Part shown: piece after piece, positions 1-64,000 of the stretch
Position numbering within the stretch: position 1 is the first letter of the stretch
How the letters are laid out: each line of letters starts with the position of its first letter
Position numbers and translations under genes: made by a program
From: Chlorophyllum brunneum
Taxonomy: Eukaryota > Basidiomycota > Agaricomycetes > Agaricales > Agaricaceae
DNA length: 64,000 nt
Assembly: GCA_963576785.1 (NCBI GenBank)
Contig: OY756148.1
Coordinates: 930,001-994,000 of the forward strand
Direction: 5' to 3'
Notes under the pieces: model-generated
Told to the model about the DNA's origin: nothing
The model's database searches: none
The model's input: the letters and a program-made list of their open reading frames with translations, nothing else

Positions 1-262
1 CATACCGAACTGGCTGCTGAGGAATGGGAAGCAACTCCGGGGTAGCGCCTGGGTGAAGTTGTGGACCGTAGCAGGTGATGTACCGGGGCATGCTGAAAAA
101 AGCCACCGGTTATCAGAGAATACTCATCTGGCTCGAGAGGACTAAATCCTACATTGGTTGGCCTAGTACAGGAAAAATAGCCAGGTTCCAGCTCAAGTTG
201 ATTCCATGTTACCATTGGCTAAGGCTGGTGGTAAGAGACCCCTCAAGGGGCTCTGTAGATGG
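1..262 (+). mobile_element. Module S, 3' part (cut by window edge)
   Basis: This is the last 262 nt of the repeat I call module S, recognised by close similarity to 15,450-16,336 and 22,114-22,997. It contains the GCATGCTGAAAAAAGC motif (about 88-103). It ends in the constant terminus with the inverted repeat GAG-ACCCC-TCAA-GGGG-CTC (about 236-254) followed by TGTAGATGGG. LINE-A sequence begins at the next base. The tRNA-like head lies outside the window. Confidence 0.8.
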
Positions 263-882
263 GTCACTCTGGTTAGGCTCATTCACTCGCCATGTGTAAC
301 ACCCTTATGGAGTGGTTTGGGAGTCACCCTGAATGCTCCCTTCATATCTGGCACACCTACTCTTTGGAGAAGTGGGCCATTCATGGTACCGTACATCAGT
401 ACTGTACCGAGCTACAAGTTGCTGCAGGTTCCCATCTGCAGACCTCCCTCAACTCCCTTTGTCAGAAGGTAGTCAAATCCTGCCAGGATGCCTGGATTAC
501 TTGATTTCAGGATCCTACTTACTCGGATAGCCAGTTCATGGCTCTCGAAGGGCGCAATGGTAAGCCCCTCCAGCCCACTTACCTCCATGGAGGTTCATGG
601 CTGCCTTCTGCTACAGCAGAGTCCAACTTGCTGTCCACCCACATGTGTAGGGTTATACTCAACCATGCGCCTATCGGGGCCTATAGGTCTCGATTCTTCC
701 AGGACAAACCATTCTGGTGTCCATGTGGGGCTCCTTTCGAGTCTTGTGTGCATATTCTTACCAACTGTAGTTGGTTTGACACCTCTAGGGGGTACCCTGC
801 CATGCCGGGTGCCCTCATCAAGTTCTTGAAAGTGAACCCTCAGGCGTTCACTTTCCCATCCGTTCCTCAGGGAATTGGATAA
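263..882 (+). pseudogene. LINE-A ORF2 C-terminus (RNase H end), one stop
   Basis: The fragment encodes the last about 205 codons of LINE-A ORF2: the end of the RNase H domain and the C-terminal Cys/His motif (CPCGAPFESCVHILTNC), with the normal terminal GIG-stop at 880-882. An in-frame TGA at 502-504 replaces the arginine (CGA) found in better copies, which is a CpG transition. No start codon belongs to it. It is a dead 5'-truncated copy. The reading in other frames is shadow. Confidence 0.85.
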
Positions 883-1436
883 CTGGCTTAGGGTAGGTGG
901 GTTATTGTCCAGCGTCAGAGAACTCTGGCGAAAGTCTGGTGAAGACCATCGGAGTTTTATGAATGGAGTTGTCCCCTTCGGCGACTAGGTGTGGTGAAGA
1001 TGCCAATAGCCACACAAATGGTGTGGCCGATTACTCTGGCAAGGGTGACCGTGGCCGGGGGGTCAACTCTCAGTAAGAAGAACTCTGGGGGCTAGTAACC
1101 AGACCAGTAACTGGGGCATTTCCACTGCTGGGCATTTACAGTGAATTAACACCTACTGACCGGGCCTGGTTTTTGGACTGGGTTGCTGGTTGGGGGACCT
1201 CCCTGCCCACTCGCCTCTTCTGGCATCCACTCCCCTCGCCCTCCGGGCTCAGGAGTAGGATGCAATTCCTCCTACCATTGGTTCTGGACAACGGTACTTT
1301 TGCTTGGTAGGGTGTAATTACCACTTTCTCCGTAGATACCCGCTAGTCTACTCTTTTGTATTCCGGCTGTGGGCTGTGTTCAAGCACCACGTAATAAATC
1401 GGCCTTAGGCCATGATTCAAAAAAAAAAAAAAAAAA
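263..1436 (+). mobile_element. 5'-truncated LINE-A fused to module S, with poly(A)
   Basis: The sequence aligns with full LINE-A copy A4 from the middle of the RNase H domain to the 3' end. It holds the end of ORF2, the 3' UTR, an AATAAA signal, the GGCC-TTA-GGCC hairpin and a poly(A) run at 1,419-1,436. The S/LINE-A junction at 262/263 is direct, so this is one of three S-LINE-A chimeras. The right flank (from 1,437) is the 3' UTR of another LINE-A on the opposite strand. The left flank is off-window, so no target duplication can be tested. Confidence 0.85.
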
Positions 1437-2758
1437 TTATGCAGTACTCGAACACAGCCTGCGGCTGGAGTACAAAGAGTAAACTAGCAGGTATCTATGG
1501 AGAAGTGGTGGACATGCCCCACCAAGCAAAAGTACTGTTGCCTAAGACCAACAGTAGACAGAATTGTGTCCTACTCCCAAGCCTGAAGGGCAAGGGGAGT
1601 GGATGCCAGAGGAGGCAAGTAGGCTGGGAGGTCCCCCAACTAGTGGCCCAGACCAAAGACCAGGCCTAGTCAGTAAGTGTTAATTCACCATAAATGCCCA
1701 GCAATAGAAACCCCCAGTTACCGGTCCTACTATTAGTCCCCGGAGTTCTTCTTACTAGGAGTCATCCCCCTGGCCACAGTTACCCTTGCCAGAGTAATAG
1801 GCTGCACCATTTGTGTGGCTATCAGCGTCTTCACCATAACTAGTCACCAAAGGGGACAACTCCATTCATAAAACTCCAAGAGTCTTCACTGGACTTCCAC
1901 CAGAGTTCTCTGGCACTGGACAATAACCCACCTACCCTGGGCCAGTTATCCGATTCCCTGAGGAACGGATGGGAAAGCAAACGCCTGAGGGTTTGCTTTC
2001 AAGAACTTGACAAGGACACCCGGCATAGCTGGGTACCCCCTAGAGAAGTTAAATCTTGGACAGAAGGTAAGAATATGCACACAAGACTCAAAGGGAGCCA
2101 TGCATAGACACCAGAATGGTTCATCCTAGAAGAATCGAGACCTATAGGCCCCAATAGGCATATGGTTGAGTATAACTCTACACATGTGGGCAGACAGCAA
2201 GTTGGACTCTACTGCAGCGGAGGGTAGCCACAAACCTCTATTGAGGTAAGTGAGCTGGAGGGGCTTACCGTTATGCCCTTTTAGAGCCATAAATTGGCTT
2301 CCCGAGTAAGTAGGATCCTGGAATCAAGTAACCCAGGCATCCTGACATGATTTGACAACCTTTTGATGAAGGGAGTCAAGGGAGGTTTGCAGACAGGAAC
2401 CTGCAGAGACCTGTAGCTCAGTACAATACTGATGTATGGTACCATGAATGGCCCACTTCTCTGAAGAGTAGGTGTGCCAGATATGAAGGGAGCATTTGGG
2501 GTGACCCCCAAACCACTCCATAAGAGCATTGCACATGGCAAGTGAATGGGCCTGACCAGAGTGAATGGAGGGGTCCACCACTCTCCTGGTAGAGCCAAGG
2601 GAGTCAGTGAACAAGACAATAGAGTTGCAGTCAGGAAGGCTAGTAGCCTTCCCAATTGCGATCCGGATAGCATGCAGCTCTGCATCAGGAGCCATCACCT
2701 GGCCTGCCACATGTCTTGTCTGAAAGACACAATGGCCTGACCGGTAGATCTGGGCAGC
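1437..2758 (-). mobile_element. LINE-A fragment, 3' UTR and RNase H end
   Basis: Minus-strand LINE-A sequence runs from just inside its 3' end (1,437) back into the RNase H domain (2,758). Its own poly(A) end is missing because the plus-strand S-LINE-A unit (1-1,436) sits at that point. The 5' side stops at the poly(T) of a minus-strand LINE-C at 2,759. CpG content is low compared with A3/A4, so this is an older copy. Confidence 0.8.
1946..2758 (-). pseudogene. LINE-A RNase H fragment
   Basis: The minus strand reads the LINE-A RNase H region. It shows the APDAEL block carrying the catalytic Glu, the VLFTDSLGS block carrying a catalytic Asp, and the HIWHTYSSEKWAIHG segment. The first catalytic Asp (DAS block) lies upstream of the break. 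The longest open piece is 2,324-2,710; it ends at a TGA where better copies have the ITRFQDP arginine codon, the same R-to-stop change as at 502-504. Downstream coding sequence to the expected stop at 1,946 is disrupted. Confidence 0.75.
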
Positions 2759-3536
2759 TTTTTCTTTTTTTTTTTTTTTAAATTATCATGTTTAAGGTAG
2801 TGCGTGATTGCAGTCCACCTGTATCTACTATGACATGTAGGCTACAAAAAGGGTAGTATACGAAGATGGGCTCTCCCCTGGCCAAACTAGACTGCTGACA
2901 GGCAGTCTGGGTGAATGATCGTGGAAACACGCACGAGCGCATGAGTCCTAGACCAGATATGCAAGCGACCCCTAGCCTCCCCTCCCTAGGGAGAGTATGC
3001 GTCAATTCGCAATTAACTTCTACACACGTCGGAGACGTGGGAAGCTAGCAGGGGCTGCATTGTGTTATCCAACTCCTGCAAGTGGTGTGTTGGACCTAAA
3101 TGCAAACGCTGAAGGGTTGCACTTAAGAAAACTAACAAACTGGTCAATAGAGACTGGCAGGCCACAATGTCTCTTGTACAACAGACAAGAGCACAAGATA
3201 TGAGTGTGGGTCTCCAAAGGAGTCCCACACTCGCAGCCAATAGGCTCTAGAGGATAGAACTGGGAGCGATACTCGCCGGTTGGAGCATGCCTGAGAATGG
3301 CACGGTTTGCCCTTGTCACAATAGACTGAGAGGGAAAAGAAGGAAGCCAAGAACCCCCATGGAGGTATGTCGGCTGTAGAGCTTTGTTCTTACTGTCCTT
3401 GAGAACAAGGAAGTTAGAACTGTGATAGGAGGAGTCCTGGAAGGTAACCCTCCAGGCCTTCTAGACAGTTGCTACATTGAGTTTATGCAGCAAATCAATA
3501 GATGTCGCTGGACGGCGTCCAGCAGCAACCTGTAGG
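2759..3536 (-). mobile_element. 5'-truncated LINE-C fused to module S (minus strand)
   Basis: A poly(T) run (2,759-2,779, one C) marks the 3' end of a minus-strand LINE-C, followed by its diagnostic end, the reverse complement of CATGATAATTT. The LINE part contains the 3' UTR and about 155 codons of the RNase H C-terminus. At 3,536/3,537 it meets the constant 3' end of module S, making an S-LINE-C chimera that spans 2,759-4,413. The flanks (LINE-A minus on the left, LINE-C plus on the right) show no matching target duplication, so this locus was rearranged later. Confidence 0.8.
3065..3536 (-). pseudogene. LINE-C ORF2 C-terminus fragment
   Basis: The fragment encodes the end of LINE-C ORF2, including the C-terminal Cys/His motif CECGTPLETHTHILC and the terminal LAGVG-stop (stop at 3,065-3,067). 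The upstream part toward 3,536 carries a stop, so only 84 codons from 3,319 are open. It lacks the RNase H catalytic residues. It is a remnant with no expected product. Confidence 0.75.
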
Positions 3537-4413
3537 CCCGTCTACAGAGCCCCTTGAGGGGTCTCTTACCACTAGCCTTAGCCAATGGTAACGTGGAATC
3601 AACTTGAGCTGGAACCTGGCTATTTTTCCTGTACCAGGCCAACCGATGTAGGATTTAGTCCTCTCGAGCCAGGTGAGTATTCTCTGATAACCGGTGGCTT
3701 TTTTCAGCATGCCCCGGTACATCACCTGCTATGGCCCACAACTTCACCCAGGCGCTACCCCGGAGTTGCTTCCCATTCCTCAGCAGCCGGTTCGGTATGC
3801 CTTACGGCCCGGATTCCCGTGCTTAACTGTCTGAGATTTACACCTTGCAGACACTGCTACCAAATTGGTCCTGAGGTTATTTTAGTCAGCATTCTCAATC
3901 TGGAGATTGGGTTATATCTACTAACTACCGGAACTATGCTAAAGCGGACCGGGAGGGGTATCCTATCTCGGCGGCTTTTTTCAGCACACCCTGAGTTGGA
4001 CTGTTATTACAACATTCCCCTTCTTATAATGCCCCATCTCCAGCAGTGGCTTAGGTAATCCTCTCAAGTTAGGCCCCGGCATTAGGCACCACCACCTTTG
4101 GCCAATATTGGACTTGGGCGATGCACATAGCTGGGTCACACCGTGACAGTGTGACATCACTATGTGACTTGCTATGTGGCTGGGTGTAACAACTCCCATA
4201 CTAGCCTGTGACAGCACCAAACAATGCCAAATAGGACCACACAACCTAATCCAGTGTTACCCAGGAATATTGCTAAGCAACCACACCTTGTACACTGGTA
4301 CTTCCCACGGTTGAGAATAAATCCCCCCCCCACAGGTTTCAAACCCAGGACCTTCTAGTCAAGCAGCCTGGTAGGAATTAAGCCTATACCCAAACCACTC
4401 GACCATTAGGCCG
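3537..4413 (-). mobile_element. Module S, near full length
   Basis: An about 877-nt copy of module S in minus orientation. Its head (4,413 back to about 4,330) carries tRNA-like promoter boxes: A box TGGTCGAGTGG (complement of 4,395-4,405) and B box GGTTTGAAACC (4,335-4,345). Its 3' end (3,537) carries the CCCCTCAAGGGG hairpin and joins LINE-C. The GCTTTTTTCAGCA motif (plus-strand reading) occurs twice, near 3,697 and 3,975. The sense strand has no TTTT. It looks like a tRNA-derived SINE-like RNA captured by the LINE. Confidence 0.75.
4395..4405 (-). promoter_or_regulatory. tRNA-like A box of module S
   Basis: The minus strand reads TGGTCGAGTGG, close to the Pol III A box. It pairs with a B box at 4,335-4,345 (GGTTTGAAACC), 50 nt downstream in module orientation. 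Head position and recurrence in three copies support an internal Pol III promoter. Activity is not shown. Confidence 0.5.
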
Positions 4414-5356
4414 ACCTCTTTTTGGGGGGTGAGACCCTAAATCTCATGAATGTTTACTCTGATTCGGAGCACACTGCGATTTAGTTCCTTTCAGACCGAG
4501 CTACTACATTACCCAAACATATCTATATAGGCAGTGATTTCAATTGCCATTCTGAGTTATGGGACCCTAATTATGGCTCCCACTCAGGCATCTCGCAGTC
4601 CCTGATCTCCATCAGGACAGACATTGGCCTAGACCTCACCCTACTGGTCGAGCCTGGGCCTACTCACATTTTGCACAATGAGGATCTTCGGTCATTGGTC
4701 ATCGATCTTGCATTTCTTCCATCAGACCTGTCTATCTCGCATAGGCCTAGGTTGGATTACTCCCTTAGGGGTCCATCAGACCATGTTCTGCTGGTTCTGA
4801 TCCTTCCAGTCGTTCCCACAATTGTGGAGACTCACAGGAAAACCCTGCCACATGATGGTGGTGAAGAGGTAGTGCTCTTCCTCACTGATGTTATCCGGGA
4901 CCTCCGGGAAGTAACTAGACTTCCGGAACCTACTACCACTGATGAGGTTGAAGCTGTAGTTCATGCTGTGGCAGAGGCCTTTTCCACTGCATAGGAAGCC
5001 CATGCAGTGGACATCATGATCACTCGCCGCTCTAAGCCCTAGTGGAACCAGGAATGCCGTGAAACCTTCAGGAGATATCATGAGACTTGTTCTCACAATG
5101 ACTACTCTAATTTTAGATGTGCTAAGAAGTGCGCTAAGTGCAACTTCTTTGATGCTTGCATCGAGGAGATTGCTTCTACCAACAAGCGACCATGGGACCT
5201 TATGGAATGGGTCCAGAAGCAGAAGCTTCCACCCTGTGAGGCTATCCAGTACAATGGAGAGCCATGTCATGCACTCCTGGATCTCTGGGATGCACTTCAC
5301 AATACTTACAACTTGGCCTCTGGCCAAGCTGTGGATATTTCTGTTCTTGATCTGCT
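4414..5356 (+). mobile_element. LINE-C copy C1, left part
   Basis: The left half of a decayed LINE-C, beginning inside the endonuclease domain and interrupted after CTGTTCTTGATCTGCT (5,341-5,356) by the S-LINE-A1 insertion. It resumes at 12,112 with CTGTTCTTAATCCACT, a 16-bp target duplication with three later transitions. CpG loss is heavy. The left end abuts the head of module S without any LINE 5' end, so it is truncated or rearranged there. Confidence 0.85.
4414..5356 (+). pseudogene. LINE-C ORF2, endonuclease C-terminal half (C1)
   Basis: The sequence encodes the GDFN-equivalent block (changed to SDFN near 4,532), the DLAF block and the SDH motif near 4,776, then the linker up to V-L-D before the RT. 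Stops include a TAG near 4,993 and another near 5,041 (TGG to TAG). It is a dead copy. Homology to C3 (44,894-48,766) is clear across the whole stretch. Confidence 0.8.
5341..5356. repeat. Target-site duplication of S-A1 (left)
   Basis: CTGTTCTTGATCTGCT; its partner is at 12,112-12,127 (CTGTTCTTAATCCACT, 13 of 16 identical, differences all transitions). The pair restores continuous LINE-C coding when the S-A1 unit is removed. Confidence 0.8.
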
Positions 5357-5886
5357 TTTTTTTTTTTTTTGAATCATGGCCTAAGGCCGATTTATTACGC
5401 GGCCGGAATACAAAAGAGTAGACTAGCAGGTATCTATGGAGAAAGTGGTAATTATGCCCTACCAAGCAAAAGTACCGTTGCCCAGGACCAACGGTAGGAG
5501 GAATTGCATCCTACTCCTGAGCCTGGAGGGCGAGGGGAGTGGATGCCAGAAGAGGCGAGTGGGCAGGGAGGTCCCCCAACCAGCAACCCAGTCCAAAAAC
5601 CAGGCCCGGTCAGTAGGTGTTAATTCACTGTAAATGCCCAACAGTGGAAATGCCCCAGTTACTGGTCTGGTTACTAGCCCCCAGAGTTCTTCTTACTGAG
5701 AGTTGACCCCCCGGCCACGGTCACCCTTGCCAGAGTAATTGGCCACACCATTTGTGTGGCTATTGGTGTCTTCACCACACCTAGTCGCCGAAGGGGACAA
5801 CTCCATTCATAAAACTCCGATGGTCTTCACCAGACTTTCGCCAGAGTTCTCTGACGCTGGACAATAACCCACCTACCCTAAGCCAG

Positions 5887-8800
5887 TTATCCAATTCCCT
5901 GAGGAACGGATGGGAAAGTGAACACCTGAGGGTTTGCTTTCAAGAACTTGACGAGGGCACCCGGCATGGTAGGGTACCCCCTAGAGGTGTCAAACCGACT
6001 ACAGTTGGTAAGAATATGCACACAAGACTCGAAAGGAGCCCCACATGGACACCAGAATGGTTTGTCCTGGAAGAATCGAGACCTATAGGCCCCGATAGGC
6101 GCATGGTTGAGTATAACCCTACACATGTGGGTGGACAGCAAGTTGGACTCTGCTGTAGCAGAAGGCAGCCATGAACCTCCATGGAGGTAAGTGGGCTGGA
6201 GGGGCTTACCATTGCGCCCTTCGAGAGCCATGAACTGGCTACCCAAGTAAGTAGGATCCTGGAATCGAGTGATCCAGGCATCCTGGCAGGATTTGACTAC
6301 CTTCTGACAAAGGGAGTCAAGGGAGGTCTGCGGACAGGAACCTGCAGCAACCTGTAGCTCAGTACAGTACTGATGTATGGTACCATGAATGGCCCACTTC
6401 TCCGAAGAGTAGGTGTGCCAGATATGAAGGGAGCGTTCAGGGTGACCCCCAAACCACTCCATAAGGGTGTTACATATAGCGAGTGAATGAGCCTGACCAG
6501 AGTGAACGGAGGGGTCCACCGCTCTCTTAGCAGAGCCAAGGGAGTCAGTGAACAAGACAATGGAATCACAATCAGGGAGGCTGGTAGCCCTCCCAATTGC
6601 GATCTGGATAGCATACAACTCCATATCAGGAGCTGTCATGAGAACAAGGAGAGTCGTGGAAGAAGACCTGGGCCGCAAAGTGGTCCAGGAGATGGTGACC
6701 AGGCTGAGCCACTGCAGAGCAGGGGTCAAACTGTTCAGTAAGAGATGGGAGCACGGAAATGGCTTCCATAAGGGAACCTTTGACCTGCCTAATGAGTCAG
6801 TCAGACAGGAGGGAGATGGAGAGAGGGTGTGGGGGAGCACTCTTGGTGTTCGGATGATCGAGGAGCAATTGGAGAGGGTGAGTATTGGAGAGGGTGGAGA
6901 GACGGTAGTTCGCTCTTGAGGCCAACTTCTTCAGATGGAGGTGGACGGGGATGAGACCAGCGAGGGCTTTGGCACCACCAGAGGGGGAGGTGCCAAATGC
7001 ACCAGTAATCCACAACGCAGCCTTGCGTTGCATGGTATTGAGGGATTTGAGGAGGCCCTTACACTGAGCCTTATCAAAATACCACAGACAGAAGCCATAC
7101 GTCGCGATAGGCATGACACATGACCTGAAGAGGAGCCGCTTCTGCTTGGGGGTCAGACCGCGGGAGGAGTTACCCAGCATCCCCATCGCTTTCATGGTGG
7201 AGAGGGCCTTGGTAGAATAATGTCGAACATGTTCCTGAAAATTCAGGGCACGATCGAAGTAAAAGCCCAGGTACCTCCAATAGGTCTTAGGGCAAAGAGG
7301 AGTGTCCCCTGTGAATGGACCGAAGCCCAAGTCAAGGGGGGGATTGACGTCTCCAGACTTCCTGGAGAAGTGGAAAAGCTCGGACTTGTCATGCTCCATG
7401 ACAAGTGCCAACGCTACAAAAAGATTAAAGAGAACAATGTATGCCCCCTTGAGGGTATCCAAGTTCTCATCCCAGGTCTTAGCCTGGGCAACGACAGTAC
7501 CGTCATCGACATATGACAGTAGAGTACTCCCAGGGAAAGTGATCTGCAAGTCGAAAACCTTCATGAGAGGCACAATATAGAGGCCAGAGAGAACGGGGGA
7601 CATGGCAGAGCCCTGTCCAATGCCCACGTCTGTGCCCCGGGGATCAGAGGAGAAGCCGTTCCATGTGTAAACAGTGGAATGGCCCACCAGGTATGAAGCA
7701 AAAAAGGTTCGCATGTTAAGTGGGAACCCCTGCTTGGCAAGAATGGCCATGAGCATCTCATGGTTCAGAGAGGGGAAGAACTGAGTGATGTCGAAGGTGA
7801 CCACGCTTGTCTTGAGGCCTTTAGCCCACCCAGCGCGAACCAGGTGGGTAAGGAACAACCTGGCATCCTCAGTGGAACGTTGGCGAATGCCTTCAAGTTG
7901 ATGGGGATGAAAGATGTCATGTTTAATGGCATCAAACTGGATACAGTTGGAAAGCATTTTCTCAACCAGTTTACCAAGCGTGTTCAGGAGGACAATCAGC
8001 CTGAATGCCTTAGGGGTAGAGTAGGAGGGCTTCCCCGGCTTTGGAATGATAACCAAAAGTGACTCCTTGAAACTGCAAGGCCAGTGCCCCACCGTGAGGC
8101 AGGCGTTGGCCAAGCGTAGGAACACTGTCAAACAATCTTCATTGATGACGATGTACTTAAGGTGGGACCACATAACATGGTCCAGCCCTGGAGAGGACAT
8201 ATTAGAACAGGAGGACAGAGCCTCCTTGAGTTCCAGCACCGAGAAGGGGGTCAAGGACAGATGTATCACACCGCCGATCAGTAGCGGAGTTGTACATCGA
8301 GTAGAGGGCATCCCAGAGGGAGTCCATACCATGACAAGGCCGTCCATTAAACTGGATAGCCTCACAGGGAGGTAACTTGCGCACCTTGACCCATTCCATA
8401 AGGTCCCATGGCCGCTTGTTAGTGGAGGCAATCTCCTCAATCTTAGAATCGAAGAATCATTGTTTGGCGGCTGTGCGAGCTTGCCTGAAGTCCCCCCAGT
8501 CACCACGACTATGAGAGTCCTGGTACCTGGAGAAGGAGATAGAGCACACCTTGTCCCACCAGGGATGAGTGCGGCGAGTAATCTGGATCTCCTTTGAGTA
8601 GTGGGTCCACGCGTTGGAGAAGGCTTCAGCCACGGCCAAAGCCAGGGCATCCACTTGATCTGGGGATTCCGGAGAGGGACAATTAGAAAGATCAGTCACC
8701 TTATCGATGACATGTCCCAGAAAGGCCTCCTCTTTGTCGGAGCCCTTTGGTAGGATGGATTTGACAACCCCGATGTCAACGGGGGTGATGGGAAGGGTGA

Positions 8801-9533
8801 CGGTCAGTGGAACATGATCCGAAGTGCCCTGCAGAGATATATCTTGATAAGGAAAAGTCCTTGATGCATCGGGAGATGAGATGAACACCAGATCAATCAC
8901 CGATGGGCAGAGATCTGGGTTGTGGGAAATAAATGTCAGACCTGGGTTGGTTGGAATAACCAAATCGAGACTGAGATTGCAGCTCATTTCCATGAGCCTA
9001 TGAGCTGTTGTTCAATGATACAGAACCTCAGGGTCCCACTCTGAAGAATGACAGTTAAAGTCCCCACTCATAAAGTCAAATAGGGGAAGAACATCAACCT
9101 TCCCATGAAGGAAGTTGATGGCGGTATGCTGATCATCTGAGTAGACGTTCAGGAAATTAAGGGCCTTTGCATCAGTGAAGAGTGTCAGCACCAAGATATC
9201 AGGGTGATCAACAAGGTCCCTCCTCATTGATGGCCTTAGGCATTGCAGCCGAGTGTGTACATATGCCATCACTCGGGGTAGGGACCCCTGGGTAGGGGGA
9301 TGCACCACCATAAGCCAGTCAGGGTGCTTAGGTGTGCCAGTAACATCATCCCCTTCCACATCAGTGGTCAAGGGAGCGGAGCGGATGAACCTCCATGGAG
9401 GTTCTTGGAAAAAGAGAATGTCAAAATCATCTTTTAACTTCTCGAGCAGTACATCAACGTAAATATATGACTTTGCGACGTTAAATGAGAAAACCCTAAT
9501 GCCCTCCAGATGGTCCAGGTTGTTCCTAGACAT
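5887..9533 (-). pseudogene. LINE-A ORF2 (EN-RT-RNase H), broken copy A1
   Basis: The start ATG at 9,531-9,533 overlaps the ORF1 stop (ATGTCTAGG). Domain order on the minus strand: APE endonuclease (FQEPPWR, GDFN, SDH), RT (QFFPS near 7,780, YVDDG near 7,518), RNase H and C-terminal Cys/His motif. A 32-bp deletion near 8,250 lies between CCCCCT repeats just before the RT and shifts the frame. A 188-bp deletion near 6,645 between GTGAC repeats removes the RNase H start with its first catalytic Asp. Several stops are present (near 9,012, 8,457 and 6,797). Confidence 0.85.
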
Positions 9534-11289
9534 AAGGGAGGTTATGAGGGGGAATGGGAGAGCGATGACGCCTGTCATGCACCTCTCGATAACGGGCTGT
9601 CAGCCAGGCCCGGTCATGTTTGTGGTTCTAGAAAGCACACTTCCTGGAATCAGCGGGATGCTCCTTCTTGCAGTTATGACAATGAGGAGGATGGGAGCAT
9701 GGTTGACCAGTAGGGGTAGCAGGAACCAGAGGCGTAGCCTTCAGTTGGCCCTTACAACACAGTGCAAAAGTGCAGTGGTTGGCACGAGAATGCACCCCAC
9801 CACAGTCGGGACATGCAGGGCCATCGGCCTTGTACCAGGAGGAGGCATGGCCCCACTTGTAACAGCGGGTACACAGCGACTCGTTGCGGCGAGGGTTAGC
9901 AGAGAGCATAATGCACTGCTTATTCCCAAACATGATCTTCTTATTCAGAAGACCGAGAGCTCAGGTACCCCTCATGGAGTCCCAGATGTCAAAGAATGCC
10001 GTACACAAGTTGGACGTCTTGGAGTTGCACACCAGCCTAGGGGGACCCTTAAGGCTGATAAGAGGAGCATGCACCGACGAAGTAAGAACCTCCTCAACAT
10101 CTGCTGGGGTACACTGAACTCCAGCGGCGGAGTTCTTGAGATACGGGACGTCGACCACATGGAGGTACGACACCAAAGATAGGAGTCCAATCCAGAAGGG
10201 AGCTCCTGGAGGGGACAGATGTTCAACCAATGCCCTAAGGATCTCAATATCCTTGGTTGTGGCAAGTTTGTTGGTGGCCATGGAATAGCCATTGTATGCG
10301 AGCATGGCACCTTCCATGATCAGAGAGCTTCTCCCAGCCTTCAATGCCTTACAGGCCTGCTGGGTAAGAGTATGGAGACCAGCCGAGGCATTCAACTTGT
10401 CTTCATAGGAAACTAGGACCTGCTTTTGCAATGGTCCAGGAATCATGAACGCTGGCTTCTTAGGGCAAGCATTCGACAAGGGAGATTGCTTTGCAGCCTC
10501 AGCTTGCGAATGAAGACTGAGGAGCTGCTCTGCAGAGAGGTGGGGGAAGGCCACTTTCAACGCAGAGAGCAGTTCTATCCCAGGTTTGGACAAGGCCGGT
10601 TGTTTCGCTGCAGCCAAGTAAGCCTTCTGTCCTGGCTTGGGCTTTGAAGTGATCGTGGAGGGAGGAGGTCCAGAGGGCCTCTTGTAGGGGACCTGAGACT
10701 TTGTAGGGGCCTTAACAGGTCAGATGGGCACCTTCCCCTTAGGGTCTGTGCACGGGCGTTTGACCAGAGTCTTCTCCGGATCCATGAGATCATCCTCCTC
10801 CTGCACAGGGGCTCTGCGCTGGGGGGGGCCGAGGGTAGAAGGTCCTGGTACCCTGGGGGGGGTAGCCGGGGGCCTATAAGTCACCACTGGGAGGGCAGGA
10901 AACGCCGAAGCAATTGAGTCCCTCAGGGAGAGAGAATCACTTGCCCCTGTGTAGGTTTTACACCACATGGGGGAGGATGCGACCGTCTGGACTATCTCAG
11001 ATAGTCGAGAGGCAATGGGATGGAAGGACGGAGTGTCCTCCTGAGGAATGAGATGTGCCGTCTTCATGAAGTCAGCAACAATCTCGAGCAACCATTGGAT
11101 TGCATCGGCATCCTCTCTGGCACTAATATTAATGCCCAAGATAGAGAGGGGGGCGGCAGTAGGCTCCTCCTGGTTGTCCTGTTCCATAGCCTCTGGGGTG
11201 GGAGAGGGAGGGGAAGACGGGGGGAGGGATGAAGCCCTGGCTTCTGCACCAGGAGCTGGGATAGGTCAAGAGGGGGTTGGGGACCTGTG
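9526..11289 (-). pseudogene. LINE-A ORF1 (gag-like, CCHC), broken copy A1
   Basis: Gag-like RNA-binding ORF1. From the MEQDN Met at 11,187 it reads an acidic, proline-rich N-terminus, a middle domain, and C-terminal zinc knuckles (CTRCYKWGHASSWY, whose last Cys is lost, then CHNCKKEHPADSRKC). Stops occur near 10,720 (CGA to TGA), 9,961 and 9,628. The sequence upstream of 11,187 contains the same in-frame TGA seen in A3 and A4. Its C-terminus overlaps the ORF2 start. No intact product is expected. Confidence 0.8.
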
Positions 11290-12111
11290 CCCGTCTACGG
11301 AGCCCCTTGAGGGGTCTCTTACTACCAGCCTTAGCCAATGGCGATGTGGAATCAACTTGAGCTGGAACCTGGCTATTTTTCTTGTACCAGGCCAACCGAT
11401 GTAGGATTTAGTCCTCTCGAGCCAGGTGAGCATTCTCTGATAACCAGCGGCTTTTTTCAGCATGCCCCGGTACATCACCTGCTACAGCCCACAACTTCAC
11501 CCAGGCACTGCCCTGGAGTTGCTTCCCATTCCTTAGCAGCCGGTTCGGTATGCCTTACGGCCCGGATCCCTGTGCTTAACTGTCTGAGATCTACACCTTG
11601 CAGACACCACTACCAGATTGGTCCTGAGGTTATTTTAAGCCAACTTAGTCAGTATCCTCAATCTGGAGATTGGGTTATGTCTACTAACTACCAGAACTAT
11701 GCCAAAGCGGACCAGGAGGGGTATCCTATCTTGGCAGCTTTTTTTAGCACACCCCGAGTCGGACTGTTATCACGACATTCCCCTTCTTATAATGCCCTAT
11801 CTCCAGCAGTGGCTTAGGTAATCTTCCCAAGTTAGGCCCCGGTATTAGGGCACCACCTTTGGCCAATATTGGACTTGGGCAATGCATACAGCTGGATCAC
11901 ACCATGACAGTGTGATGTCACTATGTGACTTGCTATGTGGCTGGGTGTGACAACTCCCACGCTAGCCTGTGATAGCACCAAATAATGCCAAACAGGACCA
12001 CACAACCTAATCCAGTGTCACCCAGGAATATTGCTAAGCAACCACACCTTGTGCACTGGTACTTCCTACGGTTGAGAATAAATCCCTCTCCACAGGTTTC
12101 AAACCCAGAAC
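11290..12111 (-). mobile_element. Module S, head-truncated
   Basis: Module S in minus orientation fused to A1. Its 3' end (11,290) has the usual CCCCTCAAGGGG hairpin. Its 5' end stops inside the head just upstream of the B box (GGTTTGAAACC, about 12,095-12,105), so the A box is gone. It is followed directly by the right target duplication CTGTTCTTAATCCACT (12,112-12,127). This shows that the module end is the 5' end of the integrated unit. Confidence 0.8.
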
Positions 12112-14532
12112 CTGTTCTTAATCCACTGCCAAGTCTTCTGGCTAGGGAGTGGGTCCATTTCTTAGCCTTAGAGCTGATGGATGCCCTGAGCACTTGCTCG
12201 GGTGTGTCCACCCCAGGGCCGGACCACGTAATGTGGACCCACCTCAAAGAGATCACCGAGGACCCCAATATTCTTCGGCTATTCATCGGGATAGCTAATG
12301 CCTGCATGTGTGTGGGTCATGGGCCATCCCATTTCAAGGAGAGCTTGTCGGTTATTATACCAAAGCCAGGCAAGCTATCCTACTCAACGCCCAAGGCATT
12401 CAGGCCCATTGTGCTCCTGAACACCTTTGGTAAACTTATTGAGAAGATGATCTCGAATCACCTCCAGTTTGACTCTGTCAAACATGGAGTTTTTCATCCA
12501 AATCAGCTCAGTGGCATCTATCAGAGGTCCACTGATGATGCTGGAATGCTCCTAACCCATATCGTTTGCGCAGGGTAGGCCAAGGGCCTCAAGACTAGTG
12601 TTGTTGCTTTTGACATTGCTCAGTTTTTTCCTTTGCTCAACCACTCTATGTTGTTGGCAATTCTATGGATGCAAGGATTCGACCCCTGTGTGGGTAGATT
12701 CTTTGCCTCTTATTTAGTTGGCCACTCTACGCAGTATGCGTGGGGAGACCATAAGTCTGACCTCAGACAGGCAGATGTTGGGGTAGGTCAGGGCTCATCA
12801 CTCTCTCCTGTCCTCTCTGGCCTCTATCTCGCCCCCTTCATGAAACTCTATGATAGGGAGGCAATCACACTTGGGAGTACCCTTCTCTCATATGTCGATG
12901 ATGGCCTTGCCATTGCCCAGGCAAAAACCTGGGAACCTAATCTGGTATGCCTTAAGCAGGCATACCAGATTATATATTGCCTGACTACCTTGTTTGGACT
13001 TGCTGTCAAGCACAACAAGTCTGAAGTTTTTCATTTCTCCCGTAAGCGGGGAGATGACAACCCACTGCTGGATTTGGGGTATGCTCCCCATACTGGCAAT
13101 ACTCCGTTACGCCCTAAGACCCACTGGAGGTACTTGGGTTTTTTCTTCGATCACGCTCTTACCTTTAAGGAGCACGTTCGACATTATGCTACTAAGTCTC
13201 TGTCCATGGTCAAGGCCATGGGCACACTTGGTAACTCTTCACGGGGCCTCCTTCCTGTTCAGAAGAGGACTCTTTATCGCTCGTGCATGGTTTCTATTGC
13301 TACGTATGGGTTTCGACTCTGGTTTTATGAAGGTGCCCGTAACAAGACCCTTCTGAAACAACTTAACACTATGCAGCATAGAGCTGCATTGTGGATCACT
13401 GGTGCATTTCGCACCAGCCCTACCGGAGGAGCTGAGGCCTTGGCTGGCCTCATCCCTATCCACCTCCATCTCAAGAAACTGGCTACCTGTGCCATCCACA
13501 GGGTTGCCACACTTTCTGAGAACCACCCTGTTCACTCCGTTATAGGGCGTCAGTACATAGGGGACTGTGTTCCGCACCCCAGATTGATCGCTCTCATAAC
13601 TCCTGCTCAGGCAGTCAAGGTCAAAGGGCTGGTCACAGAGGCAAACTCTCATTTGCCAGAATTAATGGAGACATTCGAGCTGTTTGCGCTCGAAGCGTCA
13701 CCAGGTTCTCGTCTCCTAGGCCGCGTAGCAGTCCAGGTGACTTTTAAGACATATGACGCCTTGCTTGATGGAAACCCTGTGGGTTGTCAGGTGGATTTGC
13801 TCAATAATACCCTTCATGGGTATCGTGAGGATAGACAGGTTATCTACGCAGTGATGGATGCAAGTCTACCGCTGATTGGGGACTTCCAGGCAGTGTCTGC
13901 TGCCCACGTTTATAGGGGGACATGTTTGCTTCATGCAATGCATCACCCAGCTGGCAAGGTTACAGCCCCAGATGCTGAGCTTTTCACCATTTGTATGGCT
14001 TTGGGAATTGCTGCGGCAGTTTCTGAGGCTGTGCACATTGCGGTCTTTACAGACTCAATTGGTTCTGCCAAGTGAGCTCTTGACCCGTCCATATATTCTG
14101 GCCAGGAACATTCCCTGGCTGTGTGTCGTCTTCTGTTGGAATGGTTCAGGGATTGTCCTGACCATTCCCTCACTTTCTGGTCCATTCCATCTTTGGCAAA
14201 ATGGTCCATTCATCAGGAGGTGCATTTATTTGCCACCGACCTTTGAGTCGCCGCTGGACATTGTCCAGCAACGTCTATTGATTCATGGCATAAACTCAAC
14301 ATAGCAACTATCTAGAAGGCCTGGAAGGTTACCTTCCAGGATGCCTCTTATTGCGGTTCTAACTTAGTGTGGGGCTCCTCTGGAGACCCGCACTCATATT
14401 TTGTGCTCTTGTCCGTTGTACAAGAGACGTTGTGGCTTGCCAGTCTCTATTGACCAGCTAGTATCTTTCCTTAAGTGCAATCCTTCAGCGTTTGCGTTTA
14501 AGTCCAGTGCACCACTTGCGGGAGTTGGATAA
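12112..14532 (+). pseudogene. LINE-C ORF2 RT and RNase H (C1)
   Basis: The RT domain shows KLSYSTPKAFRPI, FDIAQFFP, GVGQGSSLSP and YVDDG (near 12,895). RNase H follows with VMDASLP, DAELF and FTDSIGS. Breaks: TAG near 12,576, TGA at 14,073-14,075 where intact copies have CGA (AKR to AK-stop), TGA near 14,245 and a deletion near 14,366. The segment 12,633-14,075 is otherwise open for 480 codons. Confidence 0.85.
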
Positions 14533-14837
14533 CACGACGTGGCCCCTGCTAGCTCCCCATGTCTTTGGCATGTGTAGGAGTTAATTGCGAACTGATGCAT
14601 ACTCTCCTTAGGGAGGGGAGACTAGGGGTCGCTCATCATTCTGGTCTAGGATTCATGCATTTGTGCACATTTCCAAGACCGTTCACCCAGACCACCTGTC
14701 AGCGGTCTAGTTTGGCCAGGGGAGAGCCTATCTTCATATACTACCCTCTTTGTAGCCTACATGTCATAGTAGATACAGGTGGACTGTGATCGCGCACCAT
14801 CTTAAACATGATGATTTAAAAAAAAAAAAAAAAAAAA
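12112..14837 (+). mobile_element. LINE-C copy C1, right part
   Basis: The continuation of C1 after the S-A1 insertion: the ORF2 RT, RNase H, 3' UTR and poly(A) at 14,818-14,837. A deletion of about 190 bp near 14,366 removes part of the C-terminal region. It is followed at 14,838 by a minus-strand LINE-C fragment. Confidence 0.85.
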
Positions 14838-14946
14838 CAGGGTGGTTCTCAGAAAGTGTGGCAACCCTGTGGACAGCATGGGTAGCCAGTTTCTTGAGAT
14901 GGAGGTGGATAGGGATGAGGCCAGCTAAGGCCTCAGCTCCTCTGGT
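14838..14946 (-). mobile_element. LINE-C scrap fused to module E
   Basis: 109 bp of minus-strand LINE-C from the C-terminal part of the RT domain. On the right it stops at CTCCTCTGGT and meets module E, whose end resembles that of module S (CAGAGTCCCTTG compared with CGGAGCCCCTTG). It is therefore an E-LINE-C junction. On the left it is cut by the poly(A) end of C1. Confidence 0.65.
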
Positions 14947-15449
14947 CCCTTACACAGAGTCCCTTGTAGGCAAACTCCTAGCAGCCCAGAGATGGGGGTC
15001 TTGAGACGATATGTGCCCATAGAATGCCCAGCATGTTCCCAGGCCCCCATATTGGTGTCGCATCTGGCCATGTTGCGGGGACTTTGCTCCTCCCTCCTAA
15101 GAGGTAAAGCCTTTAGCTTGGGCGAACACCCTACTACTGAGAGAGCGCGGTATCCCTGAGGACTGGCCTGCTGTTCGCTTGAGGCATCCTTCCTATATGG
15201 TGCATGGATGGGATCTCACCGCTTGACTGTGCACATCGCCACCCCAAATCCAGACTACTTACATGGTATCAACTTAAACAAGTATACTCTGTTGTTGGCA
15301 GAGACCCATCGACGGAGGATCTAGACCTCTCGAGCCGGGCCGCTCCTTCTTGGTAACCGGGTGGCTTTTTTCAGCATGCTCCCAGTAAATGGCCTGCTAC
15401 AGTCCACTAGTTGGGTAGGCAGAGGCCACAAAGGCATACTTCCAAGGCA
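14947..15449 (-). repeat. Module E copy 1, part 1
   Basis: A repeat distantly related to the body of module S, read in the same direction as the LINE-C it is attached to (minus). On the plus strand it shows ACCTCTCGAGCCGGG, then GTGGCTTTTTTCAGCATGCTCCC near 15,361-15,383, as in S. It is split by the S-LINE-A insertion at 15,450-17,192 and continues at 17,193. I see no coding capacity and no tRNA-like head. Confidence 0.6.
15436..15449. repeat. Target-site duplication of S-LINE-A unit (left)
   Basis: ATACTTCCAAGGCA at 15,436-15,449; the partner follows the poly(A) at 17,192/17,193-17,205 (its first A is shared with the tail). Removing 15,450-17,192 rejoins module E so that it matches the second E copy near 19,620-19,650. 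Confidence 0.9.
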
Positions 15450-16336
15450 TATCGGCCTAATGGTCAAGTGGTTTGGGTGTAGGCTTAATTCCTACTAGGC
15501 TGCTTGGCTAGAAGGTCCTGGGTTCAAAACCTGGGAGGGGGATTTATTCTCAACCGTGGGAAGTACCAGTATGCAAGGTGTGGTTGCTTAGCAATATTCC
15601 CGGGTGACACCGGATTAGGTTGTGTGGTCCTGTTTGGCATTATTTGGTGCTATCACAGGCTAGCGTGGGAGTTGTCACACCCAGCCACATAGCAAGTCAC
15701 ATAGTGACATCACACTGTCACGGTGTGATCCAGCTGTATGCATTGCCCAAGTCCAATATTGGCCAAAGGTGGTGCCCTAATACTGGGGCCTAACTTGGGA
15801 GGATTACCTAAGCCACTGCTGGAGATAGGGCATTATAAGAAGGGGAATGTTGTGATAACAGTCCGACTCGGGGCATGCTGAAAAAAGCTGCCGAGATAGG
15901 ATACCTCTCCTGGTCCGCTTTGGCATAGTTCTGGTAGTTAGTAGACATAACCCAATCTCCAGATTGAGGATGCTGACTAAGTTGGCTTAAAATAACCTCA
16001 GGACCAATCTGGTAGTGGTGTCTGCAAGGTGTAGATCTCAGACAGTTAAGCACAGGGATCCAGGCCATAAGACATACCGAACCGGCTGCTGAGGAATGGG
16101 AAGCAACTCCGGGGTAGTGCCTGGGTGAAGTTGTGGGCCATAGCAGGTGATGTACCGGGGTGTGCTGAAAAAAGCTGCCGGTTATCAGAGAATGCTCACC
16201 TGGCTCAAAAGGACTAAATCCTACATCGGTTGGCCTGGTACAGGAAAAATAGCCAGGTTCCAGCTCAAGTTGATTCCACGTCGCCATTGGCTAAAGCTGG
16301 TGGTAAGAGACCCCCTCAAGGGGCTCCGTAGATGGG
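15450..16336 (+). mobile_element. Module S, complete copy
   Basis: The best-defined module S, about 887 nt. It starts with TATCGGCCTAATGG directly after a target duplication and ends with the hairpin terminus GGGGCTCCGTAGATGGG. The head has A box TGGTCAAGTGG (15,461-15,471) and B box GGTTCAAAACC (15,521-15,531). The body carries GCATGCTGAAAAAAGC-like motifs near 15,874 and 16,160. There is no TTTT on the sense strand. The antisense strand has a 159-codon open frame (15,808-16,287) that I do not consider a gene. Confidence 0.85.
15461..15531 (+). promoter_or_regulatory. tRNA-like Pol III promoter (A and B boxes) of module S
   Basis: TGGTCAAGTGG and GGTTCAAAACC, 60 nt start to start, within 85 nt of the module 5' end. 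Spacing is long for a tRNA but possible for a type with a long variable arm. The match is by eye, and transcription is inference. Confidence 0.55.
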
Positions 16337-16658
16337 TAAGCCCCTCCAGCCCACTTACCTCCATGGAGGTTCGTGGCTGCCTTCTGCCACAGCAGAGTCC
16401 AACTCGCTGTCCACCTGCATGTGTAGGGTTATACTCAACCATACGCCTATCAGGGCCTATAGGTCTCGATTCTTCCAGGACAAACCATTCTAGTGTCCAT
16501 GCGGGGCTCCTTTCGAGTCTCGTGTGCATATTCTTACCAACTGTAGTTGGTTTGACACCTCTAGGGGGTACCCTGCCACGCCGGATGCCCTCGTCAAGTT
16601 CTTGAAAGCAAACCCTCAGGCATTCGCTTTCCCATCCGTTCCTCAGGGAATTGGATAA
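16337..16658 (+). pseudogene. LINE-A ORF2 last about 105 codons
   Basis: Encodes the C-terminal end of LINE-A ORF2 with the Cys/His motif near 16,497-16,545 and the terminal GIG-stop (16,656-16,658). A TAG near 16,490 replaces the TGG of FWCPC. There is no start codon and no catalytic residue. It is carried passively as part of the LINE 3' end. Confidence 0.75.
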
Positions 16659-17192
16659 CTGGCTTAGGGTAGGTGGGTTATTGTCCAGCGTCAGAGAACT
16701 CTGGCGAAAGTCTGGTGAAGACCATCGGAGTTTTATGAATGGAGTTGTCCCCTTTGGCGACTAGGTGTGGTAAAGACGCCAATAGCCACACAAATGGTGT
16801 GGCCGATTACTCTGGCAAGGGTGACCGTGGCCGGGGGGTCGACTCTCAGTAAGAAGAACTCTGGGGGCTAGTAACCAGACCAGTAACTGGGGTGTTTCCA
16901 CTGCTGGGCATTTACAGTAAATTAACACCTACTGACTGGGCCTGGTTTTCGGACTGGGTCACTGGTTGGGGGACCTCCCTGCCCACTCACCTCTTCTGGC
17001 ATCCACTCGGGAGTAGGATGCAATTCCTCCTACTATTGGTCCTGGGCAACGGTACTTTTGCTTGGTAGGGCGTAATTACCACTTTCTCCATAGATACCCA
17101 CTAGTCTACTCTTTTGTATTCCGGCCGTGGGCTGTGTTTGAGCGCCACATAATAAATCGGCCTTAGGCCATGATTCAAAAAAAAAAAAAAAA
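16337..17192 (+). mobile_element. 5'-truncated LINE-A fused to module S
   Basis: The 3' about 840 bp of LINE-A with AATAAA (17,149-17,154), the terminal hairpin and poly(A) (about 17,177-17,192). It begins with TAAGCCCCTCC inside the ORF2 C-terminus. Together with module S it forms a 1.74-kb unit bounded by a perfect target duplication in module E. This is the clearest proof in the window that S plus LINE moves as one insertion. Confidence 0.9.
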
Positions 17193-17417
17193 TACTTCCA
17201 AGGCACAATCCCTGGACTAGCTTCCCGTTCCCCCACAGCCACTTTTGCAATGCCCTACCCCCAGAGGAGGTGACTTGTCTTTGGATGCGGATCCGTGTAC
17301 TAATACTGGTAGGGATCTCCGTCTTGCAGGGGGCACTACTAGGGTGGTGTTCACATTGGATCACATAAGCAACCCGCGGAATGGGTTACTAAGCAATCCA
17401 CGGAACAAGCGCCAATC
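17193..17417 (-). repeat. Module E copy 1, part 2
   Basis: Continuation of module E after the S-LINE-A insertion, homologous to 19,638-19,846. It is cut at GCCAATC (17,417) by the poly(T) of a minus-strand LINE-C. Confidence 0.6.
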
Positions 17418-19129
17418 TTTTTTTTTTTTTTTTAAATCAACATGTTTAAGGTGGTGAGGATTGCGCTTAAGGAAACCTACCAGCTGGTCAATAGAGACCG
17501 GCAGGCCACAACATCTCTTGTACAAAGGACAAGAGCACAAGATATGAGTGCGGGTCTCCAAAGGAGCCCCATACTTGCAGCCAATAGGCTCTAAAGGATG
17601 GAACTGGTAGCGATACTCTCCAGTCGGTGCATGCCCGAGAATGGCATGGTTCGCCCTCGTTGCAACAGACTGAGAGGGAAAGGAAGGAAGCCAAGAACTC
17701 CCATGGAGGTATGTTGGCTGTAACAGTTTGTTCTTACTGTCCTTGAGAGCAAGGAAGTTAGAACCGCAATAAGAGGAGTCCTGGAAAGTGACTTTCCAGG
17801 CCTTCTGAACAGTTGCTACACTGAGTTTGCACAGCAAATCAATAGACATCACTGGATGGCGTCCAGCGGCAACTTGGAGATCGGTGGCAAATATATGCAC
17901 ACCATGATGAATGGACCATTTTGCCGATGACGGAACGGACCAGAAAGTGAGGGAGCGGTTAGGACAATCCCTGAACCACTCCAACAAGAGACGACACACA
18001 GCCAGGGAATGTCCCTGGCCAGAATGTACGGACAGGTCAAGAGCTCGTTTGGCCGAACCAATCGAGTCCATAAAGACCGCGATATGTACCACCTCAGAGA
18101 CTGCTGCAGCAGTTCCCAAAGCCATACGAATGGCAAAAAGTTCAGCATCTGGGGCTGTAACCTTGCCAGCTGGATGACACATTGCACGAAGCAAATGTGT
18201 CCCCCTATAAACATGGGCAGCAGAAACGGCCTGGAAGTCCCCAACCAGTGGCAGACTTGCGTCCATCGCTGCATAGACAACCTGTCTATCCTCATGATAC
18301 CCACGAAGGGTATCGTTGAGCAAATCCACCTGACAACCCGTGGCGTTTCCACCAAGCGAGGCATCATACATTTTGTAAGTCACCTGAGCTGCGTAGTGGT
18401 CCAGGAGACGAGAACCTGGCGACGCTTCGAGCGCAAACGGCTTGAACGTCTCCGTTAAGTCTGGCAAACGAGAGTTTGCCTCTGTGACTGGCCCCTTGAC
18501 CTTGACCGCCTGAGTGGGGGTCATGAGAGCAATCGATCTGGGGTGTGGAGCACATCCCCTAATGTACTGACACCCCATAATGGAGCAAACAGGGTGATAC
18601 TCAGAAAGTGTGGCAACCCTGTGGATGGCATGGGTAGCCAGCTTCTTGAGATGAAGATGGACAGGGATGAGGCCAGCCAAGGCCTCAGCTCTTCCGGTGG
18701 GGCTGGTGCGGAATGCACCAGTGATCCACAATGCAGCCTTTCACTGCATAGTGTTAAGTTGTTTCAGAAGGGCCTTGTTGTGGGCACTTTCATAAAACCA
18801 GAGACAAAACCCATATGTAGCAATAGGAACTATGCACGAGCGATAAAGAGTCCTCTTCTGAGCAGGAAAAAGGCCTTGAGAGGAGTTACCAAGCATGCCC
18901 ATGGCCTTAACCATGGACAGAGACTTGGTAGCATAATGTCAAACGTGCTCTTTGAACATAAGAGTGCAATCGAAGAAAAAACCCAAGTATCTCCAGTGGG
19001 TCTTAGGGTGTAGCGGAGTGTCGCCGGTATGGGGAGCATACCCCAAATCCAGTGGTGGGTTGTTGTCTCCCCGTTTACGGGAGAAATGAAACACTTCGGA
19101 CTTGTTGTGCTTGACAGCAAGCCCAAATG
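17418..19129 (-). mobile_element. 5'-truncated LINE-C fused to module E
   Basis: Poly(T) 17,418-17,433, then the LINE-C 3' end. Most of the 3' UTR (about 270 bp) and the last about 15 codons of ORF2 are deleted near 17,458. ORF2 follows back to the middle of the RT. At 19,129/19,130 the sequence switches to CCCGCGTACGGAGCCCCTTG, the end of module E. This is the second E-LINE-C chimera, with a different LINE breakpoint from that at 14,946/14,947. Confidence 0.75.
17434..19129 (-). pseudogene. LINE-C ORF2 RT (C-terminal) and RNase H
   Basis: The minus strand reads the RT C-terminal part and RNase H. A 456-codon open stretch starts at 18,731. It keeps AAMDASLP, DAELFAI and VFMDSIGS (catalytic D, E, D) and the Cys/His motif CKYGAPLETRTHILC, in which the second Cys is Tyr. 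The true C-terminus is lost through the deletion near 17,458, and the open frame then runs into the tail. A TAG (CAG to TAG) lies just upstream near 18,744. No start codon belongs to this fragment. Confidence 0.75.
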
Positions 19130-20544
19130 CCCGCGTACGGAGCCCCTTGAGGGAATAAAGCTCCTAGAGGCCCAGAGATGGGGGTCTTGAGACGTTGTGT
19201 GCCCATAGAATGCCCAGCATGTTCCCAGGCTCCCATATTAGTGTCGCATCCGGCCATGTTGCGGGGACTTTGCCCCTCCCTCCTAAGAGGTAAAGCCTTT
19301 AGCTTGGGTGAACACCCTACTACTGAGAGAGCGCGGTATCCCTGAGGACTGGCCCGCCGTTTGCTTGAGGCATCCTTCCTATATGGTGCATGAACGGGAT
19401 CTCACCGCTTGACTGCACACGCCACCACCCCAAAACCAGACCTCTCGTATGGTAACAACTCAAATGGGTACACCCTGATCTTCACGGGAACCCACTGACA
19501 GAGGATTTTGACCTCTCGAGCCGGGCCACTCCTTCTCAGTAACCAGGCGGCTTTTTTCAGCGCGCTCCCAGTAAATGGCCCGCTATGGTCCACTAGTTGG
19601 GCAGGCAGAGGCCACGAAGGCGTACCTCCAAGGCGCGACCCCTGGACTAGCTTCCCGTTCCCCCGCAGCCGCTTTCGCTATGCCCTACCCCCAGAGGAGG
19701 TGACTTGTCTTTGGGCACGGATCCGCGTGCTAATACTGGCAGGAATCTCTGTCTCGCAGGGGGCACTACCAGGGTGGTGTTCACATTGGATCACATAAGC
19801 AACCCACGGAATGGGTTACTAAGCAATCCACAGAACAAGTGCCAATCAACCCGAGTTTCCCCAAGTCAACCCGAACCCGCCCGTGCCCTGGAGTTTGGTG
19901 TATCCCTACTAATGACCAGGCGCTACCCCCAGAGGGGTTCCCAAAGGCATGGTGACACTGGTGGGGGGTGGCCTGTCCTTTCAGTTGGCTTGTTATCACT
20001 CCATTCCCCCTATTATCATCCCCTATCCTTTCGGTCCCTTTTGGGTACGACAGGGTGGCTTTTTTCAGCATGCTCCCCACCGACATGCAAGCACAATTGG
20101 GGGTAGGCCTGGATGTCTGTCATCAGCCGGTATAGCCCAGCCTCGAGATACTAGCCAGACTTGACCTGCAGCAGGGGTAAAAACCCACATGCGAACCCTA
20201 TACGGGACTGCAAGCCCATCTCATTGGTAGAAGGGCCGCCACCACTGATGACCCAGCAAGTGCAAGTGAGCGAGGTGGCCAGTATCCCAGCCTTTACCAA
20301 GGGGCTGCCTCGTCGATCTGTGCATATAGGTATCAGTCAGATGAACGGTGGGGATATGCCCACCTTTAATTGCCTTTACCAAGGGCATGCCGCCTATTGA
20401 CTGACTAATGTTGCCACCCAGACCGCCCCCCTACAGCCAGCAAAGGCTCAGAAAAGACACGAGCCCATGAGAGAGAGCCCGAGAAATGAATGGTATGATG
20501 AGGAAAGGGAAGTAGAAAAGTGATAGTAGTGGTAACAAGTCAAG
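19130..20544 (-). repeat. Module E copy 2 (5' boundary uncertain)
   Basis: Module E fused to the LINE-C on its left. Its LINE-proximal end matches the module S terminus (CGGAGCCCCTTGAGGG). On the plus strand the GGCTTTTTTCAGC motif occurs near 19,548 and 20,049. From 19,600 to 19,800 it aligns loosely with the S body. It has runs of four or five A on the plus strand (near 19,436, 20,179 and 20,451), so unlike S it is not free of TTTT on its sense strand. From about 20,161 to 20,544 I recognise nothing and cannot tell module from host DNA. Confidence 0.5.
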
Positions 20545-21322
20545 GAGCGATGCGTATCACCCAGCTGGCAAGGTTACAGCCCCAGATACTGAACTGTTTG
20601 CCATTTATATGGCTTTGGGAACTGCGGCGGTTTCTGAGGCTGTACATATTGCGGTCTTTACAGACTCGATTGGTTCTGCCAAGTGAGCTCTTGACCCATC
20701 CATACATTCTGGCCAGAGACACTCCCTGGCTGTTTGTTGTCTCTTGTTGGAGTGGTTCAGGGATTGTCTTGACCATTCCCTCACTTTCTGGTCCGTTCCG
20801 TCTTCAGCAAAATGGTCCATCCATCAGGATGTGCATGTATTTGCCCCTGACCTTCAGGTTGCCACTGGACACTGTCCAGCGATGTCTATCAATGCGCTGT
20901 GTAAAGTCAATGTAGCAACTGTTCAGAAGGCCTGGAAGGTTACCTTCCAGGACTCCTCTTATCAGGGTTCGAACTTCCTTGTTCTCAAGGATAGCAAGAA
21001 CAAGGTTCTACAGCCAACGTACCTCCATGGAGGTTCTTGGCTTCCTTCTTTTCCCTCTCAGTCCATCGCGACAAGGGCAAACTGTGCCATTCTTGGGCAT
21101 GCACCAACTGGCGAGTACTGCTCCCGGTTCCATCCTCTAGAGCCTATCAGCTACGAGTGTAGGGCTCCTCTTGAGTCCCACACTCATATCTTGTGCTCTT
21201 GTGCTCTGTACAAGAGACATCATGGCCTGCCAGTCTCTATTGACCAGCTGGTAGATTTCCTTGAATGCAATCCCTTAGCATTTGTGTTCAAGTCCAACAC
21301 ACCACTTGTAGGCATTGGATAA
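20545..21322 (+). pseudogene. LINE-C RNase H and C-terminus
   Basis: Reads HPAGKVTAPD-TEL, AVFTDSIGS and the C-terminal ECRAPLESHTHILC region, ending in VGIG-stop at 21,320-21,322. An in-frame TGA at 20,684-20,686 sits at exactly the codon that is TGA in C1 (14,073-14,075) and CGA in better copies. The first catalytic Asp is upstream of the truncation. Confidence 0.8.
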
Positions 21323-21625
21323 GACGGTGTGGCCCCTGCTAGCTTCCTATGTCTTTGGCGTGTGTAGGAGTTAATTGCAAATTGACGCATACTCTCCCTA
21401 GGGAGGGGAGGCTAGGGGTCACTCAGTATTTTGGTCTAGGATTCATGCATTTGTGCATGTCTCTGTGACCATTCACCCAGACTGCCTGTTGGCAGTCTAG
21501 TTCAGCCAGGGGAGAGCCCATCTTCGTATACTACCCTCTTTGTAGCCTACATGTCATAGTAGATACAGATGGACTGCGATCGTACACCACCTTAAACATG
21601 ATAATTTGAAAAAAAAAAAAAAAAA
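20545..21625 (+). mobile_element. 5'-truncated LINE-C
   Basis: LINE-C from the RNase H domain through the 3' UTR to poly(A) 21,609-21,625. The left junction is to module E or unidentified DNA, the right junction to a scrap of LINE-A 3' UTR. No target duplication is visible. The copy is CpG-poor and old. Confidence 0.8.
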
Positions 21626-21760
21626 GTGTCCACCACTTCTCTGTAGATACCTGCTAGTTTACTCTTTGTACTCCGGCCATGGGCTGTGTTTGAGCGAGCA
21701 CCGCATAATAAATTGGCCTTAGGCCATAATTAAAAAAAAAAATTAAAAAAAAAAAAAAAA
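21626..21760 (+). mobile_element. LINE-A 3' UTR scrap with poly(A)
   Basis: About 105 bp of the LINE-A 3' end (GTGTCCACCACTTCTC... to ...GGCCATAATT) and an A-rich tail with interspersed TT (21,732-21,760). It has no coding sequence. The closest relative is the copy at 58,310-59,635. Confidence 0.75.
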
Positions 21761-22113
21761 GAATGGACCAAAGCCCAAGTCAAGGGGGGGGTTCACATCT
21801 CCAGGCTTCCTGGAGAAGTGGAAAAGTTCGGACTTGTCATGCTCCATGACAAGCACAAATGCTACGAAAAGATAAAAGAGAACAATGGACACCCCCTTGA
21901 GGGTGTCCAAGTTCTCATCCCAGGTCTTAGCCTGGGTGACAACAGTACCATTGTCGATGTAAGATAGCAGAGTACTCCCAGGGGAAGTAATCCACATATC
22001 GAAGACCTTCATAAGAGGGGTGAGATGGAGGCCAGAGAGGATAGGGGACAGGGCAGAGCCCTGTCCAATACCTACATCTGCACCCCAGGGATCAGAGGAG
22101 AAGCTGTTCCATG
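21761..22113 (-). pseudogene. LINE-A RT fragment (catalytic motif lost)
   Basis: A minus-strand fragment of the LINE-A RT around the active site. It reads VGIGQGSALSPIL and then SYIDNG where active copies have SYVDDG, so the second catalytic Asp is Asn. Frame 21,743-22,129 is open but has no ends of its own. It is cut on the right by module S at about 22,113. Confidence 0.75.
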
Positions 22114-22997
22114 TTGGCCTAATAGTCAAGTGGTTTGGGTGTAGGCTTAATTCCTACCAGGCTGCTTGGCTAGAAAGTCCTGGGTTCAAAACTTTGGGGG
22201 GGGATTTATTCTCAACTGTGGGAAGTACCAGTGCACGAGGCGTAGTTGCTTAGCAATATTCCCGGGTGACACCGGATTAGGTTGTGTGGTCCTATTTGGC
22301 ATTGTTTGTGCTGTCACAGGCTAGCGTGGGAGTTGTCACACCCAGCCACATAGCAAGTCACATAGTGACATCACACTGTCACGGTGTGACCCAGCTATGT
22401 ACATCACCCAAGTCCAATATTGGCCAAAGGTGGTAGTGCCTAATGCTGGGGCCTAACTTGGGAGGATTACCTAAGCCACTGCTGGAGATAAGGTATTATA
22501 AGAAGGGGAATGTCGTGATAACAGTCCGACTCGGAGCATGCTGAAAAAAGCTGCCGAGATAGGATACTCCTCCCGGTCCACTTTGGCATAGTTCCGGTAG
22601 TTAGTAGACATAACCCAATCTCCAGATTAAGGATGCTGACTAAGTTGGCTTAAAATAACCTCAGGACCAATCTGGTAGCGGTGTCTGCAAGGTGTAGATC
22701 TCAGACAGTTAAGCACAGGGATCCAGGCCATAAGGCATACCAAACCGGCTGCTGAGGAACAGGAAGCAACTCCGGGGTAGTGCCTGGGTGAAGTTGTGGG
22801 CCGTAGCAGGTGATGTACTGGGGTGTGCTGAAAAAAGCTGCCGGTTATCAGAGAATGCTCATCTGGCTCGAAAGGACTAAATCCTACATCGGTTGGCCTG
22901 GTACAGGAAAAATAGCCAGGTTCCAGCTCAAGTTGATTCCACGTTGCCATTGGCTAAGGCTGGTGGTAAGAGACCCCTCAAGGGGCTCCATAGATGG
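22114..22997 (+). mobile_element. Module S, near-complete copy
   Basis: An 884-nt copy with A box TAGTCAAGTGG (22,123-22,133) and B box GGTTCAAAACT (22,183-22,193). It shows the two GCATGCTGAAAAAAGC-type motifs and the hairpin terminus ending CTCCATAGATGG. No TTTT occurs on the sense strand. It joins LINE-C at 22,997/22,998. The antisense 159-codon frame is cut to 107 here. Confidence 0.8.
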
Positions 22998-23284
22998 ACC
23001 CCTGCTAGCTTCCCATGTCTCTGGCATATGTAGGAGTTAATTGCAAATTGACGCATACTCTCCCTAGGGAGGGGAGGCTAGGGGTTGCTTGTTTTTCTGG
23101 TCTAGGATTCACGCGCCCATGCGTGTTTCTGCGATCATTCACCCAGACCACCTGTCGGCGGTCTTGTTCGGCCAGGGGAGAGCCAATCTTCGATTACCCT
23201 CTTCTTGTAGCCTACATGTCACAGTAGATACAGGTGGACTGCGACCGTGCACCACCTTAAACATGATGATTTAAAAAAAAAAAA
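22998..23284 (+). mobile_element. LINE-C 3' UTR tail fused to module S
   Basis: 287 bp of pure LINE-C 3' UTR plus poly(A) (23,273-23,284) behind module S. It contains no ORF2, so this S-LINE-C unit (22,114-23,284) has the layout of a SINE with a LINE-derived tail. The poly(A) meets GCAAGGGTTAGCAGAG of a minus-strand LINE-A ORF1, the mirror image of the junction at 25,225. Confidence 0.8.
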
Positions 23285-23479
23285 GCAAGGGTTAGCAGAG
23301 AGCATAATGCACTGCTTATTCCCAAACATGATCTTCTTGTTCAGAAGACCAAGAGCTCAAGTACCCCTCATAGAGTCCCAGATGTCAAAGAACGCCATAC
23401 AAGAGTCAGACATTTTGGAGTTATGCACCAGTCTAGGGGGACCCTTAAGACTGATAAGAGGAGCATGAACCAATGAGGT
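23285..23479 (-). pseudogene. LINE-A ORF1 scrap
   Basis: 195 bp from the C-terminal half of LINE-A ORF1 (region just before the zinc knuckles), minus strand. It is nearly a mirror copy of 25,045-25,225 and ends where the 5' end of plus-strand copy A2 begins. Confidence 0.75.
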
Positions 23480-25209
23480 CACCGCTTCTTTTTCCAGAAC
23501 TCCCACCTGTCGATCACATGATCACCCCTTCGTCGACACTCTTAACGTCCTACACGTCCCAGACAGTGAGCGCTTCTAGCATGGATTTCTGTACGGGCCC
23601 CTAGCCCCCATGCCTACTCGCAGTTTGAGGAGGAGGACGAGTGCCCATCGCAAGGCCTCCTTAGATGACGACGACATGGCCACTGCCTTCGAGGCAGCAG
23701 CCGGTCCCCCCCCCAGGTCCACCCCAGGCCCTTACTCTCTGGGTATCCCCCCCTATGGTAGCAGTGCCAGGGATACCTACGCCCCCGCAGTTCCCCTTCA
23801 GCAGAGGGGACACACTCTGTTGCGACACGGGTCCCCAACCCCCTCTCGACCTATCCCAGCTCCTGGTGCAGAAGCCAGGGCTTCGTCCCTCCCCCCGTCT
23901 TCCCCTCCCCCTCCCACCCCGGAGGCTATGGAACAAGATGACCAGGAGGAGCCTACTGCCGCCCCCTCTCTATTCTGGACATTAATATTAGTGCCAGAGA
24001 GGACGCCGATGCAATCCAACAGTCGCTCGAGATTGTTGCTGACTTCATGAAGACGGCACATCTTATTCCTCAGGAGGACGCTCTGTCCTTCCATCCCATT
24101 GCCTCTCGACTATCTGAGATAGTCCAGACGGTCGCATCCTCCCCCATGTGGTGTGAAACCTACACAGGGGCAAGTGATTCTCTCTCCCTGAGGGACTCAA
24201 TTGCTTCGGCGTTTCCTGCCCTCCCAGTGGTGACTTATAGGCCCCCGGCTACCCCCCCCAGGGTACCAGGACCTTCTACCCTCGGCCCCCCCCAGCGCAG
24301 AGCCCCTGTGCAGGAGGAGGACGATGTCATGGATCCGGAGAAGACTCCGGTCAAACGCCCGTGCACAGACCCTAAGGGGAAGGCACCTGTCCGACCTGTT
24401 AAGGCCCCTACGAAGCCTCAGGTCCCCTATGAGAGGCCCTCTGGACCTCCTCCCTCCATGATCACTTCGAAGCCCAAGCCAGGACAGAAGGCTTACTCGG
24501 CTGCAGCAAAACAACTGGCCTCATCCAAACCTGGGATAGAACCACTCTCTGCGTTGAAAGTGGCCTTCCCCCACCTCTCTGCAGAGCAGCTCCTCAGTCT
24601 TCATTCACAAGCTGAGGCTGCAAAGCAATCTCCCTTGTCGAATGCTTGCCCTAAGAAGCCAGCGTTCATGATTCCTGGACCATTGCAAAAGCAGGTCCTA
24701 GTTTCCTATGAAGACAAGTTGAATGCCTCGGCTGGTCTCCATACTCTTACCCAGCAGGCCTGTAAGGCATTGAAGGCTGGGAGAAGCTCTCTGATCATGG
24801 AAGGTGCCACGCTCGCGTACAATGGCTATTCCATGGCCACCAACAAACTTGCCACAACCAAGGATATTGAGATCCTTAGGGCATTGGTTGAACATCTGTC
24901 CCCTCCAGGAGCTCCCTTCTGGATTGGACTCCCATCTTCGGTGTTGTACCTCCATGTGGTCGACATCCTGTATCTCAAGAACTCTGCCGCTGGAGTTCAG
25001 TGTACCCCAGCAGATGTTGAGGAGGTTCTTACTTCGTCGGTGCATGCTCCTCTTATCAGCCTTAAGGGTCCCCCTAGGCTGGTGTGCAACTCCAAGACGT
25101 CCGACTCGTGTACAGCATTCTTTGACATCTGGGACTCCATGAGGGGTACCTGAGCTCTTGGTCTTCTGAATAAGAAGATCATGTTTGGGAATAAGCAGTG
25201 CATTATGCT

Positions 25210-25225
25210 CTCTGCTAACCCTTGC
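25210..25225. repeat. Target-site duplication of LINE-C in A2 ORF1 (left)
   Basis: CTCTGCTAACCCTTGC, perfect partner at 26,010-26,025. Removing 25,226-26,009 plus one copy restores the LINE-A ORF1 reading CTNPxx into the knuckle. Confidence 0.9.
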
Positions 25226-26009
25226 TTTTTTTTTTTAAATCATCATGTTTAAGGTGGTGCATGGTCGCAGTCCACCTGTATCTACTGTGACATGTAGGCT
25301 ACAAGAAGAGGGTAATCAAAGATTGGCTCTCCCCTGGCCGAACAAGACTGCCAACAGGCGGTCTAGGTGAATGATTGCAGAAACATGCACGGGTGCGTGA
25401 ATCCTAGACCAGAAAAACAAGCAACCCCTAGCCTCCCCTCCCTAGGGAGAGTATGCGTCAATTTGCAATTACCTCCTACACAGGCCAGAGACGTGGGGAG
25501 CTAGCAGGGGCCGCGCCGCATTATCCAACTCCCGCAAGTGGTGTGTTGGACTTAAACGCAAACACTGAAGGGTTGCGCTTAAGGAAAGATACCAGCTGGT
25601 CAATAGAGACTGGCAGGCCACAACATCTCTTGTACAAAGGACAAGAGCACAAGATATGAGTGCAAGTCTCCAAAGGAGCCCCACACTCACAGCCAATAGG
25701 CTCTAGAGGATGAAACCGGGAGCGATACCCGCCAGTTGGTGCATGCCCGAGAATGGCACGATTCGCTCTCATCGCGATGGACTGAGAGGGAAAGGAAGGA
25801 AGCCAAGAACCCCCATGGAGGTATGTTGGCTGTAGAAGTTTGTTCTTACTGTCCTTGAGAGCAAGGAAGTTAGAACCACGGTAGGAGGAGTCCTGGAACG
25901 TAACTTTCCAGGCCTTCTGAATGGTTGCTACATTGAGTTCATGCAGCAAATCAATAGACATCACTGGACGACGTCCAGCAGCGACCTGAAGGTCGGTGGC
26001 AAATAAATG
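25226..26009 (-). mobile_element. 5'-truncated LINE-C inserted in LINE-A ORF1
   Basis: Poly(T) 25,226-25,236, the LINE-C 3' UTR, and RNase H C-terminus from 25,521 (stop) to 26,009. The coding part is open over 169 codons and includes the motif CECGAPLETCTHILC. It is a simple TPRT product with a 16-bp target duplication and no module S or E at its 5' end. Confidence 0.9.
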
Positions 26010-26742
26010 CTCTGCTAACCCTTGCCACAATGAGTCGCTGTGTACCCGCTGTTACAAGTGGGGCCATGCCTCCTCCTGGTGCAAGGCCGATGGCCCTGCA
26101 TGTCCCGACTGTGGTAGGGCACATTCTCATGCCAACCACTGCACTTTTGCACTGTGTTGTAAGGGCCAACCGAAGGCTACGCCTCCGGTTCCTGCTACCC
26201 CTGCTGGTCAACTGTGCCCCCATTCTCCTCATTGTTGTAACTGCAAGAAGGAGCATCCTGCTGATTCCAGGAAGTGTGCTTTCTGGAACCACAAACATGA
26301 CCGGGCCTGGCTGACAGCCCATTATCGAAAGGTGCGTGACAGGTGTCGTCGCTCTCCCATCCCCCCTCATAACCTCCCTTATGTCTAGGAACAACCTGGA
26401 CCATCTGGAGGGCATTAGGGTTTTCTCATTTAACATCGCAAAGTCATATATTTACGTTGATGTACTGCTCGAGAAGTTAAAAGATGATTTTGACATTCTC
26501 TTTTTCCAAGAACCTCCATGGAGGTTCATCCACTCCACTCCCTCGACCACTGACGTGGAAGGGGATGATGTTACTGGTGCACCTAAGCACCCTGACTGGC
26601 TTATGGTGGTGCATCCCCCTACCCAGGGGTCCCTGCTCCGAGTGATGGCGTATGTACACACTCGGCTGCAATGCCTAAGGCCATCAATGAGGAGGGACCT
26701 CGTTGATCACCCTGATATCTTGGTGCTGATGCTCTTCACTGA

Positions 26743-28327
26743 GAGGTACTTGGGTTTTTTCTTCGATCGCGCTCTTACGTTTAAAGAGCATGTTCGACAT
26801 TACACTACCAAGTCTCTGTCCACAGTCAAGGCCATGGGCATGCTTGGTAACTCTTCACGAGGTCTTCTTCCTGCTCAGAAGAGAACCCTTTACCGCTCAT
26901 GTGTAGTGCCTATCGCTACGTATGGGTTCCGACTCTGGTTTTATGAAGGTGCCCATAACAAGGCCCTTCTGAAACAACTTAACACCATGCAGCGTAAGGC
27001 TGCATTGTGGATCACTGGTGCATTTCGCACCAGCCCTACCGGAGGAGCTGAAGCCTTGGCTGGCCTCATCCCCATCCACCTTCATCTCAAGAAGCTGGCT
27101 ACCTGTGCCATCCACAGGGTTGCTACACTTTCTGAGAACCACCCTGTTCATTCCGTTATGGGGCGGCAGTATATAGGGGGCTGTGTTCCATACCCCAGGT
27201 CGATTGCTCTCATGACCCCCGCTCAGGCGAGTAAGGTCAAGGGGCCAGTCACGGAGGCAAACTCTCGCTTGCCGGACTTAACAGAGACGTTCGAGCCGTT
27301 TGCGCTCGAGGCGTTGCCAGGGTCTCATCTCATGGACCACTTCGCGGCCCAGGTGACTTATAAAACATATGACGCCTCGCTTGGGGGAAACCCTGCGGGT
27401 CGTCAGGTGGATTTGCTCAACGATACCCTTCGTGGGTATCGTGAGGATAGACAGGTTGTCTATGCAGCGATGGATGCAAGTCTGCCATTGGTTGGGGACT
27501 TCCAGGCAGTTTCTGCTGCCCACATTTACAGGGGGACACATCTGCTTCATACAATGCGTCACCCAGCTGGCAAGATTACAGCCCCAGATGCTGAGCTTTT
27601 CACCATTTGTATGGCTTTGGGAATTGCTGCGGCAGTTTCTGAGGCTGTGCACATTGCGGTCTTTACGGACTCAATTGGTTCTGCCAAGCGAGCTCTTGAC
27701 CCGTCCATATATTCTGGCCAGGAACATTCCCTGGCTGTGTGTCGTCTTCTGTTGGAATGGTTCAGGGATTGTCCTGACCATTCCCTCACTTTCTGGTCCA
27801 TTCCATCTTTGGCAAAATGGTCCATTCATCAGGAGGTGCATTTATTTGCCACCGACCTTTGGGTCGCCGCTGGATGTCATCCAGCGATGTCTATTGATTT
27901 GCTGCATAAACTCAACATAGCAACCGTTCAGAAGATCTGGAAAGTTGCTTTCCAGGACTCCTCTTATCATGGTTCTAACTTCCTTGCTCTCAAGGATAGT
28001 AAGGACAAGCTTCTACAGCCAACATACCTCCATGGGGGTTCTTGGCTTCTGTCTTTCCCCTCTCAGTCCATTGCGACGAGAGCGAATCGTGCCATTCTTG
28101 GGCATGCACCGACCGGCGAGTATTGCTCCCAGTTCCATCCTCTAGAGCCTATTGGCTGCGAGTGTGGGGCTCCTTTGGAGACTTGCACTCATATCTTGTG
28201 CTCTTGTCCTTTGTACAAGAGATGTCGTGGCCTGCCGGTCTCTATTGATGAGCTGGTAGGTTTCCTTAAGTGCAATCCTTCTGCATTTGTATTCAAGACC
28301 AACAGACTGCCTGCAGGAGTTGGATAA
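26743..28327 (+). CDS. LINE-C RT C-terminus and RNase H, fused in frame to LINE-A endonuclease N-terminus
   Basis: The open frame from the LINE-A ORF2 ATG (26,381) continues without a stop through the insertion point into LINE-C and ends at its natural stop (28,325-28,327), giving 648 aa. The first about 120 residues are LINE-A endonuclease (with FFQEPPWR). The rest is the LINE-C RT C-terminal region (RYLGFFFDRALTFKEHV) and RNase H (AAMDASLP, DAELF, FTDSIGS), then CECGAPLETCTHILC. The RT active site (YVDDG) is absent. The fusion is probably accidental; RNase H could be folded if expressed. Confidence 0.6.
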
Positions 28328-28627
28328 TGTGACGCGGCCCCTGCTAGCTCCCCACGTCTTCGACATGTGTAGGAGTTAATTGCGAATTGACACATACTCT
28401 CCCTAGGGAGGGGAGGCTAGGGGTCGCTCATTTTCCTGGTCTAGGATTCACGCGCCCGTGCGTGTTTCTGCAACCATTCACCCAGACCGCCTGTCGGCAG
28501 TCTAGTTCGGCCAGGGGAGAGCCAATCTTCGATTACCCTCTTTTTGTAGTCTACATGTCACAGTAGATACAGGTGGACTGCGACCGCGCACCACCTTAAA
28601 CATGATGATTTAAAAAAAAAAAAAAAA
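26743..28627 (+). mobile_element. 5'-truncated LINE-C inserted in LINE-A ORF2
   Basis: LINE-C from the RT C-terminal part to poly(A) (28,612-28,627). The target duplication GATGCTCTTCACTGA is perfect (26,728-26,742 and 28,628-28,642). It is a young-looking insert with an open frame throughout and belongs to the subfamily reading QYIGGCVPYPRS. Confidence 0.92.
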
Positions 28628-29574
28628 GATGCTCTTCACTGATGCAAAGGCCCTTAATTTCCTGAATGTCTACTCAGATGATCAGCATACCACCATCAAC
28701 TTCCTTCATGGGAAGGTTGATGTTCTTCCCCCATTTGACTTTATGAGTGGGGACTTTAACTGTCATTCTTCAGAGTGGGACCCTGAGGTTCTGCATCATT
28801 GAACGACAGCTCATAGGCTCATGGAAATGAGCTGCAATCTCAGTCTCGATTTGGTTATTCCAACCAACCCAGGTCTGACATTTATTTCCCACAACCCAGA
28901 TCTCTGCCCATCGGTGATCGATCTGGTGTTCATCTCATCTCCCGATGCATCAAGGACTTTTCCTTATCAAGATATATCTCTGCAGGGCACTTTGGATCAT
29001 GTTCCACTGACCGTCACCCTTCCCATCACCCCCATTGACATTGGGGTTGTCAAATCTGTCCTACCAAAGGGCTCTGACGAAGAGGAGGCCTTTCTGGGAC
29101 ATGTCATCGATGAGGTGACTGATCTTTCTGATTGTCCCTCTCCAGAATTCCCGGATCAAGTGGATGCCCTGGCTTCGGCCATGGCTGAAGCCTTCTCCAA
29201 TGCGTGGACCCACCACTCAAAGGAGATCCGGATTACTCACTGCACTCCTCCCTGGTGGGACAAGGCGTGCTCTATCTCCTTCTCCAGGTACCAGGACTCT
29301 CGTAGTTGTGGTGACTGGGGGGACTTCAGGCGAGCTCGCACAGCCACCAAACGATGATTCTTCGATTCTAAGATTGAGGAGATTGCCTCCACTAACAAGT
29401 AGCCATGGGACCTTATGGAATGGGTCAAGGTGCGCAAGTTACCTCCCTGCGAGGCTATCCAGTTTAATGGATGGCCTTGTCATGGTATGGACTCCCTCTG
29501 GGATGCCCTCCACTCGACGTACAACTCCGCTGCTGATCAGCAGTGTGATGCATCTGTCCTCGACCCCCTCCCAG

Positions 29575-30890
29575 AAAACTTGGGAACCTAATTTGGTGTG
29601 CCTCAAGCAGGCGTACCAGATTATTTATTGCCTGACTACTTCGTTTGGGCTTGCCGTTGAGCACGACAAGTCTGAAGTTTTTCATTTCTCCCATAAACAG
29701 GGAGATGACAACCCACCGCTGGATTTGGGGTATGCTCCCCATACCGGCAATACTCCCCTTCACCCTAAGACCCATTGGAGGTACTTAGGTTTCTTTTTCA
29801 ATCGCGCTCTTACGTTCAAAGAGCACGTTTGGCATTACGCTACTAAGTCCCTGTCCACAGTCAAGGCCATGGGCATGCTTGGTAACTCTTTGCGAGACCT
29901 TCTTTCTGTTCAGAAGAGGACTCTTTACCGCTCATGTGTAGTGCCTATCGCTACGTATGGGTTTCGACTCTGGTTTTATGAAGGTGCCCGTAACAAGGCC
30001 CTTCTGAAACAACTCAACACTATGCAGCATAAGGCTGCATTGTGGATCACTGGTGCGTTTCGCACCAGCCCAACCGGAGGAGCTGAAGCCTTGGCTGGCC
30101 TCATCCCCGTCCACCTTCACCTCAAGAAGTTGGCTACCCGTGCCGTCCACAGGGTTGCTACACTTTCTGAGAACCACCCTGTTCGTTCTGTTATGGGGCA
30201 GCAGTATATAGGGGGCTGTGTTCCATACCCCAGGTCGATTGCTCTCATGACCCCCGCTCAGGCGAGTAAGGTCAAGGGGCCAGTCACGGAGGCAAACTCT
30301 CGCTTGCCGGACTTAACAGAGACGTTCGAGCCGTTTGCGCTCGAGGCGTTGCCAGGGTCTCATCTCATGGACCACTTCGCGGCCCAGGTGACTTATAAAA
30401 CATATGACGCCTCGCTTGGGGGAAACCCTGCGGGTCGTCAGGTGGATTTGCTCAACGATACCCTTCATGGGTATCGTGAAGATAGACAGGTTGTCTACGC
30501 AGTGATGGACGCAAGTCTGCCACTGGTTGGGGACTTCCAGGCAGTTTCTGCTGCCCACGTTTATAGGGGGACACGGTTGCTTCGAGCAATGTGTCACCCA
30601 GCTGGCAAGGTTACAGCCCCAGATGCTGAGCTTTTCGCCATTCGTATGGCCTTGGGGACTGCTGCAGCGGTCTCTGAGGCTGTACATATTGCGGTCTTTA
30701 CGGACTCGATTGGTTCTGCCAAGCGAGCTCTTGACCCGTCCGTGCACTCTGGCCAGGGACACTCCTTGGCTGTGTGTTGTCTCTTGTTGGAGTGGTTCAG
30801 GGATCGTCCCGACCGCTCCCTCACATTCTGGTCTGTTCCGTCATCAGCGAAATGGTCCATTCATCAGGATGTGCATGTATTTGCCACTGA

Positions 30891-30892
<2 letters not shown>
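29575..30892 (+). pseudogene. LINE-C RT C-terminal part and RNase H fragment
   Basis: LINE-C starting at AAAACTTGGGAACC just after the RT active site. It runs open through RNase H (AVMDASLP, DAELFAI, FTDSIGS) to VFATDL, where it is cut by the poly(T) of A3. It joins A2 at the V-L-D-P-L-P codons. It belongs to the same subfamily as 50,763-51,789 (shared LRDLLSVQKR reading). The 3' end is missing, so no target duplication can be checked. Confidence 0.8.
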
Positions 30893-30923
<31 letters not shown>

Positions 30924-31454
30924 AATCATGGCCTAAGGCCGATTTATTACACGGTGCTCGAACGCAGCCCGCGGCCGGGATACAAAAGAGTAAACTAGTG
31001 GGTATCTACGGAGAAAGTGGTAACTACGCCCTACCAAGCAGAAGTACCGTTGCCCAAGACCAACGGTAGGAGGAACCGCGTCCTACTCCCGAGCCCGAAG
31101 GGTGAGGGGAGTGGACGCTAGAGGAGGCGAGTGGGCAGGGAGGTCCCCCAACCAGCAACCCAGTCCAGAGACCAGGCCCGGTCAGTAGGTGTTAATTCAC
31201 TGTAAATGCCCAGCAGTGGAGACCCACCCAGTTACTAGCCCAGCTAAGCCCCAACTCCCTTTTACTGAGACTCAGTCCCCTGGCCACGGTCACCCTTGCC
31301 AGAGTAATTGACCGCACCATTTGTGTGGCTATCGGCATCTTCACCACACCTAGTCGCCGTAGGGACCAACTCCGTTCATCGGTCGCCGAAACCGTTGCCA
31401 AGTCTTCACCAGGGGCCCCCGGTGCTGGACAATAACCCACCCACCCTGAGCCAG

Positions 31455-34400
31455 TTATCCAATTCCCTGGGGAACGGATGGGAAGGCGAACGCCTGAGGG
31501 TTCGCTTTCAGGAACTTGACAAGGGCACCCGGCGTAGCAGGATACCCCCGAGAGGTATCAAACTGACCGCAGTTGGTAAGAATATGCACGCGGGACTCGA
31601 AGGGAGCTCTGCACGGACACCAGAATGGTTCGTCTTGGAAGAATCGAGACTTATAGGCCCCGATAGGCGCATGGTTGAGTATAACCCTACACATGCGGGC
31701 GGACAGCGAGTTGGACTCCGCTGCGGCAGAAGGCAGCCACGAACCTCCATGGAGGTAAGTGGGCTGGAGGGGCTTACCGTTGCGCCCTTCGAGAGCCATG
31801 AACTGGCTACCCGAGTAAGTAGGATCCTGGAATCGAGTGATCCAGGCATCCTGGCAGGATCTGACGGCCCTCTGACGAAGGTAGTCAAGGGAGGTGTGCG
31901 GACGGGAACCCGCGGCAACCTGAAGTTCGGTGCAGTATTGGTGTACTGCACCGTGAATGGCCCACTTCTCCGAAGAATAGGTGTGCCAGATGTGGACGGA
32001 GCGTTCGGGGTGACCCTCGAACCACTCCATAAGGGCGTTACACACGGCAAGCGAATGAGCTTGACCTGAGTGAACGGAAGGGTCCACCGCTCTCCTAGCC
32101 GAGCCTAGGGAGTCAGTGAACAAAACAATGGAGTCGCAATCAGGGAGGCCAACGGCCTTCCCAATTGCAATCCGGATAGCGTACAGCTCAGCATCAGGAG
32201 CCGTCACTCGACCTGCCGCATGTCTCGTCTGAAAAACACGCCGGCCCGACCAGTAGATATGGGCAGCAGAGACTGCCTGGAACTCCCCCTGCAGCGGTAG
32301 ACTAGCATCTGTGGCCACAGTGAGAACCCGAGGGTTGGCATTGGCACGGTCCAGGGTGCCATTCAGATGCCTTATGTGCACAGCCCTCTCGTCACGAGAA
32401 CGAGGAGAGTCGTGGAAAAGGACCTGGGCCGCAAAGCGGTCCAGGAGACGGTGACCAGGTTGAGCCGCTGCAGAGCAGGGGTCAAACTGTTCAGTGAGGG
32501 ATGGGAGCACGGAAAGAGCTTCCATAAGAGAGCCTTTGACCTGCCTACCAAGCCGGTCAGACAGGAGGGAGATGGAGAGAGGGTGCGGGGGGGCACTCTT
32601 GGCATTCGGACGATCAAGAAGGGATCAAAGAGGGTGGGTATCGGAGAGGGTGGAGAGACGGTAGTTTGCTCTTGAGGCCAACTTCTTCAGATGGAGGTAG
32701 ACGGGGATGAGGCCAGCGAGGGCCTCGACGCCGCCGGATGGAGAGGTGCGGAACGTACTGGTGATCCACAACGCAGCCTTGCGTTGCATAGTGTTTAGGG
32801 ATTTGATGAGGCCCTTGCACCGAGCCTTATCAAAATACCACAGACGGAAGCCATATGTCGCAATAGGTACGACACATGACCTGAAGAGGAGCCGCTTCTG
32901 CTTGGGGGTCAGACCGCGGGAGGAGTTACCCAGCATCCCCATTGCTTTCACGGTGGAGAGGGCCTTGGTAGAGTAGTGTCGAACATGTTCCTGAAAATTC
33001 AGGGCACGGTCGAAGTAAAAGCCCAGGTACCTCCAATAGGTCTTAGGGCGAAGAGGAGTGTTCCCTGTGAATGGGCCGAAGCCAAGATCAAGGGGGGGAT
33101 TGATGTCTCCAGGCTTCCTAGAGAAGTGGAAGAGCTCGGACTTATCATGCTCCATGACAAGTGCGAATGCTACAAAAAGATTGAAGAGAACGATGTACGC
33201 CCCTTTGAGGGTGTCCAAGTTCTCGTCCCAGGTCTTAGCCTGGGCAACGACGGTACCGTCATCGACATACGACAGCAGAGTACACCCAGGGGAGGTGATC
33301 CGCAAGTCGAAAACCTTCATGAGGGGCACGATATAGAGGCCAGAGAGGACGGGGGACATGGCAGAAGCCCTGCCCGACGCCCACATCTGCACCCCGAGGG
33401 TCAGAGGAGAAGCCGTTCCATGTGTAGACAGTAGAACGGCCCACCAAATACGAAGCAAAGAAGGTTCGCACGTTAAGTGGGAACCCCTGCTTGGAAAGAA
33501 TAGCCATGAGCATCTCATGGTTAAGAGAGGGAAAGAACTGAGCGATGTCAAAAGCAACCACGCTCGTCTTGAGACCTTTAGCCCACCCAGCGCGAACTAG
33601 GTGGGTAAGGAACAACCCGGCGTCCTCAGTGGAACGTTGGCGAATGCCTCCAAGTTGGTGGGGATAAAAGATATCATGCTTAATGGCATCAAACTGAATT
33701 TGGTTGGAAAGCATTTTCTCAACCAATTTACCAAGCATGTTCAGGAGAACGATTGGCCTGAACGCCTTGGGGGTGGAGTAGGAGGGCTTCCCCAGCTTCG
33801 GGATGATAACCGAGAGCGACTCCTTAAAACTGCGTGGCCAGTGCCCCACCGAGAGGCAGGTGTTGGCCAAACGCAGGAACACCGTCAAACAATCTTCATC
33901 GATGACAATGTACTTCAGATGGGACCACGTAATGTGGTCCGGACCTGGAGAGGACGTATTAGAACAGGAGGACAAGGCCTCCTTAAGTTCCAACGCCGAG
34001 AAGGGGGCCCACTCCCGGACTGGAAGATCTGGGAGGGGGTCGAGGACAGATGCATCACACCGCTGATCAGCAGCGGAGTTGTACGTAGAGTGGAGGGCAT
34101 CCCAGAGAGAGCCCATGGTATGACAGGGCTGTCCGTTAAACTGGATAGCCTCGCAGGGAGGTAACTTGCGTGCCTTGACCCATTCCATAAGGTCCCATGG
34201 CCGCTTGTTAGTGGAAGCGATTTCCTCAATCTTAGAGTCGAAGAACCGGCGCTTGGCAGCTGTATGAGCTCGCCTAAAGTCCCCCCAGTCACCCCGACTA
34301 CGAGAGTCCTGGTACCTGGAGAAGGAGGCAGCACATGCCTTGTCCCACCAGGGATGAGTGCGGCGCGTAATCTGGATCTCCTTTGAGTGGTGTGTCCACG

Positions 34401-35322
34401 CATCGGAGAAGGCTTCAGCCACGGCCGAGGCCAAGGCATCCACTTGATCCGGGGATTCTGGAGAGGGCTGATCAAAAAGCTCAGTCACCTCATCAATGAC
34501 GTGTCCCAAAAAGGCCTCCTCCTCATCGGAGCCCTTCGGTAGGACAGATTTGACAACCCCGATGTCAACAGGGGTGATGGGAAGGGTGACGGTCAACGGA
34601 ACATGATCCGACGTACCCTGCAGAGATGTGTCCCGATAAGGAAAAGTCCTCGATGCATCGGGAGATGAGACAAACACCAGATCGATCACCGACGGACGGA
34701 GATCTGGGTTGTGGGAAACAAACGTCGGACCCGGGTTGGCTGGCATAACCAAATCGAGACCGAGATCGCAGCTCATTTCCATAAGCCTATGAGCTGTTGT
34801 TCGATGATGCAGAACCTCAGGGTCCCACTCCGAAGAATGACAGTTGAAGTCCCCACTCATAAAGTTGAATGGGGGAAGAACATCAACCTTCCCATGAAGG
34901 AAGTTGATGGCGGTATGCTGATCGTCTGAGTAGACGTTCAGGAAATTAAGGGCCTTTGCATCAGTGAAGAGTGTCAGCGCCAAGATATCAGGGTGATCCA
35001 CGAGGTCCCTCCTCATTGATGGCCTTAGACGTTGCAGCCGAGTGTGTACATACGCCATCACTCGGGGCAGGGACCCCTGAATAGGGGGACGCACCACCAT
35101 AAGCCAGTCAGGGTGCTTAGGTGCGCCAGTAACATCTTCCCCTTCCACATCAGTGGTCGAGGGAGCAGTGCGGATGAACCTCCACGGAGGCTCTTGGAAA
35201 AAGAGAATATCGAAGTCTGATTTCAACTTCTCGAGCAGTACATCAACGTATATATATGATTTTGCAACGTTAAATGAGAATACCCTAACGCCCTCCAGAT
35301 GGCCCAGGTTGTTCCTAGACAT
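31455..35322 (-). pseudogene. LINE-A ORF2 of A3 (EN-RT-RNase H)
   Basis: Start ATG at 35,320-35,322 overlaps the ORF1 stop. Endonuclease: FFQEPPWRF, GDFNCHSSEWDP, SDH. RT: KPSYSTPKAFRP, FDIAQFFPS, GVGQG, YVDDG, WRYLGFYFD. RNase H: VATDASLP, DAELYAI, FTDSLGS. C-terminal CPCRAPFESRVHILTNC. An extra base near 33,364 (GGGCTTCTGCC for GGGCTCTGCC) shifts the frame just after GVGQG. A TGA (CAA to TGA) stands near 32,627 after HPL. Otherwise open: 702, 310 and 356 codons. A cluster of differences from A4 lies at about 33,661-33,715. Confidence 0.92.
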
Positions 35323-36976
35323 AAGGGGGGTTATGAGGGGGGATGGGAGAGCGACGACGTCTGTCATGCACCTCTCGATAGCGGGCAGTCAGCCAGGCCT
35401 GGTCGTGTTTGTGGTTCCAGAAAGCACACTTCCTGGAATCAGCGGGATGCTCCTTCTTGCAGTTACGGCAGTGAGGAGGATGGGGGCACGGTTGACCAGT
35501 AGGGGTAGCAGGAACCGGAGGCGTAGCCTTCGGTTGCCCCTTACAACACAGAGCAAAAGTGCGGTGATTAGCACGAGAGTGCGCACCACCGCAGTCAGGA
35601 CATGCCGGGCCATCGGCCTTGCACCAGGAGGAGGCGTGGCCCCACTTGTAACAGCGGGTACATAGCGACTCGTTACGACGAGGGTTAGCAGAGAGTATCA
35701 CGCACTGCTTGTTCCCAAACATGATCTTCTTGTTCAGAAGACCGAGAGCTTGGGTACCCCTCATGGAGTCCCAGATGTCAAAAAACGCCATACATGAGTC
35801 AGATGTCTTGGAGTTGCGCACCAGCCTAGGGGGACCCTTCAGGCTGATGAGGGGAGCATGCACCGACGAGGTAAGAACCTCCTCGACGTCTGCTGGGGTA
35901 CACGGAACTCCAGCGGCAGAGTTCTTGAGGTACAGGACGTCGACCACATGGAGGTACGACACCGAAGATGGGAGTCCAATCCAGAAGGGGGCTCCTGGAG
36001 GGGACAGACGTTCAACCAGCGCCCTAAGGATCTCAATGTCCTTGGTCGTGGCGAGTTTGTTGGTGGCCATGGAATAGCCATCATATGCGAGCGTGGCACC
36101 TTCCACGATCAGAGAGCTTCTCCCAGCCTTCAGTGCCTTACAGGCCTGCTGGGTAAGAGTATGAAGACCAGCCGAGGCATTCGACTTGTCCTCATAGGAA
36201 ACTAGGACCTGCTTTCGCGACGGTCCGGGAATCATGAACGCTGGCTTCTTAGGGCGAGCATTCGATGAGGGGGATTGCTTCGCAGCCTCAGCCTGCGAAT
36301 GAAGGCTGAGGAGCTGCTCTGCAGAGAGATGGGGGAAGGCCGCTTTCAATGCAGAAAGCGGCTCCGCCCCAGACTTGGTCGAGGCCGGTTGTTTCACTGC
36401 AGCCGAGTAAGCCTTCTGTCCTGGCTTGGGCTTTGAAGTGATCGTGGAGGGAGGAGGACCAGAGGGCCTCTCGTAGGGGACCTGAGGCTTAGTAGGAGCC
36501 TTAACAGGTCGGACTGGCGCCTTCCCCTTGGGGTCTGTGCGCGGGCGTTTGACTGGAGTCTTCTCCGGGTCCATAAGATCGTCCTCCTCCTGCACAGGGG
36601 CTCTGCGCTGGGGGGGGCCGAGGGTAGAAGGTCCTGGTACCCTGGGAGGGGTAGCCGGGGGCCTATAAGTCACCACTGGGAGAGCAGGAAATGCCGAAGC
36701 AATCGAGTCCCTCAGGGAGAGAGAGTCACTCGCCCCTGTGTAGGTTTCACGCCACATGGGGGAGGATGCAACCGTCTGGACTATCTCAGATAGTCGAGAG
36801 GCGATGGGACAGAAGGACGGAGCGTCCTCCTGGGGAATGAGATGCGCCGTCTTCATGAAGTCGGCAACAATCTTGAGCGACCATTGGATCGCATCAGCAT
36901 CCTCTCTGGCACTAATGTTGATGCCCAGGATAGAGAGGGGGGCGGCGGTAGGCTCCTCCTGGTCGTCCTGTTCCAT
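35315..36976 (-). CDS. LINE-A ORF1 of A3 (gag-like, CCHC)
   Basis: An open 553-aa frame from MEQDD (36,976) to TAG (35,315-35,317), identical in translation to A4 ORF1. It has an acidic N-terminus, a long proline-rich basic stretch (residues about 90-190), a middle domain with SAEQLLSLHSQAEAAK, and zinc knuckles CTRCYKWGHASSWC (about 438) and CRNCKKEHPADSRKC (about 510). Its role is RNA binding and RNP formation with the LINE transcript. An upstream Met (MPTRS, 37,294) is separated by an in-frame TGA after 79 codons, so the true start is unclear. Confidence 0.85.
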   Translation of the reverse strand: MEQDDQEEPTAAPLSILGINISAREDADAIQWSLKIVADFMKTAHLIPQEDAPSFCPIASRLSEIVQTVASSPMWRETYTGASDSLSLRDSIASAFPALPVVTYRPPATPPRVPGPSTLGPPQRRAPVQEEDDLMDPEKTPVKRPRTDPKGKAPVRPVKAPTKPQVPYERPSGPPPSTITSKPKPGQKAYSAAVKQPASTKSGAEPLSALKAAFPHLSAEQLLSLHSQAEAAKQSPSSNARPKKPAFMIPGPSRKQVLVSYEDKSNASAGLHTLTQQACKALKAGRSSLIVEGATLAYDGYSMATNKLATTKDIEILRALVERLSPPGAPFWIGLPSSVSYLHVVDVLYLKNSAAGVPCTPADVEEVLTSSVHAPLISLKGPPRLVRNSKTSDSCMAFFDIWDSMRGTQALGLLNKKIMFGNKQCVILSANPRRNESLCTRCYKWGHASSWCKADGPACPDCGGAHSRANHRTFALCCKGQPKATPPVPATPTGQPCPHPPHCRNCKKEHPADSRKCAFWNHKHDQAWLTARYREVHDRRRRSPIPPHNPPYV

Positions 36977-37424
36977 AGCCTCCAGGGTAGGAGGAGGAGG
37001 GGAAGACAGGGGGAGGGACGAAGCCCTGGCTTCTGCACCAGGAGCTGGGATAAGTCAAGAGGGGGTTGGGGACCCGTGTCGCAACAGAGTGTGTCCCCTC
37101 TGCTGAAGGGGAACTGCGGGGGCATAGGTATCCCTGGCACTGCTGCCGTAGGGGGGGATACCCAGAGAATAAGGGCCTGGGGTGGACCTGGGGGGGGGAC
37201 CGGCCGCTGCCTCGAAGGCAGTGGCCATGTCGTCGTTGTCTGAGGAGGCCTCGCAATGAGTGCTCGTCCTCCTCCTCGAACTGCGAGTAGGCATGGGGGC
37301 TAGGGGCCCGTACGGAAGTCCGCGCTAGAAGCGCTCACTGTCTTGGACGTGTAGGACGTTAAGAGTATCAACAAAGGGGTGATCACGTGATCGACAGGTG
37401 GGAGTTCCGGGAAAAGAAGCGATG

Positions 37425-38534
37425 CTCCTCACCGACATCCTCGGATGACAGGGGTTCCCTCCTCAGATTGCGGCATTCTTCGAAGACTATCTTGAAGGAC
37501 AGCGCATGTCTTACCATTGGAACAATGAAACTTCCCTGGAATATGATGCTGCGGTGGGTGTGGGCCAGGGCTCTGCTCTCAGTCCCATCCTTTCCGCATT
37601 GTACCTCGCACCTCTCCTCCATATCTTCAATGCTCGCATGGAGGAACTCCGTGACCGCTGGGACTTTGATGTCCTCTCTTTCATTGATGATGGCACTCTG
37701 ATCACCCAGTCCCCCTCATTTGAATGCAATGTCATAATACTCCAACACATGTACCGTGAAATGGAACAGCTCATGGGCGAGTTTGGCCTCGTAATCGAAC
37801 ATAGCAAGTCCAAAGTCTTCCACTTCACCCGTGCAAGACAGAACACCAACCCTTCCATCGACCTGGGCTCACCTCCATTCACGGGCTGCACACCACTCAA
37901 ACTGAAGGCGCACTGGCGATACCTCGGGTTTTACTTCGACCGAATGCTCACTTTCAAGGAACATGTATGGTACTACTCTGCCAAGGCCATCTCAACGGTC
38001 AAGGCGATGAAGATGCTAGGGAACTCAGCATGAGGGCTGTCCCCTAGCAACAAGAGACTCCTGTATTACTCATGCGTCGTACCTGTTGCGACGTACGGAT
38101 ATCGACTCTGGTTCCACAAGTCCCAGACGAAGGGGACCTGTGACATCCTCAACAAAATGCAGCATTGCGCTGCCCTCTGGATTACCAGGGCTTTCCGGAC
38201 ATCCCCCACCGGCGGCGTTGAATCCCTCGCGGGGCTCATGCCCATTAAACTCCACCTCCGAAAGCTCACTGAACAACAAACATCGAGGCTCCACACTTTG
38301 GACAAAGAACATGCACTGGCAAGATTGGTAAAAGAGTATCATTCTTCCCCACATCAACTTCACATCAAGAATTTCACCGAGATTCAGAAGAAGAAGATGC
38401 TTGGAGCAGTGATGGACACTTCCCACCCTACCCCCGAGACTCGTTATGTAGAATCTTTCAATTCAGTTTCAAAGACTCTCTGGCCTGGACATAGGTTACT
38501 TGACCAGTTCCCTACTAATGTTTCTTTCATAGGT
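37425..38534 (+). pseudogene. LINE-D RT fragment (third family)
   Basis: About 370 codons of a distinct LINE ORF2. RT motifs are GVGQGSALSPIL (near 37,556), SFIDDG (near 37,678) and WRYLGFYFD (near 37,915), followed by the RT C-terminus and the start of the RNase H linker. Two CGA-to-TGA-type stops lie at 37,446-37,448 and 38,031-38,033. It is clearly related to LINE-A and LINE-C but diverged throughout. Both ends abut LINE-A pieces and no ends of its own are present. Confidence 0.8.
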
Positions 38535-38613
38535 TTCATGTGTCATGCCTATTGTGACATATGGCTTCCATCTGTGGTATTTTGACAAGGCTTGGTGTAA
38601 GGGCCTCCTCAAA
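38535..38613 (+). pseudogene. LINE-A RT scrap
   Basis: 79 bp of the LINE-A RT C-terminal region (CATGTGTCATGCCTATTG... to ...GGCCTCCTCAAA), joined to LINE-D on the left and cut by a minus-strand LINE-A poly(T) on the right. Probably what remains of a host copy. Confidence 0.65.
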
Positions 38614-39430
38614 TTTTTTTTTTTTTTTTGGATCATGGCCTAAGGCCGATTTATTACATGGCACTCGAACACAGCCTGCGGCCGGAATACAAACGAGTAA
38701 ACTAGTGGGTATCTACGGAGAAAGTGGTAACTACGCCCTACCAAGCAAAAGTACCGTTGCCCAAAACCAATGGTAGGAGGAATTGTGTCCTACTCCCGAG
38801 CCCAGAGGGCGAGGGGAGTGGACGCCAGAGGAGGCAAGTGGGCAGGGAGGTCCCCCAACCAGCGACCCAGTCCAGAGACCAGGCCCAGTCAGTAGGTGTC
38901 AATTCACTGTAAATGCCCGGCGGTGGAGATGTACCCAGTTACTAGCCTAGCTAGGCCCCAACTCCCTTTTACTAAAACCCAGTCCCCCAGCCACGGTCAC
39001 CCTTGCCAGAGTAATTGACTGCACCATTTGTGTGGCTATCGGCATCTTCACCACACCTAGTCGCTGTAGGATCCAAGTCCATTCATCGGTCATTGAAACA
39101 GTCACCAAGTCTTCGCCAGGGGCCACCAGTGCTGGACAATAACCCACCTACCCTGAGCCAGTTATCCAATTCCCTGGGGAACAGATGGGAAAGTGAATGC
39201 CTGGGGGTTCGCTTTCAAGAACTTGACAAGGGCACCCGGTGTAGCAGGGTACCCCCAAGAGGTGTCAAACCGACCGCAGTTGGTAAGAATATGCACACAG
39301 GACTCGAAGGGAGCCCCGCATGGACACCAAAATGGTTCGTCCTGGAAGAATCAAGACCTATAGGCCCCGATAGGTGCATGGTTGAGTATAGCCCTACACA
39401 TGCGGGCGGACAGTGAGTTGGACTCTGCTC
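38614..39430 (-). mobile_element. LINE-A 3' fragment
   Basis: Poly(T) 38,614-38,629, LINE-A 3' UTR, then the last about 90 codons of ORF2 (stop at 39,162-39,164; C-terminal Cys/His motif present). The right side stops in GAGTTGGACTCTGCTC and the genuine 5' end of LINE-C copy C2 follows. Either C2 inserted into this LINE-A or the fragment is 5'-truncated. Confidence 0.8.
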
Positions 39431-39555
39431 ACACTTCTTGATTTGGTACTTCCACCAGTAAACAAGCGTAAACAAATCGTCCTCATCGTCTTATCCATTG
39501 TACTCGCTTGTTTCGGTGTCCTAGTCTACTAGGAATACACCCGCGGCCACTCCGC

Positions 39556-41522
39556 ATGTCATCGCATCACCCATTCGGCGGGGGGACCGGGCGCCAAGTC
39601 CCTGAGTCCCCTGACACTCTCGACACCATCCGCGGGTCCTCAACAGGACCTATCCGTCGTCAGCGCGAATCTAGTCGTTCTAGAGGGCCGCCTGACCTTC
39701 TCCGAACTCCCACCGGTAGGAGGGGTTCACGCAACCCTTCACGCGCAACCTCGCCATCGCCTGGGCCTGCTGTGGAGGATTTTGGCGAGTTAGGAGGGTT
39801 CGACGAAGATCCCATGACTCCCCCTTGGGGCCTTACCCCCAGCGCACCCAGCCCTGCGCCATCCTCCTCCAGCTCTTCGTCCCTGTACTCCTGCCATCTT
39901 CTGAACACTGCTGAAAGTGTTGCAGGAGACCTCGAAGCGGCCTCAGACTCGCTGGACCTCATCTCCACCTTCCTTAACAAGATGGTAGAGAATATCGACT
40001 GGACTACCCTCCTGGGTAAGTCTGTGTACCCCCTTGTGCGGTCGATTATTCGGCTGTGCAAGGCTATCGACGACAGTGGATGGTCCACTGTTGAGCTTGG
40101 CTTCGGGATGCCTACTATTGGTACCGTCCTGAGCGCATCTATGGGCCTGGCCCCCGCCGCTCCCACTCCCCCGCCTCCTGCTCCTCGTACTCCTCCAGTA
40201 CCAAGGGCTCGAGTTACTCCCCGGCCTCCCCAGGCTGGACTTCCCCCCAGGATCCAGACGTTCCGATGCCTGGTCCGGAGGGTGCTCTGAGCGGTTCTCG
40301 CCCCATAGGGGTTGGACCGTCTCCTCTTGCGGGCAAAGGGACCTACCAGCGCAAGCCAGTGGCCCCTCCTGCTCCTGTTACTCCAGCCACCAAATCAGGG
40401 AACAAGAGAACATTCTCCGCGGTGGCTAAGGAGCCTGCTCCCCAGCTGAAAGGGAAGGGAAAGGCTACTACTACGGCGTCGGGTACTGTTGTGCAGCTTG
40501 CACAAATGTTCCCTTCGCTTCCTCTGGACAGGATTCTCGCCATGGGCAAGCAAGCCTCCCCCCCTAAGTCCAAAGTTTCTAAGAAGAGGCCCAGGATGAC
40601 CACCGCTGGCCCCTCACGGTGCCAGTTGATCGTTGACTTCGAGGTTACCCCTGAAGTCTCCTCTTTCCACCTCAAGACCATGGTTAACCGTGGTTTTGTG
40701 GATTCACGCCTTCATATCCGAGTAGAGTCTACCTCTGCCGAGTATGGGGGTTTTGCTCTGCGTACCAACGCTGTCCCCACCCCTGCTGACCTTGAGGTCG
40801 CTAGGACGTGGATCTCGAAGGCCGTCCCTCAGGGAACTGTGTTTACAGTTGGCCTCCCTCAGTCAAAGTCCTATCTCAAGGTCATCGATGTCCTCTTCTT
40901 CAGGATCGGCGAGACTCGCTGGTCCTCGTTCGAGATCGAACAGATCATGAAGCGCACAGCGTTTTCTGATCTCTTCACGTTAACGGGACTCCCCCGTATT
41001 TCGAGGAACTCCGAGGCGTCTGATACTGCCATGGTGTACTTCAACATTCACGACTCTCAGAAGGGTCAACGGGCAAACCTCCTCCTCAGGAAATCGCTCC
41101 ATATCGGTGGATATGCCTGTCCTATTAGGCCGTCCGCAGCCTCTCCAGGGGTGTCTCTGTGCAAGCGTTGCTTCCACTGGGGCCACCCCATTCAATTCTG
41201 CAAGGCACAGGCCTTGAAATGCCCAACATGTGGTGGTCCTCATCGCGAGGAACATCACCGAACTCTCTGTGGGCGCTGCAAGGGTAATTCCAGCGTGCAG
41301 CCCCCCATCCCTCCCACACCGGCGGATGAGCCCTGTCCTCATACGCCGTGTTGTCTCAACTGCCGGGGTCCCCACCATACAACCTCGAAGAAGTGCAAAT
41401 TTTTTGATGCTCGGTTTGAACCCGAGAAAATCAAGAAGTTCTATCGTGAGGTGAGTAACAACCGTCTTTGGTGGCGATCTCCCCTCATTAACCCTCGTAC
41501 TCTACAGCTTGCCAATGAATAG
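39556..41522 (+). pseudogene. LINE-C ORF1 of C2 (gag-like), one frameshift
   Basis: Probable start MSS at 39,556 (an upstream in-frame Met at 39,508 is possible). The N-terminus is rich in Ser, Pro and Arg. A base lost near 40,245 in the CCCCCC stretch shifts the frame; the second part is open from 40,266 to TAG 41,520-41,522. Knuckles: CKRCFHWGHPIQFC (about 41,161-41,202), CPTCGGPHREEHH and CLNCRGPHHTTSKKC. The ATG of ORF2 at 41,515 lies inside its last codons (ATGAATAG). Confidence 0.88.
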
Positions 41523-42810
41523 GCGACCTTTAGAACTACGAAATATCCGTGTATATCAGCAGAATTGTAATAAAAATTATGATTTAGTCGATACTCTACT
41601 TGAGGATCTCAAAGATCACTTTGACATCCTCTTCTTTCAAGAACCTCCCTGGCGGTTCATCAGATCCGTCCCCTCCACAACTTCTGTTGAGGGGGACGAC
41701 GTTATTGGCACCCCCAAGCACCCCGAGTGGCTGTGCATGGTTCGGGCCCTGGAGCCTGGCTCTGACCCACGGGTTATGACATTTGTCCATAACTGGTTGT
41801 CTTCTCTGAGACCGTCCTATCGGACGGATCTCATTAATCACTGTGACATCATGGTTCTCTCCCTGTTTTTGGGGGGCGAGACCCTGAATCTCATGAACAT
41901 TTACTCTGATTCGGAGCACACAGCAATTCGGTTCCTGGTGGACCGGGCTGCTACATTGCCCAGGCACGTCTATATGGGCGGCGACTTCAATTGCCATTCT
42001 GAGCTGTGGGACCCTAATTATGGCTCCCACTCAGGTACCTCGCAGTCTCTGATCTCCATCAGGACAGACATCGGTCTAGACCTCGCCCTTCCAGTCGAGT
42101 CTGGGCCTACTCACATTCCACACAATGAGGATCTTCAACCTTCGGTCATTGATCTTGCATTTGTTCCATCAGACCTGTCTATTTCCCATAGACCTAGGTT
42201 GGATTACTCCCTTAGGGGTCTGTCAGACCACGTTCCACTGGTTCTGATGCTTCCAGTCATTCCCACGATAGTGGAGACTCACAGGAGAACCCTGCCGCAT
42301 GATGGTGGCGAAGAGGTAGCGCTCTTCCTCACTGATATTGTTCGGGACCTCTGTGAAGTAGCTAGACTTCCGGAACCTACCACTACTGATGAGGTTGAAG
42401 CTGCGGTTCACGCCGTGGCAGAGGCCTTCTCCACCGCGTGGGAAGCCCATGCAGTAGACATCATGATCACTCGCTGCTCTAAACCCTGGTGGAACCAGGA
42501 ATGCCGCGAAACTTTCGGGAGATATCGTGAGACTCGTTCCCACGATGACTACTCTAACTTTAGACGTGCTAAGAAGTGCACCAAGCGCAACTTCTTTGAT
42601 GCTCGCATCGAGGAAATTGCTTCTACAAACAAGTGACCGTGGGACCTTATGGAATGGGTCCAAAAGCGGAAGCTTCCACCCTGCAAGGCTATCCAGTACA
42701 ATGGCGAGCCATGTCATGCACTCCCGGATCTCTGGGATGCACTCCACAATACCTACAACTCGGCTTCTGGCCGAGCTGTGGATATTTCTGTTCTTGATCC
42801 GCTGCCCAGC
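41515..42810 (+). pseudogene. LINE-C ORF2 of C2, endonuclease part
   Basis: ATG 41,515 (MNRRPLELRN). The APE endonuclease is complete: FFQEPPWRF (about 41,632), GDFNCHSELWDP (about 41,980) and SDHVPL (about 42,225). A TGA at 42,634-42,636 replaces CGA (STNK-R). It is cut at codons L-D-P-L-P-S by C3; the remainder is at 49,071-51,789. Confidence 0.9.
42796..42810. repeat. Target-site duplication of C3 (left)
   Basis: GATCCGCTGCCCAGC, perfect partner at 49,071-49,085 after the C3 poly(A). Removing C3 rejoins C2 ORF2 in frame. Confidence 0.97.
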
Positions 42811-42812
42811 GA

Positions 42813-42840
42813 CGCTTCTTGATTTGGTACTTCCACCAGT
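42813..42840 (+). promoter_or_regulatory. Conserved 5'-terminal block of LINE-C
   Basis: The first bases of C3 (CGCTTCTTGATTTGGTACTT...) match the first bases of LINE-A A3 at 20 of 28 ungapped positions, although the rest of the UTRs do not align. A conserved LINE 5' end is a candidate internal promoter/initiator. Function is inferred. Confidence 0.4.
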
Positions 42841-42936
42841 AAACAAGCGTAAACAAATCGTCCTCATCATCCTAACCGTTGTACTCGCTTGTTTCGGTGT
42901 CCTAGTCCTCTAGGAATACACCCGCGGCTTTTCCGC

Positions 42937-44901
42937 ATGTCATCGCAACACCCATTCGGCGGGGGGGCCAGGCGCCAAGTCCCTGAGTCCCCCGACACTC
43001 TCGATACCATCCGTGGGTCCTCAACAGGACCTATCCGCCGTCAGCGCGAATCTAGTCGTTCTAGAGGGCCGCCTGACATTCTCCAAACTCCCACTGGTAG
43101 GAGGGGTTCACGCAACCCTTCACGCGCAACCTCGCCATCGCCTGGGCCCGCTGTGGAGGATTTTGGCAAGTTAGGAGGGTTCGACGAAGATCCCATGACT
43201 CCCCCTCAGGGCCTTACCCCCAGCGCACCTAGCCCTGCGCCCTCCTCCTCCAGCTCTTCGTCCCCGTACTCCTGCCATCTTCTGAACACTGTCGAAAGTG
43301 TTGCAGGGGACCTCGAAGCGGCCTCGGACTCGCTGGACATCATCTCCACCTTCCTTAACAAGACGGTGGAGAATATCGACTGGACTACCCTCCCGGGAAA
43401 GTTGGTCTACCCCCTTGCACGATCGATTATTCGGTTGTGTAAGGCTATCGACGACAGTGGATGGTCCACTGTCGAACTTGGCTTCGGGATGCCTTCTGTT
43501 GGCACCGTCCTGAGCGCATCTTTGGGTCTGGCCCCCGCCGTTCCCGCCCCTCTGCCTCCTGCTCCCCGTACTCCTCCAGTACCGAGAGCTCGAGTTACTC
43601 CCCAGCCTCCCCAGGCTGGATCTCCCCCCCAGGACCCTGACGTTCCGATGCCGGGTCCAGAGGGTGCTCCCAGCGGTTCTCGCCCAGGAGGGGTGGGACC
43701 GTCTCCTCTTACGGACAGAGGAACCTACCAGCGCAAGCCGGTGGCTCCCCCTGCTCCTTCTACTCCAGCTACCAAGCAAGGGAACAAGAGAACGTTCTCT
43801 GCGGTAGCCAAGGAGCCTGTCCCCAAACCAAAAGGAAAGGGGAAGGCGACTACGGCGTCGGGGACTGTTGTGCAGCTTGCACAAATGTTCCCCTTGCTTC
43901 CTCCGGACAGGATTCTCGCCATGGGCGAGCAAGCCTCCCCTCCTAAATCCAAAGCTTCTAATAAGAGGCCCAGGATGACCACCGCTGGCCCCTCACGGCG
44001 CCAGTTAATCATTGACTTCGAGGTTGCCCCCGAAGTCTCCTCGTTCCACCTCGAAACCATGGTTAACCGTGGCTTCGTGGACTCACGCCTCCACATTCAA
44101 GTAGAGTCTACCTCTGCCGAGTATGGGGGCTTTGCTCTGCGTACCAATGCTGTCCCCACCCCTGCCGACCTCGAGGTCGCCAGGACGTGGATCTCGAAGG
44201 CCGTCCCTCAGGGAACTGTGTTTACAGTGGGCCTTCCTCAGTCGAAGTCCTACCTCAAGGTCATCGACGTCCCCTTCTTCAGGATAGGCGAAACTCGCTG
44301 GTCCTCATTCGAAATCGAACAGATCATGAAGCGCACTGCGTTTTCTGACCTGTTCACGTTAACGGGGCCCCCCCGTATCTCAAGGAACTCCGAGGCGTCT
44401 GATACCGCCACGGTGTACTTCAATATCCATGACTCTCAAAAGGGTCAGCGGGCGAATCTCCTTCTCAAGAAGTCGCTCCATATCGGTGGATATGCCTGTT
44501 CTATCAGGCCGTCCGCAGCCTCCCCGGGGGTGTCTCAGTGCAAGCGATGCTTTCATTGGGGCCACCCCATGCAATTCTGCAAGGCGCAGGCCTTGAAATG
44601 CCCGACCTGTGGTGGTCCTCATCGCGAGGAGCATCACTGAACTCTCTGTGGGCGCTGCAAGGGTAACTCCAATGTGCAGCCCCCTATTCCTCCCACACCG
44701 GCGGAAGAGCCTTGTCCTCATACGCCGCGTTGTCTCAACTGTCGGGGTCCCCACCATACGACCTCGAAGAAGTGCAAGTTCTTTGACGCTCGGTTCGAAC
44801 CCGAGAAGATTAAGAAGTTTTATCGCGAGGTGAGTAACAACCGTCTTCGGCGGCAATCTCCCCTCACCAACCCTCGTACTCTACAGCTTGCCAATGAATA
44901 G
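42937..44901 (+). pseudogene. LINE-C ORF1 of C3 (gag-like, CCHC), one stop
   Basis: A 654-codon gag-like frame from MSSQHPFGG (42,937) to TAG 44,899-44,901. It has a Ser/Pro/Arg-rich N-terminus, a proline-rich middle, an RRM-like-length central region, and knuckles CKRCFHWGHPMQFC (about 44,539-44,580), CPTCGGPHREEHH and CLNCRGPHHTTSKKC. A single TGA at 44,638-44,640 (codon 568; CGA in C2) lies between the knuckles and would yield a protein with only the first knuckle complete. The role is RNA binding in the retrotransposition particle. Confidence 0.93.
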
Positions 44902-47900
44902 GCGACCTCTAGAACTACGTAGCATCAGATTGTACCAACAGAATCTTAACAAAAATTATGATTTATTGGACACATTACTTGAGGACCTCAAAGATCACTT
45001 TGATGTTCTCTTTATTCAGGAACCTCCCTGGCGGTTCATTAGATCCGCTCCCTCCACAACTTCTGTTGAGGGGGACGACGTTATTGGCGCCCCCAAGCAT
45101 CCCGAGTGGCTGTGCATGGTTCGGGCCCCGGAGCCTGGCTCTGACCCACGGGTTATGACATTTGTCCATAACTGGTTGTCTTCTTTGAGGCCGTCCTATC
45201 GGACGGATCTCATCAATCACCATGACATCATGGTTCTCTCCCTCTTTTTGGGGGGCGAGACCCTGAATCTCATGAACGTTTACTCTGATTCGGAGCACAC
45301 AGCAATACGGTTCCTTGTGGACCGGGCTGCCACATTGCCCAGACATGTCTATATAGGTGGCGATTTCAATTGCCATTCTGAGCTATGGGACCCTAATTAT
45401 GGCTCCCACTCAGGTACCTCGCAGTCTCTGATCTCCATCGGGACAGACATCGGTCTAGACCTCGCCCTTCCGGTTGAGCCTGGGCCTACTCACATTCCAC
45501 ACAATGAAGATCTTCGTCCGTCGGTCATCGATCTTGCATTTGTTCAATCAGACCTGTCTATCTCCCATAGACCCAGGTTGGATTACTCCCTTAGGGGTCC
45601 GTCAGACCACGTTCCACTGGTTCTGACGTTGCCAGTCACTCCCATGATAGTGGAGGCTCACAGGAAAACCCTGCCGCATGATGGTGGCGAAGAGGTAGCG
45701 CTCTTCCTCACTGATATTGTTCGGGACCTCCGTGAAGTAGCTAGACTTCCGGAACCTACCACTACTGATGAGGTTGAGGCTGCGGTTCACGCCGTGGCAG
45801 AGGCCTTTTCCACCACGTGGGAAGCCCATGCAGTGGACATCATGATCACTCGCCGCTCTAAACCCTGGTGGAACCAGGAATGCCGCGAAACTTTCGGGAG
45901 ATATCGTGAAACTCGCTCTCACGATGACTACTCTAACTTTAGATGTGCTAAGAAGCGCGCTAAGCACAACTTCTTTGATGCTCGCATCGAGGAGATTGCT
46001 TCTACGAACAAGCGACCGTGGGACCTCATGGAATGGGTCCAAAAGCGGAAGCTTCCACCCTGCGAGGCTATCCAGTACAATGGAGAGCCATGTCACGCAC
46101 TCCCGGATCTCTGGGATGCACTCCACAATACCTACAATTCGGCTTCTGGCCGAGCTGTAGATGTTTCCGTTCTTGATCCGCTGCCCAGCCTTACGGCTCG
46201 GGAGTGGGTCCACTTTTCAGCCTTAGAGCTGATGGACGCCCTTAGCGCATGCTCGGGTGTGTCCGCCCCGGGGCCGGACCACATAACGTGGACCCACCTC
46301 AAGGAGATCACCGAGGACCCTGATGTCCTTCGGCTATTCATCGGGATAGCCAATGCCTGCATGAGTGTAGGTTATTGGCCGTCCCATTTCAAGGAAAGCT
46401 TGTCGGTTATCATACCGAAGCCGGGCAAGCCATCCTATTCAACGCCCAAGGCGTTCAGACCCATTGTGCTCTTGAACACCTTCGGTAAGCTCATCGAGAA
46501 GATGATCTCGAATCGCCTCCAGTTTGACTCTGTCAAACATGGAGTTTTTCATCCAAATCAGCTCGGTGGTATCCATCAGAGGTCCACTGATGATGCTGGG
46601 ATGCTCCTAACCCACATCGTTCGCACGGGGTGGGCCAAGGGCCTCAAGACTAGTGTTGTCGCGTTTGACATCGCTCAGTTCTTTCCTTCGCTCAACCACT
46701 CTATGTTGTTGGCGATTCTACGGAAGCAAGGATTCGACCCCTGTGTGGGTAGATTCTTTGCCTCTTATTTGGTTGGCCGCTCTACGCAATATGCGTGGGG
46801 GGACCACAAGTCTGATCTCAGACAAGCGGACGTTGGGGTCGGTCAGGGCTCTTCGCTCTCTCCTGTCCTCTCCGGCCTCTATCTTGCTCCCTTCATGAAG
46901 CTTTATGATAGGGAGGCAATCGCTCTTGGGAGCACTCTGCTCTCATACGTCGACGATGGCCTTGTCATCGCCCAAGCTAAAACTTGGGAACCTAATTTGG
47001 TGTGTCTAAAGCAGGCGTACCAGGTTATTTATCGCCTGACCACTTCGTTTGGGCTTGCCGTTGAGCACGACAAGTCCGAAGTTTTTCATTTCTCCCGTAA
47101 ACGGGGAGATGACAACCCACCGCTGGATCTGGGGTATGCTCCCCATACCGGCGATACTCCGCTTCGCCCTAAGACCCATTGGAGGTACTTGGGCTTTTTC
47201 TTCGATCGCGCTCTTACGTTTAAAGAGCACGTTCGGCATTACGCTACTAAGTCTCTGTCCACGGTCAAGGCCATGGGCATGCTTGGTAACTCTTCGCGAG
47301 GCCTTCTTCCTATTCAGAAGAGGACTCTGTACCACTCGTGCGTAGTACCTATCGCTACGTATGGGTTTCGACTCTGGTTTTATGAAGGGGCCCGTAATAA
47401 GGCCCTTCTGAAACAACTTAACACTATGCAATGTAAAGCTGCATTGTGGATCACTGGTGCATTTCGCACCAGTCCTACCGGAGGAGCTGAGGCCTTGGCT
47501 GGCCTCATCCCCATCCACCTTCATCTCAGGAAGCTAGCTGCCCGTGCCGTCCACAGGGTGGCTACGCTTGCTGATAATCACCCTGTTCGTTCCGTTATGG
47601 GGTGTCAGTATGTAGGGGACTGTGTTCCACACCCCAGATCGATCGCCCTCATGACCCCCGCCCAGGCGGGTAAGGTCAAGGGGCCGGTCACGGAGGCAAA
47701 CTCTCATTTGCCAGACCTAACGGAGACATTCGAGCCGTTTGCGCTCGAGGCGTCGCCAGGTTCTCGTCTCTTGGACTGATTCTCGGCCCAAGTGACTTAT
47801 AAGACGTATGACGCCTCGCTCGGTGGAAACCCTGTGGGTCGCCAGGTGGATTTGCTCAACGATACCCTTCGTGGGTATCGAGAGGATAGACAGGTTGTCT

Positions 47901-48766
47901 ACGCAGCGACGGACGCGAGTCTGCCGCTGGTTGGGGACTTCCAGGCAGTTTCTGCTGCCCACGTTTATAGGGGGACACGGTTGCTTCGCGCAACGCGTCA
48001 CCCAGCTGGCAAGGTTACAGCCCCAGATGCTGAACTGTTTGCCATTCATATGGCTTTGGGGACTGCCGCGGCAGTCTCCGAGGCTGTACACATTGCGGTC
48101 TTTATGGACTCGATTGGTTCTGCCAAGCGAGCTCTTGACCCGTCCGTGCACTCAGGCCAGGGTCATTCCCTGGCGGTGTGTCGTCTGTTGTTGGATTGGT
48201 TCAGGGATCGCCCTGACCGCTCCCTCACCTTCTGGTCCGTTCCGTCATCAGCGAAATGGTCCATTCATCAGGATGTGCATGTATTTGCCACTGATCTTCA
48301 GGTTGCCGCCGGACGTCGTCCGGCGACATCTATTGACTCGCTGCGTAAAATCAACGTGGCAACTATACAGAAGGCCTGGAAAGTCACTTTCCAGGACTCC
48401 GCGTATCGCGGTTCGAACTTCCTTGCTCTCAAGGATAGTAAGGACAAGGCGTTACAGCCAACGTACCTCCACAGGGGTTCTTGGCTTCCTTCTTTTCCCT
48501 CTCAGTCTGTCGCGACGAGAGCGAACCGTGCCATTCTCGGGCATGCTCCAACCGGTGAGTATCGCTCCCGGTTCCATCCTCTAGAGCCTATTGGCTGCGA
48601 GTGTGGGGCTCCTTTGGAGACTCGCACTCATATCTTGTGCTCTTGTCCTCTGTACAAGAGACGTCGTGGCCTGCCGGTCTCCGTTGACCAGCTGGTATCT
48701 TTTCTTAAGTGCAACCCTTCTGCGTTTGCGTTTAAGTCCAACACACCGCTTGCGGGAGTTGGATAA
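44894..48766 (+). pseudogene. LINE-C ORF2 of C3 (EN-RT-RNase H), one stop
   Basis: 1,290 codons from ATG 44,894, overlapping the ORF1 stop. APE endonuclease: IQEPPWRF (residue about 41), GDFNCHSELWDP (about 155), SDH (about 237). RT: KPSYSTPKAFRP (about 511), FDIAQFFPS (about 588), GVGQGSSLSP (about 649), YVDDG (about 684). RNase H: ATDASLP (about 1005), DAELFAI (about 1043), FMDSIGS (about 1069). Zinc-like CECGAPLETRTHILC (about 1234). The only break is a TGA at 47,777-47,779 just before RNase H, which would separate EN-RT from RNase H. It cuts the target and primes reverse transcription. Confidence 0.95.
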
Positions 48767-49070
48767 CGCAGGGCGGCCCCTGCTAGCTTCCCACGTCTCT
48801 GACGTGTGTAGAAGTTAATTGCGAATTGACGCATACTCTCCTTAGGGAGGGGAGGCAAGGGGTCGCTCTATATATTTGGTCTAGGATTCACGCGTCCGTG
48901 TGTGTTTCCGCGACCATACACCCAGACCGCCTGTCGGCGGTCTAGTTCGGCCAGGGGAGAGCCAATCTTCGTGTACCTTTCTTTGTAGCCTACATGTCAC
49001 AGTAGATACAGGTGGACTGCGATCGCGCACCACCTTAAACATGACGATTTAAAAAAAAAAAAAAAAAAAA

Positions 49071-51789
49071 GATCCGCTGCCCAGCCTCACGGCTTGGGAG
49101 TGGGTCCACTTTTCAGCCTTAGAGCTGATGGACGCCCTTAGCACATGCTCGGGTGTGTCCGCCCCGGGGCCGGACCATGTAACGTGGACCCACCTCAAGG
49201 AGATCACCGAGGACCCCGATGTCCTTCGGTTGTTCATCGGGATAGCCAATGCCTGCATGAGTGTGGGTCATTGGCCGTCCCATTTCAAGGAAAGCTTGTC
49301 GGTTATCATACCGAAGCCGGGCAAGCCATCCTATTCAACGCCCAAGGCATTCAGGCCCATCGTGCTCCTGAACACCTTTGGTAAACTCATCGAGAAAATG
49401 ATCTCGAATTGCCTCCAGTTTGACTCTGTCAAACATGGAGTGTTTCATCCAAATCAGCTTGGTGGTATCCGTCAGAGGTCCACTGATGATGCTGGGATGC
49501 TCCTAACTCACATCGTTTGCGTGGGGTGGGCCAGGGGCCTCAAGACTAGTGTTGTCGCTTTTGACATCGCTCAGTTCTTTCCTTTGCTCAACCACTCTAT
49601 GTTGTTGGCGATTTTATGGAAGCAAGGATTCGACCCCTGTGTGGGTAGATTCTTTGCCTCTTATTTGGTTGGCCGCTCTACGCAATATGCGTGGGAGGAC
49701 CACAAGTCTGATCTCAGGCAAGCAGACGTTGGGGTAGGTCAGGGCTCTTTGCTCTCTCCTGTCCTCTCCGGCCTCTATCTCGCCCCCTTCATGAAACCTT
49801 ATGATAGGGAGGCAATCGTGCTTGGGAGCACTCTGCTCTCATACGTCGACGATGGCCTTGTCATCGCCCAAGCTAAAACTTGGGAACCTAACTTGGTGTG
49901 CCTCAAGCAGGCGCACCAGATTATTTATCGCCTGACTACTTCGTTTGGGCTTGCCGTTGAGCACGACAAGTCTGAAGTTTTTCATTTCTCCCGTAAACGG
50001 GGAGATGACAACCCACCGCTGGATTTGGGGTATGGGTTTTGACTCTGGTTTTACGAGGGTGCCCGTAATAAGGCCCTTCTGAAGCAACTTAACACTATGC
50101 AGCGTAGAGCTGCATTGTGGATCACTGGTGCATTTCGCACCAGCCCTACTGGAGGAGCTGAAGCCTTGGCTGGCCTCATCCCCATCCACCTTCATCTCAA
50201 GAAGTTGGCTACCCGTGCTGTCCACAGGGTTGCTACACTTTCTGAGAACCACCCTGTTCGTTCCGTTATGGGGCAGCAGTATATAGGGGGCTGTGTTCCA
50301 TACCCCAGGTCGATTGCTCTCATGACCCCCGCTCAGGCGAGTAAGGTCAAGGGGCCAGTCACGGAGGCAAACTCTTGCTTGCCGGACTTAACAGAGACGT
50401 TCGAGCCATTTGCGCTCGAGGCGTCGCCAGGTTCTCGGCTCATGGACCGCTTTGCGGCCCAGGTGACCTATAAAACGTATGACGCCTCGCTCGGTGGAAA
50501 CCCTCCGGGTCGTCAGGTGGATTTGCTCAACGATGCCCTCCGTGGGTATCGCGAGGATAGACAGGTTGTCTACGCAGCGACGGACGTGAGTCTGCCGCTG
50601 GTTGGGGACTTCCAGGCAGTTTCTGCTGCCCATGTTTATAGGGGGACATGCCTACTTCATGCGACGTGTCACCCAGCCGGCAAGGTTACAGCCCCAGATG
50701 CTGAACTCTTTGCCATCCGTATGGCCTTGGGAACTGCTGCGGCAGTCTCTGAGGCTGTACACATTGCGGTCAAGGCCATGGGCATGCTTGGTAACTCTTT
50801 GCGAGACCTTCTTTCTGTTCAGAAGAGGACTCTTTACCGCTCATGTGTAGTGCCTATCGCTACGTATGGGTTTCGACTCTGGTTTTATGAAGGTGCCCGT
50901 AACAAGGCCCTTCTGAAACAACTCAACACTATGCAGCGTAAGGCTGCATTGTGGATCACTGGTGCGTTTCGCACCAGCCCAACCGGAGGAGCTGAAGCCT
51001 TGGCTGGCCTCATCCCCGTCCACCTTCACCTCAAGAAGTTGGCTACCCGTGCCGTCCACAGGGTTGCTACACTTTCTGAGAACCACCCTGTTCGTTCCGT
51101 TATGGGGCAGCAGTATATAGGGGGCTGTGTTCCATACCCCAGGTCGATTGCTCTCATGACCCCCGCTCAGGCGAGTAAGGTCAAGGGGCCAGTCACGGAG
51201 GCAAACTCTCGCTTGCCAGATCTGACGGAGATGTTCGAGCCATTTGCACTCGAAGCGTCGCCAGGGTCTCGTCTCATGGACCGCTTCGCGGCCCAGGTGA
51301 CTTATAAAACATATGACGCCTCGCTTGGGGGAAACCCTGTGGGTCATCAGGTGGATTTGCTCAACGATACCCTTCAGGGGTATTGTGAAGATAGACAGGT
51401 TGTCTACGCAGCGATGGATGCAAGTCTGCCACTGGTTGGGGACTTCCAGGCAGTTTCTGCTGCCCACGTTTATAGGGGGACACGGTTGCTTCGAGCAACG
51501 CATCACCCAGCTGGCAAGGTTACAGCCCCAGATGCTGAAATTTTTGCCATTCGCATGGCCTTGGGGACTGCTGCGGCGGTCTCTGAGGCTGTACACATTG
51601 CAGTCTTTACGGACTCGATTGGTTCTGCCAAGCGAGCTCTTGACCCGTCCGTGCACTCTGGCCAGGGACACTCCCTGGCTGTGTGTCGTCTCTTGTTGGA
51701 GTGGTTCAGGGATCATCCCGACCGCTCCCTCACTTTCTGGTCTGTTCCGTCATCGGCGGAGTGGTCCATTCATCAGGAGGTGCATGTAT
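49071..51789 (+). pseudogene. LINE-C copy C2, right part (RT/RNase H, rearranged)
   Basis: Begins with the right target duplication and continues C2 ORF2 through the RT, including YVDDG near 49,846. About 223 bp is deleted near 50,034 at a GTATG microhomology. RNase H starts, but near 50,769 the sequence jumps back to the RT C-terminus (shared CGGTC), so RT-C plus RNase H occurs twice in tandem. The frame 50,097-51,789 is open through both units. It is cut at GTGCATGTAT by the 5' end of A4. The second unit belongs to the LRDLLSVQKR subfamily, so recombination with another copy is likely. Confidence 0.82.
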
Positions 51790-51792
51790 CAT

Positions 51793-51820
51793 CGCCTCTT
51801 TTCCCGGAACTCCCACCTGT
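51793..51820 (+). promoter_or_regulatory. Conserved 5'-terminal block of LINE-A
   Basis: CGCCTCTTTTCCCGGAACTC... at the element start recurs at 23,483 (A2) and at 37,421 (A3, minus) and resembles the LINE-C start. Candidate promoter element; function inferred. Confidence 0.4.
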
Positions 51821-51919
51821 CGATCACATGATCACCCCTTCGTCGATACTCTTAACGTCCTACACGTCCAAGACAGTGAGCGCTTCTAGCGCGGACTTCC
51901 GTACGGGCCCCTAGCCCCC

Positions 51920-52159
51920 ATGCCTACTCGCAGTTCGAGGAGGAGGACGAGCACTCATCGCGAGGCCTCCTCAGACGACGACGACATGGCCACTGCCTTC
52001 GAGGCAGCGGCCGGTCCCCCCCCCAGGTCCACCCCAGGCCCTTATTCTCTGGGTATCCCCCCCTACGGCAGCAGTGCCAGGGATACCTATGCCCCCGCAG
52101 TTCCCCTTCAGCAGAGGGGACACACTCTGTTGCGACACGGGTCCCCAACCCCCTCTTGA
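51920..52159 (+). pseudogene. LINE-A ORF1 N-terminal extension or upstream ORF (A4)
   Basis: MPTRS... opens 79 codons and ends at TGA 52,157-52,159. It is in frame with the main ORF1, whose next Met (MEQDD) is at 52,238. A2 has CGA at this position and reads through, so this is most simply a broken N-terminus. However A1, A3 and A4 all carry the TGA, so an upstream ORF is a possible reading. The segment is low-complexity: acidic DDDD, then Pro/Gly/Ser. Confidence 0.55.
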
Positions 52160-52237
52160 CTTATCCCAGCTCCTGGTGCAGAAGCCAGGGCTTCGTCCCT
52201 CCCCCTGTCTTCCCCTCCTCCTCCTACCCTGGAGGCT

Positions 52238-53899
52238 ATGGAACAGGACGACCAGGAGGAGCCTACCGCCGCCCCCCTCTCTATCCTGGGCATCAACATT
52301 AGTGCCAGAGAGGATGCTGATGCGATCCAATGGTCGCTCAAGATTGTTGCCGACTTCATGAAGACGGCGCATCTCATTCCCCAGGAGGACGCTCCGTCCT
52401 TCTGTCCCATCGCCTCTCGACTATCTGAGATAGTCCAGACGGTTGCATCCTCCCCCATGTGGCGTGAAACCTACACAGGGGCGAGTGACTCTCTCTCCCT
52501 GAGGGACTCGATTGCTTCGGCATTTCCTGCTCTCCCAGTGGTGACTTATAGGCCCCCGGCTACCCCTCCCAGGGTACCAGGACCTTCTACCCTCGGCCCC
52601 CCCCAGCGCAGAGCCCCTGTGCAGGAGGAGGACGATCTTATGGACCCGGAGAAGACTCCAGTCAAACGCCCGCGCACAGACCCCAAGGGGAAGGCGCCAG
52701 TCCGACCTGTTAAGGCTCCTACTAAGCCTCAGGTCCCCTACGAGAGGCCCTCTGGTCCTCCTCCCTCCACGATCACTTCAAAGCCCAAGCCAGGACAGAA
52801 GGCTTACTCGGCTGCAGTGAAACAACCGGCCTCAACCAAGTCTGGGGCGGAGCCGCTTTCTGCATTGAAAGCGGCCTTCCCCCATCTCTCTGCAGAGCAG
52901 CTCCTCAGCCTTCATTCGCAGGCTGAGGCTGCGAAGCAATCCCCCTCATCGAATGCTCGCCCTAAGAAGCCAGCGTTCATGATTCCCGGACCGTCGCGAA
53001 AGCAGGTCCTAGTTTCCTATGAGGACAAGTCGAATGCCTCGGCTGGTCTTCATACTCTTACCCAGCAGGCCTGTAAGGCACTGAAGGCTGGGAGAAGCTC
53101 TCTGATCGTGGAAGGTGCCACGCTCGCATATGATGGCTATTCCATGGCCACCAACAAACTCGCCACGACCAAGGACATTGAGATCCTTAGGGCGCTGGTT
53201 GAACGTCTGTCCCCTCCAGGAGCCCCCTTCTGGATTGGACTCCCATCTTCGGTGTCGTACCTCCATGTGGTCGACGTCCTGTACCTCAAGAACTCTGCCG
53301 CTGGAGTTCCGTGTACCCCAGCAGACGTCGAGGAGGTTCTTACCTCGTCGGTGCATGCTCCCCTCATCAGCCTGAAGGGTCCCCCTAGGCTGGTGCGCAA
53401 CTCCAAGACATCTGACTCATGTATGGCGTTTTTTGACATCTGGGACTCCATGAGGGGTACCCAAGCTCTCGGTCTTCTGAACAAGAAGATCATGTTTGGG
53501 AACAAGCAGTGCGTGATACTCTCTGCTAACCCTCGTCGTAACGAGTCGCTATGTACCCGCTGTTACAAGTGGGGCCACGCCTCCTCCTGGTGCAAGGCCG
53601 ATGGCCCGGCATGTCCTGACTGCGGTGGTGCGCACTCTCGTGCTAATCACCGCACTTTTGCTCTGTGTTGTAAGGGGCAACCGAAGGCTACGCCTCCGGT
53701 TCCTGCTACCCCTACTGGTCAACCGTGCCCCCATCCTCCTCACTGCCGTAACTGCAAGAAGGAGCATCCCGCTGATTCCAGGAAGTGTGCTTTCTGGAAC
53801 CACAAACACGACCAGGCCTGGCTGACTGCCCGCTATCGAGAGGTGCATGACAGACGTCGTCGCTCTCCCATCCCCCCTCATAACCCCCCTTATGTCTAG
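52238..53899 (+). CDS. LINE-A ORF1 of A4 (gag-like, CCHC)
   Basis: An intact 553-aa frame, identical in translation to A3. CCHC knuckle CTRCYKWGHASSWC (residue about 438; spacing C-X2-C-X4-H-X4-C), then CPDCGGAHSRANH and CRNCKKEHPADSRKC. The proline-rich basic region (about 90-190) suits nucleic-acid binding. The stop (53,897-53,899) lies inside ATGTCTAGG, where ORF2 starts at 53,892. This suggests ORF2 is translated by termination and reinitiation. Family: gag-like ORF1 of Tad1-type LINEs. Confidence 0.88.
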   Translation: MEQDDQEEPTAAPLSILGINISAREDADAIQWSLKIVADFMKTAHLIPQEDAPSFCPIASRLSEIVQTVASSPMWRETYTGASDSLSLRDSIASAFPALPVVTYRPPATPPRVPGPSTLGPPQRRAPVQEEDDLMDPEKTPVKRPRTDPKGKAPVRPVKAPTKPQVPYERPSGPPPSTITSKPKPGQKAYSAAVKQPASTKSGAEPLSALKAAFPHLSAEQLLSLHSQAEAAKQSPSSNARPKKPAFMIPGPSRKQVLVSYEDKSNASAGLHTLTQQACKALKAGRSSLIVEGATLAYDGYSMATNKLATTKDIEILRALVERLSPPGAPFWIGLPSSVSYLHVVDVLYLKNSAAGVPCTPADVEEVLTSSVHAPLISLKGPPRLVRNSKTSDSCMAFFDIWDSMRGTQALGLLNKKIMFGNKQCVILSANPRRNESLCTRCYKWGHASSWCKADGPACPDCGGAHSRANHRTFALCCKGQPKATPPVPATPTGQPCPHPPHCRNCKKEHPADSRKCAFWNHKHDQAWLTARYREVHDRRRRSPIPPHNPPYV

Positions 53900-56800
53900 G
53901 AACAACCTGGGCCATCTGGAGGGCGTTAGGGTATTCTCATTTAACGTTGCAAAATCATATATATACGTTGATGTACTGCTCGAGAAGTTGAAATCAGACT
54001 TCGATATTCTCTTTTTCCAAGAGCCTCCGTGGAGGTTCATCCGCACTGCTCCCTCGACCACTGATGTGGAAGGGGAAGATGTTACTGGCGCACCTAAGCA
54101 CCCTGACTGGCTTATGGTGGTGCGTCCCCCTATTCAGGGGTCCCTGCCCCGAGTGATGGCGTATGTACACACTCGGCTGCAACGTCTAAGGCCATCAATG
54201 AGGAGGGACCTCGTGGATCACCCTGATATCTTGGCGCTGACACTCTTCACTGATGCAAAGGCCCTTAATTTCCTGAACGTCTACTCAGACGATCAGCATA
54301 CCGCCATCAACTTCCTTCATGGGAAGGTTGATGTTCTTCCCCCATTCAACTTTATGAGTGGGGACTTCAACTGTCATTCTTCGGAGTGGGACCCTGAGGT
54401 TCTGCATCATCGAACAACAGCTCATAGGCTTATGGAAATGAGCTGCGATCTCGGTCTCGATTTGGTTATGCCAGCCAACCCGGGTCCGACGTTTGTTTCC
54501 CACAACCCAGATCTCCGTCCGTCGGTGATCGATCTGGTGTTTGTCTCATCTCCCGATGCATCGAGGACTTTTCCTTATCGGGACACATCTCTGCAGGGTA
54601 CGTCGGATCATGTTCCGTTGACCGTCACCCTTCCCATCACCCCTGTTGACATCGGGGTTGTCAAATCTGTCCTACCGAAGGGCTCCGATGAGGAGGAGGC
54701 CTTTTTGGGACACGTCATTGATGAGGTGACTGAGCTTTTTGATCAGCCCTCTCCAGAATCCCCGGATCAAGTGGATGCCTTGGCCTCGGCCGTGGCTGAA
54801 GCCTTCTCCGATGCGTGGACACACCACTCAAAGGAGATCCAGATTACGCGCCGCACTCATCCCTGGTGGGACAAGGCATGTGCTGCCTCCTTCTCCAGGT
54901 ACCAGGACTCTCGTAGTCGGGGTGACTGGGGGGACTTTAGGCGAGCTCATACAGCTGCCAAGCGCCGGTTCTTCGACTCTAAGATTGAGGAAATCGCTTC
55001 CACTAACAAGCGGCCATGGGACCTTATGGAATGGGTCAAGGCACGCAAGTTACCTCCCTGCGAGGCTATCCAGTTTAACGGACAGCCCTGTCATACCATG
55101 GGCTCTCTCTGGGATGCCCTCCACTCTACGTACAACTCCGCTGCTGATCAGCGGTGTGATGCATCTGTCCTCGACCCCCTCCCAGATCTTCCAGTCCGGG
55201 AGTGGGCCCCCTTCTCGGCGTTGGAACTTAAGGAGGCCTTGTCCTCCTGTTCTAATACGTCCTCTCCAGGTCCGGACCACATTACGTGGTCCCATCTGAA
55301 GTACATTGTCATCGATGAAGATTGTTTGACGGTGTTCCTGCGTTTGGCCAACACCTGCCTCTCGGTGGGGCACTGGCCACGCAGTTTTAAGGAGTCGCTC
55401 TCGGTTATCATCCCGAAGCTGGGGAAGCCCTCCTACTCCACCCCCAAGGCGTTCAGGCCAATCGTTCTCCTGAACATGCTTGGTAAACTGGTTGAGAAAA
55501 TGCTTTCCAACTGTATCCAGTTTGATGCCATTAAACATGACATCTTTCATCCCCATCAACTTGGAGGCATTCGCCAACGTTCCACTGAGGACGCCGGGTT
55601 GTTCCTTACCCACCTAGTTCGCGCTGGGTGGGCTAAAGGTCTCAAGACGAGCGTGGTTGCTTTTGACATCGCTCAGTTCTTTCCCTCTCTTAACCATGAG
55701 ATGCTCATGGCTATTCTTTCCAAGCAGGGGTTCCCACTTAACGTGCGAACCTTCTTTGCTTCGTATTTGGTGGGCCGTTCTACTGTCTACACATGGAACG
55801 GCTTCTCCTCTGACCCTCGGGGTGCAGATGTGGGCGTCGGGCAGGGCTTCTGCCATGTCCCCCGTCCTCTCTGGCCTCTATATCGTGCCCCTCATGAAGG
55901 TTTTCGACTTGCGGATCACCTCCCCTGGGTGTACTCTGCTGTCGTATGTCGATGACGGTACCGTCGTTGCCCAGGCTAAGACCTGGGACGAGAACTTGGA
56001 CACCCTCAAAGGGGCGTACATCGTTCTCTTCAATCTTTTTGTAGCATTCGCACTTGTCATGGAGCATGATAAGTCCGAGCTCTTCCACTTCTCTAGGAAG
56101 CCTGGAGACATCAATCCCCCCCTTGATCTTGGCTTCGGCCCATTCACAGGGAACACTCCTCTTTGCCCTAAGACCTATTGGAGGTACCTGGGCTTTTACT
56201 TCGACCGTGCCCTGAATTTTCAGGAACATGTTCGACACTACTCTACCAAGGCCCTCTCCACCGTGAAAGCAATGGGGATGCTGGGTAACTCCTCCCGCGG
56301 TCTGACCCCCAAGCAGAAGCGGCTCCTCTTCAGGTCATGTGTCGTACCTATTGCGACATATGGCTTCCGTCTGTGGTATTTTGATAAGGCTCGGTGCAAG
56401 GGCCTCATCAAATCCCTAAACACTATGCAACGCAAGGCTGCGTTGTGGATCACCAGTACGTTCCGCACCTCTCCATCCGGCGGCGTCGAGGCCCTCGCTG
56501 GCCTCATCCCCGTCTACCTCCATCTGAAGAAGTTGGCCTCAAGAGCAAACTACCGTCTCTCCACCCTCTCCGATACCCACCCTCTTTGATCCCTTCTTGA
56601 TCGTCCGAATGCCAAGAGTGCCCCCCCGCACCCTCTCTCCATCTCCCTCCTGTCTGACCGGCTTGGTAGGCAGGTCAAAGGCTCTCTTATGGAAGCTCTT
56701 TCCGTGCTCCCATCCCTCACTGAACAGTTTGACCCCTGCTCTGCAGCGGCTCAACCTGGTCACTGTCTCCTGGACCACTTTGCGGCCCAGGTCCTTTTCC

Positions 56801-57759
56801 ACGACTCTCCTCGTTCTCGTGACGAGAGGGCTGTGCACATAAGGCATCTGAATGGCACCCTGGACCGTGCCAATGCCAACCCTCGGGTTCTCACTGTGGC
56901 CACAGATGCTAGTCTACCGCTGCAGGGGGAGTTCCAGGCAGTCTCTGCTGCCCATATCTACTGGTCGGGCCGGCGTGTTTTTCAGACGAGACATGCGGCA
57001 GGTCGAGTGACGGCTCCTGATGCTGAGCTGTACGCTATCCGGATCGCAATTGGGAAGGCCGTTGGCCTCCCTGATTGCGACTCCATTGTTTTGTTCACTG
57101 ACTCCCTAGGCTCGGCTAGGAGAGCGGTGGACCCTTCCGTTCACTCAGGTCAAGCTCATTCGCTTGCCGTGTGTAACGCCCTTATGGAGTGGTTCGAGGG
57201 TCACCCCGAACGCTCCGTCCACATCTGGCACACCTATTCTTCGGAGAAGTGGGCCATTCACGGTGCAGTACACCAATACTGCACCGAACTTCAGGTTGCC
57301 GCGGGTTCCCGTCCGCACACCTCCCTTGACTACCTTTGTCAGAGGGCCGTCAGATCCTGCCAGGATGCCTGGATCACTCGATTCCAGGATCCTACTTACT
57401 CGGGTAGCCAGTTCATGGCTCTCGAAGGGCGCAACGGTAAGCCCCTCCAGCCCACTTACCTCCATGGAGGTTCGTGGCTGCCTTCTGCCGCAGCGGAGTC
57501 CAACTCGCTGTCCGCCCGCATGTGTAGGGTTATACTCAACCATGCACCTATCGGGGCCTATAAGTCTCGATTCTTCCAAGACGAACCATTCTGGTGTCCG
57601 TGCAGAGCTCCCTTCGAGTCCCGCGTGCATATTCTTACCAACTGCGGTCGGTTTGATACCTCTCGGGGGTATCCTGCTACGCCGGGTGCCCTTGTCAAGT
57701 TCCTGAAAGCGAACCCTCAGGCGTTCGCCTTCCCATCCGTTCCCCAGGGAATTGGATAA
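53892..57759 (+). pseudogene. LINE-A ORF2 of A4 (EN-RT-RNase H)
   Basis: About 1,289 codons. EN: FFQEPPWRF (about 43), GDFNCHSSEWDP (about 156), SDH (about 239). RT: FDIAQFFPS (about 590), GVGQG, YVDDG (55,945; about 685). RNase H: ATDASLP (about 1004), DAELYAI, FTDSLGS. C-terminal CPCRAPFESRVHILTNC. Breaks: an extra base at about 55,848 right after GVGQG and TGA 56,587-56,589. Both are shared with A3. As it stands the protein would end within the RT before YVDDG, so this copy cannot mobilise itself. Confidence 0.92.
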
Positions 57760-58265
57760 CTGGCTCAGGGTGGGTGGGTTATTGTCCAGCACCGGGGGCC
57801 CCTGGTGAAGACTTGGCAACGGTTTCGGCGACCGATGAACGGAGTTGGTCCCTACGGCAACTAGGTGTGGTGAAGATGCCGATAGCCACACAAATGGTGC
57901 GGTCAATTACTCTGGCAAGGGTGACCGTGGCCGGGGGACTGAGTCTCAGTAAAAGGGAGTTGGGGCTTAGCTGGGCTAGTAACTGGGTGGGTCTCCACTG
58001 CTGGGCATTTACAGTGAATTAACACCTACTGACCGGGCCTGGTCTCTGGACTGGGTCGCTGGTTGGGAGACCTCCCTGCCCACTCGCCTCCTCTAGCGTC
58101 CACTCCCCTCGCCCTTCGGGCTCGGGAGTAGGATGCGGTTCCTCCTACCGTTGGTCTTGGGCAATGGTACTTCTGCTTGGTAGGGCATAGTTACCACTTT
58201 CTCCGTAGATACCCGCTAGTTTACTCTTTTGTATCCCGGCCGCGGGCTGCGTTCGAGCACCGCGT

Positions 58266-58291
58266 AATAAATCGGCCTTAGGCCATGATTC
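58266..58291 (+). terminator. LINE-A poly(A) signal and terminal hairpin
   Basis: AATAAA at 58,266-58,271, then GGCC-TTA-GGCC (58,274-58,284) and CATGATTC directly before the poly(A) at 58,292. The same block ends every LINE-A 3' end here. The hairpin is a plausible RT recognition element; the AATAAA-to-tail distance of 21 nt is normal. Confidence 0.6.
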
Positions 58292-58309
58292 AAAAAAAAA
58301 AAAAAAAAA

Positions 58310-59081
58310 GAGACATGCGGCAGGCCAAGTGACAGCTCCTGATGCGGAGCTGTACGCTATCCAGATCGCAATTGGGAAGGCTACCAGCCTCCCTGACTGC
58401 AACTCCATTATCCTGTTCACTGACTCCCTTGGCTCAGCCAAGAGAGCGGTGGACCCCTCTGTTCACTCTGGCCAGGCTCACTTGCTTGCCGTGTGTAATG
58501 CTCTTATGGAATGGTTTGGGAGTCACCCCAAATGCTCCCTTCATGTCTGGCACACTTACTCATCCAAGAAGTGGGCCATCCATGGCACTGTACATTGGTA
58601 CTGTACCAAGCTCCAGGTCTCTGCGGGTTCCCATCTGCAAACCTCCCTTGACTCCCTTCATCAGAAGGTCGTCAAATCATGTCAGGATGCCTGGATCACT
58701 CAATTCCAGGATCCTACTTACTCGGGCAGCCAATTTATGGCTCTCGAAGGGTGTAACGGTAAGCCCCTCCAGCCCACTTACCTCAATGGAGGTTTGTGGC
58801 TGCTTTCTGCCACAGCAGAGTCCAACTTGCTGTCTGCCCACATGTGTAGAGTTATACTCAACCATGCACCTATTGGGGCCTACAGGTCTTGGTTCTTCCA
58901 GGACAAACCATTCTGGTGTCCATGTGGGGCTCCCTTTGAGTCTCGCATGCATATTCTTACCTCTTGTCCAAGGTTCAACTCCTCTAGGGGGTACCCTACT
59001 ATGCCAGGTGCCCTTGTCAAGTTCTTGAAGATGAACCCTCAGGCGTTTGCCTTCCCATCCATTCCTCAGGGAATTGGATAA
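58310..59081 (+). pseudogene. LINE-A RNase H C-terminal part
   Basis: An open fragment of about 257 codons from HAAGQVTAPDAEL (catalytic Glu) through FTDSLGS (Asp) to the C-terminal CPCGAPFESRMHILTSC and GIG-stop. It lacks the first RNase H Asp and any ORF2 start, so it is not a gene. Confidence 0.75.
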
Positions 59082-59635
59082 CTGGCTCAGGGTAGGTGGG
59101 TTATTGTTCAGTACCGGAGGCCCTTGGTGAAGACCTGGTGAATGTGTTTGGTGACCAATGAATGGACCTAACCCCTTCGGTGACTAGGTGTGGTGAAGAT
59201 GCCAATAGCCACACAAATGGTGCAGCCAATTGCTCTGGCAAGGGCAACCATGGCCAGGGGATGGGGTCCAAGTAAGAGGGAGTTGGGTGCTTAACTGGGC
59301 TAGTAACTGGGTACATTGCCACTGCTGGGCATTTACAGTGAATTAACACCTACTGACCAAGCCTGGTCTTTGGACTGGGTTGCTGGTTGGGGGACCTCCC
59401 TGCCCACTTGCCTCCTCTGGCGTCCACTCCCCTCGCCCTTTGGGCTTGGGAGTAGGATGCAATTCTGTCTACTGTTGGTTTTGGGCAATAGTACATCTGC
59501 TTAGTGGGGTGTGTCCACCACTTCTCTGTAGATACCTGCTAGATTACTCTTTTGTTTTCTGGCCGCAGGCTGTGTTTGAGCACCACATAATAAATTGGCC
59601 TTAGGCCATGATTCAAAAAAAAAAAAAAAAAAAAA
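58310..59635 (+). mobile_element. 5'-truncated LINE-A
   Basis: Starts inside RNase H directly after the A4 poly(A) and ends in its own poly(A) 59,615-59,635. ORF2 is open from the start to the normal stop at 59,079-59,081, then the 3' UTR. It is moderately CpG-depleted, older than A4. Neither flank gives a target duplication. Confidence 0.85.
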
Positions 59636-61618
59636 GATATCAGGGCTCTCGGAGCTGTGGTAACTGGGGGGACTTTAGGCATGCTTGTACAGCAGCCAAA
59701 CATTGGTTCTTCAATTCCAAGATTGAGAAGATTGCTTCTACTGGCAAATGGCCTTGGGACCTCATAGAGTGGGTCAAGGCTTGCAAGCTACCCCCCTGTG
59801 AGGCTATCCAGTTTAATGGACAGCCTTATTATGGTATGGATTCCCTTTGGGATGCTCTCCATTTGACTTACAACTCTGCCACTGATTGGCAGTGTAACAT
59901 GTCTGTTCTTGACCTTCTCCCTGATCTTCCAGTCAGGGAATGGGCCCCCTTGTTGGCATTGGAGCTTATGGAAGTGTTGTCCTCCTGCTCTAATACATCC
60001 TTTCTGGGGCCAGACCATATTACGTGGTCCCACCTCAAGTGCATTGTCATCGATGAAGATTGTTTGATAGTGTTCCTGTGCTTGGCCAATGCCTGCCTCA
60101 TAGTGGGTCACTGGTCTCACAGCTTCAAGGAGTTGCTCTTGGTTATTATTCTGAAACCAGGGAAGCCCTCCTACTCTACCCCCAAGGCATTCAGGCCTAT
60201 CATTCTCCTGAACATGCTTGGTAAATTGGTTGAGAAAATGCTCTCTAACCAAATCCAGTTTGATACCATTAAATATGACATCTTTCATCCCCACCAACTT
60301 GGAGGCATCCGCCAACATTCCACTGAGGACACCAGGTTGTTCCTTACCCATCTGGTTTGCACTAGGTGGGCGAAGGGTCTCAAGATGAGTATGGTTACCT
60401 TTGACATCACTCAGTTCTTCCCCTCCTTGAACCATGAGATGCTCATGCCCATACTCGCCAAGCAGGGGTTCCCACTTAATGTGAGGACCTTTTTTGCTTC
60501 ATATTTGGTGGGCCATTCTACCATCTATATGTGGAATGGCTTCTCCTCCGATCCCTGGGGTGCAGATGTGGGCATTGGACAGGGCTCTGCTATGTCTTTG
60601 GTCCTCTCTGGCCTCTATATCACCCCTCTTATGAAGGTCTTTGACCTACGGTTTACTTCCCCTGGGAGTACTCTGTTGTCTTGCATCGACAACGGTACCA
60701 TTGTTACCCAGGCTAAGATCTGGGACAAGAACTTGGATACTCTTAAGGGGCATACATAGTTCTCTTCAATCTTTTTGTAGTGTTCGTGCTTGTCATGGAA
60801 CATGACAAGTCCAAACTTTTCCACTTTTCCAGGAAGCCTGGAGATATGAATCCCTCTCTTGACTTGGGCTTTGGTCCGTTCACAGGGGACACTCCTCTCT
60901 GCTCTAAGACCTATTGGAGGTACCTGGGCTTCTACTTTGATCATGCCCTGAACTTCTAGGAGTATGTTTGACATTACTTTACCAAGGCTCTCTCTACCAT
61001 GAAAGCAATGGGGATGCTTGGTAACTCCTCCCACAGTCTGACCCCCAAGCAGAAGTGGCTTCTCTTCAGGTCATGTGTTATGCCTATTGGGACATATGGC
61101 TTCCATCTGTGGTATTTTGACAAGGCTCAATGTAAGGGTCTTCTCAAATCTCTCAATACCATGCAATGCAAGGCTGCATTGTGGATCACTGGTGCATTCT
61201 GCACCTCCCCCTCTGGCAGTACCAAAGCCCTCACTGGTCTCATCCCCATCCACCTCCATCTGAAGAAGTTGGTCTCAAGAGTAAACTACTATCTTGCCAC
61301 TCTTTCTGATACCCACCCTCTTCAATCTCTCCTTGATCATCTGAATGCCAAGGGTGCCCCCCCACACCCTCTCTCTGTCTCCCTTTTGACCAATCATCTC
61401 ATCAGGCAGGTCAAGGGTTCCCTCATGGAAGCTGTCTCCGTGCTCCCATCCCTTACTGAATAGTTTGACCCCTGCTCCACAGTGGCTCAACCTGGTCATT
61501 ATCTCCTGGACCACTTTGTGGCCCAGGTGTCCTTCCACAACTTTCCTTGTTCTTGTGATGAGAGGGCTGTGCATATATGGTATCTAAACAGTACCTTGGA
61601 ATATGCTAATGCTGATCC
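59636..61618 (+). pseudogene. LINE-A RT fragment, heavily decayed
   Basis: LINE-A from the end of the endonuclease linker through the RT to the start of RNase H. The active site reads SCIDNG instead of SYVDDG (second Asp lost). There is a frameshift near 60,750, stops near 60,958 and 61,461, and 7 of 9 CpGs compared with A4 are lost in the 160 bp near 60,018-60,178. Poly(A) of the preceding copy abuts it. It is ended at 61,618 by a Gypsy LTR. Confidence 0.85.
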
Positions 61619-61911
61619 TGTTATGACCTTAGTCTGAGGCTCAGGTTGCAAGTCTTTGGATAAAGACAAGGAAGTAGAGAAGAGAGTAAGGGATGATACA
61701 ATTGGTAAAGTGTAAGGAATACATCAAGTATTACTACACTTTATATACTAGTGGTACGAGCTAAGAATAAAGGAGCAGAGTAAAGGAGTCATAGGGAACG
61801 AGTAGAATGAGTCAGTAAGAGTACAGCCATAAGGGGTGAAACAGATACGTAGGAATGATAAATGTGACGGGCATATGATAGGAATGTACTATCTATCTAT
61901 AGTTCATAACA
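61619..61911 (-). repeat. Ty3/Gypsy 3' LTR
   Basis: A 293-bp LTR with terminal inverted repeat TGTTATGA...TCATAACA, inserted in decayed LINE-A. A polypurine tract follows on the inner side, which fixes it as the 3' LTR of a minus-strand element whose pol lies to the right. A TATATAAAG box occurs on the minus strand (61,739-61,748). The 5' LTR is outside the window. Confidence 0.85.
61739..61750 (-). promoter_or_regulatory. TATA box in Gypsy LTR
   Basis: The minus strand reads TAGTATATAAAG about 160 nt into the LTR, a fitting place for the U3 promoter. Eye-based call. Confidence 0.5.
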
Positions 61912-61914
61912 ATA

Positions 61915-61931
61915 CCTCCCTTTTTACTTTC
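61915..61931 (-). other. Polypurine tract
   Basis: The minus strand reads GAAAGTAAAAAGGGAGG three bases from the LTR edge: the primer site for plus-strand DNA synthesis of the Gypsy element. Confidence 0.75.
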
Positions 61932-62086
61932 ATGACCCCATGAAATACCGTAGTCTACTTATCGTCTTGTTCTTTGTGTAAGACGTTGACAAGCTGACGT
62001 TTGGTAGGACCAATCATCGGGGTTCCTGATTTGCGTCGACATACAATCCAAAAGGGGGCATAGTCTTGGCCTCCTCTGAAGAGGGC

Positions 62087-62102
62087 TATGGTACGTCCTT
62101 TG
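62087..62102. repeat. Target-site duplication of LINE-A in Gypsy ORF (left)
   Basis: TATGGTACGTCCTTTG; partner TATGGTGCGTCCTTTG at 62,693-62,708 (15 of 16). Confidence 0.93.
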
Positions 62103-62692
62103 GCATTCACTTTCCCATCCATTCCTCAGGGAATTGGATAACTGGCTTAGGGTAGGTGGGTTATTGTCCAGCGCCGGAGAACTCTGGCAAAAGTCTGGTG
62201 AAGACCGTTGGAGTTTTATGAACAGAGTTGTCCCCTTTGGCGACTAGGTGTGGTGAAGATGCCGACAGCCACACAAATGGTGCGGCCGATTACTCTGGCA
62301 AGGGTGACCGTGGCCAGGGGGTCAACTCTCAGTAACAAGAACTCTGGGGGCTAGTAACCAGACCGGTAACTGGGGTGTTTCCACTGCTGGGCATTTATAG
62401 TGAATTAACACCTACTGACCAGGCCTGGTTTTTGGACTGGGTTGCTGGTTGGGGGACCTCCCTGCCCACCTGCCTCTTCTGGCGTCCACTCCCCTCGCCC
62501 TCCGGGCTCGGGAGTAGGATGCAATTCCTCCTACCATTGGTCCTGGGCAACGGTACTTTTGCTTGGTAGGGCATAATTACCACTTTCTCCATAGATACCT
62601 GCTAGTCTACTCTTTTGTATTCCGGTGGCAGGCTGTGTTCGAGTGCCGCGTAATAAATCGGCCTTAGGCCATGATTCAAAAAAAAAAAAAAA
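62103..62692 (+). mobile_element. Short 5'-truncated LINE-A
   Basis: 590 bp: the last dozen codons of ORF2, the complete 3' UTR, AATAAA, the terminal hairpin and poly(A) 62,678-62,692. It is an ordinary TPRT insertion with a 16-bp duplication, and the only LINE insertion here whose target is not another LINE, module E or an unidentified flank. It interrupts the Gypsy extra ORF. Confidence 0.95.
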
Positions 62693-63536
62693 TATGGTGC
62701 GTCCTTTGAACATAGTGGTATCATTTGTTTTGGCTACAACGAGGTTGTGTATTATCTCCTCCCAGTAGTTTTCTTCAAACTGTCCTCCATCTTTGAGTGT
62801 AAGATAAGATGGGGGCGGATTGAATATCATTGGTTTGGGTGGTGGGTCCATATCAGGCAGTTGTATAAGGAGGTGGTCTACTTTATCTCGCATGTCTGGT
62901 TCCATTAGATGGTCTGGGACAGATTTGTCGATTTCTTCCATTCCTTTGTCCAACCAGTCCTGTTCATCGTCTTTGTGGTAGGGTGGTTTGTTGGGTAAGG
63001 TGGTGGAGATGTATGAGTTGAGATCCATTAGTCTCCATACAAGTCTGTAGGTGGGATTGTCGCTCGAGTCGGTGAGGTGATTGAGTCTTTTGCCTGTCAT
63101 GATTAAGGTACTTTGGATGCATTTCTTTGCATCAGAGTGCACTAGTATGTTGAGGTTGGTGGCTGCTTTGTCTAATAACTCCTTCATAAGTTCATGTTTC
63201 CCAGTTGACATGGCAGCAGGAAGGGCTCTGGTAGTGGTGATGAGTAGAATGCAGCTCAGGGCTTTGGCTTGGATTTGGAGGTTGTTGATGGCATGTGTGA
63301 TGTATGTGAGTCCTTTGGTTGTGGCAGTATAATGCTCGATTTGATCTTTGGTGGACTGAGCATCGAGGAGATTGTTAAGTTCTTGTTCGAATTCTGCGTC
63401 GTCGGCTGGGAAGGGGGTGGGTTTGTGTTTGGTGTGCATGGCGTGTTGTGAAGGTAATTGGCAAAGTTTATGGTGCAATGGATACAGCATGAGGTGCGTC
63501 GAGTGTAGTGATCTCTTGTAACATGGGGTTTGTTGT

Positions 63537-64000
63537 TCATAATTGTTGCTTTTTACCCCCCCTTTTTATAGGTTTTGTCCTCGAAATCTTGTCTAAAAAT
63601 TCTTGAACTGCCTCCTTAGCATTTTCTAACTCTGACTTATTCTCCCATGTGTCTTCCTCAGAGGTATACCCTTTCCAGTGTACTAGGAATTGATTTCGTC
63701 GTCCTCTTTTGTGATGTCCTTGGATTTTGTCTACCTCATATTGCTCTTCATTGTTGATAATCTCGGGCATTGGTGGTAGTAGGGTGCGCTGGCTGTCGAA
63801 CTTGGGTTTTCGATAGGGAGAAAGGAGTCTGCTGTTAAACACATCGTATATTGCCCATGTTTCAGGTAATTCCAATTGGTAGCTTGGTTCACCTATTTTT
63901 GCTTTTATCCTGAATGGTCCATATCATTTGTGATCCAGCTTTTTGGTTGGTCTCGTTGTCCTGATATTACTTGCTTTGAGCCAAACCTGTTCTCCTGGGG
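63537..64000 (-). pseudogene. Gypsy integrase C-terminus with GPY/F and chromodomain (partial)
   Basis: End of pol. Reading from the window edge: VWLKASNIRTTRPTKKLDHK, then a stop TGA (63,924-63,926) and YGPFRI (GPY/F module), then ELPETWAIYDVF, and a chromodomain (about 63,585-63,745: YEVDKIQGHHK, QFLVHWKGYTSEEDTWEN, FLDK). It ends at TGA near 63,537. Integrases of this type join the cDNA to chromatin, with the chromodomain reading histone methylation. The stop shows the copy is dead, and the catalytic core is off-window. Confidence 0.88.

Follow-up and report, generated by a model that had tools for sequence, protein, structure and literature searches.

A module with a tRNA-like head joined to truncated LINEs at short sequence motifs in an agaric genome

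At the locus described here, a module with a tRNA-like head runs directly into a LINE that has lost its 5' part. How does such a composite come into being, and what decides where in the LINE the join falls? The locus lies in a 64,000-nucleotide stretch of DNA (the window, C10:930001-994000), a nest of LINEs within the genome of 38.9 Mb on 14 contigs that we examined. An initial annotation had described a copy of the module, here called S, followed by a 5'-truncated LINE-A with poly(A) and bounded as a whole by a 14-bp duplication, and all of this was confirmed (Table 1). The further S-LINE junctions that it reported in the window are real, each at a different LINE position as it had claimed; two of them, given as 262/263 and 22997/22998, lie one base further on, at 263/264 and 22998/22999. 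The focal unit had inserted into another module, S2: the two halves of the interrupted copy, both on the minus strand, flank the unit and overlap by 12 bases of the duplication. The protein of LINE-C, the other main partner in the window, has its closest named relatives in Cyclocybe, Candolleomyces, Psilocybe and other agarics.

Table 1. Features of the window. A or C before a number denotes a position in the LINE-A or LINE-C reference.
Feature	Position	Strand	Remarks
Left target-site duplication ATACTTCCAAGGCA	15436..15449	+	14 bp
Module S, full length	15450..16336	+	5' end ATCGGCC, preceded by an additional T; 3' end ...TAGATGGG
tRNA-Leu(UAA)-like head with A-box- and B-box-like blocks	15452..15542 (limits approximate)	+	Decayed here; ARAGORN call on CpG-restored consensus
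LINE-A 3' part	16337..17176	+	First base is LINE-A position 5649; reference ...AACGG^TAAGCC
Poly(A) tail of focal unit	17177..17192	+	
Right target-site duplication ATACTTCCAAGGCA	17192..17205	+	14 bp
S2 copy hit by the focal unit, one half	14972..15448	-	S2 919-1395
Interrupted S2 copy, other half	17193..17417	-	S2 706-930
S, 3' part	1..263	+	Extends upstream beyond the window; joined to LINE-A at 263/264 (A5352)
S	3537..4414	-	Joined to LINE-C at 3537/3536 (C5484)
S, from its position 64 on	11290..12113	-	Joined to LINE-A at 11290/11289 (A347)
S	22113..22998	+	Joined to LINE-C at 22998/22999 (C5966); last S base mutated
Second module S2	19129..20552	-	1424 nt; joined to LINE-C (parent CTT^C)
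LINE-A reference, full length	51790..58309	+	Without S
LINE-C reference, full length	42812..49070	+	Without S

We then looked for the ends of S in the whole genome. A pattern for the 3' end matched 73 places and its reversed control none; because the focal copy escapes this pattern through one extra C in its tail, there are at least 74 copies. The 5'-end pattern also gave 73 matches, with none for its control. The 3' end consists of TAGA and four further bases (TGGG in 30, CGGG in 26, CAGG in 12 and others in 5 of the 73 pattern-found ends, from which copies with another 3' end would be missing). At the 5' end, where 63 of the 73 matches have a readable flank, the bases before GGCC are G in 55 and A in 7 at -3, T in 61 at -2, and mixed at -4; S starts with RTYGGCC. 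Some copies are themselves shortened. A short form without about 444-707, between two GTGCTGAAAAAAGC repeats, was read in two copies (on C5 and C6), and the spacing in two more copies on C9 also suggests it. Matches to S occur on C1-C13; on most contigs the bulk of them lies inside a single region of 0.1-0.2 Mb and others are scattered, but C12 has no clear cluster. The clusters of S and nested LINEs look like centromeres. Outside the main clusters, several of the scattered copies are on LINE-D.

Every one of the 73 pattern-found 3' ends is followed by sequence of a retrotransposon, with weaker evidence for a few. The arrangement is that of MINE-type chimeras, full-length S being fused directly, and in sense, to a 5'-truncated LINE. 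The partner is LINE-A at 32 junctions, LINE-C at 29 and neither at 12, so that the range comprises LINE-A, LINE-C, at least two more LINE types and, once, S2. In 10 of those 12, tblastn of the 260-1500 bases downstream found a match to LINE-type proteins (E at most 1e-4), and in seven a sense match starts at most 40 bases downstream (C8:1936975, C8:1960786, C9:1954661, C12:1605841, C6:43274, C1:4575442 and C9:1959897). The match at C12:261288 is weak (E 7e-5); at C5:1345488 the sole protein match is antisense and non-adjacent, and the adjoining part resembles a portion of the C1:4575442 flank at 87%. The copy at C4:2544314 adjoins S2 and then LINE-C. C8:1988241 and C8:1944232 gave no protein match, and their DNA is 92% and 82% like other LINE-D copies. 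The junction at C12:1694912 is a weak case in which the alignment starts only at base 24. This copy (-) and that at C12:1694416 (+) have S 3' ends that point towards each other across about 500 bases and continue into identical first LINE bases, like an inverted duplication.

Duplications of 11-16 bp span S, the LINE part and the tail in 13 of the 43 copies with a readable S 5' end; their scores are 10.8-16, versus a maximum of 8.0 in 258 mismatched controls. No duplication was found in the remaining 30, of which 13 were compared over at most 1.5 kb downstream and 17 over more; later insertions and decay may be the reason in these 17. One S2-LINE unit likewise lies inside a target duplication, and at C4:2544314 a single duplication of 14-16 bp surrounds a triple of S, S2 and LINE-C. 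Because the duplications enclose the whole unit, a single target-primed insertion of S together with its LINE part is established. This agrees with the initial annotation, which had proposed that the composite inserted as one unit, the 3' end of S being constant and the LINE breakpoint differing between copies. Neither of the two outcomes that it had named as counting against its reading was observed: there are about 56 breakpoints among 71 readable junctions, not one shared breakpoint, and the 3' ends found by the pattern, 73 in number, lead into a LINE or S2 rather than lying apart from LINE junctions.

To read the parental site of each junction, we aligned relatives of the LINE part that extend upstream of the break, which gave a readable site at 71 of the 73 junctions (C11:841465 and C12:1694912 have no readable parental LINE). 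A site was called CG-type when CG, TG or CA, the last two being decay products of CG, stood at -3/-2 in at least 75% of relatives. By this rule 66 of the 71 junctions and 51 of the 56 distinct sites are CG-type, against a background of ~19% for the three dinucleotides combined (binomial p about 1e-41); true CG occurs in at least one relative at 63 of 71. The proportion is 27/28 on LINE-C, 28/31 on LINE-A and 11/12 on other partners, and the rule holds too where S joined S2 in the C4:2544314 triple. Two of the five exceptions (C5:1299129 and C12:1605841) align poorly. The base at -1 is mostly A (A 45, G 11, T 11, C 4; 71 junctions) and that at +1 is G only once (C 38, T 23, A 11, G 1; 73 junctions), and the consensus of the S junction is CGA^H. 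In 53 distinct, well-aligned sites the information is confined to -3, -2, -1 and +1, the 38 other columns being flat. The three parental bases before the break are absent from the joined product. Two copies in which S ends elsewhere, at 818 and 838, are joined at non-CGN sites with 2-3 bases shared with the LINE by eye, as ordinary microhomology would give.

The second module provides a comparison on the same LINE. S2 is 1424 nt long and has fixed ends. Across the genome its 3' end is matched 39 times and its 5' end 73 times, the latter with a shorter pattern that in reversed form still matched twice. Ten readable junctions of S2 on LINE-C lie at nine sites: CTT^C, CTC^T, CCA^C, CTT^C, CTC^T, nTT^T (twice, one site), CCT^C, CCT^T and CCA^T. 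None of these ten is CG-type, versus 27 of 28 for S on LINE-C (p about 2e-8). That the site rule of S2 differs from that of S is firm; its exact form, CYN^Y, is provisional because ten junctions are few and one site is shared. S2 has two tail types, with mostly CT versus mostly CC at -3/-2, which may differ in site (five readable junctions each, one site common to both).

The two modules share a 3' stretch of 18 identical bases, CCCTCAAGGGGCTCCGTA, and a 93-column region at 75%, and the tails of both end in CGGG. The first bases of S2, CATCGCTCCTTGACTTG, are similar to those with which full-length LINE-A and LINE-C begin, and by this likeness S2 may be LINE-derived at its 5' end. Each module contains two copies of a short hairpin, GTGCTGAAAAAAGC, whose loop is A-rich (at ~420-445 and ~700-725 of S, and at ~480-500 and ~985-1005 of S2). 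It is absent from the rest of the sequence examined and could serve to attract a poly(A)-binding protein or a protein of the LINE. In one case, C3:2325390 (107-346 of the locus), the first 240 nt of S2 and three extra bases lead into LINE-A. The S2 piece ends at the CGA-type site where S joined S2 elsewhere, and could be a released 5' piece reused as acceptor.

As a control, we considered truncated LINEs that are bounded by duplications and lack S. Seven of 15 rows were kept; in six of the eight others the "left duplication" is LINE sequence, one is an S2-LINE unit and one has an unmapped start, and none of the eight passes the 75% CG-type rule. By that rule one of the seven is CG-type, versus 66 of 71 for S (Fisher p 1.2e-5), and at least one in seven would arise by chance with a probability of 0.77. 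The row that passes, LINE-A 5932, has CA in 22 of 23 relatives and never CG. With a looser rule, requiring CG in at least one relative, again one of seven passes (C5344, 1 of 29 relatives; Fisher p 7.4e-5). Judged by hand, none of the seven fits the S2 motif. Because S2 uses another motif on the same LINE-C, and because truncations without S are at chance level, the join site seems to depend on the acceptor RNA and not on pausing of the reverse transcriptase alone.

Several simple origins of the S motif were considered and rejected. Ribosome stalling at CGA codons does not fit, as LINE-C breaks occur in all three codon phases and some breaks lie past the end of the LINE-A ORF. Pairing of the S 5' end, GUCG, with CGAC would suit S but would predict GATG at the S2 junctions, where it was not seen. 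Between S ...ACGGG and the CGA of the LINE, microhomology is one base out of register, and the LINE A is not kept.

What, then, is S? Compared with a consensus in which CpG sites were restored, 37 full copies carry 1467 substitutions; C>T and G>A changes make up 1422 of these, 964 at CpG. Because the copies differ almost only by this C-to-T decay, the source sequence must have been essentially invariant, pointing to one source RNA behind the copies. The tRNA-like head noted in the initial annotation reappears in this restored consensus, in which ARAGORN calls tRNA-Leu(taa) at positions 2-92; in the window itself the program found 0 tRNA genes. By its sequence, S has the kind of tRNA-derived polymerase III promoter head that characterizes tRNA-derived SINEs, a putative promoter from which RNA polymerase III would probably transcribe it. 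Its tail is without the T-run expected at a polymerase III terminator. A search of Rfam with one S copy returned nothing up to E 10, and hence no known small nuclear RNA of the U6-L1 type; S2 gave only two sub-threshold matches, and neither module matched a family of self-splicing introns or known ribozymes. Among the 73 pattern-found 3' ends we saw no S with its own tail, either poly(A) or LINE-like, and no solo copies with duplications. No undecayed or solo source was present among the 40 candidates scored out of 112, the top one being 97% identical to the restored consensus, and every S place listed among the scored candidates proved to be an already known copy. The antisense of S holds a 160-codon open frame on the minus strand, which may be chance. 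As one part of the explanation that we favor, with confidence a little above even, S would be a noncoding RNA of ~889 nt with a tRNA-Leu-like head, a predicted 3' hairpin and the 3' end ...ACGGG.

Our preferred reading, to which we lean without great assurance, is that S rides on the 5' side of LINE insertions by an end-to-end jump of the reverse transcriptase from CGA^H onto the 3' end of S RNA. The LINE machinery would nick the target and reverse transcribe LINE RNA starting at the poly(A). On reaching a template end at CGA^H, the enzyme would make an end-to-end jump to the GGG at the 3' end of S RNA; it would then copy S to its 5' end, and resolution of the insertion would leave one duplication around S, the LINE 3' part and the poly(A). 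The join itself is probably a jump during reverse transcription, with S, or something bound to S, presumably causing the stop or cut at CGA^. The reverse transcriptase of R2 is reported to make end-to-end jumps, after one or two untemplated bases (PMC8857657). Against a jump stand the full-length LINE starts, none of which is preceded by an S 3' end among the 10 LINE-A and 7 LINE-C starts listed, even though a jump would be possible from a natural 5' end as well. The initial annotation had proposed a reverse transcriptase that leaves the LINE RNA and jumps to a second RNA. This is incomplete: a jump alone leaves unexplained why the same LINE-C is joined at CGA^ with S and at CYN^Y with S2, and why S-less truncations fit neither motif beyond chance.

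The explanation given for MINE, in which the LINE reverse transcriptase pauses or falls off at a motif and jumps to any available RNA, meets the same difficulty. Pausing was proposed for GCC^A/U (PMC2104539), and around the breaks in LINE-C predicted folding slightly exceeds in strength that of other CGN sites (p 0.06 upstream, 0.07 downstream). At LINE-A breakpoints, however, predicted folding is no different from that at other CGN sites (p 0.83 and 0.78), and the two motifs on LINE-C, together with the chance level in S-less truncations, argue against pausing as the only cause, provided that the samples of S2 and S-less junctions, both small, are not misleading. We consider this explanation improbable. 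Even less credible to us is an amplification, driven by the S promoter, of a single old S-LINE composite or a small number of them. Some breakpoints do recur (C4832, C5484 and C5966), and in 2 of 12 same-site pairs the partner carries the closest S (C6:2732407/C6:2744555 and C10:933537/C4:2467974, where C4:2467974 is one of the two least decayed S copies). Nevertheless, the partner is not the closest S in the other 10 pairs, the 71 junctions fall at 56 distinct sites, and none of 25 comparable copies has S contiguous with LINE sequence on both sides.

A stronger competitor, although we would still bet against it, is joining at the level of RNA: LINE RNA would be cut at CGA^H (CYN^Y for S2), its 3' part attached to the 3' end of either module by ligation or transesterification, and the chimeric RNA retrotransposed. 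This would account for the acceptor-dependent sites and for the loss of three bases from the product, as a sequence-specific cut would leave, and for U6-L1 chimeras RNA ligation has been considered as one of two possible mechanisms (PMC13174262). However, no nuclease, ligase or ribozyme of such specificity was identified, Rfam included, and ligation should also reach other RNAs, whereas S 3' ends were found only on retrotransposon sequence; a cis preference could hide this. A broader and more tentative idea, which we think doubtful, is that S and S2 are a class of RNAs, each specifying a short target in retrotransposon RNA (CGA^ and CYN^Y) and joining itself to the 3' part: RNA-programmed 5' hitch-hikers of LINEs. 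They might even be regenerated from S-LINE transcripts by cutting at the join, and that no source gene was found would then follow.

Whichever way the join is made, S can be set beside several known kinds of element. In tRNA-derived SINEs, a tRNA-like head with A and B boxes leads a non-autonomous element that LINE machinery spreads. S resembles them in all of these respects; unlike them, it is without a LINE-like 3' tail or its own poly(A), was not found in solo copies, and would enter as a second template. Mammalian U6-LINE-1 and other RNA-LINE-1 chimeras are closer in form, with a full-length 5' RNA in sense, a truncated LINE 3' part, target duplications and the use of several LINE clades (PMC4476161, PMC13174262). 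Unlike these RNAs, S is joined at a strict site motif; it is also much longer, and all copies found are in chimeras. A module shared between LINE families, which the initial annotation had thought novel, is not new in itself, since U6 has formed chimeras with the L1, L2 and RTE clades according to PMC4476161.

We judge the closest known system to be MINE of Magnaporthe, as the initial annotation had suggested. MINE is WEIRD-MGL, accompanied by WEIRD-MgSINE and a WEIRD-MgSINE-MGL triple; 33 chimeras at 28 sites are described, the motif is GCC^A/U and a solo WEIRD was not found; the authors, who saw no microhomology, propose pausing of the reverse transcriptase (PMC2104539). As in MINE, a full-length noncoding RNA of ~1 kb is fused to a variably 5'-truncated LINE, the unit is surrounded by duplications (10-20 bp in MINE), a triplet motif lies just 5' of the breakpoint, sites recur, a tripartite case exists (here at C4:2544314) and no solo copy of the RNA was found. 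In contrast, the GCC^A/U motif is absent here, the triplet being CGA for S, a site rule new here, or CYN for S2; two 5' RNAs with different site rules occur in one genome; at least four LINE types are used, where the MINE paper names MGL and the LINE Enigma (PMC2104539); S has a tRNA-Leu-like head, and the word tRNA is absent from the main text of that paper; and the host is an agaric rather than an ascomycete. Literature searches, judged by titles and the starts of abstracts, returned no report of such chimeras in a mushroom or other basidiomycete. The triplet motif of MINE stayed unexplained beyond its ascription to pausing (PMC2104539), and two 5' RNAs with different motifs shift the explanation towards the acceptor RNA. 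Non-autonomous RNAs of this kind would spread by capping the 5' side of LINE insertions, as opposed to copying the LINE 3' end.
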